This document shows positions 1-64,000 of a DNA stretch of 64,000 bases, in pieces. Each line of letters opens with the position of its first letter. The stretch's first letter is position 1. This DNA is from Ensifer sp. LC11 (GTDB taxonomy: Bacteria; Pseudomonadota; Alphaproteobacteria; Rhizobiales; Rhizobiaceae), in NCBI RefSeq assembly GCF_001695835.1, contig NZ_MBSO01000056.1, forward strand, positions 186,001 through 250,000, read 5' to 3'. A program made the position numbers and the translations under genes. The notes under the pieces were generated by a model that worked only from the letters and a program-made list of their open reading frames with translations, was not told where the DNA came from and made no database searches.

Positions 1-741
1 CGACAGCAGCCGCGAGAACATCAGCGGCGGCGCCAGCGCGATCCCGATCCCTTGGGCCGCCGCCTCCATCATCGCCAGCGACGAATCGAAAACGATCCCT
101 TTCAAGAGTGGCGCCGGATAGGCGATACCGGCCGCCTCGAACCAGTTCACCCACTCGTCCGCGCGATAGGACCTGAGCAGCGTTTCGTCCAGCAGATCGG
201 CGGGCGTCTGCATTCTGTCGGCGATCTCTGGAATACAAAGCACCGATAGCGGCGCTTCGAACAGCCGCGTCGCCTCGATGTTGTGCCAGGAGCCGCCACC
301 GAAGCGGATGGCGAAGTCCAGCCCTTCAGCCGCCATGTCGACCCGATTGTTGTTGGTCGAAAGGCGAACGTCGATAAACGGATGTTTCGCCTGAAAATCG
401 GCAAGCCGCGGCAACAGCCAGCCAACCGCGAAGGTGCCGACGGCGCCGATCATCAGGACTTCCCTGATATGACCGGCCTCGAACCGCTCGAGCATGTCCG
501 CCATCCGGTCGAAGGAATCGCGCAGCACCGGCAGCAGCGCTTCGCCCTCCGCCGTGATCATCAGGCCGCGTGGCAGCCGCTTGAACAGCGTCACGTTCAA
601 ACGGCTCTCGAGCAGCTTGACCTGGTGGCTGACGGCCGCCTGCGTCACGCACAGCTCGATCGCCGCGCGGGTAAAACTCAGATGCCGCGCAGAAGCCTCG
701 AAGGCACGCAGCGCATTGAGCGGAAGATATGGTCTGACCAT
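1..741 (-). CDS. ampR: AmpR-like LysR-family regulator, 3' end cut by window
   Basis: I translated this by hand; it runs off the left edge, leaving 247 codons. The product starts MVRPYLPLNALRAFEASARH, with a winged helix-turn-helix (SFTRAAIELCVTQAAVSHQ) near residues 22-40, then an effector domain containing NNNRVDMAAEGLDFAIRFGG and an LLRSYRADEW stretch. These match AmpR, the LysR-type activator of inducible beta-lactamase, which senses cell-wall muropeptides, better than generic LysR proteins. The start is the ATG at 741, which gives the canonical AmpR N-terminus. The divergent neighbours are penicillin-binding proteins, not a beta-lactamase, so control of peptidoglycan synthesis is inferred. 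A beta-lactamase could still lie left of the window. Confidence 0.85.
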   Translation of the reverse strand, partial: MVRPYLPLNALRAFEASARHLSFTRAAIELCVTQAAVSHQVKLLESRLNVTLFKRLPRGLMITAEGEALLPVLRDSFDRMADMLERFEAGHIREVLMIGAVGTFAVGWLLPRLADFQAKHPFIDVRLSTNNNRVDMAAEGLDFAIRFGGGSWHNIEATRLFEAPLSVLCIPEIADRMQTPADLLDETLLRSYRADEWVNWFEAAGIAYPAPLLKGIVFDSSLAMMEAAAQGIGIALAPPLMFSRLLS

Positions 742-1066
742 GTATGCCCTAACTCACCTAATGGGTCTCGCAAATAAACGTGGTTTGTTGCGTGAGCACA
801 ATCCCTTTACGGTGAAGTACATCGGCTGACCGGTCATGGGCCGCGGTATCGACAAATCAGGAGCGGCCCGCCAAACCGCCACCCTTCGGAGAACCGATCC
901 ATGCGCCGCTTCAACTGGCCGTAGCGCCCTGGTCACACGCGTCATCGTCGCAGTCGGCGCCTCCAGCAAGCGCCCTCAAGTACCCGCTCTCGGAACATCA
1001 TCAGCCGCTCGGACAGCTGTGTCGGCTGGGTTTTGTCTTTTGCCCTGAAGGTCAGTTCAGCCCATC
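742..1066. promoter_or_regulatory. Divergent ampR / PBP intergenic region
   Basis: This 325-bp region separates the divergent ampR and class A PBP genes and holds no convincing ORF. Next to the ampR start there is a short direct repeat, CCTAA at 748-752 and 757-761 (TTAGG-TGAG-TTAGG on the minus strand). This is a possible but unproven regulator site. I could not pick a clear sigma-70 promoter for either gene. Confidence 0.4.
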
Positions 1067-3523
1067 ATGAAATTCGTTACAAATCTGCTTGGCACCGCTC
1101 TCAATCTTGCGACCGTCGTCGCACTTGCCTCGGCCACGATGGTCGCAGCGCTGACCAGAAACCTGCCCGATCACCGAACCCTCACCAGTTGGGAGCCGGC
1201 GGTGACCACCCGCCTCTACGCAAGCGACGGCACGATGGTCGGCGAATTCGCGCGGGAACGCCGGCTGTTTCTGCCGATCGGCGCCATCCCCGCACGCGTC
1301 CGCCAGGCATTCCTTTCGGCCGAGGACAAGAATTTCTACACCCATCCCGGGATCGATCTTGCAAGCGTCGGCACGGCGCTCGTCGCCAACCTTGCCAATT
1401 ACGGCTCCGGCCGGCGCATGATCGGCGGCTCGACCATCACGCAGCAGATCGCCAAGAATTTCCTGCTCACCTCCGACCGGACGGTCGAGCGCAAGCTGCG
1501 CGAGGCGATCCTTTCGCTGCGCATCGACCAGACTTATTCCAAGGACCGCATTCTCGAGCTCTATCTCAACGACATCTATCTCGGGCTCGGCGCCTATGGC
1601 GTCGCGCAGGCGGCGCTGACCTATTTCGACAAGCCGGTTGGCGAGCTCTCGGTCTCGCAGGCGGCCTTTCTGGCTGCCTTGCCGAAAGGTCCCAACAACT
1701 ACGACCCCTACCGCCAGGCGGAGCGGGCGACGGGGCGCAGAAACTGGGTCATTGAGCAGATGCGGCAGAACGGCTTCATCGATGCTGAGACCGCGACCAA
1801 GGCGACGGCGACCCCGCTCGGCGTCAAGTCCCGCATGCATTCGCCGGCGATCGCAACGGCGGACTATTTCACCGAGGACGTCCGTCGCCAGCTCAACGGC
1901 CAATACGGCGATGCAGCGCTTTACACCGCAGGATTTTCGGTGCGCACCACGCTCGATCCGCGACTGCAGAACGCCGCCATGAAGGCGCTGCGCAAGGGCC
2001 TTGTCGCCTATGACCAGGCGAAGGGGTATCGCGGGCCGATCGAGCGGCTCCCCTCGACGGCGGACTGGTCTTCAGCACTCGCCGAGCTCCGCCCGCTCTC
2101 CGACGTCCCGGAATGGCGGCTCGGCGTGGTGCTGGCGGCAGGGACGACGGAAGCGGAAATCGGGCTAAGGCCGCAGACTGCCGAACCAAGCGGCTCTGCC
2201 GGCGCGGGAGAGACCATTCGTCTCGACCGTCAGGCGGTGGCCTGGGCGCTCTGCCGGTCGGCGAAAGGAAGCCGCGGCTGCGCGGCGAGTGTTGATGGCG
2301 TCCTGTCTCCCGGCGACGTCGTCTATGTGGAGAAGCAGGGTGGCGGATATGTTCTGCGTCAGCCACCGCTCGTCCAGGGCGCGCTCGTGTCCATGGATCC
2401 GAATACCGGCCGTGTGCTTGCTGTTGCCGGCGGCTTTTCCTATGCCCAATCGGAGTTCAACCGCGCCACTCAGGCCTATCGCCAGCCCGGCTCCTCCTTC
2501 AAGCCTTTCGTCTATGCCGCGGCGCTCGACAACGGCTATGCACCGACGACGCTGGTGATGGATGCGCCGATCGCCCTTGCCGATGGCGCGGGCAGGACCT
2601 GGAAGCCGAAGAACTATGACGGCCGTTTCAGCGGACCCTCGACCCTGCGCGTCGGGCTGGAGAACAGCCGCAACCTGATGACGGTGCGTCTCGCCCGCCA
2701 TCTCGGCATGGATCTCGTCGCCGACTATGGCAAGCGTTTCGGCATTTATGATGAGCTCAAGCCCTATGTGCCGATGTCGCTTGGCGCTGGCGAAACGACG
2801 CTGCTGAGGCTGGTCTCGGCCTACGCGGTCATTGCCAACGGCGGCAAGGCTGTGACGCCCTCGATGATCGATCGTATCCAGGATCGTTATGGCCGCACCA
2901 TCTTTCGCCATGACCAGCGCGGTTGCGACGATTGCAATGTTTCCGCCTGGAGCGGCCAGGAGGAGCCGGTGCCGGTCGATGATCGCGAGTACGTGCTCGA
3001 TCCGATGACTGCCTTTCAGGTGACCTCGATGCTGCGCGGCGTCGTCGAGCGCGGAACCGCCAGAAATGTCAGTTCGCTCGGTGTTCCGATTGCCGGAAAG
3101 ACCGGCACCACCAACGACGAGAAGGATGTCTGGTTCGTCGGCTTCACACCCAACATCGTGACCGGCGTGTTCCTCGGCTACGACACGCCGAAACCGATGG
3201 GCAATGGTGAAACCGGCGGCGGCCTGGCCGCACCGATCTTCATCGATTTCATGAAGACGGCACTTCAGGGCCAACCGGTAGCGGATTTCCATGCGCCGGC
3301 GGGCATGATGCTTGAAGCGATCGACCGGAAGAGCGGCCAGCCGGTGCCCGGGGGAACCCCAGGCGCCATCATCGAGGCCTTCAAGCCGGGGACCGCGCCT
3401 TGCGCCAGCGGTTGCCCCATCATCGATGGTTTCGAAACGGCAAGCACCTCGGCGACCGCCGAGGTCGATCTCTCTCCGGAACTGCGCGAAAAACTCCTCA
3501 CCAACGGCAATGGGCTCTACTGA
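1067..3523 (+). CDS. Class A penicillin-binding protein (PBP1A-like)
   Basis: This is an 818-residue bifunctional peptidoglycan synthase. An N-terminal membrane anchor (about residues 8-27) is followed by a GT51 glycosyltransferase domain with EDKNFYTHPGID and GGSTITQQIAKNF. The transpeptidase domain carries the catalytic SxxK as SSFK near residue 475, SRN as the SxN motif, and KTGTT near residue 677. It polymerises glycan strands and cross-links them in the periplasm. The C-terminal tail has a CASGC cysteine pair. The stop is one base before the next gene's ATG, so the two are almost certainly co-transcribed. The start ATG at 1067 has only a weak ribosome binding site. This is probably an accessory PBP1 rather than the housekeeping mrcA. 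Confidence 0.9.
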   Translation: MKFVTNLLGTALNLATVVALASATMVAALTRNLPDHRTLTSWEPAVTTRLYASDGTMVGEFARERRLFLPIGAIPARVRQAFLSAEDKNFYTHPGIDLASVGTALVANLANYGSGRRMIGGSTITQQIAKNFLLTSDRTVERKLREAILSLRIDQTYSKDRILELYLNDIYLGLGAYGVAQAALTYFDKPVGELSVSQAAFLAALPKGPNNYDPYRQAERATGRRNWVIEQMRQNGFIDAETATKATATPLGVKSRMHSPAIATADYFTEDVRRQLNGQYGDAALYTAGFSVRTTLDPRLQNAAMKALRKGLVAYDQAKGYRGPIERLPSTADWSSALAELRPLSDVPEWRLGVVLAAGTTEAEIGLRPQTAEPSGSAGAGETIRLDRQAVAWALCRSAKGSRGCAASVDGVLSPGDVVYVEKQGGGYVLRQPPLVQGALVSMDPNTGRVLAVAGGFSYAQSEFNRATQAYRQPGSSFKPFVYAAALDNGYAPTTLVMDAPIALADGAGRTWKPKNYDGRFSGPSTLRVGLENSRNLMTVRLARHLGMDLVADYGKRFGIYDELKPYVPMSLGAGETTLLRLVSAYAVIANGGKAVTPSMIDRIQDRYGRTIFRHDQRGCDDCNVSAWSGQEEPVPVDDREYVLDPMTAFQVTSMLRGVVERGTARNVSSLGVPIAGKTGTTNDEKDVWFVGFTPNIVTGVFLGYDTPKPMGNGETGGGLAAPIFIDFMKTALQGQPVADFHAPAGMMLEAIDRKSGQPVPGGTPGAIIEAFKPGTAPCASGCPIIDGFETASTSATAEVDLSPELREKLLTNGNGLY

Positions 3524-3524
3524 A

Positions 3525-5261
3525 ATGGCGCGCGAGCTCCAGCCCCGTCGGGATCATCGCGGCCGCCTCCTTTTCGTCATTGGCGCCTTCGCGCTCGTCT
3601 TCGGGCTCATGCTGGCACGCCTCATCCAGCTTGGCGTCGCCGACTATGAGCGCACCGGCTACATTCCGCCGCCACCGAGCCTCGGCCGCCCTTCGATCCT
3701 CGACCGGCACGGCAATCTTCTGGCAATCGACGTGCCGAGCTCCGGGCTCTATGCCGAACCGCGCCTGATCGTCGACGTCGACGAGGCGGTCGAGAAACTG
3801 ACGGCGATCTTTCCCGACATTGATAGCGGCGACCTCTATCGCCGTCTGAAGAGCGGCGCTGCGTTTGCCTGGATCAAGCGCCAGGTGACGCCGGCGGAGG
3901 AGCAGGCGGTCTGGAACGCCGGCATTCCCGCTATTGGCTTTCAACGCGAGAAGCAGCGCTTCTACCCCAACGGCTCGCTTGCTGCCCATGTGCTTGGCGC
4001 CGTCGACATCGACAATATCGGGATTGCCGGCATCGAGCGGTGGATCGAAGGCCAGGGGCTGGAGGTGCTGCGCCAAAGCGGCATGGATCTCTCTCACCGC
4101 AATCTCGACCCGGTCAGCGTCACCCTCGATATCCGCATCCAGCACGCGCTCGAAACCGAACTTCGCAAGGCTATCGCCAAGTTCAGCGCCAAGGCGGGAG
4201 CCGGCCTGGTGCTGGATGTCACCAATGGCGAGATCCTGGCGCTCGTCTCCTATCCGGATTTCGACCCGAACCTGCCAATCGATGCGGTGAAACCAGACCG
4301 CATCAACCGCATCGCCGCCGCAACATTCGAGATGGGTTCGACCTTCAAGGCGCTGACGACAGCCATGGCGCTCGACTCCGGGCAATTTACGCTTCGCTCC
4401 GTTGTCGACGCCAGCAAGCCGCTCGCCTTCGGTCGCTTCCGCATCAACGACTATCGGGGCCAATATCGGCCGCTGACGCTGCCGGAGGCGTTCATCTACT
4501 CGTCCAACATCTCGATGGCGAAGATGGCGATATCAGTCGGACCGGAAAATCTACGCGCATTCCTGACACGGTTCGGGCAGATGTCGCGGCTGACGACCGA
4601 ATTGCCTGAGAGCGCCCACCCGCAATTGCCGCGACGCTGGGGCGAGATCGATACGGCAACCGCCTCCTACGGTCATGGCATTGCCGTCACCCCGCTGCAG
4701 GCGAGCATCGCGGTGGCGGCGCTCGTCAATGGCGGCCGGCTGATCCGGCCGACCCTGATCAAGGACGCGCCGCTCGAAGACCGTGTGCTTGCGCGTGATC
4801 TGATCAAGCCGGAAACCGGCGAGGCGCTGCGCTATCTGCTGCGGCTCAACGCCAAGACCGGCTCGGCGAAGAAGGCGGAAGTCAAAGGCTATTTCATCGG
4901 CGGCAAGACCGGAACGGCCGAAAAGGTGGTCGGGGGCCGCTATTCCAAGGAGCTCAACATCACGTCCTTCATGGGTGTCGTTCCGGTGGACAATCCGCGC
5001 TACCTGCTCCTGACACTGCTCGATGAACCGAAGGGCCTGCCGGAAACCTATGGTTTTCGTACCTCCGGCTGGAACGCAGCACCGCTTGGCGGCGCCGTCT
5101 TCGAGCGCATCCTGCCGATGCTCCAACTCATGCCCGATTTCGATATCGCCGATGTCAGCTTTCCGGAGATCAGCAGTCAGGGCGCGTTTGGCTCGCGGCT
5201 CTTTCCGTCATCTGCGAGCAAGGGCGAGCGGAACAGCGATGTGATCAATGGCGCGCTTTGA
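3525..5261 (+). CDS. Class B penicillin-binding protein (FtsI/PBP2-like transpeptidase)
   Basis: This is a 578-residue monofunctional transpeptidase starting MARELQPRRDHRG. One N-terminal transmembrane segment (about residues 15-35) precedes the PBP dimerisation domain, which has SILDRHGNLLA. The catalytic domain shows STFK near residue 270, SSN near 325 and KTGTAEK near 460, so all three active-site motifs are intact. An in-frame extension upstream to 3312 exists but lies inside the preceding gene, so I chose the ATG at 3525, one base after that stop. It is FtsI-like in length and motifs, but it sits beside a class A PBP and ampR, not in the dcw cluster. A second, specialised FtsI paralogue is therefore likely. 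Confidence 0.88.
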   Translation: MARELQPRRDHRGRLLFVIGAFALVFGLMLARLIQLGVADYERTGYIPPPPSLGRPSILDRHGNLLAIDVPSSGLYAEPRLIVDVDEAVEKLTAIFPDIDSGDLYRRLKSGAAFAWIKRQVTPAEEQAVWNAGIPAIGFQREKQRFYPNGSLAAHVLGAVDIDNIGIAGIERWIEGQGLEVLRQSGMDLSHRNLDPVSVTLDIRIQHALETELRKAIAKFSAKAGAGLVLDVTNGEILALVSYPDFDPNLPIDAVKPDRINRIAAATFEMGSTFKALTTAMALDSGQFTLRSVVDASKPLAFGRFRINDYRGQYRPLTLPEAFIYSSNISMAKMAISVGPENLRAFLTRFGQMSRLTTELPESAHPQLPRRWGEIDTATASYGHGIAVTPLQASIAVAALVNGGRLIRPTLIKDAPLEDRVLARDLIKPETGEALRYLLRLNAKTGSAKKAEVKGYFIGGKTGTAEKVVGGRYSKELNITSFMGVVPVDNPRYLLLTLLDEPKGLPETYGFRTSGWNAAPLGGAVFERILPMLQLMPDFDIADVSFPEISSQGAFGSRLFPSSASKGERNSDVINGAL

Positions 5262-5283
5262 TGCGCCATCATGAATGCAGCAA

Positions 5284-5307
5284 CGCCCCCGTGTCTCCGC
5301 GGGGGCG
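5284..5307. terminator. Hairpin terminator between convergent operons
   Basis: There is a perfect 8-bp GC stem, CGCCCCCG at 5284-5291 and CGGGGGCG at 5300-5307, with an 8-nt loop. It lies between the end of the PBP operon and the end of the convergent transporter operon. There is no strong T-run on either side, so it may be bidirectional and rely partly on Rho. Confidence 0.6.
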
Positions 5308-5339
5308 CGCTCAAAGTGCGAATAAAGGTTAGCTTGCGC

Positions 5340-6395
5340 TTACCTTTCGATCATGCGGTTCCAGCGCTTGTTCCACTCCTGCCGGCTCTGGTTGATCGCG
5401 TCCCAATCAAGGACCTTGGCGGTCTGCATGTTGGCCTTGAAGGTCGCAAGCTTCTGGTTCGCCGCATCCGTGCCGGCCTTGGCGTTGACGTTCGACGGAA
5501 TGATGTTGCCGTTGTCGAGCGCCAGGCTCTGCGCCTCGGCCGAAAGCAGGTAATGGGCGAGCTTCTGGCTGAGCTCCGGCTCGCTGTTGTTGGCGATCAC
5601 GCATTCGGTGACCGCGAGCACGACGGAGCCTTCCTTCGGCTGGGCGTATTCGACCGGGATGCCCTTGTCCTTGAGGTTGTTGACCGCCGTCGGGGTCAAC
5701 GGGAAGATCGCGGCTTCGCCGGTCTGCACCATCTCGGAGATCTTGGCCGAGCTCGGGATGAACTCGATGACGTTCTTGCCGATCGTATCGGAGAATTTTT
5801 CAAAGCCGGGCTCGACGTTTGTTTCGTTGCCGCCCTGGATGCGGTTGAACATCAGGAAGGCGTGCAGGCCGAAGCTCGATGCGGAAGCGGACTGGAAGAC
5901 GACGGCATTTTCGAACTTCGGATCGGCCATATCCATCCACGAGGTCGGTGCCGGCCAGCCCTTCTCGTCGAAAAGCTTCTTGTTGTAGGCAAGCCCGGTC
6001 ATGCCCATGTCGACACCGATCGCCATATCGTCCTTCAGTCGGGCGGCTGGCTGGATCTGCTCGAGCACCGGATCGGCAGCAATCTTCTGGCAAAGGCCGC
6101 CGCCGATGGCGCGTACCATCACGCCGTCGTCGAGCAGCATGACATGCATCTGCGGATTGTCCTTGGCGGCGGTCGCCTTGGCAAGGATGTCGGCGGAGGT
6201 GCCGGGCACGACGACAACCTTGACGTCGTTCGCCTTCTCGAAGGGCGGAAGCACGTGTTCGGTATAGGCGCGCTCGAAGTTGCCGCCATTCATGCCGATA
6301 TAGAGCGTCTTGGTCTCCGCCGACGCGGCGCTCTGCTGCAGGACGAAGGCCAGCAGTGCGAGGGCAGTGGTTTTCATAAGCCGTTGGTCGATCAT
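5340..6395 (-). CDS. ABC transporter substrate-binding protein (PotD/opine-type)
   Basis: This 351-residue periplasmic binding protein has a signal peptide ending near ASAAS-AE (residue 26) and a type 2 periplasmic binding fold of the spermidine/putrescine family (YIGMNGGNFERAYTEHVLPP). An AAAGGGGAA ribosome binding site lies just upstream of the ATG at 6395. It is the last gene of a seven-gene minus-strand operon after the ATPase, two permeases and three dehydrogenase subunits, so its ligand is probably what the dehydrogenase oxidises: a polyamine, opine or D-amino acid derivative. The exact ligand cannot be read from sequence. Confidence 0.85.
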   Translation of the reverse strand: MIDQRLMKTTALALLAFVLQQSAASAETKTLYIGMNGGNFERAYTEHVLPPFEKANDVKVVVVPGTSADILAKATAAKDNPQMHVMLLDDGVMVRAIGGGLCQKIAADPVLEQIQPAARLKDDMAIGVDMGMTGLAYNKKLFDEKGWPAPTSWMDMADPKFENAVVFQSASASSFGLHAFLMFNRIQGGNETNVEPGFEKFSDTIGKNVIEFIPSSAKISEMVQTGEAAIFPLTPTAVNNLKDKGIPVEYAQPKEGSVVLAVTECVIANNSEPELSQKLAHYLLSAEAQSLALDNGNIIPSNVNAKAGTDAANQKLATFKANMQTAKVLDWDAINQSRQEWNKRWNRMIER

Positions 6396-6412
6396 GGTAT
6401 TCCCCTTTCTGT

Positions 6413-7555
6413 TTACAACGAGGCTGCAGTTTCGACCGCCACCTTGCGGAAGCGGCCAATGGAAAAGGCTTCGATGGGCGTGGTGCTGCGCCCCTCGGTG
6501 ACGAGCTCGGAAAGCACCGCGCCGACGGCGGGTGCGGTCTGGAACCCGGCACCGCAGAAGCCGAAGGCGTGGAAAAGGCCTGATGTCGTTTCGCTCGGTC
6601 CGATCACCGGATTACCGTCAGGCATCTCGGCTTCGGTGCCGGACCAGAAGCGGATGACCTGGGCTTCAGCCAGATGCGGAAAAAGCGCGATGGCGCGCTG
6701 CATGACGGAAGAAGCAGCCGTCACCGACGGGCGCGAATAATCGGGATCGGCAAGAGGCAGGCCACGGCCACCGCCCATGACGTAGTTGCCGCGCGCCACC
6801 TGCCGGCCGTAAAAGCTGCCGCCCTGCTCGCCCATGCTGACAGGCAGGCGCAGCGGCTGCGGCTCAGTGACGACCATCGAGGGGTATATGCGCGTCAGCG
6901 GTACTGGCTCGCCGAAATGGGCAGCGAAGCGGTCGGACCAGGCGCCCGCGCTGTTGACCAGCTGCCGGCAGCGGATCTCGATGTCATCGCCGGCCAGAAT
7001 TTCGAAGCCGCTGCCGGTTGCCGCAACCGCCCGTACCGGTGTCTGCTCCAGCACGGTGACACCGGCCCGCTCGGCGGCGCGGGCAAACGCCGGTGCGACC
7101 AACCGCGGATTGGCGTGGCCGTCGTCGGGGCAGAGCGACGCGCCGACGGCTTTCGCCGAAAGCCAGGGAAACCGCTTGCTCAACGCCGATCCGGCAACGA
7201 GTTCCAACCCGAGACCGTAGTCCCGGACAGTTTCGGCATAGGTTTCGAGCTTGGCGAAGTCCTTTTCAGTGCGGGCGAGCTTCAGGTGTCCGGACCTGAT
7301 ATATTCGGCATCGATGCCGATCATCGCTCTCAGTTGCGGCCAGATGCGGTGCGCCCGTTGCGACAGCGGCAACTGCTCGGGCGGCCGGCCTTGCCGGCGT
7401 ACGCCGCCATAGTTCACGCCGCTCGCCTGGGCGCCGCAGTAACCCTTGTCGATGAGCGCGACGGAAAGCCCGGCTTTACGCATGGCGAGCGCTGCGGAGC
7501 TGCCGACCAGCCCGCCGCCGATGATCGCGACGTCGACGGAGATACGCCGTCTCAT
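6413..7555 (-). CDS. FAD-dependent oxidoreductase, DAO family (HcnC/opine oxidase B-like)
   Basis: This 380-residue protein has an N-terminal FAD-binding motif VAIIGGGLVGSSAA and a D-amino acid oxidase/sarcosine oxidase fold. The C-terminal GLFHAFGFCGAGFQ segment is typical of this family. An upstream in-frame extension overlaps the previous gene, so I took the ATG at 7555, which overlaps that gene's stop as ATGA. It is the catalytic subunit of a three-part dehydrogenase with the next two genes, the arrangement of HcnABC and of nopaline/octopine oxidases. The substrate is likely a secondary amine such as an opine, a D-amino acid or a hydroxyproline. The hydrogen cyanide synthase role is not assigned. 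Confidence 0.82.
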   Translation of the reverse strand: MRRRISVDVAIIGGGLVGSSAALAMRKAGLSVALIDKGYCGAQASGVNYGGVRRQGRPPEQLPLSQRAHRIWPQLRAMIGIDAEYIRSGHLKLARTEKDFAKLETYAETVRDYGLGLELVAGSALSKRFPWLSAKAVGASLCPDDGHANPRLVAPAFARAAERAGVTVLEQTPVRAVAATGSGFEILAGDDIEIRCRQLVNSAGAWSDRFAAHFGEPVPLTRIYPSMVVTEPQPLRLPVSMGEQGGSFYGRQVARGNYVMGGGRGLPLADPDYSRPSVTAASSVMQRAIALFPHLAEAQVIRFWSGTEAEMPDGNPVIGPSETTSGLFHAFGFCGAGFQTAPAVGAVLSELVTEGRSTTPIEAFSIGRFRKVAVETAASL

Positions 7556-8952
7556 GACCGCGCCTCCAGTTCGCCACCACCAAAACCGAGCGGGATCGGC
7601 TTGACCGGCGCCTGTGCGCGCAGCCGGCCGACCTCGCCGGTGGGGACACCGCAGGCCCCGCTCAGCAGCTCGGTCGCCGCGGCAGAGCACATGCGCCCCT
7701 GACAGCGCCCCATGCCGACGCGGCTCAGTGCCTTCAGGCGGTTGATCTCCGTGATCGAACCTGCCGTCATCGCGCGGCGCGCTTCAGCAACGCTGATCTC
7801 CTCGCAGCGGCAGAGTGTCGTCTCGTCCGGGACCGTCTCGAACCAATCAACCGGGAACGGAAAGGCGCGTTCGAGAATGTCGCGCTCCCGCAAAATGGCT
7901 TCCCTCGATGCCAGCAGACGCGCCACATCCGTTGATACGTTGCCCTGATCCTGCAGCATTGCCACAGCGGCGAGTTCGCCCGAAATCTCCGCCGCATCGG
8001 CGCCGGCAATGCCGCTGCCGTCGCCGGCGACATAGACATCGGTTCGGCTCGTGCGCCCCAGGGCGTCGCGCTCCGGCAGCCAGACACGATCGCGCTCGTC
8101 GAAGCGGAAACGGCAGCCGGCAAGATCAGCAAGCTGGGTTTCCGGACGAAGGGCGAAACCATAGGCGAGTGCGTCGCAGGTGACCGTTTCGACGCGCTCG
8201 CCCTTGAGCGTCCGCCGACGGTAACGAAGACCTTCGACTTTGCCCTTGCCGAGAACCGCCTCGGGTCTCACGCCATGGCGGACCTTCACGCCGGCAAACT
8301 GGAGCTGCAGCCCATAGAAGAGACCGAGCGCGACGATCCGCGGCGCGTGAGCGGCGAGCGACAGCAGGTGCCGCTTCGACGCGAGGGGTGCCGTATCAAG
8401 CACCGCTTCCACACGTGCGCCGGCCTTCATGTATTGCCAGGCGACGAGATAGAGCAGCGGCCCGGAACCCATGAAGGCGACGCGGTCGCCGATCGTGCAG
8501 CCCTGCGCCTTCAAGGCGGTCTGCGATGCGCCGAGCGTATAGACACCTGGCGTCGTCCATCCCGGGAAGGGCAGCACGCGATCGGTCGCACCGGTGCAGA
8601 GGATCAGTTGCGAAAAGCCGATCTGCCGGTGAACGCCTGATGAGAGAATATCGAGCTGATTGCCGCGTTCGGGTGCAGAGATGTTCCAGACAAGGGTTTC
8701 GGGCCGGTAGTCGATCGCAGGCAGCAGCGCCTCGAAAGCCTGGTGCAGCCTCTGCGCCTTGCCGGCTCCCGAGCCATAGCGGCTGCGATAGGAGCGTCCG
8801 TCGTCGATCAACGGGCGGCGATAGATCTGCCCGCCGGCGCGCTGGCCTTCGTCAAGCACGATCGGCCGAAGACCGGATCGGACGAGACGCTCGGCGGCGC
8901 GAATGCCGGCAGGGCCGGCACCGACGATGACCGGTTGCAACGGCTCACTCAT
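7552..8952 (-). CDS. FAD/NAD(P)-binding oxidoreductase with BFD-like [2Fe-2S] domain (HcnB/OoxA-like)
   Basis: This 466-residue protein opens with a Rossmann motif, VIVGAGPAGIRAAERL, and has a second nucleotide site around AFMGSGPLLYLVAWQ. Its C-terminal third holds a bacterioferredoxin-associated-ferredoxin-like cluster domain, with cysteines in CRCEEI and in GRCQGRMC. This layout matches the alpha subunit of opine oxidases and HcnB. The start at 8952 (MSEPLQPVIVG) follows the small ferredoxin-like subunit with an 8-bp overlap. It should pass electrons from the FAD subunit to the respiratory chain. A longer frame to 9039 lies inside the neighbour and was not used. Confidence 0.83.
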   Translation of the reverse strand: MSEPLQPVIVGAGPAGIRAAERLVRSGLRPIVLDEGQRAGGQIYRRPLIDDGRSYRSRYGSGAGKAQRLHQAFEALLPAIDYRPETLVWNISAPERGNQLDILSSGVHRQIGFSQLILCTGATDRVLPFPGWTTPGVYTLGASQTALKAQGCTIGDRVAFMGSGPLLYLVAWQYMKAGARVEAVLDTAPLASKRHLLSLAAHAPRIVALGLFYGLQLQFAGVKVRHGVRPEAVLGKGKVEGLRYRRRTLKGERVETVTCDALAYGFALRPETQLADLAGCRFRFDERDRVWLPERDALGRTSRTDVYVAGDGSGIAGADAAEISGELAAVAMLQDQGNVSTDVARLLASREAILRERDILERAFPFPVDWFETVPDETTLCRCEEISVAEARRAMTAGSITEINRLKALSRVGMGRCQGRMCSAAATELLSGACGVPTGEVGRLRAQAPVKPIPLGFGGGELEARS

Positions 8953-9259
8953 GGGCCGCCTCCGCCGTTGCACCGCGACCGGTGATGAAGGCCATGCCCG
9001 GCTGCAAGGCCGTGCTGCAGGCCCTGATCCGGCGGCCATCCGCCATCATCACATAACAATCCTGGCAGGCGCCGATCAGGCAGAAGCCGGCCCGGTCCTC
9101 GCCGGTGAATTCGCTTTGCCGGAGGCGGCCGCTGACCGAAAGGATCGCCGTCAGCACCGTGTCGCCGCGACGCCCGGTTTCGGCCACGCCGTTCAGCGAG
9201 AAGGGCACGGGTGTCTCGTCCAGGCGGTAGCGCCGGCGGAATTGTGCATGCATCGACAT
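8945..9259 (-). CDS. Small [2Fe-2S] subunit of amine/opine dehydrogenase (HcnA-like)
   Basis: This 104-residue protein has the plant-type ferredoxin cysteine pattern: GFCLIGACQDC, then a fourth cysteine in RACST. Its length and position, just before the two FAD subunits, match HcnA and the small subunits of opine and hydroxyproline dehydrogenases. It starts 6 nt after the second permease gene, so transport and oxidation are translated from one message. Confidence 0.83.
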   Translation of the reverse strand: MSMHAQFRRRYRLDETPVPFSLNGVAETGRRGDTVLTAILSVSGRLRQSEFTGEDRAGFCLIGACQDCYVMMADGRRIRACSTALQPGMAFITGRGATAEAAHE

Positions 9260-9265
9260 CGGTTC

Positions 9266-10060
9266 TTAGCCCTTGCCCACCAGGAGCCGGTCGAGACCGA
9301 ACAGGCGATCGAGAATGATCATGGTGACGGTGGCAAGTGCGATCATCAGCGTCGAAACGGCCGCCATCATCGGATCGATGGATTCGCTCGCATACATGTA
9401 CATGCGCACCGGCAAGGTCACGGTCGACGGCGAGGTCACGAAGATCGACATGGTCAGCTCGTCGAAGCTGTTGATGAAGGCGAGCAGCCAGCCGCCGCTG
9501 ATGCCCGGCAGCATGAGCGGCATGGTGATCCGACGAAACACCGTCCATTCCGCCGCACCCAGCGTGCGCGCCGCGTTCTCGGCATTGCGGTCCATGCTGG
9601 TCAGCGACGCGAGGATCAGCCGCAGCGTATAGGGTGTGACGACGATCGCATGGGTGGCGACCAGCCAGGCGAAGGAGCCGCCCATGCCCATCAGCGAGAA
9701 CAGGCGCAGGAAGGCGACGCCGAGCACCAGGTGCGGGATGATCAGCGGCGACAGGAACAGGGCATTCAGCGCGTCGCGGCCGCGGAACTCGTAGCGGGTG
9801 ATCGCCAGTGCTGCCGGCACCGCAAACACGGTCGAAATGGTCGCCGAAAGCAGCGCCAGCCGGACGCTGTTGCCGAAGGACGACATGAAGTCGGCGTGCT
9901 GGAAGACCGCCTCGAACCAGCGCAACGACAGGCCGTTCCAGGGCATCGCCAGCGTGTTTTCGGGCGTGAAAGCGACCAGACAGACGACCACCATCGGCGC
10001 CAGCATGAAGACGACGACGAGGCTGTGGAAGGCGAGAGCGATGGGTCCGTTTCTCTGCAT
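9266..10060 (-). CDS. ABC transporter permease (PotC-like)
   Basis: This 264-residue inner-membrane protein has about six hydrophobic segments. The EAA loop (ENAARTLGAAEWTVFRRI, near residues 155-173) contacts the ATPase. The family is the spermidine/putrescine type, and it pairs with the permease just upstream (4-nt gap). It would form half of the transmembrane channel for the operon's polyamine- or opine-like substrate. Confidence 0.87.
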   Translation of the reverse strand: MQRNGPIALAFHSLVVVFMLAPMVVVCLVAFTPENTLAMPWNGLSLRWFEAVFQHADFMSSFGNSVRLALLSATISTVFAVPAALAITRYEFRGRDALNALFLSPLIIPHLVLGVAFLRLFSLMGMGGSFAWLVATHAIVVTPYTLRLILASLTSMDRNAENAARTLGAAEWTVFRRITMPLMLPGISGGWLLAFINSFDELTMSIFVTSPSTVTLPVRMYMYASESIDPMMAAVSTLMIALATVTMIILDRLFGLDRLLVGKG

Positions 10061-10064
10061 GGCT

Positions 10065-10937
10065 TCAACCCAGCTTGCGCTTCGCCTGCCGCTCGATGAG
10101 GCGGTTATAGGCGAGCATGATCACGAGATTGGCGACGAGCACGATGATCGCGATGGTCGCGCCGAGCGGCCAGTTCAGCTCGATCAGGAACTCGTCGTAG
10201 ACGAGCGTCGCCGCCATTTTCAGACGCCGGCCACCGAGCAGGCCGGGAATGGCAAACGAGCTCGCCGAAAGCGCAAAGACGATCAGGCTGCCGGAGAGAA
10301 TACCGAGGGCCGCCTGCGGAAAGACGATGCGGCGAAGGGCAGTGAAGCGCGAGGCGCCGAGCGTGAGCGCTGCCGCCTCGACCGTCGGATCGAGCTTCTG
10401 CAGAACGGTCCAGACAGGGATCACCATGAATGGCAGCATGATATGCACGAGGCCGATGACGATCGCCGTTTCGGTGTAGAGAAGCTGGACCGGATCGAGG
10501 CCGACGATGGCCAGCGCGCTGTTCACGAAGCCGTTTTTACCCAGCAGCATGCTCCAGCCGAAGGTGCGCACGACCACGGAGACCAGCAGCGGACCGATGA
10601 TCACCAGGAGGAAGATCGACCGCCAGGGTTTGCGCATGTTCGAGAGGACATAGGCCTCCGGCACGCCGATCAGCACGGTGATGACTGTCGTCAGCAGCGC
10701 CAGGCGCAGCGTTCGCCAGAAGGTCGAGAGATAATACTCGTCCTGCAGCACCGTCAGGTAGTTGGCGAAGGTGAAATCGCTCTGAATGCCGGCGGTATAG
10801 TCATAGCTGTTGAAGGAGAGAATGACCGTCAAGAGCAGCGGCAACAGGACGAGCCCGATGAAAAGCAGGGTCGTCGGCCCTGAGAGCGCCAGCGGCGCGA
10901 GCAGGCGCGGTTTGATGGCGGAGGTGGCAGCGCTCAT
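10065..10937 (-). CDS. ABC transporter permease (PotB-like)
   Basis: This 290-residue permease starts MSAATSAIKPRLLAP at 10937, where its ATG shares a base with the ATPase stop (TGATG). A longer frame to 11081 lies inside the ATPase gene and was rejected. It has about six transmembrane segments and an EAA loop (VEAAALTLGASRFTALRRI). The large loop after the first membrane segment is typical of PotB. It would form a heterodimer with the following permease. Confidence 0.86.
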   Translation of the reverse strand: MSAATSAIKPRLLAPLALSGPTTLLFIGLVLLPLLLTVILSFNSYDYTAGIQSDFTFANYLTVLQDEYYLSTFWRTLRLALLTTVITVLIGVPEAYVLSNMRKPWRSIFLLVIIGPLLVSVVVRTFGWSMLLGKNGFVNSALAIVGLDPVQLLYTETAIVIGLVHIMLPFMVIPVWTVLQKLDPTVEAAALTLGASRFTALRRIVFPQAALGILSGSLIVFALSASSFAIPGLLGGRRLKMAATLVYDEFLIELNWPLGATIAIIVLVANLVIMLAYNRLIERQAKRKLG

Positions 10938-11995
10938 CACTTGGCCGCTCCCGCAAGGACCCGACAATCGGCGTTCTGCCAGGCGAGCCCGACGGTTTCG
11001 CCTTCCAACGGCGGCGGCGCACCGAGATTGGGAACAGCGACGGCGAGAACGCCCGCCGGCGTCTCGGCGCTGACCAGCCATTGGCTGCCCAGGAAGTAGC
11101 GCGTCGTCACCTTGCCCTCGATCTGGCCCTCACCCGGCTCAGTCAGCTTTAGCTTTTCCGGGCGGATGAAGACCGAAACCTTGCCATCCGGCTCGCGGCG
11201 GTCGGTGTTGAAGCGGATCGGCGTGTTGTCGATGCTGATCGAAGCGCCCTTGCCGTTAAAAGCCGCGGTCGCGTGCAGGAAATTGGACTTGCCGACGAAG
11301 GACGAAATGAAGTCGTTGCGGGGGTGCTCGTAGAGTTCATAGGGCGTGTCGACCTGGGTGATGCGCCCCTTCTCCATGACGACAACGCGGTCGCTGATCG
11401 ACAGTGCTTCCGCCTGATCATGGGTCACCATGATGGTGGTGATGCCGACGGTCTGCTGGATGCGGCGCAGTTCGAACTGCATCTCCTCGCGAAGCTGGGC
11501 ATCGAGGTTCGACAGCGGCTCGTCAAGCAAGAGCACCGGCGGATTGATGACGAGCGCACGGGCAATCGCGACGCGCTGGCGCTGACCGCCGGACATCTCG
11601 CGCGGATAACGATCGGCGAGCGCCGAGAGATGGACGAGCGCCAGGATCTCCTTGATGCGCCGGTCGCGCTCAGCCTTCGCAACTTTGCGCATTTCGAGGC
11701 CGAAGGAGACGTTCTGCGCGACCGTCATGTGCGGGAAAAGCGCATAGCTCTGGAAAACGACGCCAAGTTCGCGCTGCGGCGGCGGCAGATGGGTGATGTC
11801 GCGCCCACCCATGGTGATCGTGCCGGCGGAGGGACGCACGAGCCCGGTAATCATCTGCAGGGTCGTCGTCTTGCCGCAACCGGATGGGCCGAGCAGCGAG
11901 ATGAACTCGCCCTTTTCGACCGCCAGATCGAAATCGTGAACGGCCGCCACCGATCCATAGAACTTGGAGACCTTCTCGAGGTTCAGGAAACTCAT
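10937..11995 (-). CDS. ABC transporter ATP-binding protein (PotA-like)
   Basis: This is a 352-residue ATPase with Walker A GPSGCGKTTT, signature MSGGQRQRVAIARAL, Walker B VLLLDEPLSNLD and a C-terminal TOBE-type domain. It is the first gene of the seven-gene minus-strand operon. A GGGAGAG ribosome binding site precedes the ATG at 11995. The family drives uptake of polyamines, opines, ferric iron and similar solutes; the dehydrogenase genes downstream favour an amine or opine. Its promoter must lie in the gap shared with the divergent IclR gene. Confidence 0.88.
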   Translation of the reverse strand: MSFLNLEKVSKFYGSVAAVHDFDLAVEKGEFISLLGPSGCGKTTTLQMITGLVRPSAGTITMGGRDITHLPPPQRELGVVFQSYALFPHMTVAQNVSFGLEMRKVAKAERDRRIKEILALVHLSALADRYPREMSGGQRQRVAIARALVINPPVLLLDEPLSNLDAQLREEMQFELRRIQQTVGITTIMVTHDQAEALSISDRVVVMEKGRITQVDTPYELYEHPRNDFISSFVGKSNFLHATAAFNGKGASISIDNTPIRFNTDRREPDGKVSVFIRPEKLKLTEPGEGQIEGKVTTRYFLGSQWLVSAETPAGVLAVAVPNLGAPPPLEGETVGLAWQNADCRVLAGAAK

Positions 11996-12256
11996 GCTCA
12001 CTCTCCCGTGGGTCGCAGCCCCCAGGGATCGCCTGCCCCGTTTTTCTTGTCGGCGATCCCGGCGGCGACGACACGTCGTCAACCAACAAACCTCGTTTCA
12101 GGCGATGGGATCTCCGCCGTGCGCGAACGCGCCGATAAAGGCACGGTTTCGCGTTCGGGATAGCCGCTCGACCATCCACGCTTTGGCGCATCCACCCTCA
12201 AGAAAGGCTTGTGAATTAACTCCAGGAAATTGACGAAAAACACAAATGCAATTTTC

Positions 12257-12291
12257 TATATCGGAATTTTTTGTTAGAAAAATCCGATATA
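12257..12291. promoter_or_regulatory. Inverted repeat, probable IclR operator
   Basis: In the 334-bp gap (11996-12329) between the transporter operon and the divergent IclR gene there is an inverted repeat. TATATCGGA at 12257-12265 pairs exactly with TCCGATATA at 12283-12291 across an AT-rich spacer whose T-rich and A-rich sides extend the stem. A further CGGAA half-site follows at 12292-12296. IclR regulators bind such repeats, so this is the likely operator and autoregulatory site. The rest of the gap shows nothing clear. Confidence 0.6.
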
Positions 12292-12329
12292 CGGAATCTT
12301 GTTCTGTGAACTTTGAAAGATTTGCGCAC

Positions 12330-13154
12330 ATGTCGGAATCAGAGAATGCCGGAAGCTCCAGCCTCGCCAAGGCGATCCACATCCTGAAAGATCTCGCCGA
12401 GAACGCGAGCGAGGGTGTGCGGGTAATCGATCTCGCGCGGAGGCTGAATCTCAGCCAACCATCGACGCATCGGCTGCTGAAAACCCTGATTGCCGAAGGT
12501 CTCGTCGAGCAGATGCCGGAAGGAAAATCCTACCGCCTGTCGCTGGAGTTCTTCTCGATCGCGTCACAGGCGCGAAGGCGCGAGGGCATTCTGGACATCG
12601 CCCGGCCGTCGCTGCTGCGGCTGTCTGCCACCTTCAACGACACTGTGTTCCTGCTGGTGCGCAGCAACTTCGACGCGATCTGTCTCGACCGGGTCGAAGG
12701 TCCCTTCCCGATCCGCTCCTTTACCGGCGACATTGGCGGCAAGGTGCCGCTCGGAATCGGTCAGGGCAGCATCGCCATTCTCGCCCACCTGCCGGAGGAG
12801 GAACGCGAAGCGATCATCAAGTTCAACATGCCGCGCATCATGGACCGGGCCGCGATCGACGAGGTGGACTTGCGCATCAAGATCGAAGAGGTGCGACGGA
12901 TCGGTGCGGCGCAGATGAATTTCGAGATGATCGAGGGCATGGCCGGCCTCGGGGTCCCGGTGCTCGACCGCAACGGCATTGCGGTCGCCTCCCTGAGCAT
13001 CGGCACGCTGGCGTCCCGTTTGACGGAGACGCGAAGCGGCACGATCACTGAACTCCTGAAGGCCGAGGCGCAGGCGATCAGCAGCAAGCTCAATCCCTTC
13101 GACCCGACCCTGCGCTATCCGGCGTCAGCCCTGCGCGCGGCGCAGAAGAGCTGA
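12330..13154 (+). CDS. IclR-family transcriptional regulator
   Basis: This 274-residue regulator starts MSESENAGSSSLAKA. Residues 12-75 form the winged helix-turn-helix (VIDLARRLNLSQPSTHRLLK), and the rest is the IclR effector-binding domain (FDAICLDRVEGPFPIRSF; GVPVLDRNGIAVASLSIG). I chose the ATG at 12330 because the 28-codon extension upstream would put the inverted repeat at 12257-12291 inside the coding region. It is divergent from the amine/opine transport-oxidation operon and probably controls it in response to the substrate or a breakdown product. Confidence 0.87.
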   Translation: MSESENAGSSSLAKAIHILKDLAENASEGVRVIDLARRLNLSQPSTHRLLKTLIAEGLVEQMPEGKSYRLSLEFFSIASQARRREGILDIARPSLLRLSATFNDTVFLLVRSNFDAICLDRVEGPFPIRSFTGDIGGKVPLGIGQGSIAILAHLPEEEREAIIKFNMPRIMDRAAIDEVDLRIKIEEVRRIGAAQMNFEMIEGMAGLGVPVLDRNGIAVASLSIGTLASRLTETRSGTITELLKAEAQAISSKLNPFDPTLRYPASALRAAQKS

Positions 13155-13182
13155 GAGGCCCGAACCGCACCCGGGCGGCCGC

Positions 13183-13869
13183 TCATGCCTGCAGGAAGGC
13201 GCGGGCAAAGCCCGGCTCCGTCACCTCGATCGAGCCATCCGGAAGCTTCAGGAAGCGCTCGATGGCGGTACCGTAGGTTCGCATCCAGCCGTCGAGCATC
13301 GCCGCCGCGGCATCGAGATCGCCGGCCTCGTAGCGCTGCAGCGCCTTGTGCATCACCTTGGCGACGCTCAAGCGCAGTTGCAGCAGCATCAATGCGGCGG
13401 CTTCCGGGTCTGGCGCATCGAGCGTGCCTTCCTCGTGCCCGCGCCGCAACATCTCGGCGACCAAGGGCAGACTGACCGCCAGCAGGGCCTCGTCGATGCG
13501 GTGATAGAGGGCGACATTTTCAGGCTTGAAGAGCGCGTTGAAGGTGTTCTTCAATTGCGGCGCCATGTCGAGCTTCAGCCGTCGGGACCCGGCGAAAAGC
13601 GCATTCAACTGACCGACCGCATCAAGCGACGGGTCTTCGAGAAGCGGCTGCAATTCGTTCAGGTTCCGCTGCGCCAGCCGGGTGGCGACGGCCTCCAGCA
13701 GCGCCTCCTTCGAAACGAAGTAGTGGTAGAAGGCGCCCTTGGAGACATTGGCCTCGCGGATAACGTCGTTGACCGTCGAATTCTCGTAGCCGTGCTGAAA
13801 GAACAGCCGCTCGGCGCAATCGATCAGCTCGTTCGATCGGACTTCCGGCGATTTTTTCGTTCTGACCAT
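13183..13869 (-). CDS. TetR-family regulator of adjacent efflux operon
   Basis: This 228-residue protein has an N-terminal TetR helix-turn-helix (TVNDVIREANVSKGAFYHYF, residues 35-54) and a variable all-helical ligand domain. A GTG two codons upstream is possible, but the ATG at 13869 has GGGAG five bases away and is preferred. It is divergent from a MacA/MacB-like exporter, and a clean TetR-type palindrome lies in that exporter's promoter (13959-13971). It therefore most likely represses the exporter until an inducer, probably an exported compound, binds. Confidence 0.87.
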   Translation of the reverse strand: MVRTKKSPEVRSNELIDCAERLFFQHGYENSTVNDVIREANVSKGAFYHYFVSKEALLEAVATRLAQRNLNELQPLLEDPSLDAVGQLNALFAGSRRLKLDMAPQLKNTFNALFKPENVALYHRIDEALLAVSLPLVAEMLRRGHEEGTLDAPDPEAAALMLLQLRLSVAKVMHKALQRYEAGDLDAAAAMLDGWMRTYGTAIERFLKLPDGSIEVTEPGFARAFLQA

Positions 13870-13949
13870 AAGCACTCCCAGAACAACGGCTTAACACGGG
13901 TTCACTGCCCGGTCCACGACGCAGCCGATGGCAAGGGCAACACGCATTC

Positions 13950-13980
13950 TTGAAACAAACCGACCGTCGGTCTATTTATA
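13950..13980 (+). promoter_or_regulatory. Exporter promoter with embedded TetR operator
   Basis: A sigma-70-like promoter, TTGAAA (13950-13955) and TATTTA (13973-13978) with 17 bp between, precedes the membrane-fusion gene. Inside the spacer is a perfect interrupted palindrome, ACCGAC-C-GTCGGT (13959-13971), of a form common for TetR-family operators. Binding there would block polymerase. A good AAGGAG ribosome binding site follows at 14002-14007. Confidence 0.72.
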
Positions 13981-14014
13981 CAAAAGGTACTGGAAGGTTT
14001 CAAGGAGCGTTCTC

Positions 14015-15025
14015 ATGCGTCTGGCGCGCTATGCAGCTGGAGCGGTCACAATCGTCGCCATCGGCGCGGCCGTCTCGTGGTATCTGTTTCGTCCGACGCC
14101 CGTTTTCACAATCATCCCGAAGCGCGGCGATGCGGCGGAGATCATCTATGCAGATGGCGTCGTGGAGCCGCGCACCTGGGCAAAGGTCACCCCGACGGTC
14201 GCCGAACGCATCGTCGAACAATGCGATTGCGAGGGCGAACGCGTCGGCAAGGGAGATGTGCTCGCCCGCCTCGACGACACCGAGGCGCGAGCCGCACTTG
14301 GCGAACTCCAGGCTCGATTGACGCTGGCGCAGGAGGAATACCGGCGCAAGGTCGCACTGGCCGAGCGCAGAACCATCAGCGAACAGGAAGTCGACCGGGC
14401 ACGCAGCGAGCTCGGCCAGCTCGAAGCCCTTGTGGCCGGCCGTCAGGCACGGCTCGCGACCTACGTGCTGAGGGCGCCGAGCGCCGGTCAGGTGCTCCGG
14501 CAGGACGGCGAGATCGGCGAGGTCGCGGATCTCGGCACCGTGCTCTTCTGGGTTGGGGAGCCAAGACCGCTGATCGTCACGGCTGATGTCAACGAAGAGG
14601 ACATTCCGCGCGTCGAAGTCGGTCAGAAGGCGCTGTTGAGATCGGACGCCTTTCGCGATCGGAAGCTGGAGGCGACAGTTGACAGCATTACGCCCAAAGG
14701 CGATCCGGTGACAAAGACCTACCGCGTCCGCTTCCGCCTGCCCGACGACACGCCGCTCCGGATCGGCATGTCCACCGATGTCAACATCATCGTGCGGGTG
14801 TCGCATGACGCCTTGATCATCCCGACGGTGGCACTGGAAGGGACAAAGATCGCGGTGGTCGACGGCAATCGTGCGAAAATTCGCGACTTGAAAACAGGCA
14901 TACGTGGCGCGGACGGCGTCGAAATCCTGTCCGGCCTGGAAGACGAGACGCGTATCATCTCCCCCTTCCCGACCGGCCTTGCCGATGGCACGCGCGTCAA
15001 GGCCACGCCTGCTCCAGGGGATTGA
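14015..15025 (+). CDS. Efflux periplasmic adaptor (membrane fusion protein, MacA/HlyD-like)
   Basis: This 336-residue protein has one N-terminal membrane anchor (about residues 5-24), then a lipoyl/barrel-sandwich domain split by a short coiled coil (ELQARLTLAQEEYRRKVALA, about residues 95-150), then a beta-barrel and membrane-proximal domain. It would bridge the inner-membrane ABC transporter encoded next and an outer-membrane TolC-like channel not present here. The ATG at 14015 follows AAGGAG; the longer frame from 13928 would run through the promoter and operator. The adjacent TetR suggests inducible export of a toxic or self-made compound. Confidence 0.86.
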   Translation: MRLARYAAGAVTIVAIGAAVSWYLFRPTPVFTIIPKRGDAAEIIYADGVVEPRTWAKVTPTVAERIVEQCDCEGERVGKGDVLARLDDTEARAALGELQARLTLAQEEYRRKVALAERRTISEQEVDRARSELGQLEALVAGRQARLATYVLRAPSAGQVLRQDGEIGEVADLGTVLFWVGEPRPLIVTADVNEEDIPRVEVGQKALLRSDAFRDRKLEATVDSITPKGDPVTKTYRVRFRLPDDTPLRIGMSTDVNIIVRVSHDALIIPTVALEGTKIAVVDGNRAKIRDLKTGIRGADGVEILSGLEDETRIISPFPTGLADGTRVKATPAPGD

Positions 15026-15032
15026 GATCGCC

Positions 15033-16274
15033 ATGCGCCTCATCCTCGACATCGCATTGACCCACATTTCCGGCCGAGGCCGACAGACGGTCGTCGCGAT
15101 GCTGGGCGTTGCGGTCGGCGTCGGCTTCTCCATTGCGATGGCGGCATTGATGCAGGGCGGCCAGGATGATTTCGTCCGCCAGCTCGTCGACACCATGCCG
15201 CATGTGCAGGTGACCGACGAAGAGCGCACGGCCAGGCGGCAGCCGGCGGAGGACCTGTTCGACGCCGCGGCCATTTCGGGCCTCCGGCCGCGCGACGACC
15301 GTCGCGGCATCATCAATCCCACCGCCGCCCTCTCCTGGCTCGACGGCTGGACTCCGGGCCGTTTCGCCGCGACTCTCAAGGCACAAGGCGTCATTCGCTA
15401 TTCCGGCCAGGAGGTCGGCGCTGCGGTCATCGGCATCGATCCGCAGGCGGAGCCGCGCGTTTCGCCGATCATCGGCGACTTCAAGGCCGGAAGCTTCGCG
15501 GCACTTGCCGCCGGCGGCAACAATGTAGTGATCGGCGATACCATGGGGACCCGGCTCGGCGCCAAGCTTGGCGACACGATCACCGCCGTCTCTTCCGAGG
15601 GGCTGACCCGCCGTTTCAAGATCGTCGGTCTTTTCCACACCGGCACGACGGCGCGTGACGAAGGCGAGGCCTATGTGCTGCAGAAGAACGCACAGATCCT
15701 TTCGGTCCGACCGAACGCGATCAATGAAATCAACATCAAGCTCGACAACCCGAACGCCGCGCCTGCGGTGGCCCGCCGGATCGAGGCGGAACTCGGCTAC
15801 AAGGCCGTCGCCTGGCAGGAAGCGAATGAATCGATCCTCGAGGCGCTCGTCGTGCGCAACGTCATCATGTACACGGTCGTTGCGGCCATCATGCTTGTCG
15901 CCGGCTTCGGCATCTTCAACATCATCTCGACGATCACGCACGAAAAGGCGCGCGACATCGCCATCATGAAGTCGCTCGGCTTCACCGAGGCCGACATGCG
16001 AGTGCTGTTTGTGCTCGAAGGGGTGGCGATCGCAACAGCCGGCACGCTGCTCGGTTGGGCGTTCGGCTTCGCGATGGTCTATGCGCTCTCGCTCGTCCGC
16101 TTCGAGATATCCGCGACCGGCCAGGAAATGACCCGGCTGCCCATTGCCTGGAGCATGCTTCACTATTTGATCGCCGCCGCCTTCGCGCTCGGTTCGGCGG
16201 CCGTCGCCGGCTATCTGCCGGCAAGGCGAGCGGCCCGCGCCAATCCCGTCGACATCATCAGGGGCGCGACATGA
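15033..16274 (+). CDS. ABC transporter permease, FtsX/MacB type
   Basis: This 413-residue protein has one N-terminal membrane segment (RQTVVAMLGVAVGVGFSIAM), a MacB-like periplasmic core domain of about 220 residues, and three C-terminal membrane segments. It ends in the family tail PARRAARANPVDIIRG. This is the topology of MacB, LolC and FtsX mechanotransmitters. It starts 8 nt after the adaptor gene and overlaps the ATPase start (ATGA). Because an HlyD-type adaptor precedes it, an exporter is more likely than lipoprotein release. Confidence 0.86.
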   Translation: MRLILDIALTHISGRGRQTVVAMLGVAVGVGFSIAMAALMQGGQDDFVRQLVDTMPHVQVTDEERTARRQPAEDLFDAAAISGLRPRDDRRGIINPTAALSWLDGWTPGRFAATLKAQGVIRYSGQEVGAAVIGIDPQAEPRVSPIIGDFKAGSFAALAAGGNNVVIGDTMGTRLGAKLGDTITAVSSEGLTRRFKIVGLFHTGTTARDEGEAYVLQKNAQILSVRPNAINEINIKLDNPNAAPAVARRIEAELGYKAVAWQEANESILEALVVRNVIMYTVVAAIMLVAGFGIFNIISTITHEKARDIAIMKSLGFTEADMRVLFVLEGVAIATAGTLLGWAFGFAMVYALSLVRFEISATGQEMTRLPIAWSMLHYLIAAAFALGSAAVAGYLPARRAARANPVDIIRGAT

Positions 16275-16993
16275 GTACGCTGATCGAAACAAGGGATTTG
16301 ACGCGTATTCTGAGAGAGACCATACCGGTCACGCTGGTGAAGGACATATCGCTTGTCATCGGCGAGCAGGAATTCGTCGCGGTCACCGGGCCTTCGGGTT
16401 CGGGCAAGTCGTCGCTTCTCTACCTGCTCGGCCTACTCGACCAACCAACCAGCGGCACGCTCAGGATTCGCGACCGCGACACGGCGCTGATGGACGAGCG
16501 GGAGCGGGCTGCGACCCGCCTTGCCAATATCGGTTTCGTCTTCCAGTTCCACTTCCTGCTGCCCGAGTTCACCGCCCGCGAGAATGTCGAGATTCCCATG
16601 CGCAAGCTCGGTCGCCTCGCCCGCGACGCGATGCGCCGGCGGGCGAGTGATCTGCTCGCAGCACTCGGTCTTGCCGATCATCAGAACAAGCGACCCGACC
16701 AGCTGTCCGGTGGTCAGCGCCAGCGCGTGGCGGTGGCCCGCGCGCTCGCCAACGATCCACCCCTGATCCTTGCAGACGAGCCGACCGGCAGTCTCGACAG
16801 CAAAAGCTCCGAGCAGGTGTTCAAGACCCTGGAAACACTCGTGCGCGAGCACGGCAAAACCGTGGTGGCCGTCACCCATGATCTCGACATGGCGGCCCGG
16901 ATGGACCGGCGCCTCGACCTCATCGATGGACGCCTGACCACGGAGACGGACACGGGCGCGACCTCAGGCGAAAGCCAGACCCCGGACACCTGA
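16271..16993 (+). CDS. ABC transporter ATP-binding protein (MacB/LolD type)
   Basis: This 240-residue ATPase has Walker A GPSGSGKSS, signature LSGGQRQRVAVARAL, and Walker B LILADEPTGSLDSKS. The TGSLDS form after Walker B is typical of MacB, LolD and FtsE ATPases. The ATG at 16271 overlaps the permease stop, so the two are translationally coupled. It powers the tripartite exporter formed with the two preceding genes, and it is convergent with the RTX gene, 8 nt away. Confidence 0.9.
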   Translation: MSTLIETRDLTRILRETIPVTLVKDISLVIGEQEFVAVTGPSGSGKSSLLYLLGLLDQPTSGTLRIRDRDTALMDERERAATRLANIGFVFQFHFLLPEFTARENVEIPMRKLGRLARDAMRRRASDLLAALGLADHQNKRPDQLSGGQRQRVAVARALANDPPLILADEPTGSLDSKSSEQVFKTLETLVREHGKTVVAVTHDLDMAARMDRRLDLIDGRLTTETDTGATSGESQTPDT

Positions 16994-17001
16994 GCGGGAC
17001 G

Positions 17002-19056
17002 TCAGCCCAGACCGAAGACGACGTCACTTTCGGTGAGGGTTGAAAGCGAGACGTCCTCGATCAGGATGCCTTCGAAATTGGAGCCGTTAAAGGCAACGAA
17101 CACGCCGGCGGCCTTCGCGTGCGCTGCGGCAAGAAAATCGGCATAGCTGTGAATGCCTGTGGCGTCCTGGGCCTCCGCGGAAAAGGCGATCCGGTCGCCC
17201 TGCCGGGTATTGAAGTCGAGAATGCGATCGATGCCCGTCTGACCGAGGATTTCGGTAGACCAAAGAAACGTGTCGGCACCGCTGCCGCCGATCAACACGT
17301 CGGCGCCGTTGCCGCCGCTCAACAGGTCATCCTGCGCGCCACCGTCGAGATAGTCCGCACTGTCGCCGCCGAAGAGCTGATCATTACCCGAGTATCCGTA
17401 GAGCGCATCGTTGCCGCCCCGCCCGTCGAGAATGTCGTTGCCGCCATGCGATTCGAAGGTTTCGTGGTCGTCGCCCCCCCGCAGCACATCATCGTGAATG
17501 CCGGTCGACACTCTGAAATTCTCGACATTGACAAAGGTCAGTCCGGTCTGCGTTACCCCGCGCGTCACATCGAAATCGATCGGATCCGGCAGCGCCCCGA
17601 GCGTGAGGCTCAGCAGATCCCGCCCTTCACCGCCATCGACCTCGCCACGGAAATGAGCGTTGAACCAATCGTTTCCGGCGCCGCCGCGCATGATCGATCC
17701 GTCGCCAAGGCTACCGTTGCCAGGAATGGTATCCGAGAACGTATCGTCGCCGGCACCACCGTCCAGCACGTCCGTTCCGCCGTCATTGGCGAACCTATCG
17801 TCGCCGCCGCCACCAAAGGCGATGTCGTCGCCCAAACCAGTCGATATAGTGTCGTTTCCCGCGCCGCCGTCGATGCGGTCGCTACCGTCATCGCCATAAA
17901 GCGAGTCTCGTCCGGCCCCGCCTTCGAGATGGTCGTCGCCGGAACCGGCATGCACCACGATATAGGCGAGATTGGCCGTGATCACTCGATCGTTTCCACT
18001 GCCGAGCGCGAGGCTCGCCTCCTCGATGCCGCGCAGAACCGTACCGGTCGACGCTTGGCCGGCACCGAAATCGACAGTGAGGTCGCTCGTGCGCTGCGTC
18101 TCCTTGATCAACAACCAGTCCTGGCCCGCGCCGCCGTCGATCTCGGCGGAGAAGAGCGTCGATATGATCTGATCGCGGCCGTCTCCGCCAAAAAGACGAT
18201 TGGCACCGAGCCCATCGGTGATCATGTCGTCCCCTGCGCCGGCGTCGACGAAATCGTTGCCGGCGGCCGTCTCGATGACGTCGCTCAGCGCGCTGCCCGT
18301 AATAAGGTCGCTGCCGCGTCCCGTCGTCAGCACGATCCGCTCGACATCATGATACTCGACGAAAAGATGCCGCTCCGCCGGTGTCTGGTATCCAACGATG
18401 CCGTGGCCGTTCTCCAGGTTGAACACCACGGGAGCCGCTCCCGCCGAGAGATCGACCGTCAGCATATCGTCTCCAGCGCCGCCGAAAACGGTGCTGCCCG
18501 TCCCGACGAGAACAAAGCGGTCGTTTCCGTCACCGCCGTCGAGACGGTCGTGACCGCCGGTATTGGTGATGATGTCGTGTCCCGCACCCGCATGGACGAC
18601 GTCGTTGCCGGCACCGGTCGAGATCCGATCGCCCCCGGCGGTGCCGGTGATGCGGTCGTCGCCGCTGCCCGCGAGCAGCCGCAGCCACTCGATATCGTGG
18701 AAAAAGATGTGTCGACCACTGGCACTCGGGTCGCCAACATAACCGTGGCCACTGGCGCCGTTGAAGACCATTCGTTCGGTGCCTTGCGAGAAGTCGACGA
18801 CGAGGCCGTCAAAGCCCTGGGCTCCGGTAACCGCACCACCGGTCCCGGTGAGAACGATCTGGTCATCGCCGGCGCCGCCGTCGATCCGGTCGTAGCCGCT
18901 CGAACTCGTCAACATGTCGGCATGCGCCCCGCCGTCGACAAAATCATCACCACCGCCGCCATCGATCGTATCGCGGCCGGGGAGGCCCCATATGTAGTCG
19001 GTTTCCTCCGAGCCTTTCAAAACATCGTTTGAGTACGAGCCTGCGATCTTCGCCAT
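17002..19056 (-). CDS. RTX-type calcium-binding repeat protein
   Basis: This 684-residue acidic protein is built almost entirely of hemolysin-type nonapeptide repeats (GGxGxDxxx; for example GGGGDDFVDGGAHAD and GGAGNDTISTGLGDD) in about eight blocks separated by spacers. Each block should fold as a calcium-filled beta-roll. There is no N-terminal signal peptide. The C-terminal 120 residues (DRILDFNTRQGDRIAF, ending DVVFGLG) resemble the secretion region of type I substrates. It is probably secreted through a type I system encoded elsewhere; no catalytic domain is visible. A GAAGAGGA ribosome binding site precedes the ATG at 19056. Adhesion, matrix or exopolysaccharide interaction are possible roles. 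Confidence 0.85.
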   Translation of the reverse strand: MAKIAGSYSNDVLKGSEETDYIWGLPGRDTIDGGGGDDFVDGGAHADMLTSSSGYDRIDGGAGDDQIVLTGTGGAVTGAQGFDGLVVDFSQGTERMVFNGASGHGYVGDPSASGRHIFFHDIEWLRLLAGSGDDRITGTAGGDRISTGAGNDVVHAGAGHDIITNTGGHDRLDGGDGNDRFVLVGTGSTVFGGAGDDMLTVDLSAGAAPVVFNLENGHGIVGYQTPAERHLFVEYHDVERIVLTTGRGSDLITGSALSDVIETAAGNDFVDAGAGDDMITDGLGANRLFGGDGRDQIISTLFSAEIDGGAGQDWLLIKETQRTSDLTVDFGAGQASTGTVLRGIEEASLALGSGNDRVITANLAYIVVHAGSGDDHLEGGAGRDSLYGDDGSDRIDGGAGNDTISTGLGDDIAFGGGGDDRFANDGGTDVLDGGAGDDTFSDTIPGNGSLGDGSIMRGGAGNDWFNAHFRGEVDGGEGRDLLSLTLGALPDPIDFDVTRGVTQTGLTFVNVENFRVSTGIHDDVLRGGDDHETFESHGGNDILDGRGGNDALYGYSGNDQLFGGDSADYLDGGAQDDLLSGGNGADVLIGGSGADTFLWSTEILGQTGIDRILDFNTRQGDRIAFSAEAQDATGIHSYADFLAAAHAKAAGVFVAFNGSNFEGILIEDVSLSTLTESDVVFGLG

Positions 19057-19497
19057 ATCGCCATCCTCTTCGGCCGATTTATATCAATACTTGCACTGGT
19101 CCGAATAAAATCAACCGGTAGCAAATGTATTTAGGTAACATTCCAACGCAACATGAATAAACTTCCAAATTATTGGTATTTTAATTTGAAATATATATTA
19201 GAAATTTCGAGAACAGATCTGCCGATCACAAGATCGCACGGACGAAATGGTAGGGAAATGCGGCAGGTTGCTCTGAAGTGAAACCGCGATCTGCGGAAAG
19301 ACAAAACTAGGAGATGGTCGTGGCAAAGAGGAACTTTCAGGGGAGCGGCGCGCGGCAAGTCAGCCTATGGCGCGGAGATCGCAAAAAAGGGAGCGCCAAC
19401 GCTTCAGGACACGTCAGTCTGTCGTGCGCCATGCCGTTTTTTAACGGCGGGCACTTCAACGGCGAGCAACAGGCATCTCACTCTCACCGCTTGGCTG
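19057..19497. other. AT-rich non-coding stretch upstream of RTX gene
   Basis: This 441-bp stretch carries no convincing gene. It is clearly AT-rich between about 19080 and 19215, unlike the flanking DNA, and must contain the RTX promoter on the minus strand. A plus-strand frame starting at 19314 after AGGAG has a poor composition and runs into the zinc-protein gene on the other strand, so I do not call it. Confidence 0.45.
19433..19448 (-). terminator. Short hairpin after the zinc-protein gene
   Basis: A perfect 6-bp stem, GCCGTT at 19433-19438 and AACGGC at 19443-19448, has a TTTT loop. It lies about 50 nt downstream of the 87-residue gene's stop on the minus strand. No clear U-tract follows, so its role as a terminator is uncertain. 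Confidence 0.35.
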
Positions 19498-19761
19498 TTA
19501 GTCGCGCGGCAATCTGCCAAGGAGCAGCTTGTTCCCTTCCCTGTTCTCGCAACGCGAACATTTCAGCGTTCGGGCAATGAAATTAAGCGGGGTAGCGTAT
19601 CCATATGCACTGGCGATCAGCCGGCGATCGACCTGTCCCTGGCGCCGGCACTTGCCGCATTTCGCCACAAGCACATACCATTCCGGCAGTTGCTCCAGGG
19701 TCGAGCCATAATCAGCAACATCTTCGCGCGGCATCAGATCGATACTTCGACGATGCCTCAT
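19498..19761 (-). CDS. Small conserved zinc-binding hypothetical protein
   Basis: This 87-residue protein has two cysteine pairs, CGKC near residue 36 and CSRC near residue 70, which should form a zinc ribbon or zinc knuckle. It is basic (HRRSIDL; CRRQGQVDRR). The ATG at 19761 is preferred over one six bases upstream because AGGA then has normal spacing. It is transcribed in the same direction as the LexA-box gene 152 nt upstream and could be its operon partner. DNA or RNA binding is a guess from the cysteines and charge. No function is assigned. Confidence 0.6.
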   Translation of the reverse strand: MRHRRSIDLMPREDVADYGSTLEQLPEWYVLVAKCGKCRRQGQVDRRLIASAYGYATPLNFIARTLKCSRCENREGNKLLLGRLPRD

Positions 19762-19913
19762 GGTCATTCCTCTCGAAGCTGCGTCTCAATCAATGCGCAT
19801 CCCTGCGAACAGCTGCGGAATTTCTGGGCCGGACACACGAGCCTAATACCCTCACAATCGCCGCCCGGCATCCTCGTCTGCGCCTTAAGTCCGCCTGCCT
19901 TTCTAGAAGGCCT

Positions 19914-20117
19914 TCAGCGTACAGAACCGCCGAGTTGCAACGAAAGCTGCACGCCACCGCGTTTCAATCGGGGCAGAGGCGGTGTCATGTCGATACGTCC
20001 GAAAGTCCGCTTTCGCCACTCAGCCTCGCGTTCACGCTTCATCCGAGCCGCGGCCACGGCCGCCATGGCGCGCTCGATCACCTCTTCCGTGTGGGTCATG
20101 GTTTCTGTCCGATTCAT
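19914..20117 (-). CDS. Small charged protein under a LexA box
   Basis: This 67-residue protein is very rich in Arg, Lys and Glu (AAARMKREREAEWRKRTFGR) with a helical N-terminal half and no membrane segment. A strong GGAGG ribosome binding site lies 6 nt from the ATG at 20117, which supports a real gene. Its promoter has a consensus -35, and a GTTC-N7-GTTC LexA site lies just upstream of the ribosome binding site. It is therefore predicted to be induced by DNA damage. I do not recognise the family. It is divergent from minCDE, but with about 310 bp between them. Confidence 0.6.
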   Translation of the reverse strand: MNRTETMTHTEEVIERAMAAVAAARMKREREAEWRKRTFGRIDMTPPLPRLKRGGVQLSLQLGGSVR

Positions 20118-20133
20118 GGGAAACCTCCGCTTT

Positions 20134-20171
20134 GTTCTTGTTATGTTCTTATTTTAGCACTCCAATGTCAA
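20134..20171 (-). promoter_or_regulatory. SOS promoter: LexA box plus -35
   Basis: GTTC at 20134-20137 and GTTC at 20145-20148 are separated by exactly seven bases, matching the alphaproteobacterial LexA consensus GTTC-N7-GTTC. On the minus strand a perfect TTGACA -35 (complement of 20166-20171) sits 17 bp before the box, so LexA would cover the -10/+1 region. The rest of the gap to minC (20172-20429) shows no clear structure; it is AT-rich near 20350-20400, where the minC promoter probably lies. Confidence 0.7.
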
Positions 20172-20429
20172 CTCCCTCTCCGGCACCGGTCGATTCGCGT
20201 TCGCTTGGATCAGCGCTGCAAGTCCCAGCCTGCGGCCGATGGGAAGCCAGTTCCGCTGTTGCCAAGGCAACACAGCACGAAAGATCAGCATGGCTCGACA
20301 GCTGATTTCCTTTTGTTTTCAAGCATCGGACAGCCGGTCGAGCGTGCGCCTCATTAACCTTCGCATTGCCGAATTAACCATTTGTTAACCATTTCCTCGA
20401 TACACCAAAGCAACGGAAAATTTACCAAG

Positions 20430-21188
20430 ATGAACGATGTGTTAACTGAATCCCGGCCGATCCGCCTCAAGGGGCGTTCCTTCCTTGCACTCGCGCTGAC
20501 GCCAGAATTGCCCTTCGAGGACTGGCTTCGGCGACTGGACGATCTCGCTTCCCGCTCCGCCGGTTTCTTCCTGCGGCGCCCGGTGGTGCTCGACGTCGAT
20601 GGTCTGGATATTGATCGCCAGCAATTGCGCGATCTGGTCAGTCAACTGACTGCGCGCAATGTCCGGATCATGGGCATTGAAGGCGCGCGCCAGTCGTTGC
20701 TCGGCGCAGACCTGCCGCCTGCGATGAATGACGGACGTCCGGCCGCCGATTTCGAAGCGAAAATGGCGGAACAGGCCGAGAGAGCCGACGTCTCCGAAGG
20801 GGAAACCGAAACCGAAACCGAAACGGTCATCACGGCCGAACCGATCTCGGCCAAGGCGACACCCTCGATCGTCGTCACCCAGCCGGTACGCTCCGGGCAG
20901 TCGCTGTTCTTCCCAGAGGGCGACGTGACGGTCATCGGCTCGGTCGCCTCGGGCGCCGAAGTCGTGGCCGGCGGATCGATCCACATCTACGGCGCGCTGC
21001 GCGGCCGGGCGATGGCCGGAACCACGGGCAACGCATCGGCACGGATCTTCTGCCGCAAGCTCGAGGCAGAACTGATTGCGATCGACGGCTTTTACAAGAC
21101 CGCCGACGACATGGAGCAGAACCTGCGCGGCAAAGCGGTGCAGATCTGGCTCGACGGCGAAGCGCTCAAGGCGGGAACTCTCGGCTAG
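20430..21188 (+). CDS. minC: Septum site-determining protein MinC
   Basis: This 252-residue inhibitor of FtsZ ring assembly starts MNDVLTESRPIRLKGRS. The N-terminal FtsZ-inhibiting domain spans about residues 1-105. An acidic linker with a repeated Glu-Thr run (ETETETET, near residue 130) leads to the C-terminal beta-helix (VIGSVASGAEVVAGGSIHIY and GRAMAG), which binds MinD. The first gene of minCDE, it blocks division near the poles. The Met at 20430 is chosen by fit to rhizobial MinC; an extension to 20382 is unlikely. Confidence 0.93.
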   Translation: MNDVLTESRPIRLKGRSFLALALTPELPFEDWLRRLDDLASRSAGFFLRRPVVLDVDGLDIDRQQLRDLVSQLTARNVRIMGIEGARQSLLGADLPPAMNDGRPAADFEAKMAEQAERADVSEGETETETETVITAEPISAKATPSIVVTQPVRSGQSLFFPEGDVTVIGSVASGAEVVAGGSIHIYGALRGRAMAGTTGNASARIFCRKLEAELIAIDGFYKTADDMEQNLRGKAVQIWLDGEALKAGTLG

Positions 21189-21308
21189 GGCGAGACCAGG
21201 AAGAACGCGGGCGGTTGCCGCTCGCATCCCGCTTATGATTTCGGTCGAACCGACCCAAATCATAGAGACGCAAGGCGAAGGCGAATTCTTAAATACTTGG
21301 AGAGACGA

Positions 21309-22124
21309 ATGGGCAAGGTAGTCGTAGTTACATCGGGCAAAGGTGGCGTCGGCAAGACGACGTCCAGCGCCGCATTGGGCGCCGCGCTCGCGCAAAATGG
21401 CGACAAGGTCGTCGTCGTCGACTTTGACGTCGGTCTGCGCAATCTCGATCTCGTCATGGGCGCGGAACGGCGCGTCGTCTATGACCTGGTCAACGTGATC
21501 CAGGGTGAGGCCAAGCTGTCGCAGGCGCTGATCCGCGACAAGCGCGTGGAGACGCTCTACCTGCTGCCGGCCTCGCAGACCCGCGACAAGGACAATCTGA
21601 CGCCGGAAGGCGTCGAGAAGGTCATCGCCGCCCTGCAGAGTGCCTTCGACTGGGTCATCTGCGACAGCCCCGCCGGTATCGAACGTGGCGCGACGCTCGC
21701 CATGCGCCACGCCGATATCGCCATCGTCGTGACCAATCCGGAAGTCTCCTCGGTTCGCGATTCCGACCGCATCATCGGCCTGCTCGATTCCAAGACGCTC
21801 AAGGCCGAAAACGGCGAGCGCATGGAAAAGCACCTGCTGCTCACCCGCTACGACCCGGTGCGCGCAGAGCGTGGCGACATGCTGAAGGTCGACGACGTCC
21901 TGGAAATCCTGTCGATCCCGCTGATGGGCATCATCCCGGAAAGCGCGGACGTCCTGCGCGCCTCCAACGTCGGCTCTCCGGTCACGCTGGCGGACGGCCG
22001 CTGCGCCCCGGCGCTGGCCTATTTCGACGCAGCGCGCCGGCTGAAGGGCGAAACCCTGCCGATCACCGTTCCCGGCGAAAAGCGCAGCTTCCTCGGCAAG
22101 ATTTTCGGAAGGAAAGCGGCATGA
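21309..22124 (+). CDS. minD: Septum site-determining ATPase MinD
   Basis: This 271-residue protein has a deviant Walker A motif [12 protein letters not shown] at residues 9-20, a [14 protein letters not shown] switch, and a C-terminal amphipathic membrane-targeting helix ([14 protein letters not shown]). MinD binds the membrane with ATP, recruits MinC and is released by MinE. A GGAGAG site precedes the ATG at 21309. The stop overlaps the minE start. Confidence 0.96.
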
Positions 22125-22381
22125 ACCCGTTCCGTTTCTTCTCCCGCTCCCAGTCAGCCCCGGCCGCCCGCGAACGGCTGCAGGTGCTGCTGGCGCATGA
22201 ACGCGCATCCGCCGGCGATAGCGATCTCGTCACCAAGCTGCGCGACGAAATCCTGAAGGCGATCTCCAAGCACATGCAGATCGACGACGACAAGGTCCGC
22301 GTCACGATGGAACGCGGCGCCCAGGTCTCGACGCTCGCGGTCGACATCGAGATCCCCTTCGATGCAAAGAAGGCGGCCTGA
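22121..22381 (+). CDS. minE: Cell division topological specificity factor MinE
   Basis: This 86-residue protein overlaps the minD stop by 4 bp. The N-terminal region ([12 protein letters not shown], then [14 protein letters not shown]) is the MinD-binding, membrane-sensing part; the C-terminal region ([20 protein letters not shown]) is the dimerisation domain. It stimulates MinD ATPase to set up pole-to-pole oscillation. A hairpin covers its stop codon. Confidence 0.95.
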
Positions 22382-22390
22382 GAGGCCGCC
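22372..22390 (+). terminator. Hairpin over the minE stop codon
   Basis: A perfect 7-bp stem, GGCGGCC at 22372-22378 and GGCCGCC at 22384-22390, encloses the minE TGA in its 5-nt loop. It may stabilise the message end or act with the next hairpin as a terminator. No U-tract follows. Confidence 0.5.
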
Positions 22391-22439
22391 GACCCGCTGG
22401 GCAGGTAACGTCGCTTAACACGCGATCCCGATCTCTTTG

Positions 22440-22471
22440 GCTGGACGATATCCCGACGGATCTCGTCCAGC
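22440..22471. terminator. Terminator between minE and the bicupin gene
   Basis: A perfect 9-bp stem, GCTGGACGA at 22440-22448 and TCGTCCAGC at 22463-22471, is followed by TTTC on the plus strand. It lies in the gap between the convergent minCDE and bicupin genes and probably serves minCDE. Confidence 0.6.
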
Positions 22472-22486
22472 TTTCTCGTGGAGAGA

Positions 22487-23338
22487 TCAGAAGTCCGGCG
22501 CAACGCCGAAGACGAATTCCACCCTCTCGCCCGACATGTTGAAGTACTGGTGGTCGGTCCCCGCCGGGATGTAGAAGCCGTCGCGCGGGTTGAGCTCGAA
22601 CCAGACCTGGCCCTCAGCCTCCGGCACGTGAATGTTCAGCGTCCCCGAGACGACATAAAGGCACTCGTCTCCTTTATGGCGCTCGATGCCGGTGCGTTTG
22701 CCCGCAAGCAGCGTCGTCTTGCCGACGGTCAGCTGGTCGGTCGCGCAATATAGCCCGGTATAGGCACCCTGCGTTTGCTGATCGAGGCTCCAGAGCAGAT
22801 CGGCGTCGCGCATCGGTTGGATCGTTCGGGCCTTGCGCTGCGCCTCCGCCTCCATCGGCCAGCGGCCGATGAACTCGCTCTGGCCGTAACGCGACTGCTC
22901 GATTTCGAGATAGGGCTTGGTGCGGGCATAGGGACCTGACGTGCCTTTGGCCGGCGGCGGCGCGAAGAATTCCAGCACGCGCAGCTGTTCGTTGCCGAGG
23001 TTGAAGCCATGGTGCCAGGTGTCCTTGCGGAAGAACAGCGCCTCGCCTTCCCTAGCGATGCAGAATTCGCCGGTCTCAGGATTGGCAAGGCCGAGCGTGC
23101 CGGAGAGCACGTAAAGAACCTCGTCGGCCCCGAAGATCGTGCGAAAGGCTTCCGTATGCTTGAAGCAGCCGCCCGGCTGCATGCCGAAGACGATCTGGTG
23201 GATGCTCTCCGTCGAGGCATAGATCCAGTCGTCGACCAGGCCGGCATTTTCCTCGCCCCAGAGGTGGCGCGTGACGCCTGCATAGGGGATGTGCGTAGGA
23301 CGATCGAAAACGGGACGGGGAGACGGTTTGTAACCCAT
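22487..23338 (-). CDS. Two-domain cupin protein of unknown substrate
   Basis: This 283-residue bicupin has an N-terminal cupin (FKHTEAFRTIFGADEVLYV, then TWHHGFN) and a C-terminal one (GIERHKGDECLYVVSG, then AGTDHQYFN). Both keep His/Glu metal-ligand positions. It ends a run of minus-strand sugar-catabolism genes and follows a TetR gene by 70 nt. It may be an isomerase, a dioxygenase or a sugar-binding protein; the sequence does not decide. Confidence 0.72.
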   Translation of the reverse strand: MGYKPSPRPVFDRPTHIPYAGVTRHLWGEENAGLVDDWIYASTESIHQIVFGMQPGGCFKHTEAFRTIFGADEVLYVLSGTLGLANPETGEFCIAREGEALFFRKDTWHHGFNLGNEQLRVLEFFAPPPAKGTSGPYARTKPYLEIEQSRYGQSEFIGRWPMEAEAQRKARTIQPMRDADLLWSLDQQTQGAYTGLYCATDQLTVGKTTLLAGKRTGIERHKGDECLYVVSGTLNIHVPEAEGQVWFELNPRDGFYIPAGTDHQYFNMSGERVEFVFGVAPDF

Positions 23339-23408
23339 CGGAAAACTCCTGAATTTTGGGCGCGCAAAGCGAGCGCCAATGCGGGGGGATCTCTGCGCGC
23401 GGAGCGCG

Positions 23409-23972
23409 CTATTTCGGCGGTTGTACGTGCGTTCGCTCCAAAAGCCGGGCGGTGACGGCGCGCTTCATCTCGGGGTCGAGATGCATGACGTTGAAGACCT
23501 CCGCCAGCCACATGCCCTCAACCGCCAGTCGGGTGATCGTCGCCTCGACCGGGTCGAGGCCGTCGTTTTCGACAGCCGCCTGGCAGCGGATGTTCTGCTG
23601 GCGCACGATTTCGAGGAGATCGGGGAAGTTCGAAAGTGCTGCGGTAATGCTGGCGCCCAGGCGGTCATATTGATCGCCGGTGCTGGCGGCTTCGCCAAGC
23701 GTCGCACGCACATAGGCGCGGGTGTAGCGGCCATGCGGCTCCTCGTCTTCGGTTTCGAGCCCGGAGAGGCCGGTCTCGAAACGGTAGACGAAACGCTCGA
23801 CCATCGCCCGCACCAGCGCGTCCTTGCTGGCGAAATGGTAAAGGATGCCGCCTTTGCTGAGGCCGGTTTGTTCCGCCACTTCGTCGAAGGTGAGAGACGA
23901 CACGCCCTTACCGACGACGATCGCTTCGGCGGCGGTGAGGATGCGGTCACGTGCGGTTTCGCGTTTTGCCAT
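23409..23972 (-). CDS. TetR-family regulator in sugar cluster
   Basis: This 187-residue regulator starts MAKRETARDRILTAAEA. The helix-turn-helix (TFDEVAEQTGLSKGGILYHF, residues 29-48) is intact, and the ligand domain resembles TetR_C types with a long helical core. The start at 23972 is preferred to one five codons upstream on family fit. It lies near the end of the transporter and catabolic cluster, so it may repress the cluster at the 31942-31957 palindrome; that link is inference. Confidence 0.82.
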   Translation of the reverse strand: MAKRETARDRILTAAEAIVVGKGVSSLTFDEVAEQTGLSKGGILYHFASKDALVRAMVERFVYRFETGLSGLETEDEEPHGRYTRAYVRATLGEAASTGDQYDRLGASITAALSNFPDLLEIVRQQNIRCQAAVENDGLDPVEATITRLAVEGMWLAEVFNVMHLDPEMKRAVTARLLERTHVQPPK

Positions 23973-24006
23973 GTCGATACAACCCAAAATGTTGGAAACG
24001 TGCCTG

Positions 24007-25092
24007 CTATAGCCCTGAACTTTCCCGCAGGCGACCGACGATCTCAGCCATCAGCGCCAGGTCCTCACGCGAGTCTGAGAGCGTCGTCTTCGGTTTCGTG
24101 CCGTTGATCAGATGGTCGTGAAAGACGCGCAGCTCGACTGCGAAGGGATCGGTATAATCGGGGCCGAAGCTCCGTGTTTCCGTCTCGGTATCGGTCGAGT
24201 CGATCACTTCGAGCGAGGTCGGCAGGTTGCGGATATAGGGCGTGTCATAGCTGACCCGCAGCTGGCGGCGATCTGAGAGCACCTCGATGCGCGCGTCGAA
24301 ACGGGCGACATTGTCGATCATGGCTTCGTAGATCGCGGTGAAATGACCGTAGTCGAACAGCGCGACAATGGACTCGCCATTGGCTTTGTGGTGCGCGGCA
24401 ATGACGCGCTTCGGCAGGCCGATCAGCTCGCGCATCGCCGAGAGACTGTGCGAGGACAGGCCCGTCAGCACCTGATAGGCCCGCATCAGGTCGGCGGGCG
24501 CATCGTCACCGACCACCTGTTTCAGCAGCGCCGTCGTCTGCGCCCGGGACTCCGCGAGGAACGCGGCGTCGAGATCATCAGGGTAGAAGATGTTGCGCGT
24601 CTGGCGAATGAAGAACGGGCCCTCGCAGATGATGTCGCGGACGCGAACGTAACGCACATCGTTCTGCGCCGGCATCATCGCCTTGGCACGCAGGAAGCTC
24701 GGCGAATAGCGGCGCATGTAAGCGACGAAGAGCAAGCGATCGGCGGCCTCGGCCAACGGCGCGACGGCGTCGATCTCGCCGAGCGTCAGGCAGGCGGGCT
24801 TTTCGAGGAACACGTGCTTCTTCGCTTTCAGCGCCATTTCGAGATAGTAGCTGTGCGTCTGGTCCGGCGTCAGGATGAAGACGGCATCGATATCCGGCGA
24901 CGAAACGAGCGCTTCTGCGGTCTCGTATTTCTTCGCTCCCGGGTAACGGGCCGAGCAATAGGCCGTCAGGCTCGGCGAGACATCGTAGACGCCGGCGATT
25001 TCGAAGAGCTGGCGATGATCGGCCAGGATCGGCAGATGCATCAGCTGGCTGACTTCGCCAAGCCCGATCAGACCAACACGAACGACACGCAT
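24007..25092 (-). CDS. Gfo/Idh/MocA-family oxidoreductase
   Basis: This 361-residue NAD(P)-dependent dehydrogenase has an N-terminal Rossmann fold (VGLIGLGEVSQLMHLPILAD) and the family EKP motif in HVFLEKPACL near residue 93. The family oxidises sugars, inositols and their amino forms. It follows two sugar permeases by 34 nt. A GGAAAGGG ribosome binding site supports the ATG at 25092; a short upstream extension was rejected. It probably oxidises the imported sugar or cyclitol before phosphorylation or deamination. Confidence 0.85.
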   Translation of the reverse strand: MRVVRVGLIGLGEVSQLMHLPILADHRQLFEIAGVYDVSPSLTAYCSARYPGAKKYETAEALVSSPDIDAVFILTPDQTHSYYLEMALKAKKHVFLEKPACLTLGEIDAVAPLAEAADRLLFVAYMRRYSPSFLRAKAMMPAQNDVRYVRVRDIICEGPFFIRQTRNIFYPDDLDAAFLAESRAQTTALLKQVVGDDAPADLMRAYQVLTGLSSHSLSAMRELIGLPKRVIAAHHKANGESIVALFDYGHFTAIYEAMIDNVARFDARIEVLSDRRQLRVSYDTPYIRNLPTSLEVIDSTDTETETRSFGPDYTDPFAVELRVFHDHLINGTKPKTTLSDSREDLALMAEIVGRLRESSGL

Positions 25093-25126
25093 GTGAGTAC
25101 CCTTTCCGCCTCGAATAGAGGCCATT

Positions 25127-25966
<840 letters not shown>

Positions 25967-25967
25967 G

Positions 25968-26876
25968 TCAAACTCCCATGAGGCGGCGATTGAGACGGAA
26001 GACGGTGACGTAGATCGCCGTCACCAGGGCGATCATTAGGAAGACGGCGGTGCTGGCGGCTGAGCCGACGCCCATGTCCTGGAAATTGACGAGAACCTCG
26101 CGGGCATAGATCGAGACCGTCTTGGTGTCGTCGCTGTTGGAGGACAGCACGTAGCTGAGGTCGAACATGCGCAGCGCATCGAGCAGGCGGAAAAGCACGG
26201 CGACGGCGATGCTGGGGGCCAGCAGCGGCAGCGTCAGCGAGGTGAACTGCTTCCATGCCGGCACGCCATCGATCGAAGCCGCTTCATAGATGCCGCGCGG
26301 CAACATCGACAGTCCCGCGAGAATCAGGAGCACCATGAACGGCGTGGTAATCCAGACGTCGACCGCGATGATAACCGGCATGACCAGGGCGGAATTGGCG
26401 GTCCAGGCAACGCCAGTCTCGATCAACCCGGCAAGCTTCAGCACATGGTTCACGATGCCGAACTGGTCGTGCAGCATCCATTGCCACATGCGCGCGCTGA
26501 CGACGACCGGGATCGACCAGGGAATGAGAATGATCGCCCGCATCACGCCGCGCCCGGCGATATGCGAATTGAGGAGAAGTGCGATCGTCAGGCCGAGCAC
26601 GGTCTCGATCGAAACGGAGATGACGGTGAAATAGAGCGTGTTGCGGACCGACTGCCACCACAGCGGATCCTCGAACAGCGCCCGGTAATTGTCGAAGCCG
26701 ACATAGCTGTAAAAATCCGGCTCGGTGAGCAGGGCGTCGGTGAAGGAAAAGAGAAAGGTGCGACCGAGCGGCCAGAGCGCCACGCCGGTCAAGACGAGCA
26801 GGCTTGGCGCGAGAAAGAGCCAGGCGGTGCGAACACGGGCCTGCCGCAGTCCTGCCGATCGTGAGCCCGACATCAT
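25968..26876 (-). CDS. Sugar ABC transporter permease (MalF-like)
   Basis: This 302-residue protein has an N-terminal cytosolic arm and about six membrane segments (WLFLAPSLLVLTGVALWPLG first). Its EAA loop reads YEAASIDGVPAWKQFTSLTL. It is the partner of the permease that follows and is encoded 4 nt after the ATPase gene. The two adjacent ATG codons at 26876 and 26873 are equally possible starts. Confidence 0.9.
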   Translation of the reverse strand: MMSGSRSAGLRQARVRTAWLFLAPSLLVLTGVALWPLGRTFLFSFTDALLTEPDFYSYVGFDNYRALFEDPLWWQSVRNTLYFTVISVSIETVLGLTIALLLNSHIAGRGVMRAIILIPWSIPVVVSARMWQWMLHDQFGIVNHVLKLAGLIETGVAWTANSALVMPVIIAVDVWITTPFMVLLILAGLSMLPRGIYEAASIDGVPAWKQFTSLTLPLLAPSIAVAVLFRLLDALRMFDLSYVLSSNSDDTKTVSIYAREVLVNFQDMGVGSAASTAVFLMIALVTAIYVTVFRLNRRLMGV

Positions 26877-26880
26877 GACC

Positions 26881-27954
26881 TCACGCTCCCTTGGCCGAGA
26901 GCGCCCTGTCGTCGGCGCCGAAAAGATGCGCCTTCGACGTCAGCCAGCCGACGGTGATGTCGGCATTCGGCTTGAGATCGGGCTTGCCCTGCGCCTTGAC
27001 GACCAGCGACTGGCCATTGCCAAGCCGGGCGTGGACGAGTGCCTCACCGCCCAGGGGCTCGACCAGTTGCACTGACGCCGGCAGGCGGATATCGCCGCCG
27101 CCGAGGATGAGGTCCTCAGGCCGGATGCCGACGCTGACCTCGCCTTCGTAGCCGAAATTCTCGAGGCCATGGCGGGCATCAAGCACGTCGAGGCGGCTCC
27201 CGCTTCCGTCAATTGCAAGCTTTCCCGTGAGAAAATTCATGCGCGGCGCCCCGATGAAGCTGGCGACGAACTTGTTGGCCGGGTGCTCGTAGAGTTCCAT
27301 CGGTGTGCCGACCTGCGAGATATGGCCGTCTTTCAGGACGACGATGCGATCGGCAAGCGTCATGGCTTCGAGCTGGTCATGCGTCACATAAACGGTGGTC
27401 GCTTTCAGCTCGCGGTGAATGCGGGCGATCTCGACGCGCATTTCCATGCGAAGATCGGCATCAAGATTGGACAGCGGTTCGTCGAACAGGAAGAGCTTCT
27501 GCGAGCGGACGAGCGCGCGGCCGATGGCGACGCGCTGCTGCTGGCCGCCGGAAAGCTGGGCCGGACGCCGCGCGAGCAGATGCTCGATCTTGAGGAACCG
27601 AGCGACCTTCGCCACCCGCTCCGTGATTTCGCCGGCGGCAAGCCGTGCCGTTTCCAGCGCGAAGCCGAGATTGCGCTCGACGCTCATGTGCGGATAGAGC
27701 GCATAGGACTGGAACACCATGGCGATGCCGCGACGCGCCGGCGGCGTCTCGTTCATGCGCTCGCCGCCGATCTGAAGTTCTCCGTCCGAGATTTCCTCAA
27801 GCCCGGCGATCATGCGCAACAGCGTCGATTTTCCACATCCTGAAGGCCCGACGAAGACGACGAACTCGCCTTCTGCGACGGAAAGGTTGACCTTGTCGAT
27901 CACGGTCAGGGCGCCGAAGCGCTTGACAACATTGGTAAGGGCAATTCCACTCAT
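26881..27954 (-). CDS. Sugar ABC transporter ATP-binding protein (UgpC/MalK-like)
   Basis: This 357-residue ATPase has Walker A GPSGCGKSTLL, signature LSGGQQQRVAIGRAL, Walker B LFLFDEPLSNLDAD and a C-terminal OB-type regulatory domain. The MalK/UgpC subfamily serves carbohydrate importers. Its start overlaps the kinase stop as ATGA. It energises the transporter made with the adjacent permeases and the binding protein upstream in the operon. Confidence 0.92.
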   Translation of the reverse strand: MSGIALTNVVKRFGALTVIDKVNLSVAEGEFVVFVGPSGCGKSTLLRMIAGLEEISDGELQIGGERMNETPPARRGIAMVFQSYALYPHMSVERNLGFALETARLAAGEITERVAKVARFLKIEHLLARRPAQLSGGQQQRVAIGRALVRSQKLFLFDEPLSNLDADLRMEMRVEIARIHRELKATTVYVTHDQLEAMTLADRIVVLKDGHISQVGTPMELYEHPANKFVASFIGAPRMNFLTGKLAIDGSGSRLDVLDARHGLENFGYEGEVSVGIRPEDLILGGGDIRLPASVQLVEPLGGEALVHARLGNGQSLVVKAQGKPDLKPNADITVGWLTSKAHLFGADDRALSAKGA

Positions 27955-28877
27955 TGGCGCACCGTCCGGTTGGCAGATCTGTTTGCGAGTGCTGCGACGC
28001 CGATGGCGCAGGCCGCATCACCGAGAAGGCTCGGAACAATCGGCAGGTCGCGGGCCTGATCGGCCCAGATGAACGGCCGCGTCAGCGCCGCGAGCCTTGC
28101 ATTGACCGAGGGATCGCCGCCGATGCCGCCACCGAGAATAAGCACGGCCGGATCGAGCGTGTTGACGAGCTGGCCGAGATAGGAGGCGAGGGAAAGCAGG
28201 CCGTCGGCGACCATGCGCGCGGCCCGCGGGTCTTCACTTTCAGCGTCGAAGAGCTGCAGCGCGCTCGCATCAGCGCGGCCGATCAATCGGCCGTAACGCT
28301 CGCCGAGCGCCTTGCCGCTCGCAAAAAGCTCGAGGTTGTGGCGAACCTCAAGGTCCTGCCGTTCTCCGGCAAAAGCGACGAGGTCGCTGCCGGAGAAATG
28401 GATCGCGAAGCCACGGGCGCCGGCATAGGGCACACCGCTGATGACCAGCGAATGCGACAGCCCGGTGGAGATGGTCACATAAACGAAGGGGTCGACGCCG
28501 GCGCCGGCGCCGATCCAGCCTTCGGCGAAGGCAGCAGCCCGCACGTCGCTGTCGATATGCAGCGGTCCGAAGCCGCCAAGACGACCGTGATAGTCGAGAC
28601 CGCGCCAGTCGAAGTTCCAGGCGGAGGCCGGCTCGCCGCTGCCGGTCACCAGTTCCGGCAGGCAGACGCCGAGCCCCGTCGTCTCGACCCCAAGCGCTTC
28701 GCCTTCATGACGAATGGTCTCGGCCAGCGAGGCGACCAATTCCAGCACGGCGGCACCGCCTTCCCGGCAGGAGGTCGGCTCGGTGCGCTCGGCGATCACG
28801 GCACCGTCGGCAAGGCGGACAAGGCAGGCCTTGGTCTTCGTTCCCCCGACATCGATGCCGATGGCATGCAGGCTCAT
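27951..28877 (-). CDS. ROK-family sugar kinase
   Basis: This 308-residue protein starts MSLHAIGIDVGGTKTKACLV, which contains the ATP-binding phosphate-1 motif. The zinc-binding cysteine set usual in ROK kinases is not evident, and the AILGGGIGGDP segment near residue 262 is the adenosine-binding site. The five-codon extension to 28892 is disfavoured because the ATG at 28877 shares a base with the deaminase stop (TGATG). In this operon it probably phosphorylates the imported sugar or amino sugar. Confidence 0.82.
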   Translation of the reverse strand: MSLHAIGIDVGGTKTKACLVRLADGAVIAERTEPTSCREGGAAVLELVASLAETIRHEGEALGVETTGLGVCLPELVTGSGEPASAWNFDWRGLDYHGRLGGFGPLHIDSDVRAAAFAEGWIGAGAGVDPFVYVTISTGLSHSLVISGVPYAGARGFAIHFSGSDLVAFAGERQDLEVRHNLELFASGKALGERYGRLIGRADASALQLFDAESEDPRAARMVADGLLSLASYLGQLVNTLDPAVLILGGGIGGDPSVNARLAALTRPFIWADQARDLPIVPSLLGDAACAIGVAALANRSANRTVRQ

Positions 28878-29674
28878 CACCGCGCTCCCCATTCACCGGC
28901 AGCGTCGGCATCGGCATAGAGTTCGGCCATCCGGCATTCGGTGGCGATGGTGGCGGGCCAGCTCGGATCATAGGCCCGCGCGCTCGTCAGGCGATAGAAG
29001 GCGTGGCGCTTGCCTTCGCCCCAGACGATCATCGCCACGGCCTTCGACTGCTCGGCGATCGAGCCGATGCCGATCGTCACGCCATGCGAGGGAACGTCGT
29101 CGATACCGGCAAAGTCCGGAAAGGTCGCGAGATTGTCGCGCCGCGTCTGTTCGGCGAGAGCAACGATGCGGGTGCGGCTGTCGCGGACCGAGCCAGGCGG
29201 GTTGAAGGCGATATGGCCGTCGCCGGCGCCGGACGCCAGCAGGAAGAGATCGATACCGCCGGCGGCAGCGATGCGGGCGTCGTAGTCGCCTGGAGCCTCG
29301 ATATCCGGCATCCAGAAGTTTTCGGACGGGATGCGGAAGCGATCCGGCAGCGCGGCATTGATCCGGCCGACGATCTCGCGCTCGCCGAAGCCACGGCAGG
29401 AATAGTGCGCCGAGGCCGGCGGCGCAGCAAAACCGTCGCCTTCGGCAGGATGCAGATATTCGTCCATCATGACGATGATCAGCCGGGAGCAATCGGCCGG
29501 CTCTTTCGCAAGACGACGACCGAGCGCCTCGTAGACCGGCAGGGGGCTGCGTCCACCCGGGCAGCCGAGCACGTAGTTCCGGCCAGCGGCGGTCGCCGCC
29601 CGAATGCCGGCGATGATCCTTTCCGCTAGGCGTTCGCCGATGGCGGTGGGCGTATCGTGGATTTCAACCTTCAT
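28877..29674 (-). CDS. Glucosamine-6-phosphate deaminase/isomerase-like protein
   Basis: This 265-residue member of the NagB/6-phosphogluconolactonase superfamily carries NagB-side motifs: MMDEYLHP (the active-site Asp), GAGDGHIAFNPPGS and SRTRIVAL. NagB turns glucosamine-6-phosphate into fructose-6-phosphate and ammonia. The sequence between MDEY and GDGHI is divergent, so the true substrate may be another amino-sugar phosphate. The ATG overlaps the TIM-barrel stop as ATGA. No NagA deacetylase is present, which argues for a free amino sugar or a related compound. Confidence 0.75.
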   Translation of the reverse strand: MKVEIHDTPTAIGERLAERIIAGIRAATAAGRNYVLGCPGGRSPLPVYEALGRRLAKEPADCSRLIIVMMDEYLHPAEGDGFAAPPASAHYSCRGFGEREIVGRINAALPDRFRIPSENFWMPDIEAPGDYDARIAAAGGIDLFLLASGAGDGHIAFNPPGSVRDSRTRIVALAEQTRRDNLATFPDFAGIDDVPSHGVTIGIGSIAEQSKAVAMIVWGEGKRHAFYRLTSARAYDPSWPATIATECRMAELYADADAAGEWGAR

Positions 29675-30546
29675 GCCTTTGCCCCGGTCGTGAGGAGCTG
29701 CGAGACGAATTCGTAGTTGCGCCGGGCGATCGCTTCCGGCGTATCGGGATGGTTCCGCGCAAGGTCCTGCTCGATGACCAGCGGGCCGTCATAGTCAGTC
29801 TCGCGCAGCGCCGAAACGAACGCTGTAATGTCAACCACGCCGCGGTCGAGATCGGTCATGATGCCCTCTTCGAAAGCGCGGTCCGAGTGGATACCTTCGG
29901 AGAGCACGCGCTCGCGGAAGGCACCGTCGACATTCTTCAGATGCACCGAATTGATCCGCTCGCGATGCCGCCGGTAAAAGGCGATCGGGTCGGCCTTCCA
30001 ATAGGCATGATGGCCGGTATCGAGGCAGAGCCCGACGAGGTCACGATCCGTCTCGGCAAGCAGGCGTTCGATCTGCTCTTCATGCTCGACGCAGGTGCCG
30101 ACATGCGGGTGGAAGCTGAACTGCAGCCCGTAACTGCGGGCAATGGCAGCCGACCGGTTCGTCTGATCGATGACGGCGCGCCAGCCAGCCTCGTCGACGA
30201 CGCCCATGCGGTCCTTCGGATAGAACTCCGACTCGTCCATCAGGATAAAATGGGTGCCGCCGACAGCCGCGAGTAGTTTGCAGATCGCCTGGGTCTTTTC
30301 TTCAAGAACCGACCATGAGGATGCATCGGCAAGTGTGTGGACATGGGCGGCCGCGACGACCTTGAGATCGCGGCTCTCCAGCTCGGATGTCAGTACCGTG
30401 GCGTCGGTGGAGAAGTAGCCGTAGGGGCCAAGCTCGGTATGCCGGTATCCGGCCGCACCGATGCGGTCGAGATAATCGGTCCAGCCGAGGTCGTTGCCTT
30501 GTGGCCAGTAGATGCCCCAGCAGCACGGTGCGATCGCGATATTCAC
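29671..30546 (-). CDS. TIM-barrel sugar isomerase/epimerase (IolE-like), GTG start
   Basis: This 291-residue xylose-isomerase-like TIM barrel resembles inosose dehydratase IolE (DYLDRIGAAGYRHTELGPYGY; FHPHVGTCVEHEEQIERLL; GLCLDTGHHAYW), with metal-ligand positions at the strand ends. I took the GTG at 30546, preceded by GAGGAAG; the ATG frame upstream enters the binding-protein gene. With a Gfo/Idh/MocA dehydrogenase in the same operon, the pair recalls inositol or rhizopine catabolism, but no exact substrate follows from sequence. Confidence 0.8.
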   Translation of the reverse strand: MNIAIAPCCWGIYWPQGNDLGWTDYLDRIGAAGYRHTELGPYGYFSTDATVLTSELESRDLKVVAAAHVHTLADASSWSVLEEKTQAICKLLAAVGGTHFILMDESEFYPKDRMGVVDEAGWRAVIDQTNRSAAIARSYGLQFSFHPHVGTCVEHEEQIERLLAETDRDLVGLCLDTGHHAYWKADPIAFYRRHRERINSVHLKNVDGAFRERVLSEGIHSDRAFEEGIMTDLDRGVVDITAFVSALRETDYDGPLVIEQDLARNHPDTPEAIARRNYEFVSQLLTTGAKA

Positions 30547-30617
30547 GTTGGCTTCCTCAATTCCAAATGTCAGGGATTGTTGGCAGGCCCGCCGGAGCAG
30601 GCCCACCTGCAGGGGCG

Positions 30618-31886
30618 TTACCACCCACGCGCCTTCAGCCGCTCCAGATCGCTGCTGACCTTGGTCAGCGCGTCCTCGGCGCTTTCCTTGCCGCTCAGCA
30701 CATTGTGCACGCCGTTGAAGATCCGCTGCGACACGCGGTTGTAGGAGGCGCCCGTCACCTGCGACGGCCGCGAGGCGCTTTCGGCATAGGCCTTTTCGGC
30801 AAACTGCAGCGACGGATTGGCGGCAAGCACGTCCTTGTCCTCGTAGAGCGCCTTCAAAGTTGGGCTATAGGCTTGCAGCGCCCGGCGTTTCTGTTCCTTG
30901 GCACCTGTCAGGTAACGCACCAGGCTCACCGCCGCGTCGACGTCATCGGCATATTTGGAAACGCCGAGCAGGCCCGCGCCATAGCAGCCGCTCGACTTCT
31001 GGCCGTCCGCACCGACGGGCAGCGCCATGACGCCGATCTTGCCGCGAAGCGACGAGTCCTGCGCCTGGGTCGTGCCCCAGACATAGCTCCAGTTGCGGTG
31101 GAAGACGGAGTTTCCGGCTTCAAAGACACCGCGCGACCCCTCTTCGTCGTAGTTCAGAACACCTTCGGGGCTGATGGTGTTGATCCAGGAGTGGGCGAGA
31201 TCGAGCGCCTTGACGGCCTCGGGATTGTTGGCGGTGATCGTGCCATCGGGCGCGATGAAATTGCCGCCGCCGAAGGAGGCGACCCATTCGAGCGCATCGC
31301 AGGTCAGCCCCTCATAGGCGCGGCCCTGCCAGACATAACCCCACATGTCGGGGCTGCCGGCCGCGCGCTCCTTGTCCTGGATGAACTTCGCCGTTTCGGT
31401 CAGCTCCTGCCAGGTCTTCGGTTCGCCCTTGCCGTACTTTTCAAGCAGATCCTTGCGATAGAACATCAGGCCGGCATCGACGAACCAGGGCATGGCGAGC
31501 AGCTGGCCGTTGATGGTCGCGTCCGCAAGCGAGGATTCGAAATGGGCGGAGACTTCGTCGGCCGGGACCTTTTCGCGCAGGTCGACGAGATGCGGCGCCA
31601 GCGTTCCGACCCAGATGTTGTCGAGCGTCAGCACGTCGACATCGCCGGACTTGCCGGCGAGCAGCTGCTGGTAGAGCGGCAGCGCCTCGCCCCAGTTGGC
31701 GGGCATCTTGTTGATCTTGACGGTATTGCCGGTTTCTTTGGCCCAGGCCTCGGAGGCCGACTGGCAAAGCTCGAGCTCGGCACCGGCCGAACTGCAGAAA
31801 ATCGACACTTCGGCTGCAGCCGCAGGATAGGCGGCAAAAGCAACGCCGGCCATGGCGGCCGCCTTGAGACACTTCATCCAACGCAT
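30618..31886 (-). CDS. Sugar ABC transporter substrate-binding protein
   Basis: This 422-residue periplasmic binding protein has a signal peptide MRWMKCLKAAAMAGVAFAAY with cleavage after AAA near residue 25, followed by a type 1 extracellular solute-binding fold (MalE/ThuE-like; YQQLLAGKSGDVDVLTLD, and PWFVDAGLMFYRKDLL). It is the first gene of the minus-strand transporter cluster. GGGGAGGAG precedes the ATG at 31886; a 36-codon upstream extension would cross the operator and was rejected. Confidence 0.9.
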   Translation of the reverse strand: MRWMKCLKAAAMAGVAFAAYPAAAAEVSIFCSSAGAELELCQSASEAWAKETGNTVKINKMPANWGEALPLYQQLLAGKSGDVDVLTLDNIWVGTLAPHLVDLREKVPADEVSAHFESSLADATINGQLLAMPWFVDAGLMFYRKDLLEKYGKGEPKTWQELTETAKFIQDKERAAGSPDMWGYVWQGRAYEGLTCDALEWVASFGGGNFIAPDGTITANNPEAVKALDLAHSWINTISPEGVLNYDEEGSRGVFEAGNSVFHRNWSYVWGTTQAQDSSLRGKIGVMALPVGADGQKSSGCYGAGLLGVSKYADDVDAAVSLVRYLTGAKEQKRRALQAYSPTLKALYEDKDVLAANPSLQFAEKAYAESASRPSQVTGASYNRVSQRIFNGVHNVLSGKESAEDALTKVSSDLERLKARGW

Positions 31887-31941
31887 TCTCGTCTCCTCCC
31901 CAGAAAACGTGTTGTTGCGATCAGCGATAATTGAGCTACTA

Positions 31942-31957
31942 TACCGTCCGGACGGTA
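31942..31957. promoter_or_regulatory. 16-bp perfect palindrome, cluster operator
   Basis: TACCGTCCGGACGGTA is a perfect 16-bp palindrome placed 55 nt before the binding-protein ATG, inside the divergent gap with the RpiR-like gene. On the minus strand its end merges with a TATAGT -10 element. Symmetric sites like this suit TetR regulators (one is encoded at 23409-23972), but the divergent RpiR-like protein is an equally placed candidate. Confidence 0.65.
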
Positions 31958-32082
31958 CAGTAAAGTGGAAAAAATTGCGGAGCGGCCGGGACACCCAAGA
32001 AACTATCCACGTCTGGCCGCCTTCGAGGACCCACGTTGCCGACTCCGGTGGTTTGGGGAGGATTGTTGTGGAGGCAACTGCT

Positions 32083-32403
32083 ATGTCGATGAATTATGGG
32101 GACGCGGACACCCGAACGAACGCGGGACAAGGGCGTCCTGGTGACATGAGGGAGTTGAAGGGTATGTTCGCGTCCAGAGCCCTCAGGCTTCCGAAGCAAC
32201 TCGAACAGATCGCTTTGGTCGCGCTGGCGAGGCCGGACCTGGTTGCCTTCGGCAGCGCCCGGTCGATCGCGCTCGCCTGCGCTGTATCGCCGACGACGGT
32301 CGCCCGTTTTGCGACCGCCCTCGGCTTCAACGACTTCCGTGACCTGAAGGCGTTCTTTCAACAACACCTGCGAAATGCGCGAATGATTTCAGCCTCACCG
32401 TAA
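32083..32403 (+). CDS. RpiR-like protein with only the HTH domain
   Basis: This 106-residue protein matches the N-terminal helix-turn-helix domain of RpiR/MurR regulators: LPKQLEQIALVALARPDLVA, then SARSIALACAVSPTTVARFA and LGFNDFRDLKAFFQ. It stops where the sugar-phosphate-binding SIS domain should begin. GGAGG lies 8 nt before the ATG at 32083. The frame is open upstream to 31852, but that part has no family similarity. It is divergent from the sugar cluster and may regulate it. It could be a remnant of a larger gene, but the intact start and tidy end suggest a functional stand-alone DNA-binding protein. Confidence 0.65.
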   Translation: MSMNYGDADTRTNAGQGRPGDMRELKGMFASRALRLPKQLEQIALVALARPDLVAFGSARSIALACAVSPTTVARFATALGFNDFRDLKAFFQQHLRNARMISASP

Positions 32404-32416
32404 AACACGCCCGCGC

Positions 32417-33510
32417 TCAGGCCGCCTGCTGCGGCAGCGGCCCGACATAGAGCGAACGCGGCCGGATCAGGCGCCCCTCCAGCGCCTGCTCGCGCGCATG
32501 CGCAATCCAGCCGACCGTGCGGCCGATGGCAAAGACGCCGGTAAAGGCATCGCGCGGAAATCTCAGGGCGTCGAGCAGAAGCGCCGTGTAGAATTCGACA
32601 TTGACGTCGAGCGGCCGGTCGGGCTTGCGCGCCTTCAGGATGGCAAGCGCCGATTGCTCAACCACTTCGGCCAGCTGAATGCGGCCACGATCCAAGGGAT
32701 CAGCTGCGATGAGCTGTTTCAGCGCGCCTTTCAACGCATCGGCGCGGGGGTCGCGGACGCGATAGACGCGATGGCCGAACCCCATCAGCCGTTCGCCGCG
32801 GTCGAGCGCCTCCAAGAGCCAGGCGTCCGCGTTACCAGCGGTCCCGATCGCATCCAGCATGTCGAGCACCGGCCCCGGGGCGCCGCCGTGGAGCGGCCCC
32901 TTGAGCGCGCTGATCGCGGCAAGTACCGAAGACGTGAGGCCGGCCTTCGTGGAGGCGACCGCGACGCGAAGGTGGACGCATTGAGGCCGTGATCGGAAAT
33001 CGTCACCAGATAGGCGTCGAGCGCCGCCACCTCTTGCCTGCTCGGCACTCTGGCGCCGAGCATCGCGAGAATATCGGCGGCATGGGACAAGGTCGGTGTC
33101 GGCGCGACCGGCGTCTTGCCCTGCTGCAGGCGCAGCGCCGCCGGAAGGAAAACCGCGGGAGCGGCGAGCAGGCGCAGTGCCGTGTCGAGATCGTCACCAT
33201 CCGGAAGCCGGGCGATCAGCGCGCGCATGATGTCGACCGGCTGCAGTCCCAGCAGGGCGTCGTCGATGGCGCGGACATGGGCGAACACTTCCGCCCGCTT
33301 CTCACCCAGGCACCTGGCAAGTTCGGTCCGATCCGGTGCCGGCCCCAGCAGCCCGCCGAACAACAGCGCCACGACATCTTCATAGCTTGCGTGGCCGACC
33401 AGGTGATCGAGCGAGACGCCGCGGATGATCAATTGACCAGCTTCACCATCCACATGGGAGAGCTGCGTTTCGGCGGCAACGACGTCTTCAAGTCCGTTTT
33501 TCATCAACAT
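32417..33510 (-). pseudogene. Citrate synthase-like gene with internal frameshift
   Basis: Two overlapping frames together make one citrate synthase of about 365 residues. The 5' part (33510 to about 32965) gives MLMKNGLEDVVAAETQLSHV through SDHGLNASTFA. The 3' part (about 32965 to 32417) gives LDMLDAIGTAGNADAWLLE, GFGHRVYRVRDPRAD and NVEFYTALLLDALRF. The expected link, roughly FAARVAVASTKAG, can be rebuilt if about seven GC-rich bases are missing near 32955-32970. All three catalytic regions are present, split between frames. The alternatives are a recent pseudogene, phase variation or a sequencing error. GGAGA precedes the ATG. It is divergent from a second citrate synthase. Confidence 0.8.
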
Positions 33511-33548
33511 GTTTCTCCTTTACGCGGAGAATGATCCGGCTTAGTTCT

Positions 33549-33560
33549 ATTGACGTCAAT
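33549..33560. promoter_or_regulatory. 12-bp palindrome between the two citrate synthase genes
   Basis: ATTGACGTCAAT is a perfect palindrome in the 69-bp gap between the divergent citrate synthase genes; TTGATCAA (33571-33578) lies next to the plus-strand start. The plus-strand product has its own DNA-binding domain, so this is its likely operator. No separate regulator is encoded at this spot. Confidence 0.5.
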
Positions 33561-33579
33561 CTTGATGCAATTGATCAAC

Positions 33580-34713
33580 ATGAAGACACTCTGGATCACC
33601 GCCGATGAGGCGCTTGCACGCCTCGGCAGCAAGCGACAGACGCTTTATGCCAATGTCAGCCGCGGGCGCATTCGCGCCAAGCCCGACCCGTCCGATCCGC
33701 GCCGCAGCCTGTATCAGGCCGACGACGTGCAGCGGCTGGCCGAGCGCCATGCCGGGCGGCGTCAGGCCGCTGTCGTCGCGGCCGAAGCCATCCGCTGGGG
33801 CGAGCCCGTCCTGCCGACGACGATCTCGAACATTGCCGGCGGCCGGCTCTTCTATCGCGGGCACGACGCGGTCGAGCTTTCCGCCAAAGCAACATTGGAG
33901 GAGGTCGCCGCGCTGCTTTGGCAGTCACCGGAGACCATAAGCGTGCCCGCCGTCAGCGACCATGACAGCAGCCAGTCGCGCCAGGCCGCGACCTTTCGGC
34001 TTCTGGCGGGCCGGATCGAACGCGACCTGCCCGCCCTTGGCCGCCGGCCGGCCATTTTGAAGGTCGAAGCGGCGGAAGTGCTCGCGACCGTCGCGACGGG
34101 ACTGGCTCCATCCAGAGAGCTGGTGCCGCTGCACCAGCGCTTGGCCCTGGGCTGGAAGCGGCCGGAAGCGGCAGAGCCGATCCGCAAATGCCTGGTGCTG
34201 ACCGCAGAGCACGAGCTGAACGTTTCGGCCTTCGCGGCCCGCGTTACCGCCTCGTCAGGCGCAGCACTTTCCGCCGCGACGCTTTCCGGTCTTGCTACGC
34301 TCACCGGCCCAAGGCACGGCGGCGCGTGGCTGAGCGTCACCCGGCTCGCCGAGCAGGCCGCTTCGGTCGGTGTGCGCGAAGCGATCCGCGGTATGCTGTC
34401 CTCGGAAGGCGTGGTTAGAGCCTTCGGCCACCGGCTCTATCCCGACGGCGATCCGCGCGCCAAGGCAATCATGGCGAGCTTCAAGGTTCCGGAACTCTAC
34501 GCCGCGCTCGCCGAAGCCGGCGAAGACCTCCTGGGCGAACCGGCCAATCTCGACTTTTCGCTGGCCGCGCTCGCCGCTCGGTTCGATCTCCCGGAGGATG
34601 CGCCCCTCGTCATATTCGCACTCGCGCGCACCGTCGGCTGGCTCGCCCATGCGATGGAGCAGGTGCAAAGCGGCGAGTTGATCCGGCCACGAGCACACTA
34701 CACCGGATCCTAG
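33580..34713 (+). CDS. Citrate synthase with N-terminal helix-turn-helix domain
   Basis: This is a 377-residue fusion. Residues 1-60 form a MerR/excisionase-like DNA-binding domain (WITADEALARLGSKRQTLYA; RRSLYQADDVQRLAER). The remainder is a citrate/2-methylcitrate synthase fold with the expected regions: ISNIAGGRLFYRGHDAVEL, EHELNVSAFAARV (first catalytic His), FGHRLYPDGDPRAKA (second His) and LDFSLAALAA (catalytic Asp). It is smaller than housekeeping GltA (about 430). The domain mix suggests an enzyme-derived regulator or a moonlighting enzyme. The ATG at 33580 follows the palindrome; a 10-codon upstream extension is less likely. Confidence 0.82.
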   Translation: MKTLWITADEALARLGSKRQTLYANVSRGRIRAKPDPSDPRRSLYQADDVQRLAERHAGRRQAAVVAAEAIRWGEPVLPTTISNIAGGRLFYRGHDAVELSAKATLEEVAALLWQSPETISVPAVSDHDSSQSRQAATFRLLAGRIERDLPALGRRPAILKVEAAEVLATVATGLAPSRELVPLHQRLALGWKRPEAAEPIRKCLVLTAEHELNVSAFAARVTASSGAALSAATLSGLATLTGPRHGGAWLSVTRLAEQAASVGVREAIRGMLSSEGVVRAFGHRLYPDGDPRAKAIMASFKVPELYAALAEAGEDLLGEPANLDFSLAALAARFDLPEDAPLVIFALARTVGWLAHAMEQVQSGELIRPRAHYTGS

Positions 34714-35036
34714 TTCTGCATCTCGCCGTATGGTCTTGATCCGCCCTCGGCTGCCCACGTTGGAGGCCAGGCTCTTAAGAATGAGCCAGTGGGGCATGCA
34801 GAAACAATGTCAGTCAATCAAGCATAATCGCGTTTATTAAATAATGTTAATGAAGCAATTCTCCACGGGCTCTCGCAGAAATATTACACGGTATTAACAT
34901 GACGGTTGGATTTATAAGTATTACGTTCATCTCGAGGCTGATTATTGCCGGCGACCGCTTCGGCCGTGACGCGACAATAGGAGACAGCCTTCTCTGGAAG
35001 CGCTCCGAGCTTTCTTGAATTCAAGGAGATGCAGAC
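34714..35036. other. AT-rich intergenic region, no gene seen
   Basis: These 323 bp separate the citrate synthase fusion and the small secreted protein. The middle (about 34820-34930) is AT-rich compared with its surroundings and probably carries the promoter of the next gene. I see no ORF, tRNA or strong hairpin. Confidence 0.5.
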
Positions 35037-35483
35037 ATGCGCTCGCCCCTCAAGACCACCACCATCGCAGCCCTCGCCCTCGCCATGCTGACCGGCGGGG
35101 CCTTTGCCGCCGACCATCACGACTTCGGTCGTGACAACGACAAAGGCGCCTATACGGGCGACTACTACCAAGGCATTTTCGGTATGGACGATATGACGAC
35201 CCCGGCGAGGCCGATGGTCACTGCACCTGCCCGTGTTGCCTCGTCGCGGCTCGATCGGGTCCTCCACGAACTGAAGACCCACAACCGCCAGATCAAAGCG
35301 GACCGCGCTGAGGGCAGATTGACCGTCGCAAGCTACAACAAGCTTGAACGGGAAGATGCCATGGTTCGCGCCCAGGCAATCAAGACCGCCGCCGCTCACA
35401 ACGGCATGCTGCCCGCCCAATCCTATGCGCGGCTGCAGAACGAAGTTCGCCGCCTCGACCGGGACATGTCCCGAATGGCCTGA
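35037..35483 (+). CDS. Small secreted protein of unknown function
   Basis: This 148-residue protein has a clear signal peptide (TTTIAALALAMLTGGAFA, cleavage before ADHHDF near residue 25), an acidic linker, and a C-terminal helical, charged domain (HELKTHNRQIKADRAEGRLT; RRLDRDMSRMA) that may form a coiled coil. AAGGAG precedes the ATG. It lies upstream of an HtrA protease, but a hairpin separates the two, so a shared operon is doubtful. I do not recognise the family. Confidence 0.75.
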   Translation: MRSPLKTTTIAALALAMLTGGAFAADHHDFGRDNDKGAYTGDYYQGIFGMDDMTTPARPMVTAPARVASSRLDRVLHELKTHNRQIKADRAEGRLTVASYNKLEREDAMVRAQAIKTAAAHNGMLPAQSYARLQNEVRRLDRDMSRMA

Positions 35484-35518
35484 GCGGCAGCCAGTCGCTC
35501 ACTGGCGGTGAGCTGCCC

Positions 35519-35544
35519 CCGGCGGCCACTTGGCCGGCCGCCGG
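35519..35544 (+). terminator. GC-rich hairpin after the secreted protein gene
   Basis: A perfect 9-bp stem, CCGGCGGCC at 35519-35527 and GGCCGCCGG at 35536-35544, encloses an 8-nt loop. It lies about 35 nt after the upstream stop and before htrA. There is no U-tract. Confidence 0.5.
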
Positions 35545-35639
35545 TCCTAGTGATCAACCAAAGCCCTGCGCACATCGCGGTGTCGGCGCCTCGCCGCCGC
35601 AGACATCGTGCGGCCGTCAGTTCGTGAAAGGACAAGATC

Positions 35640-36815
35640 ATGCCAACCATTCTCATGAGGTATCGTGCCGCCGCCCTTCTCGGCGCGGCCGTCATCATCG
35701 CGCCCCTGTCCGTGGCAGCCTTCTCGGCACACAACGTGGCGGCAGCGGCGCCGACCCTTTCTGCCTCGCCTAACACGGGAGGATCATTCGCGCCGATCGT
35801 GTCGGCCGACAAGCCCGCCGTTGTCACTGTCACGACGGTGATCAAGGCGGAGAATGCCGGCGATGAGGAGGCGTCGCCATTTCGCGGCAATTCGCCTTTC
35901 GACGAGCAGTTCCGCCAGTTCTTCCAAGACCAGGGCATTCCGATGCCGGACCAGTCGCCCGAGCCACGTCAAGGTCAGCGCGCCGAAGCGCTCGGCTCCG
36001 GTTTCGTCGTCAGCGCGGACGGCTACATCGTCACCAACAACCACGTCATCGACAAGGCGTCGGGCATCACGGTGACCCTTGACGACGGCACGCAACTACC
36101 TGCGAAGCTCGTCGGCGCGGATCCGAAGAATGATCTCGCGGTCCTGAAGATCAAGCCATCGAAGCCGCTTGCGACCGTTGGCTGGGGCGACTCCGATGCC
36201 CTGCGGGTCGGCGATCAGGTGCTGGCGATCGGCAACCCGTTCGGCATCGGTACGACGGTGACATCAGGGATCGTCTCGGCGCGCGGCCGCGATCTCAACA
36301 GCGGTCCCTATGACGACTTCATTCAGATCGACGCGCCGATCAACCACGGCAATTCCGGCGGTCCCTTGGTTGATGCGCAGGGCAAGGTGGTCGGCATCGA
36401 CACGGCCATCTATTCGCCGAACGGCGGCAGTGTCGGCGTCGGCTTTGCCATTCCGTCCGATCAGGCGCGGAAGGTCGTTGCCACGCTGATGAAGGATGGC
36501 TCCATCGAGCACGGCTTCATCGGCGTGCAAATTCAGCCGGTCACGGCTGATATCGCCGATGCAATCGGCCTTGGCCAGCCGGAAGGTGCGCTTGTCGCGG
36601 GCGTCAACGGCGGAACCCCGGCAGCAAAGGCGGGCCTCAAGGCCGGCGACGTCATCAACGCTTTCGGCGGTAGTCCCGTCAAGTCGCCGCGCGATCTGTC
36701 GCGCATGGTTGCCGACCTCTCGCCCGGCACCTCGAAGAGCCTGAGCGTCTGGCGGACCGGCCAGTCCAGGGATGTCCCGATCACCATCGGCCGGAATACC
36801 GGGGATCAGCAATAG
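35640..36815 (+). CDS. HtrA/DegP-family periplasmic serine protease
   Basis: This 391-residue protease has an N-terminal signal or anchor (about residues 8-34), a trypsin-like domain with the catalytic triad His in TNNHVID, Asp in PKNDLAVLKI and Ser in NHGNSGGPL, and one C-terminal PDZ domain (GFIGVQIQPVTADIADAIGL onward). DegP has two PDZ domains, so this is closer to DegS or short rhizobial DegP paralogues. It would act in periplasmic quality control or regulated cleavage. AAAGGA precedes the ATG. Confidence 0.9.
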   Translation: MPTILMRYRAAALLGAAVIIAPLSVAAFSAHNVAAAAPTLSASPNTGGSFAPIVSADKPAVVTVTTVIKAENAGDEEASPFRGNSPFDEQFRQFFQDQGIPMPDQSPEPRQGQRAEALGSGFVVSADGYIVTNNHVIDKASGITVTLDDGTQLPAKLVGADPKNDLAVLKIKPSKPLATVGWGDSDALRVGDQVLAIGNPFGIGTTVTSGIVSARGRDLNSGPYDDFIQIDAPINHGNSGGPLVDAQGKVVGIDTAIYSPNGGSVGVGFAIPSDQARKVVATLMKDGSIEHGFIGVQIQPVTADIADAIGLGQPEGALVAGVNGGTPAAKAGLKAGDVINAFGGSPVKSPRDLSRMVADLSPGTSKSLSVWRTGQSRDVPITIGRNTGDQQ

Positions 36816-36840
36816 CGGCCAATTGCTCCGCATCGCAAAT

Positions 36841-36872
36841 TGCCTGACCGGGCCCAGCCGCCAGGCATTTTT
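36841..36872 (+). terminator. Rho-independent terminator after htrA
   Basis: The stem is TGCCTG at 36841-36846 and CAGGCA at 36862-36867, followed directly by TTTTT (36868-36872). It is the clearest intrinsic terminator in the window. Confidence 0.75.
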
Positions 36873-36894
36873 CACGGCTATGATCGCTGGCCGG

Positions 36895-37971
36895 TCATTG
36901 TGAGCCAGCGATCTTTTCCGCCCGGCTCTGCTGCCGCCAGGACGCAGGACTGAGGGCCGTGACCCGGCGGAATTCGCGATTGAAGTTGGACTTCGTCTGA
37001 AAGCCGGATTCGAACATCGCCGAGGTCACCGACATGTCGGTCTCCCGAAGCAGCCGACAGGCTTCGGCAATCCGAAAATCGTTGATGTATTGCGAAACAT
37101 TCTTGCCGGCCAACCGATTGACCGCGGTCGATATCTGCCGGGCCGGCAGGCCCGCGCGTCGCGCCAGGCGCGACAAAGTGAGGTTTTCGTCGCGGGCCAG
37201 TTTCTCACTGACGAGCAGATGGTCGATCCGGTCCAGGATCTCGCGATCCTGTGGCTCTGGGGTCGGTTCCTCATCGAGGATCGCGTTCACCGCTGGAAGC
37301 GCACGCGCGCGGTCTGCGACCATGGCCGTCAGGCCGATGAAGAGCAATCCCAGCATATTCGCGTTGCTGACGATGAGGCCGATGTTCGCACCCTTCGTCC
37401 ATTCAAAGTCCAGAATGATCGCAAGATCGAAGAGGGCCGACAGACAGAGCGAGAAGGCGGCAATGACCAAAGCGCGGTGCGCCGCGACGGCGCCTTCGAA
37501 ACGGGCCTCGCCCAGCGCGTCCGTACCAGGGCGCGCAAGGTTCAAAAGCGCCAACGCATAGCCGACATATTCGACGATCAGGGCGAAGTCGATGTATCGC
37601 GGCGCAAGCAGCACCAGCATGAGGGCGCCGATCGTCGGGGTCGCGTGAACCCACGCGGCGCCAGGGACGTTTCGCTCCTCACAGCCAATCAGGCTATGGA
37701 AACTCGCGAGCACCAGCGGCGGTACGCCACTTGCAAGCACCGGCAGAGCAAATCGCAATGCCGTGACGTCGTAACCCCAGCGCAGGCCGACAACCACCGA
37801 CTGGAGAGCACAGAGCGCCACCAGGGCAAGAAAGGCCCAGTTGCGCTTCGCGGGTTCGTCGCCGCGCAACATGACAACCAGCAGGATCAGCAACAGCAAG
37901 GCGACGACGAAGGGCAACGGCAGGAAAATCAAAAGTGGGTCCTTTGGCGGGCAAGCAACCTGGCAAGTCAT
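36895..37971 (-). CDS. AraC-family regulator with membrane-spanning N-terminus
   Basis: This 358-residue protein has about six or seven transmembrane segments in its first 220 residues (LPFVVALLLLILLVVML first), then a soluble AraC-type double helix-turn-helix (LTLSRLARRAGLPARQISTA; RIAEACRLLRETDMSVTSAM; GFQTKSNFNREFRR). It would sense a membrane or periplasmic signal and bind DNA from the membrane. It is divergent from a secreted hydrolase gene, its likely target, with a 96-bp gap. Confidence 0.85.
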   Translation of the reverse strand: MTCQVACPPKDPLLIFLPLPFVVALLLLILLVVMLRGDEPAKRNWAFLALVALCALQSVVVGLRWGYDVTALRFALPVLASGVPPLVLASFHSLIGCEERNVPGAAWVHATPTIGALMLVLLAPRYIDFALIVEYVGYALALLNLARPGTDALGEARFEGAVAAHRALVIAAFSLCLSALFDLAIILDFEWTKGANIGLIVSNANMLGLLFIGLTAMVADRARALPAVNAILDEEPTPEPQDREILDRIDHLLVSEKLARDENLTLSRLARRAGLPARQISTAVNRLAGKNVSQYINDFRIAEACRLLRETDMSVTSAMFESGFQTKSNFNREFRRVTALSPASWRQQSRAEKIAGSQ

Positions 37972-38067
37972 GGCTCAGATCGCGATTCGGGACGACCTCA
38001 ATCACGATCGAGGACGCAGACGAGCGCGCTGTTGGCGATCATCGGCCGTCTTTCCCAATAAAGCGAG

Positions 38068-39132
38068 ATGCCCATGCCACTCCTCCAGTTTCTGCCCGCC
38101 GCCGCCTTCGTCCTGACCGTTGCCACCCCTTCTTACGCCCATGATGTCGGCGTGCGCGAAATCGCCGTTTCAGCTCCTGACCGGGGACAAGACCTTTCCG
38201 TAACCATCTGGTACCCTGCCGCAGATGGAGGCGATACTGTGCTTGTCGGCGACAATCAGATCTTCAAGGGATCCGAGGCTTCGAAGGATGCCCCCTTCCT
38301 CCCCGGTCCGTTTCCCCTGGTCGTTGTCTCGCACGGTTCAGGCGGGCGGGTTCAGGCCATGAGCTGGCTTGCCAGCGAGTTGGCCAAGGAAGGGTTCATC
38401 GTCGCCGGCCCCAACCATCCCGGCACCACCAGCGGCGATTCGACGCCAGCCAACACGCCGAAGCTCTGGGAGCGCACGTCCGACCTTTCCGCCGTCATCG
38501 ACAGGCTCACCGGCGACAGCGAGTGGAACCGGGTCATCGATACCGACCGGATCGCCGTCCTCGGCTTTTCGCTCGGAGGTTCGACCGCCATGGAGATCTC
38601 CGGCGCTGAAGCCAGTCTCGAGGCCTATGCCCGCTATTGCGACAGCTACAAGAAATGGGATTGCGCCTGGTTCGCCGGCGGCAAAGGTTATGTCGACGAC
38701 ATGCCGGTTGAGGTCGACAAGCTCGATCTTCGCACCATCGACAAGGGCCGCTTCGAACAATCGAACCTCGACCGGCGCATCAAGGCAGCAGTGCTGGTCG
38801 ATCCGGGCCTCGCCCAGGCCTATCGCGAAGAAAGCCTGAAGAAGATCGAGATCCCGATGCACTTCATCAATCTCGGCAGCGTTGAAACGATCCCCTTGGC
38901 CGTCGCCTCGCAGCCGCTGGCAGCGCGAACGCCGAAGGGGTCCTATGCGACGGTTGCCGGCGCGGATCACTTCAGCTTCCTGCCGGAATGCAAGGATGGC
39001 GCAAGCGAACGGCTGAAATCCTTCGGCGAGGTCGATCCGATCTGCGAACCGACCGAACGCCCCCGGACCGAAATCCATGCGGATATCACCAAGATTGCCC
39101 GCGAGGCCTTGCAGCAGAACCTTGGGGAATAA
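38068..39132 (+). CDS. Secreted alpha/beta hydrolase (dienelactone hydrolase/PAF-acetylhydrolase-like)
   Basis: This 354-residue protein has a signal peptide (LLQFLPAAAFVLTVATPSYA, cleavage near residue 24) and an alpha/beta hydrolase fold. The nucleophile elbow is GFSLGG near residue 168, the oxyanion segment is VVVSHGSGGR, and the catalytic His is probably in AGADHFSF. It is likely a periplasmic esterase or lipase-like enzyme. The starts at 38068 and 38074 are both possible. It is divergent from the membrane AraC regulator. Confidence 0.83.
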   Translation: MPMPLLQFLPAAAFVLTVATPSYAHDVGVREIAVSAPDRGQDLSVTIWYPAADGGDTVLVGDNQIFKGSEASKDAPFLPGPFPLVVVSHGSGGRVQAMSWLASELAKEGFIVAGPNHPGTTSGDSTPANTPKLWERTSDLSAVIDRLTGDSEWNRVIDTDRIAVLGFSLGGSTAMEISGAEASLEAYARYCDSYKKWDCAWFAGGKGYVDDMPVEVDKLDLRTIDKGRFEQSNLDRRIKAAVLVDPGLAQAYREESLKKIEIPMHFINLGSVETIPLAVASQPLAARTPKGSYATVAGADHFSFLPECKDGASERLKSFGEVDPICEPTERPRTEIHADITKIAREALQQNLGE

Positions 39133-39149
39133 GCAAGCGCCGCAGGCGC

Positions 39150-39178
39150 GGCGAGAACCGATCGGCTCGGTTCTCGCC
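39150..39178 (+). terminator. Strong hairpin after the hydrolase gene
   Basis: A perfect 12-bp stem, GGCGAGAACCGA at 39150-39161 and TCGGTTCTCGCC at 39167-39178, has a 5-nt loop. It lies 18 nt after the hydrolase stop. No U-run follows, but its stability suggests termination or message protection. Confidence 0.6.
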
Positions 39179-39296
39179 GGCTACAAAGGCTTACAAAAGT
39201 CAGGAACGGCCGACACACGGCCAATACACGCCTCCGCTCAAATGAGCGTGCTTCCAACGACGCACACTCGATCAACTCGGAAAAACGGAGGATCCC

Positions 39297-39704
39297 ATGA
39301 AAACCGCCCGCATCATCGTCGCTGCACTCCTCATCGCCGGCGGCGTCGCGACGTTTCACGCGGCCCAAGCCCAGCAGATGATGAAGGGCATTGAGCGCAC
39401 CGATCTCATCAAAAACGACATCAGCGTTTCAGGACATGAAGCCGTGCAAGTCCGCGTCGACATCGCCCCGGGCGTGCTGGCGATCAAACATTCCCATCCC
39501 GGCGAAGAAATCGCTTACGTGCTAGAGGGTTCGCTCGAATACCAGCTCGAAGGCAGGGCTCCCGTGACACTCCAGGCAGGCCAGGCGCTGTTCATTCCGG
39601 CTGGCGTTGCCCATTCGGCAAAGAACGTCGGCAGTGAAACGGCATCGGAGCTTGCAACCTATATCGTCAAGAAGGGCGCGCCGCTCCTCGTACCGGTCAA
39701 GTGA
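39297..39704 (+). CDS. Secreted single-domain cupin
   Basis: This 135-residue protein has a signal peptide (IIVAALLIAGGVATFHAAQA, cleavage near residue 25) and one cupin fold with metal ligands in KHSHPGEEIAYVLEG and AGVAHSAKN. GGAGG precedes the ATG at 39297. It follows the secreted hydrolase with a hairpin between. It may be a periplasmic metal-binding or small-molecule-binding protein; the function is unknown. Confidence 0.8.
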   Translation: MKTARIIVAALLIAGGVATFHAAQAQQMMKGIERTDLIKNDISVSGHEAVQVRVDIAPGVLAIKHSHPGEEIAYVLEGSLEYQLEGRAPVTLQAGQALFIPAGVAHSAKNVGSETASELATYIVKKGAPLLVPVK

Positions 39705-39744
39705 TCGCGCACACTGCGCGGCGCATGTTGTGGGTCGCAACCTC

Positions 39745-40530
39745 TTACGGCCGAAGGAACTCCAGAAGCGCCGCGTTGAACGCCTTTGCCGATTCGATGT
39801 TGACAATGTGCCGGCCTGGCAGAGTCAGATGCCGGCCGCGCTGCACGCTAGCGGCGATCTTTTCGAGGTCGGATGGCGGGCACACCGGGTCCGCGTCGCC
39901 GGAAATGGTGAGCACAGGGTTGGCGATCTTCGCGATCGCCTCTCTCAGATCCGCATCAGCCAGCGCGGCGCAGCCGCCGATATAGCCCTCGGTCGAGGTG
40001 GTGACGAAGCTGCCGAAGATGCGATCGATGGCTTCTCGATGGCTGACTGCAAACTGCGGACTGAACCATCGTTCCGCAGTTGCCGCGGTCAAGGCTGCCA
40101 GTCCGTTCGCCCTGACGTCCTCTATCCGCGTGGCCCAACCCTCCGGCGTGCCGATGCGCGCCGCGGTTGCTGAGAGCACGATCTTGTCCAGACGCTTGCC
40201 GGCGTGGATCCCCAGCCATTGCCCGGTCAGGCCGCCGATCGAAAGGCCGCAGAAATGCGTACGCTCGATCTTGAGAGCGTCCAGCAAGGCAATCACGTCA
40301 TGGCCGAGATCGGCAAGCGTATAGGGCGGCGGCGGAGCAGTCGAGCGGCCATGGCCGCGCCGGTCGTAGCGCAGCACGCGAAAATGCGGCGAGAGTTCGC
40401 CGATCTGCGCGTCCCACATGGAAAGATCGGTACCGAGAGAGTTGCAAAAGAGCAGCCAGGGCGCGCTCGCGCCTTGGGCGCTGTCGATGCGGTAGTGCAG
40501 CCGATGGCTGGGCAGGTCGAGATAGGCCAT
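39745..40530 (-). CDS. pcaD: 3-oxoadipate enol-lactonase
   Basis: This 261-residue alpha/beta hydrolase has the PcaD signature: CNSLGTDLSMWDAQ, the nucleophile GLSIGG near residue 94, and the catalytic His in LPGRHIVNIE. It hydrolyses 3-oxoadipate enol-lactone, made by CatC, to 3-oxoadipate. It is the last gene of the ben-cat cluster and lies behind two hairpins that follow benK, so its expression could be partly separate. Later steps (PcaIJ, PcaF) must be elsewhere. Confidence 0.88.
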   Translation of the reverse strand: MAYLDLPSHRLHYRIDSAQGASAPWLLFCNSLGTDLSMWDAQIGELSPHFRVLRYDRRGHGRSTAPPPPYTLADLGHDVIALLDALKIERTHFCGLSIGGLTGQWLGIHAGKRLDKIVLSATAARIGTPEGWATRIEDVRANGLAALTAATAERWFSPQFAVSHREAIDRIFGSFVTTSTEGYIGGCAALADADLREAIAKIANPVLTISGDADPVCPPSDLEKIAASVQRGRHLTLPGRHIVNIESAKAFNAALLEFLRP

Positions 40531-40551
40531 GAAACAGGGACTCCAATCGGA

Positions 40552-40572
40552 AAGCCGCCAAGATGGCGGCTT
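40552..40572 (-). terminator. Hairpin just upstream of pcaD
   Basis: A perfect 8-bp stem, AAGCCGCC at 40552-40559 and GGCGGCTT at 40565-40572, has a 5-nt loop and a short TTT on the minus-strand 3' side. It is 22 nt before the pcaD ATG, where it could reduce read-through into pcaD or protect the message. Confidence 0.5.
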
Positions 40573-40647
40573 CGTTGTTTCTCGCGTGACGCCGCGCCTC
40601 TACTTGCGCACTGCGGCCAGTGTCACACCGGATGTGCCCAAAGGGAT

Positions 40648-40678
40648 GCCGGCCGGACCGTTTGGTGATCCGGCCGGC
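40648..40678 (-). terminator. Terminator-like hairpin after benK
   Basis: A perfect 10-bp GC stem, GCCGGCCGGA at 40648-40657 and TCCGGCCGGC at 40669-40678, with an 11-nt loop begins 11 nt after the benK stop on the minus strand. No U-run follows. Confidence 0.55.
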
Positions 40679-40688
40679 CTCCCATTTG

Positions 40689-42023
40689 CTAAGCGGTCGC
40701 CAACTGCGCGACCTCGGCGCGGCGCGCGTTGCTGATCGCAAAGACCAGCATGGCGAGCGCCGAGACCGCCGCCGGTATGGCGAAGATCGCGAAGTTCTGC
40801 TGCAGCGGAAACTCCTGCGCCAGGAGCACGCCACCAAGCGTCGGACCGACGATGGCACCGATGCGGCCGACACCGGAGGCCCAACCCAGTCCGGTGGAGC
40901 GAACCGAGAGGTTATAGAGCTGCGCCACGCTGGCATAGAGCAGGATCTGCGTGCCGATCGTGGTGGCGCCGGCAACGAATACCATCAGGAACAGAAGGGC
41001 CGGCGGCAGGCTGAAGCCGATCAACGCGATCGAGAATGCTGCGGCGACGAAGAAGCAGACCACGACCTTCGGCAAGCCGAACCGGTCGCCGAGCCGGCCT
41101 CCCGCAATGGCGCCCACCATGCCGCCGAAATTCAGCGAGAACAGGCTGAGCAGGCTTGCCTTCTCGGCATAACCTGCCTCCTGCAGCACCTTCGGCAGCC
41201 AGGACGACAGCAGATAGACGAGCAGCAGGCAGCAGAAGAACGCGATCCACAGCATGAGGGTGCGCAGCGTGCGCTGATGCCGGAACAGTTCCATGACCGA
41301 TGCCGAGGCACCCTTCGTCTCGGAAAACACCAGCCTATCCGCCACGCCGAGGCGCGCGTCGGGATCGATCTTCGCATAGATGCGCTTTGCTTCTTCCTGC
41401 TTGCCCTGGCGGATGAGGAAGCCGAGCGATTCCGGCAGCTTCCACAGGATCACCGGCAGCAAGACCAGCGGTACCGCCGCGATGAAGAACATCGGCTTCC
41501 AGCCATAGGACGGGATGAGGCCGATGCCGAGACCGGCTGCCACCATGCCGCCGACCGAATAGCCGGAGAACATCAGCGCAACCATGGTGCCGCGCAGTCG
41601 CTTCGGCGCATATTCGTTCATCAGCGCCACCGCGTTCGGCATCAGGCCGCCACAGCCGAGACCGGCGAAGAAACGGAAGACCTTGAACTGCTCCGGCGAG
41701 CTGGCGAAGCCGGTCAAAAGCGTCGAGAACGTGAACAGCAGGAAGCTGATCGCGATCCCCTTCTTGCGGCCGATCCGGTCGGCCAGTGGGCCGAAGATCA
41801 AGGCGCCGAACATCATGCCGAACAGCGCCCAGGCCTGCAAAGCGCCGGCCTGCGGCTTGCTTAAGCCCCATTCGGCAATCAACGTCGGCAGCACCGTGCC
41901 GGCGACGAAGACATCATAACCGTCGACGATCAGGAGCAGCGCTGATAGCGCCACCACCATCCATTGAAAGCCTCCGAGCGGGCTATTGTCTATTGCTTCA
42001 TTCACATCGATAGAGCGCATCAT
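40689..42023 (-). CDS. benK: Benzoate transporter, MFS aromatic acid:H+ symporter
   Basis: This 444-residue permease has twelve predicted transmembrane segments and the AAHS-family motif GPLADRIGRKKG near residue 80, plus the repeat GRLGDRFGLPK in the second half. It lies between benD and pcaD in the benzoate operon, so benzoate is the probable substrate; related family members take up 4-hydroxybenzoate or muconate. Confidence 0.85.
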   Translation of the reverse strand: MMRSIDVNEAIDNSPLGGFQWMVVALSALLLIVDGYDVFVAGTVLPTLIAEWGLSKPQAGALQAWALFGMMFGALIFGPLADRIGRKKGIAISFLLFTFSTLLTGFASSPEQFKVFRFFAGLGCGGLMPNAVALMNEYAPKRLRGTMVALMFSGYSVGGMVAAGLGIGLIPSYGWKPMFFIAAVPLVLLPVILWKLPESLGFLIRQGKQEEAKRIYAKIDPDARLGVADRLVFSETKGASASVMELFRHQRTLRTLMLWIAFFCCLLLVYLLSSWLPKVLQEAGYAEKASLLSLFSLNFGGMVGAIAGGRLGDRFGLPKVVVCFFVAAAFSIALIGFSLPPALLFLMVFVAGATTIGTQILLYASVAQLYNLSVRSTGLGWASGVGRIGAIVGPTLGGVLLAQEFPLQQNFAIFAIPAAVSALAMLVFAISNARRAEVAQLATA

Positions 42024-42062
42024 CTCCTCCCCAGGTCGTTTGCGCGTTTCAACTCAGAGCCG

Positions 42063-42851
42063 TCAGCCGAGATCGCCGCCGGCAACCGGCAAGACGTTGC
42101 CGGTGATGTAGGAGGCCTCGTTCGAGGCCAGAAACAGAATGGGAGCCGCCTGCTCCTCGATGCTGGCGTAGCGTTTCATAAAGCTCGACTGCTTCACCTG
42201 GGCGACGACATCGCCCATCCAGGTCTTCTCGGCGTTGCTGTCGCCTTCGGCATTGCGCGGGACACGGCGCGGCGGTGCGTCTGTCCCGCCGGGTGCGGTG
42301 GCGACGACGCGGATGTTGCGTTCGGCAAGTTCCATCGCCAGCGACTGGGTGATGGCGTTGACGCCGCCCTTGGCCGCCGAATAGGGCACCCGGTGAATGC
42401 CGCGTGTGGCGTTCGAAGACACGTTGACGATGGTGCCGCCGCCGCGGGCAAAGAGATGCGGCAGCACAGCGTGGCAACAGTAAAGCGTCGGCATCAGCGA
42501 GCGGCCGATCTCCGCGTCGATCTGCGCCGGCTCGAACTCGGCAAAGGGACGCATGCGGATTGCACCGCCGACATTGTTGATGAGGATGTCGATGCCGCCG
42601 AACTGTTCGGCGGCAAAGCGCATGGCCGCGGCCGCGCCGTCATGGGTTTCAAGATCGGCGTTGAAGGCTGCGGTCTGCGCACCCTTGGCCTCCGCCGCCA
42701 CCTCGGCGACGAAATCGGCGCGGTCGACGAACAGAACCTTGCCGCCTTCCTCGGCGGCGCGAAGTGCCACGGCACGGCCGATCCCTTGAGCCGCACCGGT
42801 GACAACAAGCACCTTGCCGGCGAAACGACCTTCGAAGCGGGCCGTGGTCAT
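42063..42851 (-). CDS. benD: Benzoate cis-diol dehydrogenase
   Basis: This 262-residue short-chain dehydrogenase has the NAD motif TGAAQGIGRAVA near residue 20 and the catalytic YSAAK near residue 157. It oxidises and decarboxylates the diol made by BenABC to give catechol with NADH. The start overlaps the benC stop by 4 bp. Confidence 0.92.
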   Translation of the reverse strand: MTTARFEGRFAGKVLVVTGAAQGIGRAVALRAAEEGGKVLFVDRADFVAEVAAEAKGAQTAAFNADLETHDGAAAAMRFAAEQFGGIDILINNVGGAIRMRPFAEFEPAQIDAEIGRSLMPTLYCCHAVLPHLFARGGGTIVNVSSNATRGIHRVPYSAAKGGVNAITQSLAMELAERNIRVVATAPGGTDAPPRRVPRNAEGDSNAEKTWMGDVVAQVKQSSFMKRYASIEEQAAPILFLASNEASYITGNVLPVAGGDLG

Positions 42852-43876
42852 GCGGCCTCCTTCGCCACGACATTTGGCGTGAACTTCTCGTAGTGGAAGC
42901 TGTTGGGTTTGACGCCGGTGTCGTCGAAGTGCTTGCGCACCGCATCGACCATCGGCGGGGGGCCGCAGAGATAGACGTCGACATTGCCGCCGTTGAAGAG
43001 CTCTTCCGGCATATGCTGGGTCACCCAGCCCTTGCGCGGATGGTTGGAGGCGGCATGCGCAACGACAGTCGCATAGGTGAAGTTGGCAAGGCGTTTGGTG
43101 TAGGCCTCGATCTCCTCGACAAGCACCAGATCGAGGTCCCGGGTGACGCCGTAGATGAGATGAACCTTCTGCTCGGCGTTCGTGCGGGCCAACGCCTCGA
43201 GCATCGACAGGAACGGCGCGAGACCGGTGCCGCCGGCGAGCAACAGCAGCGGACGCTGGACCTCCCGCAGGTAGAAGCTGCCGAGCGGACCGGTCAGCTC
43301 GAGTTTCGTCCCGACTGCGGCGCCCTCCAGCCAGGTGCTCATCACGCCGCCCGGGATCTTCTTGATCAGGAAGCCGACGCGTTGTTCGCCAGGCACCGAC
43401 GAGAAGGAATAGGAGCGGCTCTGGCCGCTGCCCGGCACGTCGATATTGACATATTGACCGGGCAGAAAGGCGGGTGCAGCAGCGGGTTCGACGTCCAGTT
43501 CAAGCACGATCGCCGCGTCATTGTGCGGGGTGATGCGCGCGACCGAGGCCGCGAACTTCTGCTGTCCGGTTTTGCAGGCCGCCGCCGTCGTCGGCACCGC
43601 GATGACGCAATCACTGGACGGCTTCATCTGGCAGGTGAGCACCAGACCGCTTGCTGCCTCGTCGGATGTCAGCGCATCGTCGATGAAATCGTCGCCGAGA
43701 TCATAGGCGCCGCTTTCGGCGCGGCACTTGCAGGTGCCGCACACGCCGTCGGAACAGTCCATCGGCAGATTGATCTTGTTGCGGAAGGCAGCGTCGAGCA
43801 CCTTCTCATCGTCCCTGCATTCGACAAAACGGGTCACACCGTCCTCGAAGTTCAAAGCGATCCTGTAGCTGGCCAT
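42848..43876 (-). CDS. benC: Benzoate 1,2-dioxygenase reductase
   Basis: This 342-residue electron-transfer component has an N-terminal plant-type ferredoxin (CSDGVCGTCKC), an FAD domain with RSYSFSS, and an NADH domain with LLAGGTGLAPFLSML. It passes electrons from NADH to the BenAB oxygenase. Length and domain order match BenC of Acinetobacter and Pseudomonas. Confidence 0.95.
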   Translation of the reverse strand: MASYRIALNFEDGVTRFVECRDDEKVLDAAFRNKINLPMDCSDGVCGTCKCRAESGAYDLGDDFIDDALTSDEAASGLVLTCQMKPSSDCVIAVPTTAAACKTGQQKFAASVARITPHNDAAIVLELDVEPAAAPAFLPGQYVNIDVPGSGQSRSYSFSSVPGEQRVGFLIKKIPGGVMSTWLEGAAVGTKLELTGPLGSFYLREVQRPLLLLAGGTGLAPFLSMLEALARTNAEQKVHLIYGVTRDLDLVLVEEIEAYTKRLANFTYATVVAHAASNHPRKGWVTQHMPEELFNGGNVDVYLCGPPPMVDAVRKHFDDTGVKPNSFHYEKFTPNVVAKEAA

Positions 43877-43921
43877 GGAACCCTCCTCTTAACGTTCCTT
43901 CGCTTCCGGCGGGCGCGCCCG

Positions 43922-44410
43922 TCAGATGTGGTAGACGTCGATGACCTGGCGGATGTAGTCGTTCTTCAGCACGATTTTCTTGCGCGAGATCACCAGCTCT
44001 TCGCCGCTCTTGCGCAGCGTGACGAAGATGGTGCCGAAGAAATGGTCGGTGACCTTGTAGCGATGGTTGAGGGTGTGAAAGTTGTAGCGGAAATCCACTT
44101 CCTCGCCGCGATCGGCCACGCGCTCGACATTGGTGACATTGTGGCTGGTGCGCGGCTCCGGCGTGGACGCGCCCGACCGTTCGGTCTTGATGCGAAAGAC
44201 ACGATCCTCCAGGCCGTCGCGGCTCGGATAAAAGATCAGCGAGATCTGCGACTGCGGATCCTCGGTCAGTTGGTCGTCGTCGTCCCAGGCCGGCATCCAG
44301 TAGCTGACGTCAGGCGCATAGCAGGTCAGCCATTCGTCCCATTGCCGGTCGTCGAGCAGGCGCGCTTCGCGGTAAAGGAAGGCGCAGGCGGCGTCATAGG
44401 AGATGCTCAT
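43922..44410 (-). CDS. benB: Benzoate 1,2-dioxygenase small subunit
   Basis: This 162-residue beta subunit of the ring-hydroxylating dioxygenase family contains [20 protein letters not shown] and [10 protein letters not shown]. It forms the structural half of the oxygenase with BenA, overlapping that gene's stop by 4 bp. Confidence 0.94.
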
Positions 44411-45765
44411 GCGACCGCTCCCTTCTTCTCAGAGGCGAGTGCTGCGCGCATCACCTTTGCCCAATATTCGTGCTGGCGGACGAACAGGCCTTCGTCCTCG
44501 CTACGCTCGCCCGAAAGCAGCGGCTCAAGGCCCATCCGCTTGGCGTTCTCATCCGGACCGTCGATCCAGAGCGGTGCGCCGCGCGACAGGTCGTTCCAGA
44601 GCGCGGTGATACCGGCATAGCCCTGCTGGCAGGCGCGGAACTCCTCAAGATCGTCAGCGGTGCCCATGCCGGAGACGTTGAAGAAATCCTCATATTGGCG
44701 GATACGCAGCGTGCGATCGGCAGCGCTTTCGCCCTTCGGCGCGAAGCAGAAGATGCTGATCTCGGTCTTGTCGACGCTGATCGGACGGGTCACGCGGATC
44801 TGGGTGCTGAACTGGTCCATCAGGAACACGTTCGGGTAGAGGCAGAGATTGCGCGTCTGGTTGACGATGAAATCAGCCTTCACCTCGCCGACACGCGCCT
44901 TGATCTCCTCGCGGGCGTGGAAGACCGGCCGGACCTCGGGGTTCATGGTGTTGGTCCAGAGCAGGATATGGCCGTTGTCGAAGCCGTAGACGCCGGCAAT
45001 CGAACGGCTCCAACTGCTGGCGTCGACCGCCTTGGTGCCCTCTTCGTTGCGGCGCCCCATGGTGGCGGCATAGTTCCAGTGCACGGAGCTGACGTGATAG
45101 CCGTCGCAGCCGTTTTCCATCTGCAGCTTCCAGTTCCCGTCATAGATGTAGGAGGAGTTGCCGCGCAGCACTTCGAGGCCGTCCGGTGCCTGGTCGACGA
45201 TCTGGTCGATGATGACCTTCGTTTCGCCGAGATAGTCTTCGAGCGAGGGGACGTCCGGGTTCAGACTGCCAAAAAGGAAGCCGCGATAGCTCTCGAAACG
45301 GGCGACACGCTTCAGGTCGTGCGAACCGTCTTTCGCAAACTGCGGCGGATATTGCGTCGTCTTCTCGTCCTTCACCTTCAGAAGCTTGCCGGTGTTGGAG
45401 AAGGTCCAGCCATGAAACGGACAGGTGAAGCTGCCCTTGTTGCCGTGTTTGCGGCGGCAGAGCATGGCACCGCGGTGGGCGCAGGCATTGATGACCGCAT
45501 GCAGCTCACCCGATTTGTCGCGGGTGATGACGACCGGCTGCCGGCCGATATAGGTGGTGTAATAGTCGTTGCTCTCGGGGATCTGGCTCTCGTGGGCGAG
45601 ATAGACCCAGTTGCTTTCGAAGATGTGCTTCATCTCCAGCTCGAAGAGATCTTCGTTGGTGAAGATATCGCGGCGGCACCGGAATGTGCCGGCCTCATGA
45701 TCGTCCTCGACTGCCGTGGCGAGCAGGTGGTCGAGGGCTTGGGCTTTGTCGATAACTGCAGACAT
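44407..45765 (-). CDS. benA: Benzoate 1,2-dioxygenase large subunit
   Basis: This 452-residue catalytic subunit starts [15 protein letters not shown] at 45765 after GGGAGAAG. It has a Rieske centre ([11 protein letters not shown], then CPFHGWTF) and the mononuclear iron site in DGYHVSSVH near residue 212. It hydroxylates benzoate to the 1,2-cis-diol. An upstream extension to 45813 has no family match. Anthranilate or toluate analogues could also be substrates, but linkage to catABC and benDK supports benzoate. Confidence 0.94.
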
Positions 45766-45862
45766 GGTTCTTCTCCCGCAAACGGCGCGCCGCATTCGGC
45801 CTGGCGATTGCAACGATGTCGGTGGTCAGGGGCGGTGGCTCATCCGGCCGCCGCGAAAAGGA

Positions 45863-46801
45863 TCAGGCGGCGGCGCGCTTGCGCTGCTCGTTGATCTGGT
45901 TGTCGACGCCATTCACCAACGAGGTCAGGTGGATGTCGAATTCGATCTCGGCGAAGGGGCCGGAAAGGCCGTTCGCCTTGATGCTCGCCTCGTCGGTCCG
46001 CTCGGTAACATCGGGCACCAGCCCGTCGCGGGTCGCATAGGCGAAGTCGTCGTTGACCAGCGGGTCGCCGGCGATGTTGATCTGGGTCGTCAGCTTGCGA
46101 TGACCGTCGGCGCTGATGAAGAAATGGATATGCGCCGGGCGCTGGCCGTGACGGCCGAGCGCCGAAAGCAGCTGCTCCGTCGGGCTTCCCGGGGGGACGC
46201 CGTAACCATGCGGCACGATACTCCGGAACTTGTAACAGCCCTTGGCGTCGGTGACGATCGTGCGGCGCATGTTGAACGGCGCCTGCACGCCGGTCGGGTC
46301 GAAATGCGAATAGAAGCCGCGGGTATCACAGTGCCAGACCTCGACGGTTGCACCTTTCAGCGGCTGGCCATCGGCATCATAGACAGTGCCGTGCATGATC
46401 AGCGGATGGCCGTTGGTGTCGCGGCCGTCATCGAGCCGGGCGAAACCTTCCGATGCCGGTGCACCGGCGACGTATAGCGGGCCCTCGATCGTGCGCGGCG
46501 TCGGGTTCTTGATACCGAGTTCCTCGTCAATCGCGTCGAGACGTTCGTCGAGGAAGTGGTCCAGGCCGAGGCCCGGCGAGATCAGGCCGGCCTGGCCGGC
46601 AGCGCCGATCTCGTTCAACCAGGCGATGCCCGTCCAGTATTCGTCCGGGGTGATGTCCAGATCGTCGATCGCCTTGAACAGGTCCGACATCAGCCGGTGC
46701 ACGATCTGCTTGACGCGCGGGTTGCCGCCATCCTTGTCGAGACCGCTTAAGATCTTCAGGAAATCCTGGGTTTCCGGCTTGTCGAAAATCTTCACGCTCA
46801 T
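45863..46801 (-). CDS. catA: Catechol 1,2-dioxygenase
   Basis: This 312-residue intradiol dioxygenase starts MSVKIFDKPETQDFLKIL. The ferric-iron ligands are visible: Tyr in TIEGPLYVAGAP, Tyr in PHGYGVPPG, and the two His of RPAHIHFF. It opens catechol to cis,cis-muconate. It is located between catC and benA in the same transcription unit. Confidence 0.95.
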   Translation of the reverse strand: MSVKIFDKPETQDFLKILSGLDKDGGNPRVKQIVHRLMSDLFKAIDDLDITPDEYWTGIAWLNEIGAAGQAGLISPGLGLDHFLDERLDAIDEELGIKNPTPRTIEGPLYVAGAPASEGFARLDDGRDTNGHPLIMHGTVYDADGQPLKGATVEVWHCDTRGFYSHFDPTGVQAPFNMRRTIVTDAKGCYKFRSIVPHGYGVPPGSPTEQLLSALGRHGQRPAHIHFFISADGHRKLTTQINIAGDPLVNDDFAYATRDGLVPDVTERTDEASIKANGLSGPFAEIEFDIHLTSLVNGVDNQINEQRKRAAA

Positions 46802-46876
46802 GATATTTCCTCCACTTGGATTGTCTTGAAAGCGGGTGCCGCCTGCCAACCTCCCGGCAGCGGCACGGACAAAATT

Positions 46877-47167
46877 CTAGCTATCGTTCTCACGGACCGA
46901 CGATGGGTGCCGAAGCAGCGGCGTCACCTCGATCTCCATGAACTTGAAGAGCGGCAGACCGGATAAAATCTCGTGCAGTTCCGCATTGTCCTTCACATCG
47001 AAGACGCTGTAGTTCGCGTACTGGCCGGCGATCCGCCAGATATGCCGCCACTTGCCGCTCTGCTGCAGCGCCTGTGAATAGGCCTTTTCCCGGGCGATGA
47101 TCTCGGCCGCCTGCTCGGTGGGGAAATCATGGGGGATGCGAACGTCCATTCTGACGTGAAACAGCAT
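46877..47167 (-). CDS. catC: Muconolactone delta-isomerase
   Basis: This 96-residue protein starts MLFHVRMDVRIPHDFP, the normal N-terminus of CatC, and has the usual decamer-forming length. It moves the double bond of muconolactone to give the enol-lactone used by PcaD. The gene starts 10 nt after catB ends. Confidence 0.95.
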   Translation of the reverse strand: MLFHVRMDVRIPHDFPTEQAAEIIAREKAYSQALQQSGKWRHIWRIAGQYANYSVFDVKDNAELHEILSGLPLFKFMEIEVTPLLRHPSSVRENDS

Positions 47168-47177
47168 CGTCCACTCC

Positions 47178-48359
47178 TCACTTCGCAACGCTGATCGTCT
47201 TGCGCAGCCCGTCGCGCGCAAAGAACTTCAGTCGATCTTCGTCGAGTTCGATCCCCAGCCCTGGTCCATCCGGCACCGTCAGTTCGAACTCGCTGTAGTC
47301 GAGCGGCGTCGCCAGGATTTCCTCGGTCAACAACAGCGGCCCGAAGAGTTCCGTGCCCCACTGCAGATTGGCGAAGGTGGAAAACACATGGGCTGACGCC
47401 ACCGTGCCGATGGCACCTTCCAACATCGTGCCGCCATAGAGTTCGATGCCGGCAGCATCGGCGATCGCCGCCACACGCTGCGCATTGAAGAGACCGCCGC
47501 TCTGCTCGATCTTGACCGCAAAGACGTCGGCGCCTTTGCTCTTGGCAATTTCGAAAGCCGATTCAGGCCCGGTGAGGGACTCGTCCGCCATCAGCGCCAC
47601 CGGGAAGCGACGGACAAGGCGACCGAGTGCTGCGGTCGACGCGACCGGCTGCTCGACCAGTTCGCAACCGGCATCGGCCAGTGCCGCCATGCCGTAGGCG
47701 GCCTCGAATTCGCTCCAGGCCATGTTGACGTCGACGCGCACCGCGCCACGGTCACCAAGCGCCCGTTTGATCGCGGCCACATGGGCGATGTCATCTTTCA
47801 GCGGCTTCGCGCCGATCTTCAGCTTGAAGATCCGATGGCGGCGAAGGCCGAGCATCGTCTCAGCCTCGGCGATGTCCTTGGCGGTATCGCCTGACGCGAG
47901 CGTCCAGGCGACCGGCAGGCGCTTGCGCAGCGCTCCGCCCAGGAGTTCGCCGACCGACAGACCATGGCGCTTGCCGTTGGCATCGAGCAGTGCCGTTTCC
48001 ACCGCGCATTTGGCGAAGCGGTTTTCCTTCACCGCCTTGCCGAGACGCGCCATCAGCGCCCGAACGCGGGTCGCGTCCTCGCCGAGCATCAGCGGCGCAA
48101 AATAGGTATCGATCGCCAGTTTCATGCTTTCCGGGCTCTCGCCGCCATAGGCGAGCCCGCCGATCGTCGTGCCTTCGCCGATGCCGACCGTGCCGTCGCT
48201 GCAATGGACCTTCACCAGCATCAGCGTCTGGCCGGTCATGGTCGCGACCGAGAGCTTGTGCGGCCGAATGGTCGGCAGATCGACCAGCACCGTCTCGACC
48301 CGTTCGACGACGGGGAGGAAGGTTGCTGACGGTGCGATGGGTGCAAGGGTCGTGTTCAT
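47178..48359 (-). CDS. catB: Muconate cycloisomerase
   Basis: This 393-residue enolase-superfamily enzyme has the catalytic Lys pair in FKLKIGAK, metal ligands in VRVDVNMAW, VEQPVAS and ADESL, and the second catalytic Lys in VKIEQSGG. It closes cis,cis-muconate to muconolactone. It is the first gene of the operon, with the CatR site just upstream. The ATG at 48359 is preferred; the 14-codon extension runs towards the operator. Confidence 0.94.
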   Translation of the reverse strand: MNTTLAPIAPSATFLPVVERVETVLVDLPTIRPHKLSVATMTGQTLMLVKVHCSDGTVGIGEGTTIGGLAYGGESPESMKLAIDTYFAPLMLGEDATRVRALMARLGKAVKENRFAKCAVETALLDANGKRHGLSVGELLGGALRKRLPVAWTLASGDTAKDIAEAETMLGLRRHRIFKLKIGAKPLKDDIAHVAAIKRALGDRGAVRVDVNMAWSEFEAAYGMAALADAGCELVEQPVASTAALGRLVRRFPVALMADESLTGPESAFEIAKSKGADVFAVKIEQSGGLFNAQRVAAIADAAGIELYGGTMLEGAIGTVASAHVFSTFANLQWGTELFGPLLLTEEILATPLDYSEFELTVPDGPGLGIELDEDRLKFFARDGLRKTISVAK

Positions 48360-48415
48360 GGCGTGACTGTGCGCCGCGCCCTGTGCTGCGTCCAACACCA
48401 AATAGGTTCGCTACG

Positions 48416-48430
48416 ATACCTTTATGGTAT
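48416..48430. promoter_or_regulatory. CatR/BenM-type operator (ATAC-N7-GTAT)
   Basis: ATAC at 48416-48419 and GTAT at 48427-48430 with seven bases between match the known binding consensus of the muconate-responsive LysR regulators CatM, BenM and CatR exactly; the inner bases (CCTTTATGG) are also largely symmetric. It sits in the catB/catR divergent gap and overlaps a TATAGT (48428-48433) that fits a catR -10, so CatR should repress itself here and activate catB with muconate bound. Confidence 0.8.
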
Positions 48431-48509
48431 AGTGTGGCAAAGATTGCGCTTATTCATGCAGTTGCCGCACCGCAACATACCGCAATGATAGGCAAGTGAG
48501 GGCCATAAC

Positions 48510-49451
48510 ATGGATCTGCGCCAGCTTCGCTACTTCGTCGCCGTCGCCCGTGAGCGCAATTTCACCCGTGCCGCCGAGATGCTGCACATCGCCCAACCGC
48601 CGCTCAGCCGACAGATCCAGCTTCTTGAGGAGGAACTGGGCGTGCCGCTCATCATCCGCGCAAGCCGCCCCGTGCGGCTGACGGAAGCGGGCCGGTTGTT
48701 TTACGAGCAGTCGCTGCAGGTTCTCGGTCGAGTCGAGCAGATGGTGGAAGCCACGCGCCGTGTCGGGCTCAACCAGAACCGCGTTCTCTCGATCGGCTTC
48801 GTCGCCTCCACCCTCTATGGCGGATTGCCGACGCTGGTGCGCAAACTGCGCCAGAACGCGCCGGAACTCGACATCCGCCTGCTGGAGATGGTGTCGGTGC
48901 AGCAGATCGAGGCACTGAAGGAAGGCAGGATCGATGTCGGCTTCGGCCGGCTTCACCACAGCGATCCCAATGTCGTCGGCATCCTCATGCGTGAGGAGCG
49001 CCTTGCCATGGCTATACCCCAGGGCACGCCCTTGGCCGAGGAAACATCCCCCCTGCCCTTGGGCGCGCTCGCCGGGCAGAAACTCATCGTCTACCCGAAG
49101 GAGCCACGCCCCAGCTATGCCGATCATGTGCTGAGCCTGCTTCACGCCCACGATGTGCACCCGGCCGAAGTGCATGAGGTACGCGAGATCCAGAGTGCCC
49201 TTGGCCTCGTCGCCTCGGAAGCCGGCCTTTGTATTGTGCCCTCCTCCGCGCGCCAGGTGCGCTCAGATGTCCATTACCGCATGATCGAGGGGGAGCGCGC
49301 GACCTCGCCTGTCATCCTCAACCACCGGGTCGGTGACAATTCACGCTACATCGTGCTGATCAAGCAGCTGATCGAGGAAATGTATGCGGAGAACCCGCCC
49401 TGGCTCGGCCTTGAGCACAATCTCCCAATTCGGCCCGCCTTCGTTAAGTGA
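48510..49451 (+). CDS. catR: CatR-like LysR-family activator
   Basis: This 313-residue regulator starts MDLRQLRYFVAVARERNFTR. Its winged helix-turn-helix spans residues 18-40 (AAEMLHIAQPPLSRQIQLLE), followed by a periplasmic-binding-like effector domain. The family (CatR, CatM, BenM) responds to cis,cis-muconate. It is divergent from catB across a matching operator and overlaps the convergent TIM-barrel gene by 8 bp. Confidence 0.88.
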   Translation: MDLRQLRYFVAVARERNFTRAAEMLHIAQPPLSRQIQLLEEELGVPLIIRASRPVRLTEAGRLFYEQSLQVLGRVEQMVEATRRVGLNQNRVLSIGFVASTLYGGLPTLVRKLRQNAPELDIRLLEMVSVQQIEALKEGRIDVGFGRLHHSDPNVVGILMREERLAMAIPQGTPLAEETSPLPLGALAGQKLIVYPKEPRPSYADHVLSLLHAHDVHPAEVHEVREIQSALGLVASEAGLCIVPSSARQVRSDVHYRMIEGERATSPVILNHRVGDNSRYIVLIKQLIEEMYAENPPWLGLEHNLPIRPAFVK

Positions 49452-50325
49452 CCAAGTCCGGCATTCGCGCCCCGGTCATCCTGCTATCCGAGGCGTCGGC
49501 GCTCTCGGCCCATAGCTCCTGCACCATTTGCCGAAGCACGAGTGCCTCCGCCCACCGATCCGTGGAGTCCTCGCCGTCCGCCCCGGTGATCGCATAGGGT
49601 CTGGGGCCGAGCTCACAGGTCATGACCAATTCAGCATCTTCAGCGGCGCGGGATCGCCAGCTGCGAAAGCCATAGTCCCACCAGTCGCGAAAGAGGTCGA
49701 CCCAGGGGCGATGCTGCGGAAAGGACATTTCGATCTGGATCTGCTGGCATGACCCGATGCGCCCGTGGAACGCCTGAGCGTTTTGGAGGATGCGGCGGAT
49801 CTGATCGTGGCTCTCGCCTTCGACGGGAAAGGCGAACTCGCGGCCGACCAGATAGTGCGAGAGATCGGCGAGCAGCGGCAGGTCGGGTCGCCGGTCGAGC
49901 AGATCGAGCGTGAACAGAAGATCGCTGGTAATGCGGTGGCGATGGGTTTCGATGTAGGCGGGAACACCGGCCTCTTCGGCGAGCCGCATCCACGCATCGA
50001 GAAGCGGCAAGCAATCCTGGACCCGGCGCAGACGGACATCCGCCTGCAGGTCGATGTGACTGACCGGAAACTCGCTCGCCAGTTCCAGCGTCAGGCGGAG
50101 ATCCTCGACACTCCTCGGGAAGCAGACGCCTTCGACCTTCAGACCGGTGCCCCGAATCACTGCGTTCAGAAGTTCGACATCACGGCGGTTGGTGTAATGC
50201 GCGCTGATGCCGTCGAACCCCGCCTCGACAATATCAGTGATGTTGTCTTCGAGGCTGCGCTCGTAGCCGTCCGCGTGCCGGCGCTCCATCGCCCAGAGCG
50301 ACTGAAAGACAAGCAGTTTCTGCAT
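49444..50325 (-). CDS. TIM-barrel sugar isomerase/epimerase-like protein
   Basis: This 293-residue protein has a xylose-isomerase-like TIM-barrel fold (EAGFDGISAHYTNRRDVELL; AYIETHRHRITSDLLFTLDL; LLADLSHYLVGREF), with likely metal-binding Glu and His residues in YIETHRH, LADLSHY and CELGPRPYA. It is the last gene of the hydroxylase cluster, and its ATG shares a base with the reductase stop (TGATG). It could act on the hydroxylated product, for example as an isomerase or dehydratase. The substrate is unknown. Confidence 0.75.
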   Translation of the reverse strand: MQKLLVFQSLWAMERRHADGYERSLEDNITDIVEAGFDGISAHYTNRRDVELLNAVIRGTGLKVEGVCFPRSVEDLRLTLELASEFPVSHIDLQADVRLRRVQDCLPLLDAWMRLAEEAGVPAYIETHRHRITSDLLFTLDLLDRRPDLPLLADLSHYLVGREFAFPVEGESHDQIRRILQNAQAFHGRIGSCQQIQIEMSFPQHRPWVDLFRDWWDYGFRSWRSRAAEDAELVMTCELGPRPYAITGADGEDSTDRWAEALVLRQMVQELWAESADASDSRMTGARMPDLVT

Positions 50326-51530
50326 CAGGCGGCCCGCGCGCTTTTCAGCAGCGCCTTGAGATTCGCGCCGGGATCGGCGAGCACGGCAGGGTCGGGGCCA
50401 ATGCCAGCGGCAATCAGCATTTCCGCCAGCTTGATATCCTTGGCAAGAGCATTGCCGAGACCAAGGCCCGCCGCGGCAACGAGACGTCCGCCGTCCAAGT
50501 AGAATTCGAGCTCGCCGCCGTCGAGCTGGCGCGTCACACTTTGATGGTCCAGCTGCGGCAGGCCCGCCACCTGCAGGCCGAGATCGTACTGATCGGTCCA
50601 GAACCAGGGGATGGCGGCAAAGGCCTCCTTGCCGCCGGCCATGTTCCGCGCTGCGGTCTCCGCCTGATTGCGCGCATTGCGCCAGCTTTCAAATCGTACA
50701 TGCCCGCCACCCGGCTGAGCCACTGCCGCGCAATCGCCGGCGGCAAAGATAGCGGGGTCGCTGGTGCGAAGAAAGGCGTCGGTCAGGATGCCGTTGCCGG
50801 TGGCGAGCCCTGCCGCCTCGGCAAGTCCGACGTCTGGCAGAACGCCGATCGCCGCAACGACGACATCGGCGGGCACCGCGCTGCCATCCGCAAGGCGTAC
50901 CGCATTATCGGTGATCTCGGCGATACCCTGACCGAGATGAAACGCAACGCCCTCTTGCTGATGCCGCGCATGGAGTTTGGTGGCAAAGCGCGGGGGAACT
51001 GCGCGTCCAAGCGGCTTCGGTGCCGCCTCGATAACGCTAACGGTTATACCCTTGCCGCGCAGCACCGCCGCCAGTTCCATGCCGATCAGCCCGCCGCCGA
51101 TGATGGCGACGCCTTTTCCTGATTCGGCACGCGAGAAGATCGCCGCCGCGTCGGCATAGGTGCGGAAGTCAAGCGCGCGCTCGGCGCCAGGGCATGTCAG
51201 TCGTCTCGGGCGCGCACCGGTCGCCAGCAACAGCTTGTCATAGGCGAGTCTTCGCCCGTCGCTTAAGGCGACGGACCGGGCAGCCGGGTCGAGCCTCAGC
51301 GCAGAAACACCCTGGAGATAGTCGATGCCGGCAGCCTGAAGAGCCGCTGCACCGCAGATCGGCTTCATCTGCACCGCACCATTGAGTGGCTTCGACAACG
51401 GCGGGCGCTCATAGGGCAAATGCGGTTCCGTGCCGGCGAGCGTGACGCTGCCGGCAAAGCCCGCCTCGCGCAGTGCAAAGGCGGCCCTTGTGCCGGCTTC
51501 GCCGGCGCCGATGATGACGATGCCGTCCAT
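50325..51530 (-). CDS. FAD-dependent ferredoxin reductase (Rieske oxygenase partner type)
   Basis: This 401-residue flavoprotein has an FAD motif IVIIGAGEAGTRAAFALRE at residue 3, an NAD(P)H motif VAIIGGGLIGMELAAVLRG near residue 145, and the C-terminal reductase domain (FWTDQYDLGLQVAGLP) of BphA4/CamA-type enzymes. These reduce [2Fe-2S] ferredoxins. The Rieske ferredoxin at 52783-53106 is the obvious partner. The start at 51530 gives the correct N-terminus. Confidence 0.86.
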   Translation of the reverse strand: MDGIVIIGAGEAGTRAAFALREAGFAGSVTLAGTEPHLPYERPPLSKPLNGAVQMKPICGAAALQAAGIDYLQGVSALRLDPAARSVALSDGRRLAYDKLLLATGARPRRLTCPGAERALDFRTYADAAAIFSRAESGKGVAIIGGGLIGMELAAVLRGKGITVSVIEAAPKPLGRAVPPRFATKLHARHQQEGVAFHLGQGIAEITDNAVRLADGSAVPADVVVAAIGVLPDVGLAEAAGLATGNGILTDAFLRTSDPAIFAAGDCAAVAQPGGGHVRFESWRNARNQAETAARNMAGGKEAFAAIPWFWTDQYDLGLQVAGLPQLDHQSVTRQLDGGELEFYLDGGRLVAAAGLGLGNALAKDIKLAEMLIAAGIGPDPAVLADPGANLKALLKSARAA

Positions 51531-51645
51531 GGCTTGCTTGCTCCATCGATCATAGTTGGAGCGGGAGGCGGGCGGAAACCGCACGCACTTTGCCTCACCC
51601 CGCTCAAGAAAAGGTGGCCGGCGCAGGCAGGAGAAATGCGCCGGC

Positions 51646-51751
51646 CTACAGCGCCGCGCGTCTTATCAGACGCGCAAAGGGTCGCTGTAGAACTTTGAAT
51701 TCCTGCATGTTTTTGACCTTTGATCGGCTACGATCAAAGGAAACATGCAGG
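51646..51751. repeat. RIME1-type 106-bp intergenic element
   Basis: This 106-bp element has two adjacent palindromes. The first has outer arms CTACAGCG (51646-51653) and CGCTGTAG (51683-51690) and an inner stem GCGCGTCT (51656-51663) and AGACGCGC (51668-51675). The second has outer arms CCTGCATGTTT (51702-51712) and AAACATGCAGG (51741-51751) and an inner stem CCTTTGATC (51717-51725) and GATCAAAGG (51732-51740). Length and two-palindrome layout match RIME1, the Rhizobium-specific intergenic mosaic element. It lies 7 nt after the binding-protein stop inside the hydroxylase operon and may stabilise or terminate its message. Confidence 0.85.
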
Positions 51752-51758
51752 AGGAGGA

Positions 51759-52703
51759 TCAGTTGCGGGCCGCGTAGTCGGCCATATTCTCAGGCGTAAC
51801 GAGCTCGAAGGGAACCCAGACGTTCTTCTCGACGGTTTCGCCACGCACGAGCGAGACGGCGGCATCGACCGCACTTGCCGACTGTCCCTTGGCGTTCTGG
51901 AAAACGGTCGCGTCTAGACCGCCGGCGGCCATAGCGGCGAGCCCGTCCTGGGTCGCGTCGATGCCGACGATGATGACGTCGTCCATCGACACGCCGGCGG
52001 CCTTCAGCGCCTGGATGGCGCCAATCGCCATTTCATCGTTGTTGGCAAAGACCACGTCGATCGGCCGGCCGGCCGTGATCCAGTTGGTGGTGAGGTCCAT
52101 CGCATTGGTGCGCGTCCAGGCGGCCGACTGCTCGTCGGCGATGGTGGCGCCCTTGCAGTCGCCGGCAGCCAGCGTCTCCTTGAACGACAAGGTGCGGTCA
52201 CGCGAGGCCTGGTGGGCGAGGTCGCCCATCAGGATATAGACCTGGGCATCACCCGCCTTGCCCTTCTCCTTGAGCAGCGAACAGGCGGCCTCGGCTCCGA
52301 GGCGGCCAGAGTCCGTCTCCTTCGAGCCGACATAGGCCTGCTTTTGCGGCAGCTTGCCGAGGTTCTCAGGCTCGAGATTGAGATAGACGAGCGGAATGCC
52401 CGCTTTTTCCGCCGCTTCACTGATGCCTGGCGCGGCCGAGGTATCGGTCAGCGTCATGATGATCGCATCGACGCCCGCCGCGATGAAGTTGTTCACCTGG
52501 TTGAGCTGCTTGGAAATGTCCGTCTGGGCGTCCTCGATCTGCACCGTGGCGCCGTTGACTTCTGACGCGCGGGCGTTGATGCCCTCGCGCAGCAGGGTCT
52601 GGAAGTTGTTGTCGAAGCTCTGCATCGACACACCGATGGTTTCTGCCGAGGCAGCACTTCCCATCAAGGCGGCAAGCGCTGCCGCCAGGTACATGGATTT
52701 CAT
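51759..52703 (-). CDS. Sugar ABC substrate-binding protein (RbsB-like), no transporter alongside
   Basis: This 314-residue periplasmic binding protein has a signal peptide (MKSMYLAAALAALMGSAASA, cleavage near residue 20) and a type I periplasmic binding fold (IGVSMQSFDNNFQTLLREGI; VDVVFANNDEMAIGAIQALK; VGIDATQDGLAAMAAGGLDA). This family binds ribose, xylose, inositol and AI-2-like ligands. No permease or ATPase gene accompanies it, so it uses a transporter encoded elsewhere or feeds a sensor. Confidence 0.88.
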   Translation of the reverse strand: MKSMYLAAALAALMGSAASAETIGVSMQSFDNNFQTLLREGINARASEVNGATVQIEDAQTDISKQLNQVNNFIAAGVDAIIMTLTDTSAAPGISEAAEKAGIPLVYLNLEPENLGKLPQKQAYVGSKETDSGRLGAEAACSLLKEKGKAGDAQVYILMGDLAHQASRDRTLSFKETLAAGDCKGATIADEQSAAWTRTNAMDLTTNWITAGRPIDVVFANNDEMAIGAIQALKAAGVSMDDVIIVGIDATQDGLAAMAAGGLDATVFQNAKGQSASAVDAAVSLVRGETVEKNVWVPFELVTPENMADYAARN

Positions 52704-52782
52704 AATTTCCTCCCAATGGGTGCCGGATCACCCGAGCGCATTCCGGGGGCCCCGCGGGCCCGGTCAATGCTGGTGGCCGGTC

Positions 52783-53106
52783 CTAGCCGAGGGCCACGCG
52801 GACCTCGCCGTTGACGATTTCGGCGGGATAGGTCTTCAGGTTCTCGCAGGCCGGAAGCCTTATGGCCTCGCCGGTGCGATAGTCGAAGGCGCCGGAATGC
52901 TTGGGACATTCCACCTCGTAGTCCATGACCAGCCCATCGGCGAGATGGATCGCCTCGTGGGTGCAGAGACCGGCGGTGCAATAGACGCTGTCATCAGGGC
53001 CGCGGTAGATCGCGTAGGTGCGCCCAGCATGGTCGAAGCGGATCGCTCCCTCCTGTTCGATGTCGTCCAGTTTGCAGGCTGGTACCCAGGTGATCACGTT
53101 GCTCAT
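52783..53106 (-). CDS. Rieske-type [2Fe-2S] ferredoxin
   Basis: This 107-residue protein has the two Rieske ligand boxes: CTHEAIHLADG (CxH) near residue 48 and CPKHSGAFDYRTG (CxxH) near residue 67. This is the size and layout of the ferredoxins of multicomponent oxygenases. It is encoded between the membrane hydroxylase, whose stop it overlaps by 4 bp, and the binding protein, and would carry electrons from the FAD reductase to the hydroxylase. Confidence 0.9.
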   Translation of the reverse strand: MSNVITWVPACKLDDIEQEGAIRFDHAGRTYAIYRGPDDSVYCTAGLCTHEAIHLADGLVMDYEVECPKHSGAFDYRTGEAIRLPACENLKTYPAEIVNGEVRVALG

Positions 53107-54137
53107 TCAGCTGCCTCCCCGATCGTGTTGCGTGCCTTGCGGGCTGCGAGTTTTTCCTTGCGTTTGCGGTATCGCTCCTGCATCCGCGCCTCGCCTTCCT
53201 TGGAGCCGTCGTGCCAGGTGCCGAACCAGCGGTCGAGCGGGATCAGCGCGTCGCCGTAGTTCACCTCGAAATACTTGTGGTGCAGGTAATGCGCATAGGC
53301 ATGGCTATCGACCAGCTTGCCCTCGCCGACCTCGACCTTGTCGAAACCGACATGGCCGGGAATGGCGCCGAAGCCCGCATAGTGAAGCTGGTAGAGCATC
53401 AGGATCGGGTTTGACGGCAGGATCAAGTGATAGAAAGCCGTTGCGAAATAGAGCAGGTGCTCGACCGGATGCATCGACAGCGACGACCACGGCGACGGGT
53501 TCACCGAATTGTGGTGGACCGAATGCACCCACTTGTAGAGCAGCGGCGTATGGATGAGCCGATGGATGCAGAAGAAATGGAACTCGTGGATAACAGGCAC
53601 GACGAGCGCGACAACAGCAAGCGTCCAGGGATTGTCGGCGAAGGCGAGCCACGGCGCATAGCCATTGGCGTAGGCCCAGAGCATGGCGACCTCGACGGCC
53701 GTCCAGATCGTTACACCTGACAGAAAGGTGCGCAGGATGTTGTCGAGGTTCTGGCTCTCGAACCAGAAGGCCTTGCTCTTCTGCTCCGCTGGAAACTTGC
53801 CGTTGTACTTGAAACGGTTTTCCTGCCGCTTCAGCACATAGAGGTGCAGTTCGAAGGCGCCGTAGAACAGGAAGACGCAGACGGCGTTGACCGCGTAAAG
53901 CCAGGCGATCCAGCCGAGGCCCAAAGTCTGCATCGTCTCGATCGGCGGAATGACCCAGGCCCAATAGGCAACCGCCGAGGCCGCAAAGATCGCATTCCAC
54001 GGAAAGAAGTAGTGCGGCAGCCACTTCAGGAGTGCCAGAACCCGGGGCGGAAAGGCAAACAGCGGCGCCGTCTCGATCGGCTGGTTCGGCGCCCAGTCGC
54101 CGCGCTTGTTGCGCGTTCCATACTTCAGATCATCCAT
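53103..54137 (-). CDS. Membrane di-iron hydroxylase, sterol desaturase/fatty acid hydroxylase family
   Basis: This 344-residue integral membrane protein has about four to five transmembrane segments and three histidine boxes that bind the di-iron centre: HEFHFFCIHRLIH near residue 185, HSVHHNSVNP near residue 208 and HAYAHYLHHKYFEVNYG near residue 280. The family hydroxylates or desaturates sterols, fatty acids, carotenoids and quinone side chains. GGGAGGAAG precedes the ATG at 54137. It heads the operon and is followed by its ferredoxin and reductase. Confidence 0.87.
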   Translation of the reverse strand: MDDLKYGTRNKRGDWAPNQPIETAPLFAFPPRVLALLKWLPHYFFPWNAIFAASAVAYWAWVIPPIETMQTLGLGWIAWLYAVNAVCVFLFYGAFELHLYVLKRQENRFKYNGKFPAEQKSKAFWFESQNLDNILRTFLSGVTIWTAVEVAMLWAYANGYAPWLAFADNPWTLAVVALVVPVIHEFHFFCIHRLIHTPLLYKWVHSVHHNSVNPSPWSSLSMHPVEHLLYFATAFYHLILPSNPILMLYQLHYAGFGAIPGHVGFDKVEVGEGKLVDSHAYAHYLHHKYFEVNYGDALIPLDRWFGTWHDGSKEGEARMQERYRKRKEKLAARKARNTIGEAAE

Positions 54138-54190
54138 GACGCTTCCTCCCGGCGGACCGCGTGCGTTCCGCAAAACTCACTGAGGAAGGA

Positions 54191-54198
54191 GAGCGCTC
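54191..54198. promoter_or_regulatory. Possible LacI-type half-symmetric operator
   Basis: GAGCGCTC, a CG-centred palindrome, lies 54 nt before the hydroxylase ATG. LacI-family regulators often bind CG-centred palindromes and one is encoded just upstream. A second palindrome, TTTGATCAAA (54292-54301), overlaps the end of the LacI gene region. Neither is demonstrated. Confidence 0.3.
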
Positions 54199-54306
54199 CT
54201 GGCGCCGTTTTCCGGTCCGGTTCCTCCAAAGAACCCCGGCCTCCTTCTTGATAAAAATCTAGCAGGCGGCGTTCTGGACGGCGAAGGCTTGTTTGATCAA
54301 ATCAGA

Positions 54307-55308
54307 TCAAAGGCTCTCGGCGGTGATGGTGACGAAGCGGATGGGTGCCTTGTCCGGCTCCATCTCGGAAAGCCCGATCCGGCGCAGGATGAGGTCGAGC
54401 GCGCGGCGAGCCTGCGCCTCGGGCGCCTGGTCGAGCACGACGTCCATGACGCCGTCGCCGAGCGCCTTGCGGGTATAGTCGGTCAACTCATGGCCGACGA
54501 AGAAGATTTCCTTGCCGCGTGGATGCCGGCGCAGCACGTCGATCAGCGCCGCGTTTGCGCCGCCTGCATTATAAAGCCCGACCATGTCGGGATACGTCTC
54601 AAGCGCCGATCGCAGTGTTTCGGCGCCGTAGTGCTCCTCGTCGCGGGTGAAGCCCAGCCACTGAAACCGGCGCTCGCCCGGATGTTCCCGGAAATAGTCC
54701 GAGAAACCACTCAGACGATCACGATGGACCTGATAGATCGGATGGCAGAGCGCGACGACGGGGCCGGTCCGGCGTGCCATGCGCGCGATGAAGAGCGCCG
54801 CCGTTCGTCCCGCGGCGTGATTGTCGATGCCGACGAACTCCCCCAGTTTCTCCGATGCCCGCGTGACGACGTGAATGACAGGCACGCCGCGCGCGACCAC
54901 GGCTTCGACGGCGGCGCTGATCAAGGGATGGTTAGGCACCGCAAGGATCAGGCCCGCGCGCGGCGTCTCGGTCGCATCAATCCGCCTGGCGATCTCCTCC
55001 GGCTTCATCTCCTCGGTGAAGCTGCGATGCACGACGACGAGAGGGTCAAGCGTCTCGGCGATCCGCTGGAACGCCTGGGACAGACGGCGATAGAAGGTCG
55101 TCTCGGGACGCACCATCAGCACGTCGATCCGCAGCAGCCCGCGATGGGCATCGGGAAGCGTGCGCGGATAGTTCAGCGTCCGCGCCGCAACGACCACCTT
55201 TTCGACCAGTTCCGGCCGAACGCCGCCGCGCCCGTTCAGAACCCGCTCGACGGTCGCGGTCCCGACGCCTGCAAGCTCGGCAATGTCGCGATAGTTCGGC
55301 TTGCTCAC
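54307..55308 (-). CDS. LacI-family transcriptional regulator, GTG start
   Basis: This 333-residue protein has the N-terminal LacI helix-turn-helix (DIAELAGVGTATVERVLNGR) and a periplasmic-binding-like effector domain (GLILAVPNHPLISAAVEAVV; FVGIDNHAAGRTAALFIARM). The start is the GTG at 55308 with GAGGGAAG upstream. It lies directly before the hydroxylase cluster in the same direction and most likely regulates it, with a sugar-like effector. Confidence 0.87.
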   Translation of the reverse strand: MSKPNYRDIAELAGVGTATVERVLNGRGGVRPELVEKVVVAARTLNYPRTLPDAHRGLLRIDVLMVRPETTFYRRLSQAFQRIAETLDPLVVVHRSFTEEMKPEEIARRIDATETPRAGLILAVPNHPLISAAVEAVVARGVPVIHVVTRASEKLGEFVGIDNHAAGRTAALFIARMARRTGPVVALCHPIYQVHRDRLSGFSDYFREHPGERRFQWLGFTRDEEHYGAETLRSALETYPDMVGLYNAGGANAALIDVLRRHPRGKEIFFVGHELTDYTRKALGDGVMDVVLDQAPEAQARRALDLILRRIGLSEMEPDKAPIRFVTITAESL

Positions 55309-55464
55309 CTTGGCTTCCCTCGCACGGGCCTAAGAGACATGTTTGTATCGCCTTAGCACGTGGCGGGGCCCGCCCGACAGAGTGCCTGCTTCCTTGGCCC
55401 TGCCCTCGCCTCCGCTCTCTCGTCGCCTATATCAACCGCTATCGAGAACCGGATCGAGGCATTC

Positions 55465-56190
55465 ATGACCTATGAGTTGTACTACTGGGACGGAATTCAG
55501 GGCCGCGGCGAATTCGTGCGGCTGGCGCTCGAGGACGCCGGCGCCGATTATGTCGATGTCACACGCGTCCCTCATCGCGGCACCGGCGAAATGCTGAAGC
55601 TGATGAAGAGCACCAACCAGGCACAGGTCCCATTTGCCCCGCCTTTTCTGAGAGATGGCGACCTGACCGTCTCGCATGTGGCGAACATCCTTTCTTACCT
55701 CGGCCCAAAGCTCGGGCTCGCACCGGAGGACGAGGCGCTCCGCTGGTTCGCCAACGGCCTGCAACTCACCATCACCGACTTCATCGCCGAGGTGCATGAC
55801 ACGCACCACCCGATCGCGACCTCGAAATATTACGAAGAGCAGAAGGAGGAAGCGAAGGCCCGCGCGTTTGAATTCGTCGCGAACCGCATGCCGAAGTTTC
55901 TCGGCTATTTCGAGCGGGTGCTTTCGCAAAACCCTGATGGCGGCGGCCATGCGGTCGGCAACACCACCACCTATGTCGACCTTTCGCTGTTCCAGGTGAT
56001 CGAAGGGCTCAGCTACGCCTTCCCGAAGGCGATGCGGCACTACGAGCAGCAATACCCCAAGCTTTTGGCGTTGCACGCCTCGGTGAAAGCCCGACCGAAC
56101 ATCGCGACCTATATCGCGTCGCCGCGACGCCTGGCTTTCAACGAAGACGGCATCTTCCGTCGCTACCCGGAGCTGGATATCGAGCCCTGA
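55465..56190 (+). CDS. Glutathione S-transferase family protein
   Basis: This 241-residue protein has an N-terminal thioredoxin-like domain (YELYYWDGIQGRGEFVRLAL; QAQVPFAPPFLRDGDLTVSH) and a C-terminal helical domain. The active-site Tyr is probably one of YYW. It is closest to the sigma or prostaglandin-synthase-like GST types. GAGG precedes the ATG at 55465. No cluster partner is evident, so detoxification or stress defence is a guess. Confidence 0.83.
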   Translation: MTYELYYWDGIQGRGEFVRLALEDAGADYVDVTRVPHRGTGEMLKLMKSTNQAQVPFAPPFLRDGDLTVSHVANILSYLGPKLGLAPEDEALRWFANGLQLTITDFIAEVHDTHHPIATSKYYEEQKEEAKARAFEFVANRMPKFLGYFERVLSQNPDGGGHAVGNTTTYVDLSLFQVIEGLSYAFPKAMRHYEQQYPKLLALHASVKARPNIATYIASPRRLAFNEDGIFRRYPELDIEP

Positions 56191-56209
56191 GGGATAGTCC
56201 CCTTGCTTC

Positions 56210-57343
56210 TCATGCGGCAGCGGCCTGCTGCTCGCGAAGGAAGCCGGAGATGCGCTGCAAACCTTCACGAAGAATGCTTGCGTTGTTCGCGTAGCCGATC
56301 CTGAGGTTACCCTCCATGTCCATCGCGCTGCCGGGCGTCAGCATGACGCCGGTACGCTGAAGCAATTTCAGGCAGAACGCCTCGGAGGTGATCGGCAGGT
56401 CGTATTTCAGCAGCGCCGTCGTGCCCGACTGCGGCTTGACCCAGGAGATCAGCGGTTCGCCCTCCACCCAGTCGGAGAGAACCGCGAGATTGGTGCGGGT
56501 GATGCTCTGACTGCGGGCAAGGATCTTATCCTTGTTTTCAAGGGCGATCGCCGCGAAATGATCGTCGAGCATGCCGACGCTGATGGTGTTGTAGTCGCGG
56601 TGAACGGAAACGGCCTGGATCAATTCGGGCGGCGCCACGATCCAGCCGAGGCGCAGGCCGGCAAGGGAAAAGGTCTTCGACATGCTGCCGGTGCTGATGC
56701 CCTTTTCGTAGAGGTCGGCAATCGAGGCCGTCAGGCCGTCGCCCTCCTGGTCGGTGCCGCGATAGACCTCGTCTGAGAGGATCCAGGCGCCACAGGCGCG
56801 CGCGATCGAGGCGATCTTTTCGAGATAGTCGCGATCCATCAGCGCGCCGGTCGGGTTGTTGGGATTGTTGATCGCGATCAGCTTCGTGCCGGGGATCGCG
56901 AGGCGCTGCAACCGCTCTAGGTCGGGCAGAAAGCCGGTCTCTTCCGTCAGTTTCAAGATCTGCGTATCGGCGCCGTAGCTTTCCGGGATCGAATAGTGCT
57001 GCTGGTAGGTCGGCAGCACCGAGATCACCCTATCGCCCGGTTCCACGAGCGTCTCATGCACCAGCGCATTGGCACCGATCGCGCCATGGGTGGTGACGAC
57101 GTTTTCGATCGTCTGCTTCGCATAGAGGTTTGCGATCAGACCGCGCAGCCGTTCGGAGCCCTCGATCGCGCCATAGGTCAGCTTCAGCGGCAGCAGTTCG
57201 GACAGGATCGTATCCGTCTTGCCGGCCATTTCCAGGAGTTCCGCCACGGTCAAGGATTCGACGCAGGTCTCGGCGAGGTTCCATTCACAATGGTTCTCAT
57301 AGCGGTTCATCCAGATTTCGACGCCGAAGTCGCGGATTTTCAT
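56210..57343 (-). CDS. Class I/II pyridoxal-phosphate aminotransferase
   Basis: This 377-residue aminotransferase has a PLP-binding Lys in SMSKTFSLAGLRLGW near residue 229, the NNPNNPTGAL motif near residue 160 and SDEVYRG near 190. The substrate is unclear; the family includes aspartate, tyrosine and capreomycidine-synthase-like enzymes. It is divergent from an XRE-cupin gene that probably regulates it. Confidence 0.85.
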   Translation of the reverse strand: MKIRDFGVEIWMNRYENHCEWNLAETCVESLTVAELLEMAGKTDTILSELLPLKLTYGAIEGSERLRGLIANLYAKQTIENVVTTHGAIGANALVHETLVEPGDRVISVLPTYQQHYSIPESYGADTQILKLTEETGFLPDLERLQRLAIPGTKLIAINNPNNPTGALMDRDYLEKIASIARACGAWILSDEVYRGTDQEGDGLTASIADLYEKGISTGSMSKTFSLAGLRLGWIVAPPELIQAVSVHRDYNTISVGMLDDHFAAIALENKDKILARSQSITRTNLAVLSDWVEGEPLISWVKPQSGTTALLKYDLPITSEAFCLKLLQRTGVMLTPGSAMDMEGNLRIGYANNASILREGLQRISGFLREQQAAAA

Positions 57344-57537
57344 GCGAAGGTCCCTTCGATCATTTGAGACGTGGCTTGGAGAATGCGTGCAGTTTCCAAG
57401 CCACGCTCGTTGAGCATTGCCGTTTGCTGTGACATGAACCAGTCATGCCGGCACGACTTCGCAGGCGCACTCCGTCGCTGTCGGAGGCCCCGGAAATGGC
57501 TGTGGCATTTGGTGGTTTGTCCCTGTAGAAGGACATT

Positions 57538-58107
57538 ATGAGCAATATATTGCACAGTCAAGATCGATCCGACGTTTTGGCCCACGTCGCCGAAAATCTC
57601 AGGCGGATCCGCCTGGCATCGGGGTTGAGCCAGACGGCATTGGCAAAGGCGTCCGGCATCAGCCGTCGGATGATCGTCGCGGTCGAGGGTGGCGATGCCA
57701 ATATCAGCCTCTCAAGCCTCGACAGCCTGGCGGCAGCCATGAATGTCGGCTTCGTCGATCTGGTCAGAGACCCGTCGCGCCATTCTCGCGACAACATCGA
57801 CGCGGTAACCTGGCGCGGCCAGCAGGCGGAAAGCGAAGCGCGGCTGCTTGCTTCCGCCCCCGCCGCCAGCGAGGCCCAAATGTGGCTGTGGTCGATCGCG
57901 CCCGGCGAGCGCTATGACGCCGAGCCCGACCCGCAAGGCTGGCACGAGATGCTGTTGGTGACGGAAGGAACGCTGACGCTCGAGCTTGGCGGCGATCGCA
58001 AGTGCTACGCAAGCGGCGCGTTCACGGTCTATAGCTCGGCGCAGACCTATTCCTACGTCAATGACGGCGACGACGTCGTGAGGTTCGTCCGCAATGTCAT
58101 CTCGTGA
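57538..58107 (+). CDS. XRE-family regulator with cupin sensor domain
   Basis: This 189-residue protein has a Cro/C1-type helix-turn-helix (GLSQTALAKASGISRRMIVA, residues 30-49) and a C-terminal cupin (WLWSIAPGERYDAEPDPQGW; HEMLLVTEGTLTLELGG). Such regulators often control amino acid, polyamine or amine metabolism, in keeping with the divergent aminotransferase. AGAAGGAC precedes the ATG at 57538. Confidence 0.86.
   Translation: MSNILHSQDRSDVLAHVAENLRRIRLASGLSQTALAKASGISRRMIVAVEGGDANISLSSLDSLAAAMNVGFVDLVRDPSRHSRDNIDAVTWRGQQAESEARLLASAPAASEAQMWLWSIAPGERYDAEPDPQGWHEMLLVTEGTLTLELGGDRKCYASGAFTVYSSAQTYSYVNDGDDVVRFVRNVIS
57542..57553. promoter_or_regulatory. Palindrome at the start of the XRE-cupin gene
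   Basis: GCAATATATTGC is a perfect 12-bp palindrome covering codons 2 to 6 of the XRE-cupin gene, extended to a near-perfect 18-bp repeat by TGA and ACA on either side (57539-57556). Its place over the start suggests autorepression. It is AT-rich in a GC-rich setting. Confidence 0.5.
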
Positions 58108-58162
58108 TGCGGTAGCAAGGCAGAGGCGACATGCCGCACGGGCTACCGGGTTGCCAAAGCTG

Positions 58163-58558
58163 CTACTTATCGCATGTTTCCGCCGACAACTCCTCGATCG
58201 AGTCGACGCGGTCCGGGTAGAATGCCAGCCGATCCCTGATATCGGCGACCGCCGCATGCGGGCTTTCATAGGTCCAGACGGCGTTCTTCAACCGCTCGCC
58301 GCCGAACGGAATACTGTAATAAGAAGCCTCGCCCTTGTAAGGGCAATGGGACGCGTGATCCGTGCGATCAAGCAACGACATGTCGACGTCCTTGCGCGGG
58401 ATATACTGCACCGGCGGATAGGACGCTTCGCGTAACGTCAATGCATCGCGCGTGTCGGCGATCACACGTGCATGCAGTTTGACGACGACACGCGCCGGGT
58501 TTGGCTCGATGGTGATCGGATGATCGGGGCCGGGAATCTTGATCGGTTTGTCGGACAT
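58163..58558 (-). CDS. DUF427-family protein
   Basis: This 131-residue protein starts MSDKPIKIPGPDHPITIEPN and carries the DUF427 features HCPYKGEASYYSI and NAVWTYESPHAAV. Members are small beta-tent cytosolic proteins of unknown function. The start at 58558 is preferred over one six codons upstream. It is convergent with the XRE-cupin gene. Confidence 0.85.
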   Translation of the reverse strand: MSDKPIKIPGPDHPITIEPNPARVVVKLHARVIADTRDALTLREASYPPVQYIPRKDVDMSLLDRTDHASHCPYKGEASYYSIPFGGERLKNAVWTYESPHAAVADIRDRLAFYPDRVDSIEELSAETCDK

Positions 58559-58692
58559 GAACGATCGCCTTCGCAAGATTTCAAACTCTTTAGATGGGAT
58601 CGCGCCCGCCGATTTCCAACCGCTGGCGACGAGCGGTTGGAAGCGATCGCGGCCCGCAACAACTCTAACAAGATGTGAGACCCGCTAGCTGC

Positions 58693-61323
58693 TCACCACT
58701 TGACCCGAAGGCCGATGTTGCCTTCGAGCACGTCGATCTTTTCGCCACCGAGATTGGTGGTGTAGTCGGCCGTGACATAGAGGCTTGCTGTTTCCGACAG
58801 CTTCGCGACCAGACCGCCGCCCAGTTCCAGCGCCGTTCCGCCCGTTTCCGTGACAATCGGATCCGTGCCGAAGGTCACGCGCTGGTCGGCGTCGAAATTG
58901 TGCCAGAGGTTGGCCTTCAGGTAAGGCTGGAAGGTTGTCGTCTCGGCGATCACTTCCCCTTGCAGCCGGAAGCCCAGCCGTCCGGTCACAGCATTGTCGC
59001 CGTCGAACTTCACGGTTGAAAACGCATCGCGCTGATCGTCAAGCGAGAGATGCTGCCAGATGATCTGCGCCTGCGGCTCCAGCGTCCAGTTTTCGCCGAG
59101 GGCAATCGGATAACCGGCTTCGAGCGAGGCGGTGACGCCGGTGCCATCGACCTCGACGCCGCTGCCGCCGATCGAGCGGGCGTCGCCGTCAAACCACGTG
59201 CCCATGAGCACGGCGTCGAGATACCAGCCACCGGGGCCAATATGCGTCCAGTAGCCGCCCAAACTGTTGGCCCTGACATCGATCTCGCCGACATGGAGGT
59301 TGTTCCAGCCGACCGCCTGCCCGGTGATATCGCCATCGGCACGCGCGTGACTGAAGAACACGCCGACGCGGTCGTGATGGCCGCCTTCCGTTTCCCAGCC
59401 GAAAAGATCCTGACCGATTTGGAAGCCCAGCAGATTGCCATCAAAGCCGGGATCGACGCTCCCCTTCCATTGCAATTCCGCCTTCTGGCCGAAGACGCGG
59501 CCCCAGCTCGCCGTCAAAGCGCCGGCGCCGTCGAGCAGGGACTGCTCGCCGCGCCGCTCATGGAAGGTGCCGAGGCTCGAAAGCGCCAGATACTCGGCGA
59601 TCGGCGGGACAGCCGAATAGGTCGCCACTTCGACACGGTAGAGCGGCACGATCTCGACGGCGGTCGGTATGCCACCGATGTCCACGATTACGGTTTCGGG
59701 CTCCACAGGTGTCGCGCCATCGGACGGCGGCGCCACGCCCGGGCCTGGCGGAACGATGACGATTTCCGGTTCGACGACCGGCGGCACCGTCGGCGGGACT
59801 TGCGGCGGTACGACGATGATCGGCGGCACGATCTCGGGCGGCGGCGTTATCGGCGTCGGCACGACCACGAGCGTCGAGCGCAAGTAGAAATTCTGCTCTG
59901 ATCCGGCTGTCACTCCGCCCCTGTAGAGCAAGTATTCGTGGGCCCCGGCGGCAACCCGGCCATTGAGCGCGAAGGCGCTTGCGGCCGACGTCGCGCCGTT
60001 GGCGAGTTCGACGACCATGATGCCGTTCGCAAGCGTGTCGGCACCAGCGCCGCCGGCGTTGACGACACTGATGGCCGTGGTGCCCGTCGCCGTACCGCCT
60101 GATACGACCAGCCGATCGGATGCAGAGGAGTCGTCGCCCAGCACGGTATCAAGCACCAACAGGCCACTGTTGCCGCTGTAGTTGCCATTGACCGTGAAAC
60201 GATCGCTTGTGCTTGCGCCGACGTCTGACAGGTCGATGGTGCCGCTGTTGTTGACCGTGACCAACTGGCCGATCGTGGCCGCCGAGATCGCCGCGTTGGT
60301 ACCGCCGCCGCGAAGGGTGCTGGCGGCATCGACATTGAGCGTTCCAGTTCCGGTGCCGCTGTCGCCGAGGGTCAGATTGCCGTCGAAGGTCAGCACGCTG
60401 CCAGCACGGGCATCGATGTTTTCCCAGCTTTGGAAGCGGGCCACGCCGCCTGTCTGGACGTCTTCCAATGTCAAGCCGTCGACGCCCAGGCCACCTGTCA
60501 GCGCGTCGGTCCCCGCGAGGTTGGCGCTGGTCAGATTGCGAAGCGTCGCAATGTCGGTGTCGGCCCCGAGGTCAATGCTGCCCTCGATGGTGCCGCCACC
60601 GTCCCACGTGAACGTATCCGTCCCGAAGCTCATCAGCACGTTGCCGCCGACAGCCCCGCCGGTCACCGTCACGCTGTCCGTGCCGCCGCTGACGCTGATA
60701 TTGCCGCCGATGCTGCCACCGGAGAGAATGATCGTGTCGTTGCCGAAGCCCGTGACCAGGTTGTTGTCGATGGTGCCGCCCGACATGGCGAACAGGTTAT
60801 CGTCGAGCAGCATGTTGACGCGGCCGATGCGCCCGCCGGTCATCACCGCGCTGTCGCCGTCGTCGAAGAAACCGACAATGTGGCCCCCCGACATGAAGAA
60901 CGTATCGAGACCGGTACCCTGGTTCAGTGATTGCAGCGTGCCGCCGGTCATCGTGAAGCTGTCCCTGCCATCGCCCTGCTGGAGATTGGCGCTGATCGCT
61001 CCGCTGTGGATCTCGACGGTGTCGACACCTGCGCCGAAGGTTATGGCGCTGGTGATCGTTCCCGTGCCACCGGCCGGCAGAGTGAGCGTATTATTGCCGC
61101 CAAGATCCGTAAATCCGGCCGAGGTACCGCTGTCGCACACATAAATGTCATCGCCCGCAGTCGGCACGAAGGTGCACGCCGCGGCAGCCGGTAGGCTCTG
61201 AAGACAGAGGCCGACTGCCGTAGAAGCGAGCAGGGCGAGTTGTCGGGTCGAGAAAAGTCTCGTGGCCGTCAAACAGTGAGCGGGAAAGAAGGCGGATTCG
61301 TCCGCTGTGGCCTCGTGATGCAT
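58693..61323 (-). CDS. Autotransporter with beta-helix passenger and outer-membrane barrel
   Basis: This 876-residue protein has an extended signal peptide with a hydrophobic core ASTAVGLCLQSLPAAAA near residues 30-46. The passenger carries repeats built on the pattern SGGxI or TGGxI (MTGGTLQSLNQGTGLDTFFM; MSGGTIDNNLVTGFGNDTII), expected to form a beta-helix. A Pro/Val-rich linker (VVVPTPITPPPEIVPP) precedes the C-terminal barrel of about 300 residues, ending in VKW, an aromatic-last outer-membrane signal. GGGGGAG precedes the ATG at 61323. It is likely a surface adhesin. No protease motif was seen. Confidence 0.88.
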   Translation of the reverse strand: MHHEATADESAFFPAHCLTATRLFSTRQLALLASTAVGLCLQSLPAAAACTFVPTAGDDIYVCDSGTSAGFTDLGGNNTLTLPAGGTGTITSAITFGAGVDTVEIHSGAISANLQQGDGRDSFTMTGGTLQSLNQGTGLDTFFMSGGHIVGFFDDGDSAVMTGGRIGRVNMLLDDNLFAMSGGTIDNNLVTGFGNDTIILSGGSIGGNISVSGGTDSVTVTGGAVGGNVLMSFGTDTFTWDGGGTIEGSIDLGADTDIATLRNLTSANLAGTDALTGGLGVDGLTLEDVQTGGVARFQSWENIDARAGSVLTFDGNLTLGDSGTGTGTLNVDAASTLRGGGTNAAISAATIGQLVTVNNSGTIDLSDVGASTSDRFTVNGNYSGNSGLLVLDTVLGDDSSASDRLVVSGGTATGTTAISVVNAGGAGADTLANGIMVVELANGATSAASAFALNGRVAAGAHEYLLYRGGVTAGSEQNFYLRSTLVVVPTPITPPPEIVPPIIVVPPQVPPTVPPVVEPEIVIVPPGPGVAPPSDGATPVEPETVIVDIGGIPTAVEIVPLYRVEVATYSAVPPIAEYLALSSLGTFHERRGEQSLLDGAGALTASWGRVFGQKAELQWKGSVDPGFDGNLLGFQIGQDLFGWETEGGHHDRVGVFFSHARADGDITGQAVGWNNLHVGEIDVRANSLGGYWTHIGPGGWYLDAVLMGTWFDGDARSIGGSGVEVDGTGVTASLEAGYPIALGENWTLEPQAQIIWQHLSLDDQRDAFSTVKFDGDNAVTGRLGFRLQGEVIAETTTFQPYLKANLWHNFDADQRVTFGTDPIVTETGGTALELGGGLVAKLSETASLYVTADYTTNLGGEKIDVLEGNIGLRVKW

Positions 61324-61533
61324 CGTCTCCCCCTCGTTCGCAATATCTGACGGTAGAACGGCGCAATCGGCACCCCATTCCCGGTTGCGAATTTCAGCCA
61401 TGGGCTGCGCAATCTGACAACCGTCAAATTTTGGGGTGTGCGCGCCTTAGCGTTGCGCAAAGCGGACCGATGTCTTCGCGATCGCAGAACAGCACAGGCA
61501 ATCTTGTCTGCCGGCCATGTGCGCCTTGGCCGA

Positions 61534-61561
61534 TTGACATTGTCTGTATCCTGGATACAAT
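61534..61561 (+). promoter_or_regulatory. GntR promoter with embedded operator
   Basis: TTGACA (61534-61539) and TACAAT (61556-61561) are spaced by 16 bp, a good sigma-70 promoter. The palindrome TGTATCC-T-GGATACA (61545-61559) covers the spacer and -10 and is a typical FadR-type GntR operator, so the regulator probably represses its own operon. A GGAGGG ribosome binding site follows at 61575-61580. Confidence 0.72.
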
Positions 61562-61584
61562 TTGCCTCGATCTTGGAGGGATCG

Positions 61585-62268
61585 ATGAACCAATCCTTCG
61601 AATGGCGAAGCCAGTCACGCCTTCTCGACGAAGTGGCACAGGCCCTTCGCGAACGCATCTATGCCGGTGTTTACGCGCCCGGCGCGACACTGCGCCAGGA
61701 GCGCATCGCCGCCGAGTTCGGCATCAGCCGCACGCCGCTGCGCGAAGCTTTGCGGGTACTCGAGCGTGACGGGCTCGTCGTCAACAAGCCGGGTAGCGGC
61801 GTGAGGGTCGCGACGGCCGACCTGCCGAAACTCCTGGACGCCTACGCGGTGCGCGAGGCAATGGACGGAGTGGCTGCGCGCAACGCCGCCGAACGCGCGA
61901 CATCGGCCGAAATCAAGGACCTGTCAAAGCAGGTCGAACGGCAGCGCAAGATCGTCGAACGCTGGGATCCCGGCGCCTACACCCAGTCCAATGTCGTCTT
62001 TCACGAGGCGATCGTCAGTGCCTCGCGCAACGCGTCGTTGGCGCCGCTCGGACCGCTTCTGCGCATGACCTCGCAGGTCTTTGCGCCGGCCTTTTCGCTT
62101 TCGAGCGAACGGGCGAGCACGGCGGTCGCCGAACACGGGCTGATCGTCGAGGCAATCGCGGCACGAAACCTCGACGAGGCCGAAAAGCTGGCGCGCGCCC
62201 ATATCAACGCGACGGCAATGAGATTGAAAGCGCTCCTTGAGGCGCGCGAGACTGACAAAGAGGCATGA
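61585..62268 (+). CDS. GntR-family regulator (FCD type)
   Basis: This 227-residue regulator has a winged helix-turn-helix (QERIAAEFGISRTPLREALR, residues 36-55) and an all-helical FCD domain with candidate metal ligands in the segments containing NVVFHEAIV and EHGLIVEAI. FCD regulators respond to organic acids and similar metabolites. The ATG at 61585 follows GGAGGG. It is upstream of an aldehyde dehydrogenase and SDR, which it should control. Confidence 0.88.
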   Translation: MNQSFEWRSQSRLLDEVAQALRERIYAGVYAPGATLRQERIAAEFGISRTPLREALRVLERDGLVVNKPGSGVRVATADLPKLLDAYAVREAMDGVAARNAAERATSAEIKDLSKQVERQRKIVERWDPGAYTQSNVVFHEAIVSASRNASLAPLGPLLRMTSQVFAPAFSLSSERASTAVAEHGLIVEAIAARNLDEAEKLARAHINATAMRLKALLEARETDKEA

Positions 62269-62269
62269 C

Positions 62270-63709
62270 GTGAAGACCTACGGCAATTTCATCGCGAACA
62301 ACTGGCAGGATGCATTGGGCGGCGACACCATCGCCGTGCGGGACCCTTCCAATGGCCAGGAATTCGCGCGCATCGCCCGCGGAACCCGGGAGGATATCGA
62401 TCTCGCGGTGCGCTCCGCACGCGCTGCTCTGGCGGGCGACTGGGGACGCATGACGCCGACCGAGCGCGGCCGGGTGCTGAGCCGGATTTCGGCGGCGGTC
62501 TTGCGCAACATCGACCTCCTGACCGAGCTTGAGGCGCGCGATGTCGGCAAGCCGCTGACCCAGGCGCGCGCCGACGTCGTGGCGCTCGCCCGCTACCTCG
62601 AATTCTATGGCGGCGCTGCCGACAAGGTGCACGGCGACACCATCCCCTACCAGAACGGCTTCACCGTGCTGACCGTCTATGAGCCGCATGGGGTCACGGG
62701 GCATATCATTCCCTGGAACTATCCGATGCAGATCCTCGGCCGCAGCCTCGGCGCAGCACTCGCCATGGGAAATGCGGCGGTGGTCAAGCCGGCCGAAGAG
62801 GCTTGCCTGACGATCCTGGAATTCGCACGCATCGCCCAGGAAGAAGGCCTGCCATCAGGCGCGCTCAATGTCGTCACCGGCTTCGGCTCGGAAGCGGGCG
62901 CGGCCCTCTCCGCACATCCTGACGTCAACCACATCTCCTTTACCGGCTCTGTTCGCACCGGCGAAATGGTGCAGGCGGCCGCCGCGAAGAATGCCGTGCC
63001 GGTGACGCTCGAACTTGGCGGCAAGTCGGCGCAGATCGTCTTTGCCGATGCCGATCTCGACCGCGCCGTTCCCTTCCTGGTGAACGCCGGCATCCAGAAT
63101 GCCGGACAGACCTGCTCGGCTTCGTCACGCATCCTCGTCGAGCGCGCCGTCTATGAAGAGGTTGTGGCGCGGATGAGCGAACGGTACCGCGCGCTGAAGG
63201 TCGGCCCGGCGGGCGCCGATCTCGCTGTAGGTCCGGTCGTCTCGCAGAGGCAGAAGGCAATCATCGAGGACTTTCTCGCCGGTGCCGTAACGGATGGCCT
63301 GAAGGTTGCGGCCCAAGGCGAGATCGTCGCCGATGCTCCGGCCGAAGGCGCCTATGTCGCCCCCACCCTTCTCCGTGACGTGCCGCATGAACACCGCACC
63401 GTACAGGAAGAGATCTTTGGCCCGGTGCAGGTGATCATGCCGTTCGACGGCGAGGACGAGGCGGTTCGGCTCGCCAACGGCACCGCCTACGGTCTCGTCT
63501 GCGGCGTCTGGACCAATGACGGCGGCCGTCAGTTGCGGATAGCGCGCGCCGTGCACGCCGGCCAGGTCTTCATCAACAACTACGGCGCCGGCGGCGGGGT
63601 CGAGCTGCCCTTCGGCGGCGTCAAGAAATCCGGCCATGGCCGCGAGAAGGGTTTTGAGGCCCTCTACGGCTTCGCCAGCATGAAAACCATTTCTGTCTAC
63701 CACGGCTAG
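62270..63709 (+). CDS. NAD-dependent aldehyde dehydrogenase, GTG start
   Basis: This 479-residue enzyme of the betaine-aldehyde/succinate-semialdehyde family has the catalytic Glu in LELGGKSAQ near residue 253, the nucleophilic Cys in NAGQTCSASSR near residue 288, and the NAD site FTGSVRTGE. It starts 1 nt after the GntR stop with GTG at 62270; the ATG just upstream runs into an immediate stop. It probably oxidises an aldehyde intermediate of a small carbon compound, acting with the next gene. Confidence 0.88.
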   Translation: MKTYGNFIANNWQDALGGDTIAVRDPSNGQEFARIARGTREDIDLAVRSARAALAGDWGRMTPTERGRVLSRISAAVLRNIDLLTELEARDVGKPLTQARADVVALARYLEFYGGAADKVHGDTIPYQNGFTVLTVYEPHGVTGHIIPWNYPMQILGRSLGAALAMGNAAVVKPAEEACLTILEFARIAQEEGLPSGALNVVTGFGSEAGAALSAHPDVNHISFTGSVRTGEMVQAAAAKNAVPVTLELGGKSAQIVFADADLDRAVPFLVNAGIQNAGQTCSASSRILVERAVYEEVVARMSERYRALKVGPAGADLAVGPVVSQRQKAIIEDFLAGAVTDGLKVAAQGEIVADAPAEGAYVAPTLLRDVPHEHRTVQEEIFGPVQVIMPFDGEDEAVRLANGTAYGLVCGVWTNDGGRQLRIARAVHAGQVFINNYGAGGGVELPFGGVKKSGHGREKGFEALYGFASMKTISVYHG

Positions 63710-63774
63710 AGCAAGGAAACGCGCGGCTTTCCGCTCGCTTCCCGCTCTGACCTATGATCCCTCGGGAGGAACAC

Positions 63775-64000
63775 GTGTCACTAGAAGGTAAAGTCGCTCT
63801 CATCACCGGTGCAGGCTCCGGCTTCGGCGAGGGCATCGCGAAGCGCTTCGTCGAAGGCGGCGCCAAGGTCATCGTCGTCGATCGCGATGCCGCCGGCGCC
63901 GAACGCGTCGCCAAGGAGCTCGGCGCAAGTGCTTTTGCCGTGGTCGCCGATATCTCCAAGGAGACGGACGTCGCGGCCGCGGTTGCCGCAGGTCTCGAGA
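63775..64000 (+). CDS. Short-chain dehydrogenase/reductase, cut by window end
   Basis: The visible 75 residues start (V/M)SLEGKVALITGAGSGFGEG, a classical SDR with TGxxxGxG. The GTG at 63775 has GGGAGGA just upstream. It follows the aldehyde dehydrogenase by 65 nt and probably belongs to that operon. The catalytic YxxxK lies beyond the window. Confidence 0.85.
   Translation, partial: MSLEGKVALITGAGSGFGEGIAKRFVEGGAKVIVVDRDAAGAERVAKELGASAFAVVADISKETDVAAAVAAGLE

Follow-up and report, generated by a model that had tools for sequence, protein, structure and literature searches.

A LacI-linked six-gene operon of Ensifer sp. LC11 with a PF04116 membrane oxygenase, a candidate oxidative demethylase for plant O-methylated cyclitols

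The window, a stretch of 64,000 nucleotides from contig NZ_MBSO01000056.1 of Ensifer sp. LC11, contains six genes at 49444..55308, all on the minus strand in a single direction (Table 1). Their ends in the list of open reading frames overlap or are tightly spaced, with overlaps of 4 bases between the oxygenase and ferredoxin genes and of 1 base between the reductase and TIM-barrel genes. In this order, they code for a LacI regulator, a PF04116 membrane di-iron oxygenase, a MocE-family Rieske ferredoxin, a sugar-type binding protein, a ferredoxin reductase and a TIM-barrel protein, and for the first five every Pfam score lies above its cut-off. The longest reading frames of the oxygenase and the reductase reach 54173 and 51584, respectively; comparison with annotated relatives places their starts probably at 54137 and 51530. 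The electron chain of reductase, ferredoxin and oxygenase that a preliminary description of this DNA had claimed is complete.

Table 1. Features of the operon in the window.
Feature	Position	Strand	Evidence
LacI-family regulator	54307..55308	-	PF00356 43.7 bits, PF13407 67.9 bits
Palindromic operator TTTGATCTGATTTGATCAAA	54292..54311	-	overlaps stop codon of the LacI gene, precedes the oxygenase
PF04116 membrane di-iron oxygenase, proposed O-demethylase	53103..54137	-	PF04116 72.3 bits, cut-off 31
MocE-family Rieske [2Fe-2S] ferredoxin	52783..53106	-	TIGR02377 186.9 bits, cut-off 136.15
Periplasmic sugar-type binding protein	51759..52703	-	PF13407 179.5 bits
FAD ferredoxin reductase	50325..51530	-	PF07992 231.7 bits, PF14759 70.4 bits
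Divergent xylose-isomerase-like TIM-barrel protein	49444..50325	-	PF01261 weak

The oxygenase shows hydrophobic segments. Ten of its histidines (H192, H196, H205, H208, H209, H262, H283, H286, H287 and H309, counted from the start at 54137) are invariant in an alignment of 14 rows, in which H187 and H223 are almost invariant, and these ten are putative di-iron ligands. The ferredoxin also matches the Rieske model PF00355 with 67.1 bits and carries the motif C-x-H ... C-x2-H, while the reductase has two GxGxxG motifs and scores 317.1 bits against the HcaD model, under the cut-off of 450. The N-terminus of the binding protein is signal-peptide-like, and the solved structure nearest to it by sequence is 4yo7 (E 9.3e-53). 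No permease or ATPase was found among the ORFs of the cluster, and none is adjacent to the binding protein. The TIM-barrel protein has no Pfam match at E 0.001; PF01261 reaches it at E 0.0013, and among 21 relatives (window protein included) the best E is 6.9e-8 and 19 match at E 0.5. Seven of its residues (E126, H128, D154, H157, H187, E199 and E238) are invariant in an alignment of 21 rows. Structure models had pLDDT values of 51 and 52, too poor for use.

A palindrome like that of the operator is expected 0.02 times per window, and the operator is unique in the whole 6.2 Mb genome at up to 2 mismatches. It recurs next to the oxygenase in relatives: its exact core TTGATCTRATYWGATCAA was present in 66 of the 193 loci examined (at least five of the 66 being places counted twice), and all 66 are oxygenase loci. 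The LacI protein probably represses the operon locally. The preliminary description mentioned neither the operator nor the ferredoxin family, nor did it remark that the binding protein lacks a permease or ATPase beside it.

That description had also proposed a search for these genes together in other genomes, and this was run. The close loci (group A) were 73 loci fetched via the oxygenase alone, at 77-95% identity, consisting of 70 of the first 80 loci fetched and 3 plasmid loci; the 44 more distant loci (group B) were the other 10 of the first 80, 6 plasmid loci, 3 from one further set and 25 from two more; group C comprised 19 loci, among which L154 has 46% identity. Within 9 kb of the oxygenase, applying a 50% coverage rule, the close loci contained the ferredoxin in 72 cases, the LacI regulator in 69, the reductase in 63, the TIM-barrel protein in 59 and the binding protein in 51. 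None of these five was found in 20 control stretches, all of which came from group B and group C genomes and none from A. Since 51 to 72 of the 73 close loci stand against none of the 20 controls, the association is not due to chance, and the genes are kept together across genomes, although the rows are not independent because the species are related. Several contigs stop inside the operon, and in 14 close loci the binding protein is absent between ferredoxin and reductase. Four places appear under two locus ids, none of them twice in group A, and seven regions whose oxygenase match has one internal stop (L131, L140, L142, L143, L150, L152 and L165) were kept for neighbourhoods. In a tree that took in 24 of the 73 close loci, rooted at the midpoint, the window belongs to a group of 57 rows with strong support (100/99) that also includes L097, L098 and L109. 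The operon was also found in Paracoccus; loci under about 45% identity were mostly without this gene context.

No one-carbon or inositol genes lie inside the operon of the window. In eight of the close loci, with oxygenases 83-90% identical, a gene for S-(hydroxymethyl)glutathione dehydrogenase (AdhC) directly follows the TIM-barrel gene with a gap of 1 to 67 bases. Two of these copies are cut at a contig end, and all six full-length ones pass TIGR02818 (577.5 to 723.4 versus 543.95); the panel count of 7 in group A included L054, a different dehydrogenase, which was dropped, and the two contig-end copies were added. PanB-like, FolD, PurU, IolE and IolD genes were found within 9 kb in none of the 73 close loci. 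Among the 44 more distant loci, a PanB-like gene was present in 27 and an IolG-like Gfo/Idh gene in 11 (Fisher p 1e-6 and 0.013, respectively, with rows that are not independent), PurU in 5 and FolD in 2, and each of the four was found in 0 of the 20 control stretches. The IolG counts (6 in group A, 11 in group B) refer to IolG-like Gfo/Idh genes by BLAST. PurU and FolD of L108 pass their models.

Complete sugar ABC transporters lie near the oxygenase in some relatives. In Gemmobacter fulvus, oxygenase, binding protein, permease, ATPase, MocE, TIM, PanB-like and iolG genes stand in a row, and in R. leguminosarum Vaf-108 the oxygenase lies beside ABC genes, iolE and iolD. The order in L032 is TIM, binding protein, ATPase, permease, Gfo/Idh, oxygenase, ferredoxin, binding protein, reductase, LacI, TIM and AdhC. 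The Ensifer genome itself contains a mocD-like locus (L107, at G000:C6) with a ferredoxin, a reductase and a binding protein 58%, 50% and 57% identical to those of the window; it differs in its PF00487 oxygenase, its ABC transporter, in which ATPase and permease accompany the binding-protein paralogue, a PanB-like gene and a second PF04116 protein. In L032, L033, L058 and L060, window-type operons have orthologues of this transporter (85-89%) no more than 10 kb away.

Because one-carbon and inositol genes occur in the relatives, we propose that the reaction oxidatively removes the methyl group from an O-methylated cyclitol: the operon would probably constitute a LacI-controlled oxidative demethylase for a plant compound such as pinitol, ononitol, bornesitol, sequoyitol or similar. 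The preliminary description had named a hydroxylase and a small polar, sugar- or polyol-like ligand. Neighbouring genes indeed indicate such a ligand, cyclitol- or sugar-like, but the formaldehyde and folate one-carbon genes of relatives point to demethylation as the likely reaction, more specific than hydroxylation. In the proposed route, the methyl-cyclitol would be caught by the binding protein and handed to an ABC transporter of the sugar type whose genes lie elsewhere, probably at the mocD-like locus. Electrons would flow from NAD(P)H through the FAD reductase and the MocE-type ferredoxin to the membrane oxygenase, which would hydroxylate the O-CH3 group, and the hemiacetal would break down to formaldehyde and free cyclitol. 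Formaldehyde could be oxidised via glutathione (AdhC) or tetrahydrofolate (FolD and PurU, perhaps with the PanB-like protein), whereas the cyclitol would enter the inositol pathway via dehydrogenases such as IolG, a keto-cyclitol possibly being the target of the TIM-barrel protein. Substrate or product would free LacI from the operator.

Against this proposal speak the absence of one-carbon and inositol genes from the operon itself, that of PanB-like, FolD, PurU, IolE and IolD genes from the surroundings of the close loci, and the 17 of 44 more distant loci in which no one-carbon gene was found. The substrate is read solely from neighbours in relatives, and the same demethylase chemistry might instead have as its target a sugar that is O-methylated or a methyl glycoside, with Gfo/Idh and TIM-barrel proteins doing keto-sugar chemistry; we regard this possible alternative as unlikely. 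The binding protein is nearest to the MglB and RbsB models, in both cases under the cut-off, the Gfo/Idh of L032 scores best against the levoglucosan dehydrogenase model (282.5 of 650, and 129.1 of 355 against IolG), and the poor structure model of the TIM-barrel protein resembles both keto-glucoside lyases and IolE. Moreover, an O-methyl-galactose demethylase chain is known from marine Flavobacteriia: according to an excerpt of that work, it oxidatively converts 6-O-methyl-D-galactose to the sugar and formaldehyde with redox partners, as we propose here, but its oxygenase is a cytochrome P450 (PMC10033563). Adjacent alcohol dehydrogenases at those loci were shown, in the same excerpt, not to detoxify formaldehyde (PMC10033563), and therefore a neighbour's name is no proof of its role. 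A sugar fits less well with the IolG genes of L109 and L098, the only two of the 11 scored against the IolG model, which both pass it, with the 75-89% conservation of IolG in L134, L135, L137 and L140, or with iolE and iolD in the R. leguminosarum relative.

Plain hydroxylation of a small polar compound, with no methyl group removed, appears improbable. PF04116 members usually carry out hydroxylation or desaturation, which speaks for it, as do 17 of the 44 more distant loci, in which none of the one-carbon genes sought was found; AdhC, FolD, PurU and the PanB-like protein of relatives, however, lack an obvious use unless a one-carbon unit is released.

The preliminary description knew of no characterised pathway with this set, but the combination is not without precedent because mocDEF of rhizopine catabolism, which includes the MocE ferredoxin, is a close characterised analogue. 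The rhizopine pathway includes O-demethylation, and its substrate, 3-O-methyl-scyllo-inosamine, is an O-methyl cyclitol amine. The part played by mocDEF in rhizopine catabolism is stated in an excerpt of PMC10107442. Like the operon of the window, mocDEF of Sinorhizobium meliloti L5-30 and Rhizobium leguminosarum combines an oxygenase, a MocE-family ferredoxin and an FAD reductase, and a periplasmic binding protein belongs to its wider gene set. The window reductase may be of the MocF type: it shares the broad family, and its 50% identity is to the reductase beside a mocD homologue and not to a verified MocF. In contrast, the oxygenase is of PF04116, versus PF00487 for genes annotated mocD, and has no detectable relation to the mocD-like family (BLASTP E 0.062; profile comparison probability 0.7%), represented by 'mocD: hydrocarbon oxigenase' of R. 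etli CIAT 652 and not by a verified MocD of a rhizopine strain. The regulator is of the LacI family instead of MocR (GntR with an aminotransferase-like domain), and the binding protein is not MocB-type, scoring 32.2 bits against the rhizopine-binding protein model NF052284 (cut-off 420), while the galactose and ribose models give it higher scores. We therefore rejected the operon as a member of the rhizopine system, lacking as it does the features of MocD, MocB and MocR; catabolism of rhizopine itself, to which the ferredoxin family and the O-demethylation step would fit, is very improbable, also in view of the operon in Paracoccus. The operon would be a demethylation system with a precedent in kind, MocDEF, and an unrelated oxygenase. 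Loci with top NF052284 scores were dropped as a lead to mocDEF, as the ORF panel contained no mocDEF in six stretches (L122-L127), which are six of the seven loci above the cut-off, one stretch ending with its contig.

A lipid or sterol hydroxylase placed in a mixed operon by mere position, as the automatic annotation 'sterol desaturase, lipid metabolic process' from PF04116 membership would have it, is very improbable, since the oxygenase is repeatedly accompanied by genes for a binding protein, LacI, an ABC transporter, and inositol and one-carbon metabolism. The protein shares superfamily score and conserved histidines with fatty acid hydroxylases and sterol desaturases, but its context is import of a polar substrate and, in relatives, also one-carbon and inositol metabolism, which argues against a lipid substrate.

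With respect to a methylated cyclitol as substrate, pinitol and ononitol are common in legumes and build up in nodules, as an excerpt of PMC8730688 states. Mimosa exudate raises mocDEF-like, mocB-like ABC and iol genes in R. mesoamericanum, and pinitol is the most concentrated component listed for it, according to an excerpt of PMC5789663; this expression concerns mocDEF, and the authors interpret it as rhizopine. Among the open-licence literature matches listed, we found no description of this operon and, rhizopine work aside, no bacterial genes for pinitol or ononitol breakdown. More tentatively, Rhizobiaceae and some Rhodobacterales might possess a dedicated pathway for abundant plant methylated cyclitols, in which a PF04116 membrane oxygenase demethylates a small polar ether, not a lipid, in place of MocD on a MocE/MocF-type chain, and the PanB-related protein of relatives is a new formaldehyde-to-folate transfer enzyme. 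If true, a superfamily presumed to act on lipids would be able to demethylate small polar ethers, the operon could explain how soil and root-nodule bacteria feed on pinitol-like legume compounds, and an operon labelled 'sterol desaturase' would become a testable trait for competition in rhizosphere and nodule. The LacI protein with its operator is a potential biosensor.

The preliminary description had put forward a membrane hydroxylase, a Rieske ferredoxin, a reductase, a binding protein, a TIM-barrel isomerase and a LacI regulator as a candidate undescribed pathway, and the six genes are found where it placed them, all read from the minus strand. The oxygenase and ferredoxin genes overlap by 4 bases and the reductase and TIM genes by 1 base. 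The oxygenase shows histidine clusters and hydrophobic segments, with ten histidines invariant in an alignment of 14 rows, the ferredoxin carries the Rieske motif, the reductase contains two dinucleotide-binding motifs, and the TIM gene product is a divergent PF01261 member. The cluster is flanked by a LysR gene on one side and a glutathione-transferase-like gene (PF14497), divergent from the LacI gene, on the other. The LysR gene, which is CatM/BenM-like and shares its last 8 bases with the TIM gene, belongs to an adjoining benzoate/catechol set with a muconate cycloisomerase (TIGR02534, 559 bits) and ORFs that by eye resemble Rieske dioxygenase subunits, catechol dioxygenase and muconolactone isomerase.

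Features of the window and of the loci compared with it
Feature	Position	Strand	Remark
LacI regulator	54307-55308	-	1st in transcription order
PF04116 membrane oxygenase	53103-54137	-	2nd; longest ORF to 54173
Rieske ferredoxin	52783-53106	-	3rd
Periplasmic sugar-type binding protein	51759-52703	-	4th
FAD ferredoxin reductase	50325-51530	-	5th; longest ORF to 51584
TIM-barrel protein	49444-50325	-	6th
Putative operator	54292-54311		spans LacI stop codon, upstream of oxygenase
Benzoate/catechol set	43922-49451
Glutathione-S-transferase-like gene	55360-56190
Aminotransferase (NF005593, 550 bits)	56210-58107		adjoins HTH-cupin-like regulator ORF (by eye)
Long ORF	58693-61401		autotransporter-like by eye
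PanB-like protein, L090	9201-9992		below PanB cut-off; travels with these oxygenases
PanB-like protein, L107	9482-10279		as L090
PanB-like protein, L109	3778-4602		as L090
mocD-like locus of own genome, L107	8588-19001
S. meliloti 1021 pSymA, L094	10611-13489

Searching species genomes with the window oxygenase confirmed 516 relatives, and the best 80 loci were retained. Within 9 kb of the oxygenase, the 73 close loci (77-95% identical) hold the ferredoxin in 72, LacI in 69, the reductase in 63, the TIM gene in 59 and the binding protein in 51, while 20 control stretches, taken from the genomes of more distant relatives, contained none of the five; the expectation that these genes are conserved together in other genomes was thus borne out. 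Only the binding protein, whose place is between ferredoxin and reductase, is lacking in 14/73. Plasmids of Shinella and Paracoccus carry the same six genes with different flanking genes. Oxygenases at least 89% identical were present in 12 of 16 genomes of the genus (own included); among 297 sampled genomes of the family 46 had a match at E 1e-50 (11 of them at least 84% identical), and among 385 sampled from the class 25 had one at E 1e-40. On pSymA of S. meliloti 1021, LacI, oxygenase, ferredoxin and operator are present, the binding protein is a fragment, and neither a reductase nor a TIM gene turned up in the stretch; the function may thus be missing from this model strain.

The near-perfect palindrome TTTGATCTGATTTGATCAAA had a mean of 0.02 matches in shuffled windows, and its core occurs at a single place in the own genome (6.2 Mb, up to 2 mismatches). 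The exact core was found in 66 of 193 loci, every one an oxygenase locus, at least 5 of the 66 being the same place counted twice; in L090, L091, L092, L106 and L132 it lies between LacI and the PanB-like gene, ahead of the oxygenase. This confinement suggests a strictly local LacI regulon with the palindrome as putative operator.

The window operon itself contains no one-carbon or inositol gene, and its chemistry would be given by the neighbours in relatives. A glutathione-dependent formaldehyde dehydrogenase gene follows the TIM gene by 1 to 67 bases in eight close loci (L024, L032, L052, L058, L060, L072, L075 and L080; cut by the contig end in L024 and L072), and all six full-length copies passed TIGR02818; two distant plasmid relatives also have such a gene. 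PanB-like, FolD, PurU, IolE and IolD genes were absent within 9 kb in all 73 close loci. Within 9 kb in the 44 loci with more distant oxygenases, PanB-like proteins occur in 27, IolG-like Gfo/Idh in 11, PurU in 5 and FolD in 2 (each 0/20 in control stretches), and 17 held none of the one-carbon genes sought. The respective models were passed by PurU and FolD from L108 and by IolG from both L109 and L098. L109, from the same genus, reads oxygenase, binding protein, permease, ATPase, ferredoxin, TIM, PanB-like, IolG, reductase, FolD and PurU (incomplete, as the stretch ends inside it); Gemmobacter fulvus has nearly this order up to iolG, and in R. leguminosarum Vaf-108 the oxygenase is accompanied by ABC genes, iolE, iolD, a Gfo/Idh gene and a mocD-like desaturase. 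In a midpoint-rooted tree the window lies inside a 57-row group (support 100/99) holding L097, L098 and L109; below about 45% oxygenase identity this context is mostly gone. Since three PanB-like proteins scored 81 to 106 bits, well under the PanB cut-off of 207.55, and a canonical PanB (310 bits) is encoded elsewhere in the own genome, they are probably not pantothenate enzymes; the subfamily possibly has a role with formaldehyde and folate.

The operon was compared with the system for rhizopine catabolism, in which mocDEF and mocC take part (PMC10107442). The window ferredoxin passes the MocE-family model TIGR02377, whereas the oxygenase shows no sequence relation to the mocD-like family (BLASTP E 0.062; profile comparison probability 0.7%), to which the R. 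etli gene annotated mocD and a PF00487 protein of the own genome belong. The electron carriers therefore look Moc-like and the oxygenase does not, and we conclude that this real, conserved and coherent operon probably works like MocDEF without being a member of it. Binding proteins directly beside oxygenase relatives in L134, L135, L137, L140, L141, L142 and L143 match the rhizopine model NF052284 below cut-off. No permease or ATPase lies in the six-gene cluster. Its binding protein has one close paralogue in the own genome (57% identical; next best 33%), situated at L107 with its own ATPase and permease. That transporter has orthologues no more than 10 kb from window-type operons, at 85% identity in L032 and L033 and at 88-89% in L058 and L060. 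The window protein likely shares the L107 transporter, as MocB has been combined with an inositol transporter (PMC10107442). L107, with mocD-like oxygenase, ferredoxin, reductase, PanB-like gene, second PF04116 protein, LacI-type gene and ABC transporter, is possibly a sister demethylase system.

From the genes, their order, conservation, operator and neighbours we infer a pathway, both its substrate and every reaction. A methylated cyclitol would be imported and its O-methyl group hydroxylated by the membrane oxygenase, with electrons passing through reductase and ferredoxin; formaldehyde would then be released and oxidised via glutathione or folate. The freed cyclitol would pass into inositol breakdown, a route for which the own genome encodes an IolD homologue (52% identical). 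Several results count against this reading: one-carbon and inositol genes are absent from the window operon, the close loci show none of the five genes PanB-like, FolD, PurU, IolE and IolD, 17 of the 44 distant loci have none of the one-carbon genes sought, and the L032 Gfo/Idh protein resembles levoglucosan dehydrogenase more than IolG, passing neither cut-off. An O-methyl sugar as substrate is therefore a serious alternative. Such a demethylation, of 6-O-methyl-galactose, is carried out by a P450 chain, and there adjoining alcohol dehydrogenases turned out not to detoxify formaldehyde (PMC10033563). The methyl-cyclitol reading has indirect backing from Rhizobium mesoamericanum, which in Mimosa root exudate raised inositol genes together with mocDEF homologues and an ABC transporter of the mocB type; pinitol (145 uM) was the most concentrated exudate component listed, and the authors proposed rhizopine (PMC5789663). 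Legume nodules accumulate pinitol and ononitol (PMC8730688). In the literature covered, mostly open papers and few subscription ones, neither this operon nor pinitol-breakdown genes were seen to be described. The Mimosa study also reports that a 'fatty acid hydroxylase' of PF04116 type, encoded on the symbiotic plasmid and bearing a nod-box, was induced in three Mimosa symbionts (PMC5789663).
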